IMG/VR virus record: IMGVR_UViG_3300009418_003129
Coordinates: 1 to 23,023 of that record
Source: a virus
Reading direction: 5' to 3' (one strand)
Length of the DNA stretch: 23,023 bases
Shown here: positions 1 to 23,023 of the stretch, in pieces
Numbering within the stretch: the stretch's first letter is position 1
How the letters are laid out: each line of letters starts with the position of its first letter
The notes under the pieces: generated by a model
What the model was told of the DNA's origin: nothing
Seen by the model: only the letters and a program-made list of their open reading frames with translations
Databases searched by the model: none
Made by a program: the position numbers and the translations under genes

Positions 1-3000
1 ATACTGAATCAGTATCTACACCTCTACCTATGTCACCACCGCCAATAATAATACTATTCGTTAGTCCATCAGCGGCATTGGATAGCGCGGTATGTCCGAT
101 AGCAATGTTCTTGTGGCCATCAACAAGAGATTCGCCAGCGCTATTGCCGATAAGGAGGTTGCCATACCCAGCCTCTACTGCCACGCCAGCGTCAACACCT
201 ATAGCAAGATTATCATCACCAGTGGTAATCTGATTAAGGGCAGAGTGGCCCAGCGTGGTATTTTTAAATTGCCCCTGAGAAATTACATCTGCTCTAGAAT
301 CTGGCGTATGTCTCCCAGCATATGTGTTTTTATTATCATCAGCATAAAGAAGGCTACCGTCAGTTACGTCCATTGAACTGTGGACTAAATCAAACTCATG
401 TCCCCCGTCGTCCATGAAGTATAGAGACTGTGTTTGATCTGGAACTACCTTTTCTTTAACGTATACCTTGCCGTATTCATCCGTTGTGGTATCTGGCTTT
501 ACGTCTTGCTGCTGAATGCTGATAGCTGCCGAGCCGGTAATTCCGCTTGATAACGTAAGCAACTCATTGGGCGTAGCCGTGTGTATTCCAACGAATTTAT
601 TATCATTGTCTAGGGAAATGATGATTTTACTTGAGCCATGCTTCCAAAGAGACATATCTGCTCTTCGTGTCAAAACAGAATATTCAAGCTCAACACCTTC
701 AGAGGACACCCCTAGAGGGTTATTATCAGAGGCCAACAGTTGCAAAGAAGCTTTATGCGTTCCGCCCAAAGTAGTATTACGGGCTATAGTTTCTCCCGTA
801 CTCTGAATATTAAAGATGGTTTCTGGAAGGATCGCATAAGCTACGTTTTTAATATCATTAATACCCACTAGCCCCGGATCACTAGACCTCATGACCGTTA
901 TTGCGTTGAGCGGGTGTGGCGAATCATCATAAGCAGAAATAGTTAATCTGTCCTTCTTCTGCCCTGTATATCCTACTACATCTTTCTCATCTATATTATC
1001 AATGCCAAATCCGGTAATATGGTCTCTAGGTGGGTCAAATTGCGTAGCTTGTTTCTTGTTCATCGTTCTCGTAACAAGCCGTTGACCAACAGTAACGCCA
1101 GAGCCTAGGTGTGAGTAACTAACATGATAATCACTGACGCCGGAAGATATGAAATTGACATCTGTAACGTTAGCAATGTTGCCTTCTGGACCAATTGGGT
1201 TTGGCGTAATGTGTGCTTCCTGAGCAAGGTAAACAACGTTATCTGACTCAATTATAGACGATATGTCTGATGAGCCGTCTTGGACGGTTTCCACAGCACA
1301 ACTGCCACCGACAGAAGATGGTCCTTGACCTTCATGGCTGTATAGTGACATGCCTAACCTAGGAGCTTCATAACCATCAACAGTAAGATCAGTACCTGTA
1401 CGCCCTCTAGTTGTGATCTCAAGAGGCGAGGCGGATTGACTTTCATACCTTGCGATTAAAACCTCATCTTGAGCAAGTAGGGTTTCGTCAGTATATGTGA
1501 TGAACCATCCGGCATACATTAAGTCATCAGCAATCGAGCCTTCTGGCCAATTGCCTAGAGCTTGATAGGTCACACCCGCCCCGTTAGATGATATAACCAT
1601 CTTGCCATTACCAAACGCATCATCGAATTTGGCCTGAGCCATCGCTACGCTATCGCTTGAAAAGACCGAGCAGGTGGTGGACGAACCATCAATAAATTGA
1701 ACGAATCTAATAGTATGACCAACATTATAAGGTTCGGCAATGTCTGGATCATACTGATCATTGTCTGCCCATATACTAAAGTCCGTTCCGGTGTGGTGGC
1801 CGTATTCCCGTCTTGGAGTATAATCCCATGCGAGGGTGCCTACAAGATTAGTGAGATCTGGCTCTATTGGATCGCTGGGGGCGTGACCCGCCGGATACGG
1901 ATAAAAGAAACTAATCTTGGTGAGGGAGGAAATGTTGTCATCAATGGAGGCTCGATCTGGCCAACCGGCGGCAATGGTGAAGAGTCTGTTTTGGCCCGCG
2001 CCATCAGTTAATGGCTTTATGGTAGGATTATGGTCATCATTACTTGCTATAATCTCTGATATAGCGCAGATGCCAACGCATTCCGGGAAACCTGTCGATG
2101 AATTTGTTGTTTGGTCCCACTGATAGCGGCCCGGTGTTACCGTCCATCCAGTAACACCAACCTCCAAGACCTTGGCGTTAAGAATGTCGCATATTTCTGT
2201 CTGAGTTGCGTCATAAGGTATGTCAGGTGTCGAATGAATAACATCATCCCATTCTGTCCTAAATCTTATCTTCCATGACCCACCCGTTGCCGCAGTCCCG
2301 GCGTTGATGTAAAAGTAATCCGCAGTGAAGGGCGTGGTGTCATCGGTGTGCGAGCCGCCGCTGTCGTAGTTTCCCGGTGCCATGAATGAATGAACGAAGT
2401 ATTTTCTAACTTCGCTTCCGCTACCACCTAGGGTCAAAGCTGTGCCATCGCATGTAATCTGCGGAAGATCTGTATTAGCCTTAGTTCCAACAAATGTAAC
2501 CGTCCACGACCCCCCGTCATTTCCGGTAACAGCAACGTCGTCCACTGCTATGTTTGAGAGAGCCTCAAGCGCAGTTTGAACTGTAGCCGAAGATGCATCA
2601 AAGGCAATAGCGGCAGTTGGGCCTTCGCCATCAAATGATAGAGTAAACGTTCCGCCGGTAGCATTAACCGTTATTAACTGAACTTCGTTCTGACCAGCCT
2701 CGCCAGTTCTAATAGTATCGTCAGTCTTTTGTATAAAGATACCATAGCCGGGGGAATGGCAATTAATCAGCGCAAGATTATCTCTGCCAATAACCCTATC
2801 TGTCTTGAGATGGCCGCTTGCAGCAATATGCACACTGATATTGCTATTCCACGACGATCTGGTATAGGGCGTATCTGCTTCTAGGCACTCCAAGGTGGTG
2901 TCTGGAGCGCGATACACCCACTCATAGTCTCTTCTATAGTTAGTACCGCTAGACTGAAGAACTATTCCGCCGCCCTCTATCTGCTGATCCTGCAAGAATC

Positions 3001-4114
3001 CACACGGAGCGCCGCCGGGATTACAAACATCCCCACTGGAAGCTAGATAGAGAGTTCTGCACTCATAAATGCAGCTATTAATCTCTTTATAGTTATACGT
3101 AGTAATGTCTGCCGTGCCACTAACAGAGATATTCTTAAAGAATCCATAATTCCACCTTAGTGGCTCAGCCCCCAAGTCAAAAGTATCGGATAATTGAGGA
3201 ACTATATTACCCTTAGAGGTAACTAATCCTTGGTCTCCAGAGGGAGCGTTGGTGCCAAATCCAATACTGCCGTCGCCGTCTAGGTATACAACATCCGTCT
3301 TGCCGTAAAGATCAGTTGTCTTAGACGGGGTAGAGGACTGGATAGAGAGACTGGCATCGGCTGGATAATCTATCGTGCTGGAAAGGTACAGGCTCTTCCA
3401 TCTCTTTGGTTCTCTACCAAGGTGATCATCACCGTATATACCCGTTCCCCCCTCTACTGGAGTTATGTCTCCAGATACCTGTAGAACGCCAAAGCGATGG
3501 AGGGTATTTGTAGCAACACCCAATTTGAGATCCTTCAAATCCCCGAAAAGGAGGGGCGAAGGAGAGCCGTCGTCGCAATCCGCTACGGGATGACTACCTA
3601 GGTAGAAAGTATAGTCAACATTATCGCCTATATAATAACCGGCGCCATGCCCAACAGCTATATTAAAATCGCCCTGCTTATTTGTTTGCAGGGCATGATT
3701 ACCTAGAGCGACATTGCCGGAACCCAAAACGTTGCCAGCTATCGCATTATATCCCACGGCTGTATTGCTACTACCATAAAGATTACAGCTTATGGCAAAA
3801 GAACCAATAGCGGTGTTTTTCGTCCCATCGTAGTTGTTGGATAGAGCAGAATAACCAAAAGCAGAGTTATCTGTACTACTGTATCCATCAAGATGAAGCT
3901 TGGATATGGCCGAATCACCGGCTCTGGTTGTGCGTGTGGCTACAGTGCCAAAGTTTTTAGAGAGTAGATCTTGATCAGCCGGGAATAAATTATGGACTGA
4001 ATCTACAATATCAAGCAGGTTATGCCTGACATCATTTGGAGAAATCTCCGCAGTAGCGTTATCTGGGATCTCTCTTTTTATATTGTCTACTATCTGTGTC
4101 TTAGATAGAATCAT
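1..4114 (-). CDS. Giant phage fibre/appendage-like protein, C-terminus beyond window
   Basis: An open frame runs without a stop from ATG at 4114 to the left edge (1371 codons seen; position 1 is a leftover base). It starts 9 bases after the stop of the preceding tail-type gene. Residues about 80-161 carry YadA/Hep_Hag-like head repeats of the NTAVGYNAI / NVALGNHAL kind, and a second block of the same type lies at about residues 1281-1365 next to the edge. Between them are Gly/Ser/Thr/Asp-rich beta-type stretches, including two similar domains of roughly 80 residues. No enzymatic motif or transmembrane segment was recognised. Repetitive beta-rich architecture and position after the head genes fit a trimeric fibre or other surface appendage; receptor binding is inference. 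The missing C-terminus could carry a chaperone or depolymerase domain. Confidence 0.85.
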   Translation of the reverse strand, partial: MILSKTQIVDNIKREIPDNATAEISPNDVRHNLLDIVDSVHNLFPADQDLLSKNFGTVATRTTRAGDSAISKLHLDGYSSTDNSAFGYSALSNNYDGTKNTAIGSFAISCNLYGSSNTAVGYNAIAGNVLGSGNVALGNHALQTNKQGDFNIAVGHGAGYYIGDNVDYTFYLGSHPVADCDDGSPSPLLFGDLKDLKLGVATNTLHRFGVLQVSGDITPVEGGTGIYGDDHLGREPKRWKSLYLSSTIDYPADASLSIQSSTPSKTTDLYGKTDVVYLDGDGSIGFGTNAPSGDQGLVTSKGNIVPQLSDTFDLGAEPLRWNYGFFKNISVSGTADITTYNYKEINSCIYECRTLYLASSGDVCNPGGAPCGFLQDQQIEGGGIVLQSSGTNYRRDYEWVYRAPDTTLECLEADTPYTRSSWNSNISVHIAASGHLKTDRVIGRDNLALINCHSPGYGIFIQKTDDTIRTGEAGQNEVQLITVNATGGTFTLSFDGEGPTAAIAFDASSATVQTALEALSNIAVDDVAVTGNDGGSWTVTFVGTKANTDLPQITCDGTALTLGGSGSEVRKYFVHSFMAPGNYDSGGSHTDDTTPFTADYFYINAGTAATGGSWKIRFRTEWDDVIHSTPDIPYDATQTEICDILNAKVLEVGVTGWTVTPGRYQWDQTTNSSTGFPECVGICAISEIIASNDDHNPTIKPLTDGAGQNRLFTIAAGWPDRASIDDNISSLTKISFFYPYPAGHAPSDPIEPDLTNLVGTLAWDYTPRREYGHHTGTDFSIWADNDQYDPDIAEPYNVGHTIRFVQFIDGSSTTCSVFSSDSVAMAQAKFDDAFGNGKMVISSNGAGVTYQALGNWPEGSIADDLMYAGWFITYTDETLLAQDEVLIARYESQSASPLEITTRGRTGTDLTVDGYEAPRLGMSLYSHEGQGPSSVGGSCAVETVQDGSSDISSIIESDNVVYLAQEAHITPNPIGPEGNIANVTDVNFISSGVSDYHVSYSHLGSGVTVGQRLVTRTMNKKQATQFDPPRDHITGFGIDNIDEKDVVGYTGQKKDRLTISAYDDSPHPLNAITVMRSSDPGLVGINDIKNVAYAILPETIFNIQSTGETIARNTTLGGTHKASLQLLASDNNPLGVSSEGVELEYSVLTRRADMSLWKHGSSKIIISLDNDNKFVGIHTATPNELLTLSSGITGSAAISIQQQDVKPDTTTDEYGKVYVKEKVVPDQTQSLYFMDDGGHEFDLVHSSMDVTDGSLLYADDNKNTYAGRHTPDSRADVISQGQFKNTTLGHSALNQITTGDDNLAIGVDAGVAVEAGYGNLLIGNSAGESLVDGHKNIAIGHTALSNAADGLTNSIIIGGGDIGRGVDTDSV
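38..271 (-). repeat. YadA-like head repeat block, distal
   Basis: Within the fibre frame the translation has successive short beta-roll units, for example TTLGHSAL, NLAIGVDAG, NLLIGNSAG, NIAIGHTAL and NSIIIGGG, spaced about 14-22 residues apart. This spacing and the [N]xxxG[x][S/N]A[x] pattern are typical of the left-handed parallel beta-roll in YadA heads and many phage fibres. The block probably continues past the window edge. Confidence 0.75.
2050..2295 (-). repeat. Beta-domain copy 2 inside the fibre gene
   Basis: This stretch encodes a domain beginning TGGSWKIRF and containing IPYDATQTEICDILNAK. It aligns by eye with the domain at 2430-2672: each has a TGG-strand, an acidic turn, a (Y/F)DA(S/T)xxxxxxxL helix, then a V.VTG..T strand. 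It carries a pair of cysteines (ECVGIC) that the first copy lacks. Confidence 0.5.
2430..2672 (-). repeat. Beta-domain copy 1 inside the fibre gene
   Basis: It encodes a domain beginning TGGTFTLSFDGE, followed by AIAFDASSATVQTALEAL and WTVTFVGTKANTDLPQI. This pattern recurs in many long phage and viral-metagenome structural proteins. A second, diverged copy lies about 130 residues further on in the same protein. Confidence 0.55.
3630..3880 (-). repeat. YadA-like head repeat block, proximal
   Basis: The fibre frame shows NSAFGYSAL, NTAIGSFAI, NTAVGYNAI, NVALGNHAL and NIAVGHGAG in succession, roughly 14-18 residues apart. This is the classic left-handed beta-roll head repeat of trimeric autotransporters and phage fibres. 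It sits near the N-terminus, whereas the matching block at 38-271 is about 1200 residues downstream. Confidence 0.8.
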
Positions 4115-4123
4115 TATCGCGCC

Positions 4124-4588
4124 CTACTTAAAGCTGATTTCTAAAGTATCCACATCGAACTTTACATTATCTCCTGTGTAAATGATTCTTGGATTCGTTA
4201 GCTGGGCGTGCATTAATAAGTTGCCTTCACCAATAGTGGAGCTATCCACAATAGCAACGCCAGAAACCCATCCCCAATCACTTAGGGCCGGATTGAAGAT
4301 GATTTGACCACTGTTTTTAACAGTGCCGCTACCAGCATCAAATTCATGCGGCCTGAAATTCCACGTAGTATTTCCGTCTTCAACAGGACTACCAAGGTCT
4401 ACCCTGTCGTAGCCAGTACCTGAACCGCTCCAGCTAGAGGAAAATTCGGGAATAGTGCCGCCGTCATGACCATCAAGGGGGATACCACTAGTTAACGCCA
4501 CAGAGATATTACTTGGCTTTGGGAAAGATTGGCCTCTGAAAACATGGTGTATCAGGCCAGATTCTAGATAATCGGATAGAGCAGCCAT
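4124..4588 (-). CDS. Small tail/fibre-type structural protein
   Basis: 154 aa. The protein begins MAALSDYLESGLIHHVFRG and then has a SNISVALTSGIP strand, a TGYDRVDLG segment, an alternating beta region and a terminal VKFDVDTLEISF strand. This layout (N-terminal helix ending in L..H.....F, strand with VAL.S..P, GY.R, W......I.D, final strand) matches a common family of short phage tail proteins often labelled tail fibre or gp80-like. The start has a good ribosome site, AGGAGA, seven bases upstream. It is the first gene after the capsid terminator and lies 9 bases ahead of the giant fibre frame, so a role linked to that fibre or the tail is likely. No catalytic motif is seen. The family call rests on pattern memory. 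Confidence 0.6.
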   Translation of the reverse strand: MAALSDYLESGLIHHVFRGQSFPKPSNISVALTSGIPLDGHDGGTIPEFSSSWSGSGTGYDRVDLGSPVEDGNTTWNFRPHEFDAGSGTVKNSGQIIFNPALSDWGWVSGVAIVDSSTIGEGNLLMHAQLTNPRIIYTGDNVKFDVDTLEISFK

Positions 4589-4635
4589 TGTTGTCTCCTA
4601 TCATTTGTCCTAAAAATGCAAGTATTCTATAACTA

Positions 4636-4642
4636 TATACAC
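4636..4642 (-). promoter_or_regulatory. GTGTATA motif, candidate phage promoter element
   Basis: On the minus strand the sequence reads TGTGTATATAGTTATAG. It lies directly after the U-tract of the capsid terminator and 47 bases before the ATG of the next gene. The same GTGTATA core occurs in the gaps before the portal and the protease genes. Its position, just where new initiation is needed, supports a promoter; no convincing -35 box is seen. Confidence 0.4.
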
Positions 4643-4647
4643 ATAAT

Positions 4648-4679
4648 AAAAAAGCCACCCCCCGATATGGGGGGCGGCT
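4648..4679 (-). terminator. Strong intrinsic terminator after the major capsid gene
   Basis: On the minus strand AGCCGCCCCCC, loop ATATC, then GGGGGGTGGCT forms an 11-bp stem with one G-U pair. It runs straight into a T-tract (4653-4648) followed by ATTATG. It begins 33 bases after the capsid stop codon. The GC-rich stem and the U-run are textbook rho-independent features for minus-strand transcription. Confidence 0.93.
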
Positions 4680-4712
4680 CAAGAACGGGTCTAGTTAGAT
4701 CGCGTACTAGTA

Positions 4713-5720
4713 CTAGAATGAACCCAGAATAATTCTGCGGTTGTCCAGAACACCAAAGCCGAGTTCCATCCAGCCATAGAAACCGGCTCGCTGTTGTCGG
4801 TGCAGTGTGGGATCTTCGAAGACATCGAGTTCTTGCTTGATAGGCATGACAAAGCTATCATTGCTGGACTGGTCAAGTCCCACAACAAGCTCTAGGTCAG
4901 AGGTCTCAACTGCTCCGCTAAGTTCATTAACGAAGAAGTTCTGATATTCCTGACCTTCGCCAAGCTCATCAAGATCATGGAGATTCACACCGAAGATACG
5001 GGTGATGGGCGCTCCACCCTCACTCGCGGTATAAATCTCTCTTCGGGTCACTTCATCAACCTGATCCAAGCCCCAATGACGCACATCTTCCAGTGCCTCT
5101 GGGCTAACATAAAGATCGGTCAGACGACCACGACCCACCGAGGCGCTGTTTCCACCAGAGTTCCGACGCATAACAGTCTGCATCAGAGAAACTAGTCTCT
5201 TGGAAAACATGCCGCCAGTTGCATCCGCGTCATAAACGAGGATGTTGCGATCAACGCCAGCAGCCAAGAGCGTATGCCAGCCATCGTCATTCATCTTCTT
5301 GACGAAACCAGCCTCCATGACCTGCATAGCTCTTCCAACGATATCCCAGCGAGCTTCGCGGGCATAACGCAGAAGGTAGTCGATTGAACTCGTGATGCTA
5401 TAAGTGGGAATCATCACGAAGTCACTCTCGACTGCCCGTTCTGGGATTCTACCGTGACCGGGATTCGTGTAAGCAATGTGCTCACCTTCCATACCCGGAG
5501 AAATCAAATCCAGCGGGAATTCTGTAGTGCTTCCACCTTCAACGGGGATATTCTCAAAAATATCACCTAAGATGTTGCCTACCAAAACGCCCTTGCGTAA
5601 CGGAAGTTCTAGGGCTTTAGCAAATTCTCTTTGGGCTGCGGTAGCCACATTGATATCGCTATCTCCAGACTTGCGAAGTAGCGCAAGGAATTCTTCACTT
5701 GGTCTATTCATATTAGCCAT
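4713..5720 (-). CDS. Major capsid protein (HK97-fold type, by context)
   Basis: 335 aa from the chosen start. A longer frame opens at 5747, but the ATG at 5720 (MANMNRPSEEF) has AAGGAG six bases upstream, so it is preferred. The protein has an N-terminal helical stretch, a strand-rich middle with DFVMIPTYSITSSIDYLLRYAREAR, and a C-terminal segment PTLHRQQRAGFYGWMELGFGV. An Arg-rich ending plus a hydrophobic G/F/W strand is usual for phage shells. It sits after protease/scaffold and a decoration-like gene, ahead of a strong terminator, which is the standard position and expression setting for the major head protein. No HK97 crosslinking residues were identified. The fold is inferred from context and general pattern. 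Confidence 0.85.
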   Translation of the reverse strand: MANMNRPSEEFLALLRKSGDSDINVATAAQREFAKALELPLRKGVLVGNILGDIFENIPVEGGSTTEFPLDLISPGMEGEHIAYTNPGHGRIPERAVESDFVMIPTYSITSSIDYLLRYAREARWDIVGRAMQVMEAGFVKKMNDDGWHTLLAAGVDRNILVYDADATGGMFSKRLVSLMQTVMRRNSGGNSASVGRGRLTDLYVSPEALEDVRHWGLDQVDEVTRREIYTASEGGAPITRIFGVNLHDLDELGEGQEYQNFFVNELSGAVETSDLELVVGLDQSSNDSFVMPIKQELDVFEDPTLHRQQRAGFYGWMELGFGVLDNRRIILGSF

Positions 5721-5726
5721 GTTATT

Positions 5727-5732
5727 CTCCTT
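5727..5732 (-). promoter_or_regulatory. Ribosome binding site AAGGAG deciding the capsid start
   Basis: The minus strand reads AAGGAGAATAACATG. The full AAGGAG core stands six bases before the ATG at 5720, whereas the in-frame ATG at 5747 lies only 2 bases after the previous stop with no such site. This selects MANMNRP as the capsid N-terminus. Confidence 0.85.
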
Positions 5733-5749
5733 ATGAGTGGTTTTCATTT

Positions 5750-6256
5750 TTAAGTAATTGGCAGGTTACCATAAGCACCGTGGTTCGGAAGGTTGACTTC
5801 AACCTTGCAGTAACCGTCTTCATCCTTACCTGAAAGAAAACGACCAATTGCAAGATTACCAGAAGACTGCTCGTCTGCCGGATACAAATGATTACCAATG
5901 ACGCCAGCGTCATCTACATATGCAACATCGCCAAAACCCGGTGTGCCAACGATATTGTTAGTCACAACCCAACCCTTGCGGAGAATCGTAACCTTCCCAC
6001 CCTTTTGCACTTCATCTTTGAAGTGATTCAGGTGAGTTCGGGTTAGATCCTTATTAACCACATCATTCAGGAGAATGCCTACAGGAACGTTAGTTGGACC
6101 AACTGTCGCAACCATAGATACTGTCTGGGCACCCTGATCCATTGCGGCACCGGAACCAGCAGCAAGATGGCAAACAACGCCACCACGGACACCCGTTGCA
6201 TCCATAAAGAAGCTGATATCGGTTTGAAGTTCGTGTCTATCTGCTTTTAGAGCCAT
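5750..6256 (-). CDS. Head decoration-like protein
   Basis: 168 aa, starting MALKADRHELQTDISFFM with AGGAGA six bases upstream. It is rich in Gly and Val with many short predicted strands, for example GGVVCHLAAGSG, VPVGILLNDVV, KVTILRKGWVVTNNI and VAYVDDAGVI. This GVL.NDV…G…..RKG.V.T pattern, with a short gene directly before the major capsid gene and after the scaffold, is typical of capsid-stabilising or decoration proteins in marine and other tailed phages. No signal peptide, membrane segment or catalytic motif is visible. It ends 29 bases before the capsid start. The exact structural role is inferred from position and composition; a minor shell protein is an alternative. Confidence 0.65.
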   Translation of the reverse strand: MALKADRHELQTDISFFMDATGVRGGVVCHLAAGSGAAMDQGAQTVSMVATVGPTNVPVGILLNDVVNKDLTRTHLNHFKDEVQKGGKVTILRKGWVVTNNIVGTPGFGDVAYVDDAGVIGNHLYPADEQSSGNLAIGRFLSGKDEDGYCKVEVNLPNHGAYGNLPIT

Positions 6257-6287
6257 GTTTTGTCTCCTATATTTATGACTTTGAGTC

Positions 6288-7007
6288 TTACTTGCCTGAA
6301 CTTAAGAAATTCTCAGAAATCCACTCAGCCATACCGGCTCTAGTGGTTTGTAAAGCATCTTCTTCTTCGGTTTCGATTAGTGTAGCCTCTGTAGACTCTA
6401 CTTCATCAAAGACTTCCTCAGAAACTTCCGCCTCGGCTTCTTCTGTATTCTCTTCGTCAACAGTCTCGGCCTTGACAGCAGGCACACACTTGCCATCCTT
6501 TTCGACGAACCCTTCTTTACAGTTGGGCGGATAGCCCGCTTTATCAGCGGCGTCTACAAGGTTTTCATCTTTCTTTGTGATCCACTTGTTAACAATGCCC
6601 TCAAAGGCTTCATCATCAAGAGCATCGTAAAGAGCCAAAGATTCCTCAGCTTCATCATCACCAAATCCAGCCTCGACTAGCGTAGCAAGACGCTTCCGCA
6701 TCTTTTCTGATCTATGCATGTCGTTAATAGACTGAACAGCGTTGGAAAGCTCTTCGTTCTTCGTCGCAAGCTCGTCTTCAAGTTCAGCAATTCTAGCCTG
6801 AGTTGTCTTAACAGTCTCTTCTAGGCCAGCAATCGCCTCGTCCTTGGAAGCAATATCAGCTTCAAAAGCTTCAGTAGTAGAGGCAAGCTCTTGCGTAAGA
6901 GCATGCTCGGCGTTCTTCTGTAGTGCCTTGTTCTCTTCTTTAGCTTCGGCAAGATCATTTTGAAGATCAGCAAGCTGCTTCTCTAATAGAGTTAAATTCT
7001 CTGACAT
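6288..7007 (-). CDS. Nested scaffold protein from an internal start
   Basis: 239 aa, in frame with the C-terminal part of the protease gene. The ATG at 7007 (MSENLTLLEKQLADL) is preceded by AGGAGA at a seven-base spacing, a better ribosome site than that of the full-length gene. The product would be coiled coil plus acidic tail, without the protease. This is the same layout as lambda C/Nu3 (protease with scaffold made from an in-frame internal start). Expression of this separate product is inference from the start signal and domain boundary. Confidence 0.75.
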   Translation of the reverse strand: MSENLTLLEKQLADLQNDLAEAKEENKALQKNAEHALTQELASTTEAFEADIASKDEAIAGLEETVKTTQARIAELEDELATKNEELSNAVQSINDMHRSEKMRKRLATLVEAGFGDDEAEESLALYDALDDEAFEGIVNKWITKKDENLVDAADKAGYPPNCKEGFVEKDGKCVPAVKAETVDEENTEEAEAEVSEEVFDEVESTEATLIETEEEDALQTTRAGMAEWISENFLSSGK

Positions 7008-7817
7008 TGTAACATCTCCTATTGAAAATTGAGTAACTATGTCTTCATTGTTCACGGTAAAAGCCTTACTAGAACTGAATATGACACTTCGTGGATTAGC
7101 TGGCTTGGACACAAGACCCTTGCCAGAAAAAGAAATACCACGCAGCGCCCTACCCACTTTGTATCCTTCATACTCACCTGTTCCACCATATGACCTCAAA
7201 TGCTTGGTCAAAAAGGCAGACTCCTCATCTCTTTTGACTATCTTTGAACCCCCTTGGGGGTCTATAAGGGCATAATCAAAACCTGCAAAAAGGCACTCCA
7301 TTGAAACAAACCATTTGCCTTCTGTGATCTCGGCAATAATTTGCCTCATCCTGTCTCTGTTTTCCGGGCTTTGCCAGCTATTGTATAGAACAGCCTCGGT
7401 TATGATATCAAACTCTTTTGGGGCATTCTGCTCATCAGCATCTATTCTATTACCGGACTTGTCGAGAACATAGCTGTCTGTAATATGACCAATAATATCA
7501 TTTTCGTCGTGCATAAAGTTGAACTGCTTGTCTTCAGGAGTGTTTCTAGCAGACCAAACCTCTTCTACATCAAACACGTCATCGTTTTTATTCCAGCCAG
7601 TGGAGACCAATACCGATTCTAAATAATACAAATCAACCTGATCTGGATTGCTCTTGGCAATAATTTTGCGCAGAGCCTCTGGCATTTCGGATGCTTGCTC
7701 TGGATGCTGCTTTTCACATACTATGTGTGCTTCTGTACAGTATGCAATGGTGCGCTCTGCCAAAACTAAGTCGGCAACGCCATCCAGAACTTCTTGCTTG
7801 TATGTGGTTATATTCAT
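6288..7817 (-). CDS. Prohead maturation protease fused to scaffold/core protein
   Basis: 509 aa. Residues about 60-250 form the protease: LYYLESVLVSTGWNKNDDVF, then FNFMHDENDIIGHI with His103 and His111, and WFVSMECLFAGFDYAL with Ser172 as likely nucleophile, as in assemblin-like prohead proteases. Residues about 273-375 are a charged coiled coil, followed by a helical segment, a short two-cysteine motif (CKEGFVEKDGKC, 433-444) and a very acidic tail, all usual for a scaffold. An in-frame internal start at residue 271 with its own ribosome site would give the scaffold alone. The gene lies between portal and decoration/capsid genes. Its ATG has no Shine-Dalgarno sequence, and a GTGTATA motif ends 10 bases upstream. 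I see the domains; the residue roles follow family knowledge. Confidence 0.88.
   Translation of the reverse strand: MNITTYKQEVLDGVADLVLAERTIAYCTEAHIVCEKQHPEQASEMPEALRKIIAKSNPDQVDLYYLESVLVSTGWNKNDDVFDVEEVWSARNTPEDKQFNFMHDENDIIGHITDSYVLDKSGNRIDADEQNAPKEFDIITEAVLYNSWQSPENRDRMRQIIAEITEGKWFVSMECLFAGFDYALIDPQGGSKIVKRDEESAFLTKHLRSYGGTGEYEGYKVGRALRGISFSGKGLVSKPANPRSVIFSSSKAFTVNNEDIVTQFSIGDVTMSENLTLLEKQLADLQNDLAEAKEENKALQKNAEHALTQELASTTEAFEADIASKDEAIAGLEETVKTTQARIAELEDELATKNEELSNAVQSINDMHRSEKMRKRLATLVEAGFGDDEAEESLALYDALDDEAFEGIVNKWITKKDENLVDAADKAGYPPNCKEGFVEKDGKCVPAVKAETVDEENTEEAEAEVSEEVFDEVESTEATLIETEEEDALQTTRAGMAEWISENFLSSGK
7015..7020 (-). promoter_or_regulatory. Internal ribosome binding site for the nested scaffold
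   Basis: AGGAGA on the minus strand, seven bases before ATG 7007, inside the protease/scaffold coding sequence. It falls exactly where the protease domain ends and the coiled coil begins. Confidence 0.75.
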
Positions 7818-7827
7818 GCTAATAAAG

Positions 7828-7834
7828 TATACAC
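7828..7834 (-). promoter_or_regulatory. GTGTATA motif close to the protease start
   Basis: The minus strand reads TTGTGTATACTTTATTAGC then ATG. GTGTATA ends 10 bases before the start codon, and TATACT could act as a -10 box with eight bases to ATG. A TTCACA stands 19 bases further up, a loose -35 candidate. If used, the transcript would be leaderless or nearly so. The shared core with two other gaps is the main support. Confidence 0.35.
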
Positions 7835-7870
7835 AATTTTGTTTGATTATTGTGAATTACATCGTTTTGA

Positions 7871-9967
7871 TCAGTTTATATACTCGACATAACACCCTAT
7901 CACATGTTGTCTGTAAACGTCTATACTCATATCTCGGGAGTTAATATTCTTTCTAACTAGCGTGTTTTTAAAATCTGTCGGGGTTTTCGCTCCCTCAGAT
8001 AGCTTTTCATGCACCGAGCTAAAAGTAATTTCGCCCATAGGCTCGATGCTGGTTAAAACATCCAGCTTAATACTTTCTAGGTCAGCCACGTCGTCACTGG
8101 TTAGTTGCCTCAAATTTTTCTTACCCTTGAGTCCAAGAAATGAATCGTTTACCATGTCAGATATTTGAGAAAAGGCTACGTGGGTCCAAGCCACCAATTC
8201 TGCTAATCCGGGCTTAGAACGGGGCTTATCAACTCTTTTCTTTCTAGGCTCTTTATCCTGAGAAAACTTAGGTCTTCCGCCGTTGGGGTCTTTGGGCTTC
8301 TTGCCATTCTTTTGATCAGGCCCATTAGAATTATCAGGAGGCGGAAACTTTCTATCGATCATCTCTTGAGAATCTAAGCTACTTTCTACACCAACATCTT
8401 CAGGCGTAACCACTCCCTGTTGCAGAGCAATCTTTTCAAGGTCATGGTCATGCTGAGGATTATGATAAGGCCCGGCCTTGTCTGGGGTAGCCTCGTTGTC
8501 TCTATCTTTGACTTCTCTCTTTAGCCTAATCTTTTCGATGGAAGGTATCTCCTTGAATCGTTCTAGAATAGTTTCGTGACTAACAATATCTCTATCAGCC
8601 AATTGTATTAACAGATTCTTTTCTGCTGCCTCATCAGCTAGACTCATTTGATCAAAATGTATCTGTGCGGGATATCTAAATCCCATAGCGCGTCTCACTA
8701 GCTCAATCTCATGCTGCCAAAACTTAATCAGTAAGTCCCTGCCGTATTGCAATCTCTCAACAAGAGTTTTAAGCGAGATAAAGTTGTTGGTAAATCCACC
8801 GCTTTGGCCAGCGATACCCGTAAGGGTCGGAGGCACTCCAAGGCCAGCATAAATACTATTAAGAACTGCTTGGTATTTTTCAGAACCCAAGAACTTGTAA
8901 ACTTCACTATGAGATTCGGTGAAGGTAAGTTCTGGCCCCCAGACCAGTTCCATAGTGCCACCGCCAACGTTGCCAATCAAAATATCTCTCAATTTGTTAA
9001 TAGCCGCCTTGTTGGGAAGAATCTTATGATCTAAGCTACCCAAAGTCCACAGCCTGATATTAGATATGGCTCCATCTAGAGCCGACAAATCTGCCAACCT
9101 CATCTTTTCCAACATCATGATATCGTCTAGAATGGCATATATCATGGGGTTGGCCCACTGCATCCAGTCGTCCTTCTTGTAGTGGAACACAGACAATCTC
9201 TCCGCATCAAGTGGGATACGCTTGTCTCCTCTTTGAATGCCCCTCTTAACATTTGCTGGAAGGGTATCTATGACATGCTGTGGAATACCCCCCTCTTTAA
9301 AATTGTCATGAAACATCTTGGTTGTAATAGTGAAATCCTTTTTCCCCAAGAATAGTGAAAGATTTCCTTCTTTAATGTCTACGGTTGTTGGGTTGAAAAA
9401 GTTATAGCGCCAAGGAATAGATCCCTTTTCTGTCTTAGGAATTTTGACCTTTATATCTTCTGCCAAAGACTTCATAAACTTACTAATCTCTGGAGTAATG
9501 TTGGCAAGGCTGCGATATATAACTACATTGCCAGTTTTATACAGGTTATTAAGAAATCTTTCGGATCTTTCTTTGCCATCTATCTTTTTGAACCATTGGT
9601 GATAAAATTTTTCAACGCTCTGGTTGGGATGAACTAGGTTTATGCCCTGCGAACCAAAATCACCCATGAGGTCAATTACATTACGAATAATACCAACCTT
9701 GTCGTATGCGTCCATGCACATCTTAATAATGCGCTTTTTCTTTGCTGGAATATCTTCATCAGCACGGAAGGCATAGTAATCTGAATTTCTGAAGCCCGTT
9801 CTCACAGAAACGTTAGGCTCTATACTGTCAAAGGTTTGTCTGTGGCTAGCCCGTGATTTGGATATTCCATCATAGGCAGTTATAGAATCTGAGTATTTAG
9901 AAAATGCTTCTGATCGACCCTGCGCGTCCTCAGCCCAAGTAATAAACTGATCATTGTTTTCGTTCAT
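7871..9967 (-). CDS. Portal protein with a basic C-terminal extension
   Basis: 698 aa; start supported by GGTGAG five bases before the ATG. The protein has the portal order: N-terminal arm, a wing/stem region with YDKVGIIRNVIDLMGDFGSQG, a clip/crown region with SIYAGLGVPPTLTGIAGQSGGFTN, and helices around YGRDLLIKFWQHEIEL. The G(L/I)P..L.G….G..N pattern is characteristic of portals. After about residue 530 there is a Pro/Lys/Asp-rich low-complexity linker (KKPKDPNGGRPKFSQDKEPR), followed by a compact helical segment of about 110 residues. This tail is longer than in many portals. It lies between terL and protease/scaffold, the canonical order. It forms the dodecameric DNA gate and the docking site of the terminase (family knowledge). 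Confidence 0.92.
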   Translation of the reverse strand: MNENNDQFITWAEDAQGRSEAFSKYSDSITAYDGISKSRASHRQTFDSIEPNVSVRTGFRNSDYYAFRADEDIPAKKKRIIKMCMDAYDKVGIIRNVIDLMGDFGSQGINLVHPNQSVEKFYHQWFKKIDGKERSERFLNNLYKTGNVVIYRSLANITPEISKFMKSLAEDIKVKIPKTEKGSIPWRYNFFNPTTVDIKEGNLSLFLGKKDFTITTKMFHDNFKEGGIPQHVIDTLPANVKRGIQRGDKRIPLDAERLSVFHYKKDDWMQWANPMIYAILDDIMMLEKMRLADLSALDGAISNIRLWTLGSLDHKILPNKAAINKLRDILIGNVGGGTMELVWGPELTFTESHSEVYKFLGSEKYQAVLNSIYAGLGVPPTLTGIAGQSGGFTNNFISLKTLVERLQYGRDLLIKFWQHEIELVRRAMGFRYPAQIHFDQMSLADEAAEKNLLIQLADRDIVSHETILERFKEIPSIEKIRLKREVKDRDNEATPDKAGPYHNPQHDHDLEKIALQQGVVTPEDVGVESSLDSQEMIDRKFPPPDNSNGPDQKNGKKPKDPNGGRPKFSQDKEPRKKRVDKPRSKPGLAELVAWTHVAFSQISDMVNDSFLGLKGKKNLRQLTSDDVADLESIKLDVLTSIEPMGEITFSSVHEKLSEGAKTPTDFKNTLVRKNINSRDMSIDVYRQHVIGCYVEYIN

Positions 9968-10016
9968 TTTTTCTCACCATACAAACAATTGAAATGTAAT
10001 TGGAATGCTATGTAAC

Positions 10017-10023
10017 TATACAC
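10017..10023 (-). promoter_or_regulatory. GTGTATA motif in the terL-portal gap
   Basis: The minus strand reads CCGTGTATAGTTACATAGC, just after the terL stop and 49 bases before the portal ATG. That distance almost equals the one at the copy before the first tail gene (47 bases). The 59-base gap is otherwise AT-rich and has no hairpin terminator. Confidence 0.4.
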
Positions 10024-10026
10024 GGA

Positions 10027-12021
10027 TTAGTAGATATCTTTTACGCCGTCCACAAACCAGTTTGGTCCCGAATATGGGTTTTCATCCTGTTTTGCTTTAT
10101 AGGTCTTTCCTTTCACGGCAAACCCTCCATAAAAGTTATACTCTTGCTCTGAGGGCATTCTTTGAAGGACTCTAGCGGACATGTTAGCCATAAGAAGTGC
10201 AGAGTATCGATCCTTACGCATCTTACGCTTCCTACCGGCGCCCACAATAACTTCTGGAGTATCCCACCTGTCTCTGCCGCTTGGGGTTTGGGTCATTGAT
10301 ATCATAGACAACTCATCTTTAAGTTCCTCAATATCCATAACGCATTCTTCCAAGGTGTCAAAGTGCCTATTTATAATTGAGTCTTCGGCGTGTGATAGCC
10401 CTAAGCTGACCGCATCGAAAAACGGAAAAATTAATGCCTTGTCTTCAAAATCTTTCCTTAGCCCATGATTAGCTTCGGATAACCAGTCGTATTTAGCAAA
10501 TTGACACATTTCTAGAATGTGTAAGCCTCTCTCATCATCTGTGTCGGCCTCCTTGTCTTCATTTATAACAGGCCAAATAGGAATCTCGCCCTCCTGTATT
10601 TTGTCATTGTCATGCAGGGATTCCATAACTGCAATTCCGCCGCCTTGAGCATCCATGGCTATATGTATGCACGGAAACAATCTCATTAGGTCTCTAATTT
10701 TTCTGGCGCAGTACGCATAAAAATCCGTCTCTGAAGAATGCCCCTTCTTTACCTTCTCGCGGTGCTCTGATCTAGTGGTAGTCCAGCAATGAACAATTCT
10801 CCGATGACTTGGGTGGACTTCCAAGACAACTATGCTGAAATTGTCTACCTCGGAAGCGGGGTCAACGCCAAATATGTATCTCGCCTTCCGGTCTCCTAGC
10901 AGTGACGCTTCAAAAAATATCTCCTCCCCATTGTTGTCTTTGATAACGTTCTCATTGGTGATAACGCATGATTCGATTAGAGACCTCTTAAAGAATCCTT
11001 GGGAGTCTCTAGTAAAACACGCCCCAAACTCCATTTGATAAATCCCCGTGTGAACAGTCGCTTTGGAGCGAGCCACCTGAGCAGCATCCATGAAGCCCGG
11101 AGGAAGAATTTCATAAGGTATGCGTATAATTGAATATTGCTTCCAGTCAAAGTCCTCTGGCGGATCTTCTCCACCAAAAACTTCTCTAAGCTTAGAGCGG
11201 CGTCCCCCGCTTTTAATAATAGATTTCCACTTCTTCCAATATTCAGAAAAGTGATTAAAATCGTAATAGGCCGTACCAGAAATAATAATCTGATTATCCT
11301 TACTTTCAGAAATATAGCTCGATTCTTCCTCTACCTCCACGCCAAGTTCAAACGCTTTCTTTCTTGCTGCCACCCTTTTTACATTATCTATCGGATCAGC
11401 CGTAACAGCAGCAAATCCGGCTACCACTGTTTCAAAGATGTCTCTAGGTATAGAAGCAAATTCGTCACTAATAATATCATTTGCTCGTTGTCCACGAATT
11501 TTTTGTCCGTCGCCAAGGGGCAGACATGTAACAGTACTTTCATTTAGTCTCATCACGCATCGATCTACGTCTCTACGAGGTCCGCTAGTACTGCCACATA
11601 TATCCCTTAATATTGGAGCATTTCTCCATATTGTCTCCATATATTCAAATAAGATCTTTGACTGTCTAAACGCAGCGCCGACGACGACTACTTTCCTTCT
11701 AGGTAATAATAAAGCTCTTAAAATGGCGTATAGAGAAAGCACGAATGACTTTCCAAAGCCACGACTAGCTATAAGGATAGGAAATTTTCTGTTCCACATC
11801 TCATACATCATCAACGCCTGAGAGGGCAACAGTTGAATATTTAGGATGTGCTTACATAGGAAAGAAAAATATTCTGGCTGCGTCATAAGCCAAGCTAGCT
11901 TAAGATGGTAATCTTCTTCACGGGGCTTGAGAATAAGGGTCGGATTAAATATGTTCTTGTCTGGGATATCTAATCCTAGCCACGCATCATCTATCTTCTT
12001 TAAGCTAACTTGCTCTGTCAT
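10027..12021 (-). CDS. terL: Terminase large subunit
   Basis: 664 aa. The ATPase domain has a Walker A-like ASRGFGKS (residues 85-92) and a Walker B region NDIISDEFA (181-189, with D186/E187). The C-terminal RNase H-like nuclease has acidic residues in YIFGVDPASEVDNFSIVVL (D387) and CIHIAMDAQGGG (D457). A third acidic residue further on was not fixed. It drives genome packaging into proheads and cuts concatemers. The gene is 19 bases downstream of the oxygenase gene and 59 before the portal. The start signal is weak (GGAAAAATG), so reading-through from the sugar genes is plausible. No small terminase gene is recognised in the window. Confidence 0.95.
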   Translation of the reverse strand: MTEQVSLKKIDDAWLGLDIPDKNIFNPTLILKPREEDYHLKLAWLMTQPEYFSFLCKHILNIQLLPSQALMMYEMWNRKFPILIASRGFGKSFVLSLYAILRALLLPRRKVVVVGAAFRQSKILFEYMETIWRNAPILRDICGSTSGPRRDVDRCVMRLNESTVTCLPLGDGQKIRGQRANDIISDEFASIPRDIFETVVAGFAAVTADPIDNVKRVAARKKAFELGVEVEEESSYISESKDNQIIISGTAYYDFNHFSEYWKKWKSIIKSGGRRSKLREVFGGEDPPEDFDWKQYSIIRIPYEILPPGFMDAAQVARSKATVHTGIYQMEFGACFTRDSQGFFKRSLIESCVITNENVIKDNNGEEIFFEASLLGDRKARYIFGVDPASEVDNFSIVVLEVHPSHRRIVHCWTTTRSEHREKVKKGHSSETDFYAYCARKIRDLMRLFPCIHIAMDAQGGGIAVMESLHDNDKIQEGEIPIWPVINEDKEADTDDERGLHILEMCQFAKYDWLSEANHGLRKDFEDKALIFPFFDAVSLGLSHAEDSIINRHFDTLEECVMDIEELKDELSMISMTQTPSGRDRWDTPEVIVGAGRKRKMRKDRYSALLMANMSARVLQRMPSEQEYNFYGGFAVKGKTYKAKQDENPYSGPNWFVDGVKDIY

Positions 12022-12040
12022 TTTTCCAAAACCCTTTTAA

Positions 12041-12718
12041 CTATTTACCACAATGGAGCCTAACGACCAGTCTTTCTTTGCCTTCTGCTACACACCCCCC
12101 TTTATGAAAGGTGTTTGTATCAAATACAACTAGTGTCCCTGCTGATGCTTCAACTGGTTCTGCGGGATACTCTGTAAAGAGGGTTGGATAATCTATTTCT
12201 ATCCTGTTTTTTACTTTATCATAGCTATTAGTATTATTCCACGCCTCTTGTCTCAGCGATTTGCCCTGTTGTCTTGAACCTACAGAACAGCTAAACGCTC
12301 CGCAGCTTTCATCTATGTCTGTTAGGTATATGAAGAACTTTAAGCACCAGTCTCTATCAAAATGTAGCCATCCGTTTCTAGCTAGTTCTCCTGTAAATTT
12401 GTAATCATGTGTAGCATAAACATTCTTGCCGTAACCTCTAGCGTTGCCAGAATATTGTTCATGCAGTTTTCTCATCCAGTCTTCATTGTATACATGTGAG
12501 ATTATGCTGTCGTCAGGAAAGGTACGCAACGCATCACCCCTGTAATTGCGGCCAAATTCATAATGGCTCGCTTTGCTTTGACATTTGCCCAGTATATCGT
12601 CATGTAACTCTTGTAAAATGTCGCCGGATAGGTAGCGCTCAATTGTGAACACTCCGTCTGACACTAGCGTGTCATGCATATGAGATATTGTATCTCTTAT
12701 TGTAAGTGTTTTTATCAT
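12041..12718 (-). CDS. PhyH-type Fe(II)/2-oxoglutarate oxygenase
   Basis: 225 aa. The facial triad is visible: H119-F-D121 in GWLHFDRDW and distal H205 in FDTNTFHKGG, with R216 eleven residues later as the likely 2-oxoglutarate ligand. WCLKFFIYLTDIDESCGAF (hydrophobic strand plus D.....G.F) and ASAGTLVVFD are standard for phytanoyl-CoA dioxygenase-like enzymes. These hydroxylate small molecules or glycans using 2-oxoglutarate and O2. The substrate is unknown. The gene lies 10 bases after the AroE-like gene and 19 before terL, so it closes the sugar block, and a glycan or sugar-precursor hydroxylation is a reasonable but unproven guess. Phage 2OG oxygenases can also act on nucleic acid bases or proteins. 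Confidence 0.85.
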   Translation of the reverse strand: MIKTLTIRDTISHMHDTLVSDGVFTIERYLSGDILQELHDDILGKCQSKASHYEFGRNYRGDALRTFPDDSIISHVYNEDWMRKLHEQYSGNARGYGKNVYATHDYKFTGELARNGWLHFDRDWCLKFFIYLTDIDESCGAFSCSVGSRQQGKSLRQEAWNNTNSYDKVKNRIEIDYPTLFTEYPAEPVEASAGTLVVFDTNTFHKGGCVAEGKERLVVRLHCGK

Positions 12719-12728
12719 TTCGTTATCC

Positions 12729-13382
12729 CTATACCCCTATGGGAAACTCTAGGCCGGTATACAGCTTGAATTGATGTGACGCTTGCATGTTGGCTAGCTG
12801 TTTACCTGTGGCTGTTTGCACTATACAATCAATTATAGTATTATTATCGCTCACTATAGATTTCAAATTTTCAACAGGTGTGCAGTTGTATACTACGCCA
12901 TTATCTATATTATCTAATTGCTCCCAATTTTTTCTAGTAATATTGACATAGTGGATATTAAGATCTTCTGCTGCCGCTTTAACTGCCGCTGCATATCCCC
13001 CGTTTCCTATGATATAAAAATTATCATGGTTCTGAAAGTCTTTAAGGTAATCTAGAGCAGCCAAATAGTCTGTGTTGTATGCTTTTAATTTGTTGTTTTC
13101 ATTTATGACTGTGTTTGCCGCTCCTATCCGACCACCGTCCCAGATCTCATCAACATACTCTAATACCTCTTGTTTAAACGGCATAGTTACCGCAAAGCCC
13201 TTTACGTCCAGTGTCTTCACAGATTTTATAGCATCCTCTATGCTGTCCACGGAAAACGATTTGTAGATCTTGTTTAAGCCGTAGTAATAAAATGCGGTGT
13301 TCATCATTTGGCAACCGGTATTACCAGCAGTCTTGGCAAATGAACAATATACCTCTGTATCTTTATTGATCCACAAGTTCAT
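12729..13382 (-). CDS. Compact shikimate/quinate dehydrogenase-like (AroE-like) oxidoreductase
   Basis: 217 aa, shorter than typical AroE (about 270). Hallmarks appear in order: GFAVTMPFK with catalytic Lys70, GAANTV with Asn90, YNTD with Asp105, the NAD(P)-binding IIGNGGYAAA (124-133), NCTPV (167-171, like NATPVG) and a C-terminal QFKLYTG. The N-terminal serine motif SxS that holds the shikimate carboxylate is altered (CSFAKTAGNTG), so the substrate may not be shikimate. It overlaps the GatZ-like gene by 20 bases and sits inside a sugar operon with no other aromatic-pathway gene. A role in oxidising or reducing a polyol or cyclitol for the glycan is inference. SD AAGGGA lies before the ATG. 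Confidence 0.82.
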   Translation of the reverse strand: MNLWINKDTEVYCSFAKTAGNTGCQMMNTAFYYYGLNKIYKSFSVDSIEDAIKSVKTLDVKGFAVTMPFKQEVLEYVDEIWDGGRIGAANTVINENNKLKAYNTDYLAALDYLKDFQNHDNFYIIGNGGYAAAVKAAAEDLNIHYVNITRKNWEQLDNIDNGVVYNCTPVENLKSIVSDNNTIIDCIVQTATGKQLANMQASHQFKLYTGLEFPIGV

Positions 13383-14319
13383 TTAAATCCCTTAGTTTGT
13401 TTTTTATAACCCCATTGATTTTATCGTCTATGTCCAGTTTAATGAGTAAAAACTCATCATCAGAAAGAACATAATGGCCACACACCTTTATCAATTCTTT
13501 CTTGTTGTCTTCGGGAACAAAATCCTCGTCAACCCATTTTCTCCATCTGTTTGAATGATAACAAATTTGATAAAAATCTTCTATGTCATCACCCATTTCG
13601 TCCAAATAGCACAATGTTTCAAGCTGGCCCAATTCAGGGGCTATGTTTATTGCGTCAAGGCCCAAGTCAAACCTAGCTTTATATTCGTTGTTGGATAAGT
13701 AGTCTCCGTTGTGTTCTTTGCTCTTCTTGCCAAATTTTTTACACACCGCGATCATTTGTTCTAAATCGTTTGAATTGAAAGCTCCGGTATTAATTCTCTT
13801 GCCCAAATTCAACCCAACTCCAGATTGTATGGTTACGTATTCTATCGCGTCAAACATTTCTGGTAACAACTTTGACTCTAAATCTGATAAAAATGTACTT
13901 AATGATGCAGCACTAAACTTTCTTATGGCCTCTTCTGTACCAACTTCAAATCTGATATGTCTATTGGTGTAATAGCAAAATGCTATATTGCTTATACATT
14001 CTCTAAGTCCTTCATGATATCCAGAATATTTGACCCAAGGGTCTATGTGGATTATCTCTACATTTTCGCAGTCTGCTTTTAGGGACTCGTATCCGTCATC
14101 ATCCATATAGCCCTGACTCGCCCCCGCGTGGTCTCTTTCAATTGTAACTCGTCCATTTACATACTTAGCAAACGTTTCAGTGGTCCAGTTGTTGACATAT
14201 CCACCACTATAATCAACCTGTCTTCTCGAAGGAATGAAGCCAAACACATCGCCAAAATCTATAACTGCATCGGTTATATTTAGAGACATCGGCCCTATAA
14301 AATATTTGATATTATTCAT
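13363..14319 (-). CDS. GatZ/KbaZ-like aldolase-barrel protein
   Basis: 318 aa from ATG 14319, which overlaps the upstream stop (ATGAATAA) and has AAGGA just before it; a longer frame begins at 14367 but extends needlessly into the upstream gene. Similarity to tagatose-bisphosphate aldolase subunit GatZ/KbaZ is seen in ERDHAGASQG (61-70; GatZ GGDHLGP), IIHIDPW (89-95; KIHLD), FEVGTEEAI (124-132; VIGTEV), VTIQSGV (162-168; VVQPGV), KEHNGDYLS (201-209; EAHSTDYQT) and GLDAINIAPELG (220-231). A GPMSLN/IPSRRQVDY opening is its own. No GatY-type catalytic partner is near. It may act alone as an aldolase or epimerase on a sugar phosphate; the substrate is unknown. Confidence 0.7.
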   Translation of the reverse strand: MNNIKYFIGPMSLNITDAVIDFGDVFGFIPSRRQVDYSGGYVNNWTTETFAKYVNGRVTIERDHAGASQGYMDDDGYESLKADCENVEIIHIDPWVKYSGYHEGLRECISNIAFCYYTNRHIRFEVGTEEAIRKFSAASLSTFLSDLESKLLPEMFDAIEYVTIQSGVGLNLGKRINTGAFNSNDLEQMIAVCKKFGKKSKEHNGDYLSNNEYKARFDLGLDAINIAPELGQLETLCYLDEMGDDIEDFYQICYHSNRWRKWVDEDFVPEDNKKELIKVCGHYVLSDDEFLLIKLDIDDKINGVIKNKLRDLNELVDQ

Positions 14320-16213
14320 GGTCCTTTTGCAACATCTGATGTGACTTGAAAAATAACAAATCTCCAAGCTCTCTCTCGTGGAGGGGAGACATGTTTAAAA
14401 ATATAAGGGAGGTAATCGTCTTGATTTTTTCTAAATCGTATCCGTTGTCTACAATCCATTGTTCGTACACCAACTTAAACTCATCCAGCTTAGGGTTAGA
14501 TTTATAATTGTAAGTTACTATTTCTTTGTTAACATAGCAAGAAAAATTGTTACTATCTTTCATTGAGGAATAAGACATTAAGATTCCGCCATACATTTTT
14601 GCTAAGTCGTAATACACATCTCCAACGACCTGTCCCGCGAAATCTTGTCTCCAGTCTAATAGATAAAATCTACCGCAATCTGTGTGAATTACATTGTCAA
14701 ATTGTAAATCTCCATGAAACATTTCTGTTGGTAGGCCCTTGCTCAGACGGCTCCATTTAAAATCATGCAATAAATCTTTAATGGAACTTGTTTTCACTCC
14801 GTTAACGATATGGCTGTTTAAATATGACTCCCCCCTTTCCGACAAGAACAATTTTAGTCTATCTAGAGTTTTATCCTTGTAGAATAATAAACAATCCTTT
14901 CTAATATCCTTATCAATCGGTTGCCACATATTATTCTTCATAAAAGATAGGAACTTTTTCCAAATATCGATATCATTGCAATCATATAAAGTGTTTCCTT
15001 CTAGCCACTTGTATGAAAACAAGTTGTTCCCGCAATAAACCACATCCGGGGCCAGCCCCCTTAACTTTTTGGCTCTCTCTACTCGCCCACTAATGAATTT
15101 GTCGTCTGAAGACAGTTTGATGAAATTGTTATCAACTCTGTAAAGAAATTCTCCGCTATTTTTAGGGATGCTATACCTCACATTATCGTCGAATGTTTTT
15201 TGGGCATGCAAATAATTTTCTACCGTTCCGATGTCATACCAATCAAACATGTGGCCTTTCAGTGTTGAATATTTATCAGTGTTGTAGTAAGCGCTAACAA
15301 CCTCCACGCCCTCCAATTCCTCCCAAAAGGTTTTGTAGTCATAAACTCCGGCCAACCCAATGAATGCATAATCATATCCATCTTCAGACTTATCTTTAAA
15401 ATCAGTTATGTCTCCATTTTTGACATTTGCGGTGGAATATCTACTTGGAATACTCGTGGGGTAAAGGCCGAGCCAATCATAATCTACAGGAGGAAGGTCG
15501 TTTATAATAACTACATCTGCCGCCGCCCAAATAAATGGTCTCTGTAAATGTCTTTCGGCCTGTTTAATTGAATACCCCGGACCAGTTCCCTCCCCCTCAT
15601 ATTTGTCAACCGTGACAAAGGTAAAGTTTCTGTCTGGATGGGCCGCATCGCAATACTCTTTAACCATGTCTCCCCTATGCCCTAATACTATAATGATATC
15701 ATGGTCTTTTGAAGTTTTATCAATGAGGTGAGAAATAATGGCCTTATTATTTAATGGTAACAGGCCCTTGTTTATGTGGTTTGAAAAGTCGGCCAATCTA
15801 TTGCCGATTCCCGCTGCTAATATACACAACGCTGGTTTCGTGTGCTCGTGATCTATTCTACCAGAGCTACGAAAAGAATCATCTGAAATCCTAATCACGT
15901 CATCAACTTCGGGTGTGGAAGCTTCTTGTAAAATCACATCAGTTATTGCTATAATCCTATGTTTTCTTGGCGGTACAACAGTAAAGAATTCGCCAGCCTT
16001 CATTACTGTCTTTTCTACTACGCCTTCGTCGTTTTCTAACCAAACTTCAGCTGTGCCTTCAATTATATAGTTTGTTTCTAGCTTTTGCTCATGGTATTGG
16101 TAGCTTGTTTTTTTTCCAGCGTTAATATGCAGCCTCTTATAACAATACCGGTGGTTCAATTCTAGCCAAAGCTCTTTCCCCCAAGGCTTGTATACTGTTT
16201 TACAGTTCGACAT
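14312..16213 (-). CDS. Trifunctional cupin / sugar nucleotidyltransferase / APH-type kinase fusion
   Basis: 633 aa. Start 16213 is chosen because GGGAG precedes it; the longer frame from 16228 has a poorly spaced site. Residues 1-105 are a cupin like the C-terminal isomerase part of ManC (KPWGKELWLELN, QYHEQKLETNYIIEG, VPPRKHRI). Residues 128-345 are a nucleotidyltransferase (CILAAGIGNRL, Lys149 in INKGLLPL, AAADVVI, FDWYDIGTVENY). Residues about 355-600 are an aminoglycoside/choline-kinase-like phosphotransferase (FHGDLQFDN 499-507, FYLLDWRQDF with D520, GDVYYDLAKMY). A kinase plus an NTP transferase in one chain suggests phosphorylation and then activation of a sugar or alcohol; the cupin may isomerise or bind. 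It overlaps the HAD gene (14 bases) and the GatZ-like gene (8 bases). Substrate unknown. Confidence 0.87.
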   Translation of the reverse strand: MSNCKTVYKPWGKELWLELNHRYCYKRLHINAGKKTSYQYHEQKLETNYIIEGTAEVWLENDEGVVEKTVMKAGEFFTVVPPRKHRIIAITDVILQEASTPEVDDVIRISDDSFRSSGRIDHEHTKPALCILAAGIGNRLADFSNHINKGLLPLNNKAIISHLIDKTSKDHDIIIVLGHRGDMVKEYCDAAHPDRNFTFVTVDKYEGEGTGPGYSIKQAERHLQRPFIWAAADVVIINDLPPVDYDWLGLYPTSIPSRYSTANVKNGDITDFKDKSEDGYDYAFIGLAGVYDYKTFWEELEGVEVVSAYYNTDKYSTLKGHMFDWYDIGTVENYLHAQKTFDDNVRYSIPKNSGEFLYRVDNNFIKLSSDDKFISGRVERAKKLRGLAPDVVYCGNNLFSYKWLEGNTLYDCNDIDIWKKFLSFMKNNMWQPIDKDIRKDCLLFYKDKTLDRLKLFLSERGESYLNSHIVNGVKTSSIKDLLHDFKWSRLSKGLPTEMFHGDLQFDNVIHTDCGRFYLLDWRQDFAGQVVGDVYYDLAKMYGGILMSYSSMKDSNNFSCYVNKEIVTYNYKSNPKLDEFKLVYEQWIVDNGYDLEKIKTITSLIFLNMSPLHERELGDLLFFKSHQMLQKDHE

Positions 16214-16559
16214 TCTCAACTCCCGCATTCCTGTCTAGATTTATTGAATACACAGTATCTCTACTGCTGTCAGGCTTTCTGTCATTTATCAAAACCCTAT
16301 CTCCACCACCAATTCCCATCACTAGCTTATCATAAAATATACCTGTTTTTTGCAACTGTGCTTCTGTTTGTCTTCTACAGGATTCTCTTCTGCCGGTCAC
16401 CAAGATGATATTATATCCCTTTCTATCCCATTCAATTAATTTTTCTCGCGCCCCTTTCAATAAGATAGGCTCTTTGCTTATTTGTTTATGAAGGTCTCCG
16501 TGGTGATGCAAAAGGGTTCCATCAATATCACAAAAAATTGTTTTCATGGTCTTACTCAT
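16200..16559 (-). CDS. Small HAD-superfamily phosphatase
   Basis: 119 aa, a minimal HAD without an obvious cap. Motif I is FCDIDGTLL (Asp11, Asp13), motif II ILVTGRRE (Thr55), and motif IV VLINDRKP (Asp93). A basic residue for motif III may be Lys78. Such enzymes remove phosphate from sugar phosphates. Within this cluster it could dephosphorylate the KDO-8-phosphate-like product (the role of KdsC), but it lacks the usual KdsC signature DVDGVLTDG, so that is only a possibility. The ATG follows the previous stop by one base (TAAGATG); a second ATG four codons in is an alternative start. Confidence 0.85.
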   Translation of the reverse strand: MSKTMKTIFCDIDGTLLHHHGDLHKQISKEPILLKGAREKLIEWDRKGYNIILVTGRRESCRRQTEAQLQKTGIFYDKLVMGIGGGDRVLINDRKPDSSRDTVYSINLDRNAGVENVEL

Positions 16560-16560
16560 C

Positions 16561-17346
16561 TTATCTAAAAAGTTGGTACTTCCAGTTAGGCGTTATCAAT
16601 GCGCCTTTTCCTAAAACTTTTTCAATATGCTCACGGCAAGCAAACGTAGGTCTGATTGAGTAGCTATGAATATTATCATAGAGAGCGCCAAATTGATCCA
16701 TTATGTGACTATCTCCTACAAACCAGTAATCGAATAAGGTGTAATCAATATCTATTCTACCAGTTCTTTTACTAGCATAGATTTTATCCTTTTCGAGTTT
16801 TTCGAAAGGCAGAGGTGTCAAAAATTTATTGTCGAATCTATTCAATAAAACAAAATCATATCTAAATCCTTGCTCGTCTTCGTACTGTTTTTTTAATTCA
16901 AGGGTGCGCTTAGTGGACCACCATCTACTTTTTGTTCTAAATGCCAGTAGTGCCAATTCCTTCAAAATATTATCCACCGTTTGTCTAGATGGTAACAACC
17001 CTTCATACCCAAACCTTGTGGATTCACTAATGTCCCATTTAGATATATCGCCTCCCTTTATTCCATATTCTTCTAAGTCTACTTCAAAGTTTGCTTGAGG
17101 AAGTATTTCGTGTTTGCGGGGTTTATAATGGTCTATAATCTCTTTTTCCTTATTTGTGGACCAACTATGAACAAATACCTCTGCTTCGTATTTATCTATG
17201 ATATTTTTTAAGTTTCTATAGGTCGGCAATATATCCTTATTTGCTATATTTGATTCGTGAATTAATTCTTCACAAGTTCTAGCGGGTCTCGCGCTGGCAC
17301 AATTGTTATGGCCCACATTACCATATAGACAAATGGCGATTTTCAT
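16561..17346 (-). CDS. Glycosyltransferase-like protein of viral/capsule type
   Basis: 261 aa from ATG 17346, which shares ATGA with the upstream stop; a longer frame from 17388 is unlikely. It opens MKIAICLYGNVG, followed by EVFVHSWS (56-63), YKPRKHE, then ELKKQYEDEQGFRYDFVLLNRFDNKF (Arg170, Asp172) and LFDYWFVGDSHIMDQF. This series (I.L.G….., (F)VHSW, KK.YE...GF.YDFV...RFD, D.WF.G) is seen in poorly described glycosyltransferase-like proteins of capsule loci and large viruses. The RFD acidic residue may act like a DxD motif. It probably adds a sugar to the glycan made by this cluster. Donor and acceptor are unknown; no membrane segment is seen. Confidence 0.6.
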   Translation of the reverse strand: MKIAICLYGNVGHNNCASARPARTCEELIHESNIANKDILPTYRNLKNIIDKYEAEVFVHSWSTNKEKEIIDHYKPRKHEILPQANFEVDLEEYGIKGGDISKWDISESTRFGYEGLLPSRQTVDNILKELALLAFRTKSRWWSTKRTLELKKQYEDEQGFRYDFVLLNRFDNKFLTPLPFEKLEKDKIYASKRTGRIDIDYTLFDYWFVGDSHIMDQFGALYDNIHSYSIRPTFACREHIEKVLGKGALITPNWKYQLFR

Positions 17347-17936
17347 TGAACTACCCCATACATCCTTGGGCCACAAGGAAACAACCACCCAGTAGACTGA
17401 ACATCCATGACAACTTCATCACAGAACTCTTTAAAGGCCTGTGTTTCGCCCCCAATAGTATGTTCGTCTACTACTACCAGCGCCCCTTTGGACAAATATT
17501 TTCCACAGGCGCGAAGCGCTTCTATTGCTGGTAGGTATGCATTACAATCAATATACATCATGGATATTTTATGAGCTTTGCCAACCGTGTCTAAATATTG
17601 GTGTATTGTCTTTTTAATATCTCCGACAACTATTTGGCAATAATCCTCTAGTCCCTTTTTGGTTATTGTGTCAGCTACTAATGTTTTAGATATATTCCAT
17701 CTTTTACTTCGTTGGTTTCTTAGTACTCCTTCATTGGCACCTACAAGATCCTCTTCACAATGGCCATCAAAGGTATCAAAGCCTATGTACTGTTTTTCGG
17801 AGTTGCTCTCTTGCAGAAAGTGCCCGATGATAAATGTATTGTTTCCCTTATGCACTCCTAGCTCTATTATGTCTCCATTAATATTTTGGATTCTATTGAG
17901 AAGACTGTTGATATTTTGTGCTAAAACCTTCTGCAT
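17343..17936 (-). CDS. TylF-like SAM-dependent methyltransferase
   Basis: 197 aa. SAM-binding motif GDIIELGVHKGNNTF (residues 21-35) and GFDTFDG (52-58) are followed by ISMMYIDCNAYLPAIEAL and GALVVVDEHT (151-160). The IDCNxY and VVDEH acids correspond to the metal-binding positions of the macrocin-O-methyltransferase (TylF/MycF) family, which methylate sugar hydroxyls. The start overlaps 44 bases with the CMP-transferase gene and has AAGGGAC upstream. It most likely O-methylates a sugar in the glycan, a common way to cap or protect surface polysaccharide. Sugar specificity cannot be read from the sequence. Confidence 0.8.
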   Translation of the reverse strand: MQKVLAQNINSLLNRIQNINGDIIELGVHKGNNTFIIGHFLQESNSEKQYIGFDTFDGHCEEDLVGANEGVLRNQRSKRWNISKTLVADTITKKGLEDYCQIVVGDIKKTIHQYLDTVGKAHKISMMYIDCNAYLPAIEALRACGKYLSKGALVVVDEHTIGGETQAFKEFCDEVVMDVQSTGWLFPCGPRMYGVVQ

Positions 17937-18573
17937 ATTTTATGTCCCTTAGCGTGTTAATGTCTATAGATCTTTCTGGAGGAATAATGACACCCCTTAC
18001 ATTGCCCTTAAAGAAGTTTCTATGCTCTAGCAGGGAACCCCACTGCCCCATATAAAACGCTCCAGAAGGCTTGTAATACTTCTTTATGAACTTGCTGTTT
18101 GTGAGTCCGCATTCAAGGTTGTCAAAAATGGGTAGCACATTGTCCCCGCTCATCACACATGCTAATTGGATAGTTTCTGGTATTTGTGTCATGCTTATTA
18201 CAGAGTCTGCGTGTGGGAGTAAGCTGATGCCCTTGCGTATATCTTCAACACCCACAAAGGGGCACGTAGGTAAAAAGTAAGAGAACGTATCGCAATCGTC
18301 AACCTCGTCCATTAAGTCCATCATAGCATCCAGAACCGTTGCTTGCACTGTAGCGTGGTGCGCAGGGCGGTTGTGCCTAACAACGCCCAAGTCAGACACG
18401 GCATCAAAAATTCTGTCGTCATCAGTAGATACTAAAATATGATTAAAGCGCTCAGAAGCAACAACAGATTCGGTAATCCACCTTATCAGTGGCTTGCCAG
18501 CCAAGGGGTAGATATTTTTATCTTTGAGTCTAGTTGATCCACCCCTAGCTGGTATTACCGCCAAGCTTTTCAT
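17893..18573 (-). CDS. CMP-sugar (acylneuraminate/KDO-type) cytidylyltransferase
   Basis: 226 aa. The nucleotide loop is VIPARGGSTRLKDKN (6-20), followed by AGKPLI, ILVSTDDDRI (46-55), FLPTCPF (100-106), DSVISM (123-128), PSGAFYM (169-175) and SIDINTLRDIKYAE (202-215). This is the NeuA/PseF/LegF family pattern, which activates ulosonic acids with CTP to CMP sugars using Mg2+. The loop is closer to NeuA (ARGGS...KN) than to KdsB (ARY.STRLPGK). Next to a KDO-8-phosphate synthase and no NeuB, it may activate KDO or a derivative, or an acid made by the neighbouring aldolase. It starts in ATGA overlap with the DUF6356-like gene. Confidence 0.92.
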   Translation of the reverse strand: MKSLAVIPARGGSTRLKDKNIYPLAGKPLIRWITESVVASERFNHILVSTDDDRIFDAVSDLGVVRHNRPAHHATVQATVLDAMMDLMDEVDDCDTFSYFLPTCPFVGVEDIRKGISLLPHADSVISMTQIPETIQLACVMSGDNVLPIFDNLECGLTNSKFIKKYYKPSGAFYMGQWGSLLEHRNFFKGNVRGVIIPPERSIDINTLRDIKYAEGFSTKYQQSSQ

Positions 18574-18752
18574 AGTATTTTACGTAGCCTCTCGTTTATT
18601 TTGGTAGCAGACTCTACGAAGACAAATGGCAAGAAGGCGTGAACGAAACAAAGTACACCCCCCATAATCATGTTAATACTAACATAAATTGCCTTTCTAA
18701 AGTGTGTAAAATATGATACATTGTTTTTTTCAAGATGTTTAAGATCAATCAT
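18570..18752 (-). CDS. DUF6356-like small membrane protein
   Basis: 60 aa. It begins MIDLKHLEKNNVSYFTHF, then one hydrophobic span (residues about 21-47, INMIMGGVLCFVHAFLPFVF) and a basic tail KINERLRKIL. The pattern YF.H…A……...G….VHA..PF.F matches the DUF6356 family, small proteins of unknown role in Gram-negative bacteria, sometimes beside capsule genes. Good ribosome site GGGGGG before ATG 18752. It overlaps KdsA by 8 bases and the CMP transferase by 4, so it is tied to the sugar pathway. It might anchor the enzymes or act in export at the inner membrane (inference). Confidence 0.75.
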   Translation of the reverse strand: MIDLKHLEKNNVSYFTHFRKAIYVSINMIMGGVLCFVHAFLPFVFVESATKINERLRKIL

Positions 18753-19521
18753 AGATCCCCCCTACCGTTTTTGCTTTTTGAATTAAGGATTTAAGATCGT
18801 CCAAATGAATCAGACATTGACCGTCAGACACTGAATCGCTTGGTCTCGGATGTGTTTCTGCAAACACTCCATCGTAGTTAAATAAATCGGCAGCAACAAA
18901 GTATCTTCCGGCAAGCACCGGATCTCCCTGTGTGCCATGTACTGCTCTGGACCTTTGTGTTGAATGTGTACAGTCTAAGATCACTCGGTCATAATATTTT
19001 TTCAGTTCATCAACAATCCCAAAGTTGACAAACAGGTCGTGATACCCAAAGTTGGAACCTCTGTCACATACCCAAGCTTCACAGGACGGGTTGGTTTCTT
19101 TTACCTTGTCTACTGAAACAAGCAGGTTGTTTGGTCCTAGCCACTGACCCTTCTTAATATTGACTATTGGAAAATGTTTGGCAGACTCAACAATTAAATC
19201 AGTTTGTCTTGACAAAAATGCAGGAATTTGTATCACATCAATCAATCCTGCTAGCTGTTCTGCTTGCCAGCATTCATGAATATCGGTAGTAAAGCGTACA
19301 TTGGGATATAGTTCTTTGGCTTCTGCCCAAACTTCTTTTGCGTATTCTAGTCCGGGTCCGCGACCACCCTGTAGGGATGTTCTATTGGCTTTATCAAAGC
19401 TGGCCTTCATGTACCAGTTGTCATCCTTGTCCATGATGGAGTTAATTGCCCCCAAGCATTCCAAAAATAGGTCTTTGCTCTCAAGGGAGCACGGTCCCAA
19501 AATCCATACCTTATCTCTCAT
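18745..19521 (-). CDS. kdsA: 3-deoxy-D-manno-octulosonate 8-phosphate synthase (KdsA), metal-type
   Basis: 258 aa, close to the family length. It condenses phosphoenolpyruvate with arabinose 5-phosphate to KDO 8-phosphate. Signatures: GPCSLES (9-15), YMKASFDKANRTS (37-49, the KANR motif that separates KDO8PS from DAHP synthase), TTDIHE (78-83), IQIPAFLSRQTDL (97-109), NIKKGQW, CDRGSNFGYHDL (152-163), LDCTHSTQ (182-189), FAETHPRPSDSVSDG. Cys11, His186, Glu222 and Asp233 are all present at the positions of the metal ligands in the metal-dependent class (Aquifex type). The start overlaps the aldolase gene by 11 bases. A phage KdsA next to a CMP transferase suggests KDO or a relative is made during infection. 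Confidence 0.93.
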   Translation of the reverse strand: MRDKVWILGPCSLESKDLFLECLGAINSIMDKDDNWYMKASFDKANRTSLQGGRGPGLEYAKEVWAEAKELYPNVRFTTDIHECWQAEQLAGLIDVIQIPAFLSRQTDLIVESAKHFPIVNIKKGQWLGPNNLLVSVDKVKETNPSCEAWVCDRGSNFGYHDLFVNFGIVDELKKYYDRVILDCTHSTQRSRAVHGTQGDPVLAGRYFVAADLFNYDGVFAETHPRPSDSVSDGQCLIHLDDLKSLIQKAKTVGGIYD

Positions 19522-20392
19522 TTTTAATATCCCTGATCACTTCGGAAATTTGATTTATGCACTGGTCATCGCAGTTGGGCCAAGGGTTTCTATCGTTAAG
19601 GCATGTTAGGTTTAGTATCTTTAACGATGCTCGTAGAGACTTGTGCCACCCATTAGCCATGAAGACATCAAAGAGTCTAGCCTCTGTTTGTAAATGTTTC
19701 ATTTTGTCGTGACCAGCCAGAAATTCGTTTTCTATGTCTGGAAATAGATTGCCAACCCCAGCAAGTAAAGAATTTGCGCCTGCCGACTCCAAGAATGCAA
19801 GCCTTCTCATGCTTCCGCCTGCCACGATAACGTCGAGATTGGGGTTTAGGTGTCGGACAAAGTTGTAAGAAGCTTGCAGGTTGGGGTGTTCTTCTTTTAT
19901 ACCCGCCACATACCCCAAATCGTACAGCCTATTTATAATATCACAATCATAGTTCCAGTCTCCAGATATGCCAGACCTCATTTTTTGAGTATGCAAATAC
20001 ACGCTATCGCCAGCCGCTTCGCAAATACGTTGCAGATAATCAACGACTACATCTTCACCGTAAAATCTATCTGGATACAGCGCCATAAGCTTAGCATCTT
20101 TTCCTAGGTAGCTCCTTGAGGCGTGGACAAAATCACAAGCCTCTGTCGTGCTAGCTGGTGGAATGCCTAATATTTTTGCACCCTCAAAGGATTCAGATAT
20201 ACAGGCGTTAAGATCTATTATCTCTTCGGTTGCTAGAAGGTTAAACTGAGAAGTTCCAGCAGTAGTCATGACACACTGGGCGCCATGGGTTTTTAAATAC
20301 TTCAAATATACGACAGTTGATTCTAGCTCAAGGCGTTCCTCTTTGTCATAGGACGGGGGAATGGCTACAATGGATCGCGGCGTAGGAGTCAT
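19511..20392 (-). CDS. DHDPS/N-acetylneuraminate-lyase family aldolase
   Basis: 293 aa, standard size for the pyruvate-dependent class I aldolases. Lys166 in VAGIKEEH is the expected Schiff-base lysine, Tyr132 in VYLHTQKMRSG corresponds to the catalytic tyrosine, and VMTTAGTSQFNLLATEEI (41-58) stands for the TTGE pyruvate-carboxylate loop. VIVAGGSMRRL (188-198) is the usual late strand-loop. Members condense or cleave pyruvate with an aldehyde or sugar (DapA, NanA, KDG aldolase). Its partner substrate is unknown. It lies one base in overlap (TAATG) with the preceding transferase and 11 bases with kdsA, so it probably handles a keto-sugar acid of the same pathway. Confidence 0.85.
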   Translation of the reverse strand: MTPTPRSIVAIPPSYDKEERLELESTVVYLKYLKTHGAQCVMTTAGTSQFNLLATEEIIDLNACISESFEGAKILGIPPASTTEACDFVHASRSYLGKDAKLMALYPDRFYGEDVVVDYLQRICEAAGDSVYLHTQKMRSGISGDWNYDCDIINRLYDLGYVAGIKEEHPNLQASYNFVRHLNPNLDVIVAGGSMRRLAFLESAGANSLLAGVGNLFPDIENEFLAGHDKMKHLQTEARLFDVFMANGWHKSLRASLKILNLTCLNDRNPWPNCDDQCINQISEVIRDIKNER

Positions 20393-21054
20393 TATTCAAT
20401 GAACCTCTTGATTATGTTTAAACTGGTGATGGTTGGGGTCAAGAGAGAGGAGTCAATTTCCATACTGGTAGTATCTTTAATAGCACAAAATGTTGCATCA
20501 ACCAAGTCAGCGCTATGTAGTTTCTTTATTAAATCAATCTCTGATGCTACATCGTGATGGTATCCAGTGCCATCTTTACGTGTGTATTGCTTGTTTAACT
20601 GGTCACGTTTTTGTAAGGAGAGGCCAATCAGGAACGGCTTGATTCCTTTGTGCATGCAATCAGCCATATACGCAAAACCGCACCTGACACACTTTGTTAT
20701 TTTATGGTTAATCCCGTGCTTTCTCAAGATAGACTTCATTAGTTCGGTATTGTTACCAGCAAAGTTCTGGAAAATTACATTGTCTTTCTTTAGGTGTTCA
20801 TAAAAAGCATCTATATGATCTTCTGGAATCCCGAATTCCTTATGGTAGTTAGGTCTCCACTTAAGGGGCGGTAAATTTTTAGTATAGTTCTCGTAGATAT
20901 GACCGTTTAATATCTGACGAGTTGCGTCCCTCTTTCCGTAGTTGTTGTCAGGCAGCAGCATGTTGTGGCGTACAATGACATCAAAGCTATCTACCAGCTT
21001 GTTGAAATTGGCATGTTCGTACCTTCTGGAGCCACATATGATATAACTATCCAT
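20392..21054 (-). CDS. Sialyltransferase-like (GT29-like) putative glycosyltransferase
   Basis: 220 aa. The N-terminus reads SYIICGSRRYEHANFNKL then VDSFDVIVRHN (21-31), similar to the GT29 pattern GNS……..IDSFDVV.R.N. Later CVRCGFAYMADCMHKGIKPFLIGLSL (122-147) resembles the TG…….A…C..V.L.GF motif, and GTGYHHDVASEIDLIKKL (162-179) resembles the HD..E...I..L element of bacterial and viral relatives. Such enzymes move a CMP-activated ulosonic acid to a glycan. This fits the CMP transferase and KdsA downstream. Similarity is weak and read by eye, so another GT family or a glycan-modifying enzyme is possible. It overlaps the 57-aa gene by 8 bases. Confidence 0.5.
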   Translation of the reverse strand: MDSYIICGSRRYEHANFNKLVDSFDVIVRHNMLLPDNNYGKRDATRQILNGHIYENYTKNLPPLKWRPNYHKEFGIPEDHIDAFYEHLKKDNVIFQNFAGNNTELMKSILRKHGINHKITKCVRCGFAYMADCMHKGIKPFLIGLSLQKRDQLNKQYTRKDGTGYHHDVASEIDLIKKLHSADLVDATFCAIKDTTSMEIDSSLLTPTITSLNIIKRFIE

Positions 21055-21220
21055 TTATATCCCGCTCTTTTTCTTCCGCTTCTTCTTCGCTATCAAACGG
21101 ACCCCACAGTTGACCGCCATAAAAATAGTACCACCCACGACCATCATACCCAGTAGTACCATACTCAGGATAGCTACGGCCTTCAAAAGCCGGGTCCATT
21201 CGATAATATTCTACAGTCAT
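21047..21220 (-). CDS. 57-aa hypothetical protein, Tyr/Gly-rich
   Basis: Reads MTVEYYRMDPAFEGRSYPEY at the N-terminus, then GWYYFYGGQLWGPFDSEEEA and a basic/acidic helix. The segment W.Y….G…GPF.S.EEA is a common small fold in phage and bacterial proteins, but no function is assigned. The ATG shares ATGA with the ClpP-like stop, and its stop overlaps the next start by 8 bases, which supports it as a real, translationally coupled gene despite its size. Confidence 0.7.
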   Translation of the reverse strand: MTVEYYRMDPAFEGRSYPEYGTTGYDGRGWYYFYGGQLWGPFDSEEEAEEKERDING

Positions 21221-21867
21221 TTTAATTTTAGTCTATCTATTGAGCCATACTTTTTACTAGTGATCACACCATCCGCAAAACCGTGATACACCGCTTCATG
21301 TGGCGACAGATACCAATCACCGCACTGTAGCTTTCGACGTAAAAACGTCCTCACCTTATCACAAGTCAGAGCTTTATATCGCTCATTGAAAAATTTGCCT
21401 TCGACACATCTCTCTGCATAGATATCTAGCATCGTGTCTGCTCTAGATTTTTCAAAAGTAGCTAGCTTTTGGGCGTTCACGTAATCTCCACCACAATCGA
21501 TGCTGCCATAATGTAGCATCAAGTAAGTGTGAGGCATCATAATTCTTACATCAGCGGCCTGTAACACCACGCTACTCATTGATTCGGCTTGTCCGTAAGT
21601 CAAAATAGTTACATCAGATTTGCATAACTGGATGGCGTCATAGATTGCCATCCCATCCCCCCACTCGCCACCAATGCTGTGCATGTGAACCAGTATAGGA
21701 AGATTACTGACAGAGTCCAGAAATCTAAGGTTCTTAATAAACGTGGTAGCCATCCGGTATTCTACTCCGGGGTCTTCTTCAAAATGGCCATGATGGCCGT
21801 GCAAAAATATCTCTCGCCGCTTTGTGTCTAGATTATAAGAATGAATATCGCCCACTTGGTCAAGCAT
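21217..21867 (-). CDS. ClpP-like serine protease
   Basis: 216 aa. The crotonase-like ClpP fold is indicated by LPILVHMHSIGGEWGDGMAIYD (56-77), then GQAESMSSVVLQAADVR with nucleophile Ser96, TYLMLHYG with His119, and GDWYLSPHEAVYHGFADGV with Asp184, together the Ser-His-Asp triad. The usual AASMG is changed to AESMSS. In phages this family often serves head maturation, but here a separate prohead protease exists and this gene lies 14 kb away beside nucleases, so a regulatory or proteolytic role in the host is equally possible. The start is 2 bases after the previous stop with AGGA upstream. The N-terminus (GHHGHFEEDPGVEYR) is His/acid-rich. Confidence 0.88.
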   Translation of the reverse strand: MLDQVGDIHSYNLDTKRREIFLHGHHGHFEEDPGVEYRMATTFIKNLRFLDSVSNLPILVHMHSIGGEWGDGMAIYDAIQLCKSDVTILTYGQAESMSSVVLQAADVRIMMPHTYLMLHYGSIDCGGDYVNAQKLATFEKSRADTMLDIYAERCVEGKFFNERYKALTCDKVRTFLRRKLQCGDWYLSPHEAVYHGFADGVITSKKYGSIDRLKLK

Positions 21868-21869
21868 GC

Positions 21870-22373
21870 CTACTTTTTCCTCCCAATGGTATACATCTCA
21901 TTCACTCTCTTGAAAATGCTACTCACTGTAAGAAAGGCGTTGTATTTGTTCTCACAGAATAATACATGTATCCCGTTGTATAGCTGGAATTCCATAAGAC
22001 ACTTTAGAATATACTTCCCTGTAATCTTTAAAATGGCCTTGTTTTTTTCAGGAATGCGAGAGCTTTCTGGGAAATCGACCAAATCAGATAGGGAGAATTC
22101 TAGTACTAGGAACTTATGTGGAAACTCTACCATGCGTTCAATTTCATTAAGGAATGCGTGCTTTTTTTGTCCTAGGTTGATGGCTAGTTCTTCTATACAG
22201 CCCTTTCTTTCAATGCAGATCTTGTCCTCCATACCCTGAATGGTATAATCTCCGGTATCCAATTTGTGTTCTACCATTCCAGCACAAGTATTATACTTGC
22301 TGAAATAATATCCTTCCTGCTCTCTCGTATCTTTAATAACGAAAAAGTCTGGCGCTTGCTTGTACTTAGCCAT
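21870..22373 (-). CDS. ERCC4-domain (XPF/Mus81-type) nuclease
   Basis: 167 aa, essentially one nuclease domain. FVIKDTREQEGYYF (11-24, Asp15 and Glu18), LDTGDYTI (38-45) and ICIERKGCIEEL (52-63) form the GDY…ERK catalytic core of the XPF/ERCC4 family, with metal binding by D/E and K57. These enzymes cut branched or flap DNA. No helix-hairpin-helix tail is seen, which is usual for short phage versions. It overlaps the HNH gene by 8 bases and is followed 2 bases later by the ClpP-like gene. Likely role: resolving replication or recombination intermediates before packaging (inference). Confidence 0.88.
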   Translation of the reverse strand: MAKYKQAPDFFVIKDTREQEGYYFSKYNTCAGMVEHKLDTGDYTIQGMEDKICIERKGCIEELAINLGQKKHAFLNEIERMVEFPHKFLVLEFSLSDLVDFPESSRIPEKNKAILKITGKYILKCLMEFQLYNGIHVLFCENKYNAFLTVSSIFKRVNEMYTIGRKK

Positions 22374-22632
22374 TCTTGGAATCCACTATTGAAATAAATA
22401 GATGTTCGTAATGTGACTCTTTACCCCTGATGGAATAATGACACTTAGAACATAAAGTAATACCGTTGTTTATATCATACCTCAAATAGGCTGCATCCGC
22501 CCATCGCTTAATATGATGTGCCTGTATTCTGTACTTTGACTTGCATCCCGGCATTTGGCATCGGCGCCCATCCCTTTTGTAAACCTGTTTTCTCCAGTCT
22601 GCGTACACCGGATCTCGATAGTCACGCCTCAT
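22366..22632 (-). CDS. HNH endonuclease
   Basis: 88 aa. WRKQVYKRDGRRCQMPGC (13-30), IQAHHIKRWADA (36-47, His39/His40), INNGITLCSKCHYSIRG (54-70, Asn55 or Asn56, Cys61, Cys64, His65) make a complete HNH motif with two CxxxxC/CxxC zinc pairs. It nicks or cuts DNA. It overlaps the next gene by 8 bases and the previous one by 4, so it is embedded in the operon and is not an obvious freestanding homing insertion. Phage HNH proteins often assist the terminase, yet terL is about 10 kb away here. Confidence 0.9.
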   Translation of the reverse strand: MRRDYRDPVYADWRKQVYKRDGRRCQMPGCKSKYRIQAHHIKRWADAAYLRYDINNGITLCSKCHYSIRGKESHYEHLFISIVDSKNG

Positions 22633-22877
22633 TCGGCCATAACCTTGATGATCTTAACATCGTGCTTGATTTCTCTACACAGAAGTCTTGTTTGTATTGA
22701 ATCATCGTGATCTAGTATGATCTTGATTAGTTTATATATCGCTCTAAAACAGGCGTCGTCAGGACTTTTTGCTTCAATAAATACAATGGGAGTGGTAGAG
22801 TTAAACTCTTTAAGAGCAAACTTTTTTAGCCTGTTAATGACTAACGTCAAATCAAGATAAACCTTGTATAGTTTCAT
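22629..22877 (-). CDS. 82-aa hypothetical protein
   Basis: I do not recognise this protein. It has a short strand start (MKLYKVYLDLTLVI), a basic helix, the segment TPIVFIEAKSPDDACFRAIY and a C-terminal KHDVKIIKVMAE strand; the IEA.SPDDA.F.A phrase recalls small phage proteins with an alpha/beta fold. No catalytic or membrane motif is seen. The ATG lies within the 3' end of gmd (26-base overlap), and its stop shares ATGA with the HNH start, which supports it being expressed. Confidence 0.7.
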   Translation of the reverse strand: MKLYKVYLDLTLVINRLKKFALKEFNSTTPIVFIEAKSPDDACFRAIYKLIKIILDHDDSIQTRLLCREIKHDVKIIKVMAE

Positions 22878-23023
22878 CTAGGTCGTGTTCCATCATAATG
22901 TGAATAAGATCTTCTAGCCCATGCGTTGGCTCCCACCCTAGTTTTGTTCTAGCCTTAGAATAATCGCCCCTGAGATAATCCACCTCTGCCGGTCTGTAAA
23001 ACTCTGGGTCGATAGTAACAAAG
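22852..23023 (-). CDS. gmd: GDP-mannose 4,6-dehydratase, C-terminal end
   Basis: Only the last 56 residues are in the window; the 5' part is beyond the right edge. DPEFYRPAEVDYLRGDYSKA followed by KLGWEPTHGLEDLIHIMMEHDL is the diagnostic Gmd C-terminus (RP.EVD.L.GD..KA...LGW.P...…L...M...D). The enzyme turns GDP-mannose into GDP-4-keto-6-deoxymannose, the precursor of GDP-fucose, GDP-rhamnose or related sugars. It is common in phages with surface-sugar genes. It shows that the sugar functions extend upstream of this window, on the far side of the nuclease genes. The following gene starts inside its end. Confidence 0.92.
   Translation of the reverse strand, partial: FVTIDPEFYRPAEVDYLRGDYSKARTKLGWEPTHGLEDLIHIMMEHDLDETIQGLS

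Follow-up and report, generated by a model that had tools for sequence, protein, structure and literature searches.

Phages are already known to remodel surface glycans, and phage-carried surface-sugar genes have been described in cyanophages and pelagimyophages (PMC7029224). The account of the uncultured marine virus TARA_ERS478052_N000008 (179 kb) lists Gmd, WcaG, ManC, NeuA, KdsA and WaaG, which it reads as LPS or capsule genes that exclude other viruses (PMC5332604). As for transfer of the sugar, bacterial KDO transferases belong to families GT30, GT73 and GT99 (PMC5811610), and the plant GT29 protein RCKT1 is the proposed rhamnogalacturonan-II CMP-KDO transferase (PMC11288761).

Here we describe a probable case of such remodelling in a 23,023-nt stretch of viral DNA (IMG/VR record IMGVR_UViG_3300009418_003129, hereafter the window). 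While phage surface-sugar genes are usually listed singly, the window carries a pathway-shaped set that recurs over many uncultured viral contigs, and which combines a distinct viral KdsA clade, a GT29 transferase and aldolases of a subfamily whose active site is altered. On balance, we lean towards a CMP-ulosonic-acid pathway that the phage itself encodes, transferase included, within an insertion in the late head operon.

Two modules between the prohead protease and terL

A sequence-only reading of the window had reported eleven consecutive minus-strand genes between 21054 and 12729. All are present as open reading frames (Table 1), and their ten junctions (spacings of -1, -11, -8, -4, -44, -46, +1, -29, -56 and -20 with the longest starts) comprise the nine overlaps and one 1-base gap reported. 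Two overlaps are probably shorter due to later starts: ORF 14367-13363 probably begins at 14319 (relatives L157, L160 and L161 begin MNNIKYFIGPMS), and ORF 17388-16561 at the methionine of MKIAICLYG (relative L158 begins MKVALCLYG). As that reading had it, an oxygenase gene, of PhyH type, stands between these genes and terL. The chain is longer than noted, as a 50-aa ORF overlaps the GT29-like gene upstream and the PhyH gene is itself part of a module. The 50-aa ORF had no match in the Pfam scan and no clear relative in the other loci examined.

Table 1. Features of the cassette and its edges, in gene order along the minus strand.
Feature	Coordinates	Strand	Evidence
Prohead (head maturation) protease, ClpP fold; upstream edge of insertion	21217..21867	-	PF00574 78 bits; phrog_94 5e-24
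50-aa ORF, unknown	21047..21199	-	8-nt overlap with GT29-like gene; translation
Divergent GT29-type (sialyltransferase-fold) transferase, module A	20392..21054	-	Profile-profile and fold comparison
DHDPS/NAL-fold pyruvate aldolase, module A	19511..20392	-	PF00701 30.5 bits (cut-off 22.1)
KdsA-like (KDO-8-P-synthase-like) PEP condensing enzyme, module A	18745..19521	-	PF00793 118 bits
DUF6356 small protein	18570..18752	-	PF19883 56.1 bits; same place in L045-L047
CMP-ulosonate synthetase, NeuA/PseF type, module A	17893..18573	-	PF02348 83.5 bits (cut-off 22.6)
TylF-type methyltransferase	17343..17936	-	PF05711 45.3 bits; PF13578 45.3 bits
Unknown, possibly a glycosyltransferase	16561..17388	-	phrog_13607 4e-13 (unknown function); relatives in module B loci
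HAD-type phosphatase, module B	16200..16559	-	PF25109, PF03767, HAD families
Cupin, NTP-transferase and APH-type kinase fusion, module B	14312..16228	-	PF01050, PF07883, PF12804, PF00483 above cut-off
GatZ/KbaZ-like protein, module B	13363..14319	-	A8 family, 9 sequences
Short AroE-like dehydrogenase, module B	12729..13382	-	PF08501 55.8 bits; NF009202 130 bits (cut-off 306)
PhyH-type Fe(II)/2-oxoglutarate oxygenase, end of module A	12041..12718	-	PF05721 38 bits (cut-off 22)
Terminase large subunit; downstream edge of insertion	10027..12021	-	phrog_2 3e-23

The cassette is an insertion, as prohead protease and TerL leave no room for a gene between them in all 75 relatives' loci containing both. 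Head genes come next on the same strand. TerL has relatives in at least 599 related viral stretches, while a search of named phage records with TerL and the capsid protein returned no close relative. A chimeric assembly between 12.7 and 21 kb is excluded at the protein level: contig L001 encodes proteins 100% identical to those of the window across both cassette edges, and a third contig (L156/L163/L177) does so from within the fusion gene to a tail gene. The description of the source as a compact phage is doubtful, given that a relative with a 75% identical TerL sits on a 135.8-kb contig, where (taking the contig as linear) the module lies about 75 kb from terL.

Glycan-type genes are joined to the head operon as proposed, but not as a single module: the cassette consists of two separately recurring viral modules, with B lying inside A. 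Module A comprises the GT29-like transferase, DHDPS-fold aldolase, KdsA-like synthase, DUF6356 protein, NeuA/PseF-type CMP-synthetase and PhyH oxygenase, and module B the HAD phosphatase (50-71% identical to relatives in module B loci), the fusion, and the GatZ-like and AroE-like proteins. Pfam and NCBIfam bear out the KdsA-like, DUF6356, AroE-like and cupin/NTP-transferase assignments made from the letters. The kinase part of the fusion falls below the PF01636 cut-off in the window (17.6 versus 23.2 bits) and exceeds it in relative L166; the cupin and the NTP-transferase/kinase are split genes in L164-L166 and L168-L170. The GatZ-like protein has no direct match, and the nearest confirmation is a family member (L171) just below the PF08013 cut-off (24.9 versus 26.7 bits).

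Enzyme families of module A

GT29 transferases are best known from animals and plants. The Pfam scan gave no PF00777 match for the window protein, nor for its relatives L044 and L045; the assignment is nonetheless backed by profile-profile and fold comparison. Its family (A7) aligned with family A3 by hhalign (97.9%, E 5.9e-13), and all 11 members of A3 match PF00777. The pair H167-x4-E172, presumably the VS motif of GT29, is invariant (7/7) and was aligned by hhalign with H172/E177 of A3 (11/11). Of five predicted models of the transferase, the best reached pLDDT 86.7 (pTM 0.86), while three stayed at 64-69. Sialyltransferase entries, of both GT29 and GT42 type, filled the first 23 rows of its VIA ranking (Z from 9.9 down to 6.8; next unrelated entry Z 6.3), led by ST6GalNAc2 (Z 9.9, rmsd 2.9, 155 aligned); one of them bears just the title 'a Glycosyltransferase'. 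Foldseek placed ST8SiaIII first (E 2.3e-4, TM 0.48), and TM-scores were low (0.43-0.50) for the sialyltransferase matches ranked 1-20.

The KdsA-like synthase scores below all NCBIfam equivalog cut-offs (NF003543 226.4 versus 242; TIGR01362 216.8 versus 314; NF009109 153.8 versus 457), and clade member L014 passes a single KDO-8-P-synthase cut-off (NF003543, 244.7 versus 242). The best PDB match of its profile was 1fwn (1.8e-74). Across the viral clade, KANR (K44, A45, N46, R47), which we take to be the KDO-8-P-synthase motif, and C11, H186, E222 and D233, taken as metal-site residues, are invariant (23/23). The CMP-synthetase is below its equivalog cut-offs for both PseF (117.2 versus 205.7) and kdsB (28.5 versus 155.2), and its profile matched NeuA 1eyr at 1.1e-42 compared to 4.3e-16 for the best KdsB. 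The aldolase, whose model reached pLDDT 94.7 (VIA Z 29.8), retains the Schiff-base Lys166 in 25/25 viral sequences. In the same 25, His134 replaces the usual Tyr (DHDPS entries of the PDB have Tyr at the aligned position, presumably catalytic Tyr133), and it is also found in the four bacterial relatives compared (of five found). In PhyH, H119-x-D121, H205 and R216 are invariant in 16/16 sequences and presumably form the HxD...H...R motif of PhyH oxygenases; the gene directly follows the CMP-synthetase (6) or KdsA (5) in 11 other non-redundant loci.

Recurrence in viruses and relation to bacterial clusters

The aldolase was found in 29 non-redundant viral loci, with KdsA in 26 of these and adjacent in 24. 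Counting instead from KdsA, 19 non-redundant clade loci contained the aldolase in 15 (immediately upstream in 14 of the 15), the CMP-synthetase in 18 and GT29 in 13. Within the stretch examined, the aldolase was missing from 4 of the 19, a strong GT29 match from 6 (one of which, L014, still matches PF00777) and PhyH from 9. Near-identical loci L014 and L026, which were scanned for a substitute, carry an HpcH/HpaI-family aldolase instead; L003 and L015 likewise lack a DHDPS-type aldolase. Fourteen viral KdsA loci outside the clade had no aldolase, CMP-synthetase or GT29 partner at the score thresholds used. Pairwise distances correlated between KdsA and the aldolase (r 0.80, n 25) and between KdsA and the CMP-synthetase (r 0.88, n 24), both computed without a control gene. 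Retention of module A order in independent contigs exceeds chance, and three or more of the genes occur together in viral contigs many times over, which is the pattern that the sequence-only reading had named as support. The set is also, as supposed, rare in named phages (50,697 records: KdsA-like in 4, DHDPS-like in 0, one GT29 relative in 1). By eye, the neighbours of other module A loci include sugar-pathway genes, among them NAD-dependent epimerases, methyltransferases and genes resembling UDP-glucose dehydrogenase.

The sequence-only reading had taken the cassette for a captured bacterial O-antigen or capsule cassette. Recent capture would fit the proximity of aldolase, CMP-synthetase and PhyH genes in sampled Bacteroidia, and the lower G+C in parts of module B (0.37-0.38, where module A and terL have about 0.42). 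An aldolase profile run over 680 sampled genomes found five relatives, all with a CMP-synthetase. In four Bacteroidia genomes the aldolase subfamily lies beside the CMP-synthetase in clusters with NeuB-type genes, and in three PhyH lies within about 6 kb of the aldolase (the other two relatives are 5-kb stretches). However, these aldolases are only about 29% identical to that of the window in the three best clusters, and a first scan of 84,980 species genomes with narrow patterns gave 0 relatives from 13 candidates. The viral KdsA clade is separated from 71 bacterial KdsAs with branch support of 100/100, making recent capture unlikely, and 80 bacterial KdsA loci lacked aldolase, PhyH, GT29 and HAD partners, with only two weak CMP-synthetase matches. 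Given also the wide viral recurrence, recent capture is unsupported and we regard it as very unlikely. The core set looks like something that belongs to the viruses and gives cells, or the viruses themselves, a new coat, and not like a single theft from a bacterium.

A proposed pathway, its alternatives and known systems

Building on the established families, folds, gene order, recurrence and insertion, we infer a substrate, product, acceptor, timing and benefit as follows. The KdsA-like enzyme would condense PEP with a phosphorylated aldose, most likely host arabinose-5-phosphate judging by residue conservation, into a 3-deoxy-ulosonate phosphate. A HAD phosphatase, of phage or host, would strip the phosphate, and the NeuA/PseF-type enzyme would yield a CMP-activated, KDO-like 3-deoxy-ulosonic acid as candidate product. 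The GT29-fold enzyme would then transfer it, most likely onto a glycan of the host surface. In either order, PhyH probably hydroxylates the ulosonic acid and the class I pyruvate aldolase may remodel or make it. Module B may supply a second activated sugar, a heptose-like unit, as suggested by the SIS isomerase and split transketolase that relatives' loci carry in place of the GatZ-like gene. The position between prohead protease and terL points to late expression, and the likely gain would then be an altered cell surface before lysis, with less superinfection and less re-adsorption to debris. If confirmed, large uncultured phages would supply their own acidic surface sugar during infection. 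This would matter for superinfection exclusion, for re-adsorption and perhaps for the coating of virions, and the enzymes could serve to make CMP-ulosonic acids.

Several observations count against this pathway. An isomerase for arabinose-5-phosphate, a flippase and a polymerase were unrecognised among the window proteins scanned, the second pyruvate aldolase is foreign to ordinary CMP-KDO synthesis, and a nine-carbon acid would suit better a CMP-synthetase far closer to NeuA/PseF than to KdsB. The product could instead be a nonulosonic (sialic-acid-like) acid made by a KdsA-like enzyme of changed substrate, with the synthetase and GT29 as ordinary partners. Bacteroidia cluster L265 has two NeuB-type synthases (profile-confirmed in this cluster only), a NeuD-like and a LegC-like gene, and L014 carries a NeuB-family gene, with a gene that clusters with it in L015. 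However, the KDO-8-P-synthase motif and metal residues do not vary in the viral clade, L014 passes a KDO-8-P-synthase cut-off, and neither a NeuB-type gene nor an aminotransferase was recognised in the window by Pfam or NCBIfam, so that we hold a nonulosonic product to be unlikely. We give similarly low credence to a new 3-deoxy-ulosonic acid, neither KDO nor sialic acid, built by the KdsA-like enzyme, His134 aldolase and PhyH and added by the viral GT29; with the pathway moved into the head operon, virions or late-infection cells would carry a sugar no host makes.

The acceptor might instead be the virion, with the cassette lying among head genes because a head (or tail) protein is what it glycosylates. 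The insertion, missing from relatives' loci, and the same-strand head genes after it agree with this, but the module's distance from terL on the 135.8-kb contig indicates that linkage to head genes does not hold throughout, and other module A loci lie among sugar-pathway genes; we consider virion coating rather improbable. Least credible, to the point of being nearly discounted, is ordinary host-takeover metabolism of sugar phosphates and pyruvate without a surface sugar: enzymes acting on PEP, pyruvate and sugar phosphates are present, and some relatives have a split transketolase, yet it is hard to see what, other than glycosyl transfer, a conserved set would need both a CMP-synthetase and a GT29-fold transferase for.

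The CMP-ulosonic-acid pathway we favour can be set beside known systems. Bacterial CMP-KDO synthesis proceeds through KdsD-KdsA-KdsC-KdsB, and the window shares with it a KdsA-like first step with the KDO-8-P-synthase motif, and CMP activation; it differs in its NeuA/PseF-type (not KdsB-type) synthetase, GT29-type transferase, extra pyruvate aldolase and PhyH, and in having no recognised isomerase. In Bacteroidia clusters L265-L267, the gene for an aldolase of this subfamily (with His134 and Lys166) overlaps a PseF-like synthetase gene or lies no more than 20 nt from it; PhyH adjoins in L265 and L267, and in L266 it is some 5 kb distant, on the opposite strand. Unlike the window, these clusters carry NeuB-type synthases (profile-tested in L265 only), and in the stretches examined neither the viral KdsA profile nor the GT29 one gave a match. 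RCKT1, a plant enzyme proposed to use CMP-KDO, pairs with the phage protein by GT29 family. Synechococcus phage S-SCSM2R has annotated KdsA, KdsB and 2OG-Fe(II) oxygenases, but its KdsA (34% identical to that of the window) is opposite in direction to its KdsB, and the annotation of the 12.7-kb stretch compared includes neither an aldolase nor a GT29. TARA_ERS478052_N000008 resembles the window in combining NeuA-type and KdsA-type genes in one viral genome; the section describing it does not name aldolase, GT29 or PhyH partners, a recurring module or a head-operon insertion, and this virus may carry the same module.

Gene content and insertion site of the cassette

The glycan genes constitute a real, recurrent and pathway-shaped viral module, which is here joined to a second module and inserted in the head operon. 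ORF calling on the virus record of 23,023 bases confirmed the eleven consecutive minus-strand genes proposed in the sequence-only reading, as well as its claim that nine of the ten junctions overlap and the other has a 1-base gap (using the longest starts; two overlaps become shorter with start sites as in relatives). The PhyH-type oxygenase gene is a member of the same gene set. A Gly-, Tyr- and Glu-rich ORF of 50 aa precedes the first cassette gene, lying between the prohead protease and the GT29-like gene, and no clear relatives of it were found in the other loci compared. A chimeric join within 12.7–21 kb, which the same reading had named among the results that would refute it, was ruled out by a second contig of this phage (L001), whose proteins are 100% identical across both cassette edges. 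Proteins of a third contig are likewise 100% identical and cover the terL side. Nothing useful emerged from scanning the window for promoter-like sites (46 versus 36.1, sd 6.1, in shuffles) and terminator-like sites (5 versus 8.7, sd 3.0). The window also encodes an open-ended 1371-aa protein with PHROG matches to tail-spike-like and other virion proteins; it is a candidate for the receptor-binding component whose function an altered surface glycan would affect.

The genes flanking the cassette encode head functions (head maturation protease, terminase, portal). A TerL scan returned at least 599 related viral stretches, and in 75 of the 80 loci retained both protease and TerL were present. No gene fits between the two in any of these 75 (projected gap −49 to −10 nt), and among the 80 loci only the phage of the window has 9.2 kb there. 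The other five were L177, L182, L183, L209 and L220; L177 belongs to the same phage as the window and starts inside the fusion gene, and the L209 contig begins at TerL. One relative, with a TerL 75% identical, lies on a 135,790-base contig that carries KdsA at ~46–47 kb and terL at ~123–125 kb. The slot before terL has apparently accepted inserted genes repeatedly: in L182 and L183 an acyl-CoA dehydrogenase gene and a 91-aa gene occupy the usual protease position (the L182 enzyme matches PF00441, PF02770 and PF02771; its L183 counterpart was recognised by eye). In L220 an ERCC4 nuclease gene leads directly into terL, and a ClpP-type protease was not detected within the stretch examined. L182 also carries a GDP-mannose 4,6-dehydratase gene (PF16363, 364.9 bits) just upstream of a small gene and nuclease genes, at a place matched in L001 by a 366-aa epimerase-like gene (protein cluster c6).

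Coordinates of the features discussed in the text
Sequence	Coordinates	Strand	Feature
Window	21047-21199	−	50-aa ORF
Window	21054-12729	−	Eleven cassette genes
Window	17388-16561	−	Gene accompanying the second module
Window	12718-12041	−	PhyH-type oxygenase gene
Window	2-4114		Tail-spike-like protein
L182	7781-9912		Acyl-CoA dehydrogenase and 91-aa genes
L183	2-1332		Acyl-CoA dehydrogenase and 91-aa genes
L182	5708-6799		GDP-mannose 4,6-dehydratase
L220	9492-11983		ERCC4 nuclease gene into terL
L164	7715-10011		SIS isomerase, two-gene transketolase and neighbours
L014	6490-7182		HpcH/HpaI-family aldolase
L026	12193-12885		HpcH/HpaI-family aldolase

Recurrence and origin of the first module

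A viral scan using the KdsA-like protein as query yielded 40 loci, 26 of which form one profile clade (19 non-redundant). By score thresholds that we chose, the CMP-synthetase is present in 18 of these 19, the aldolase in 15 (immediately upstream of KdsA in 14), GT29 in 13, the HAD gene of cluster c4 in 11 and PhyH in 10; at the same thresholds, none of these five was found in the 14 viral KdsA loci outside the clade. Adding an aldolase-seeded scan brought the non-redundant aldolase loci to 29, with KdsA in 26 (adjoining in 24), CMP-synthetase in 25, GT29 in 24, HAD c4 in 19 and PhyH in 18. The three counted as lacking KdsA (L066, L070, L074) are on contigs that, by their maps, end in or just past the aldolase, and in L066 the N-terminal 57 residues of a KdsA can still be seen. 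The order GT29, aldolase, KdsA, CMP-synthetase, PhyH is the same in L002 as in the window, and L045 to L047 have the DUF6356 gene too, between KdsA and CMP-synthetase. Distance correlations between KdsA and its partners, calculated without a control gene, show only a shared history of the genes.

The sequence-only reading rightly saw glycan genes, and its account of a captured bacterial cassette proved too simple. A tree built from 106 KdsA proteins contains a 100/100 branch that splits 30 viral-clade rows from 71 bacterial rows (loci of 80 whose ORF was kept by the caller and profile search, >200 aa) and 5 other viral rows (picked by us from 14; some long branches were flagged in the output). 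Among the best 80 of at least 564 related bacterial KdsA stretches, none had aldolase, PhyH, GT29 or HAD c4 nearby, and two had a weak CMP-synthetase match. The aldolase itself is not virus-only, an idea dropped once a profile search found relatives in five bacterial genomes: 4 of 295 in a class taken as Bacteroidia via an Owenweeksia record, and 1 of 385 in a class reached through an alphaproteobacterial record. A first genome scan, run with narrow patterns that do not match the bacterial ones, had returned no relatives from 13 candidates. A CMP-synthetase lies beside all five, and PhyH is beside this pair in two of the bacterial loci (L265, L267) and ~5 kb off on the opposite strand in a third (L266). 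An NCBIfam scan of L265 identified two NeuB/PseI-type synthases (one above the NeuB cut-off) and NeuD-like and LegC-like genes, both below their cut-offs; similar genes were recognised by eye in L266–L268. Since the viral KdsA profile had no match in the bacterial aldolase loci examined, the trio of aldolase, CMP-synthetase and PhyH accompanies PEP-dependent synthases of two different kinds.

The second module and its join with the first

Relatives of the cupin/NTase/kinase fusion, AroE-like and GatZ-like genes occur together with the HAD gene in other viral contigs, and the marine virus AG-345-E15 carries genes of this second module. The CMP-synthetase and PhyH genes are directly adjacent in six non-redundant loci and are separated in the window by the TylF to AroE-like genes; the second module, with a methyltransferase and the gene at 17388-16561, was therefore probably inserted into the first. 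G+C is 0.37–0.38 in parts of the second module versus 0.42–0.43 in the first. GatZ-like and AroE-like matches were also found in unannotated Listeria, Salmonella, Escherichia, Enterococcus and faecal phage records, where the full-length 30% AroE matches may be bacterial DNA.

In six viral loci (L164–L166, L168–L170) the cupin has a gene of its own, and the place of the window's GatZ-like gene is taken by a SIS-domain isomerase and split transketolase, adjoining genes for an NTase/kinase fusion and for a short AroE-like protein (protein families were scanned in L164); L166 has a GatZ-like gene as well. These clusters resemble a pathway to a sugar of heptose or cyclitol type.

Enzymes, proposed pathway and known systems

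The first cassette protein has no GT29 match in Pfam. Eleven related viral proteins each match PF00777, and its profile scored 97.9% against theirs. Its model (pLDDT 86.7) ranks sialyltransferases first with modest scores (Foldseek E 2.3e-4, TM 0.48; VIA Z 9.9). The KdsA-like protein has retained the motif as well as the metal residues and falls below curated cut-offs, one of which is exceeded by a clade member (L014). PhyH keeps its metal ligands. The aldolase has a DHDPS fold in which Lys166 is invariant, as is a His134 at the Tyr position of DHDPS; in a fold search with its model, DHDPS and N-acetylneuraminate lyase were not separable (50 rows shown, Z 28.7–29.8). One HAD c4 member (L056) weakly matches a capsule phosphatase model (20.6 versus a cut-off of 162 bits).

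The analysis establishes the protein families, their folds, the gene order, its recurrence and the insertion. From these, the KdsA-like enzyme, phosphatase, CMP-synthetase and GT29 would act in that order, with PhyH and the aldolase modifying or making the acid. The acceptor would be a host glycan, and the cassette would be made late, with the head genes. The NeuA/PseF type of the CMP-synthetase, the presence of a pyruvate aldolase and the missing isomerase all speak against a plain KDO pathway. That the pyruvate aldolase step matters is hinted at by L014 and L026, the aldolase-less clade loci scanned for a substitute (L003 and L015 also lack the aldolase): in these near-identical loci, which lack the DHDPS-type enzyme, an HpcH/HpaI-family aldolase replaces it near the viral-clade KdsA, with NeuB-type and GT29-type genes alongside (L014 holds the NeuB and GT29 matches).

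No paper describing the module was found in the open-access literature, a weak negative given that most subscription journals lie outside it. Published sources describe a GT29 protein as the proposed CMP-KDO transferase of plants (PMC11288761), GT29 proteins from bacteria (PMC5811610), NeuA and KdsA among the LPS/capsule genes of a 179-kb marine virus genome (PMC5332604), and kdsA among the viral metabolic genes listed for seamount sediments (PMC11018836); in pelagimyophages, glycosyltransferases are interpreted as O-chain changes (PMC7029224).
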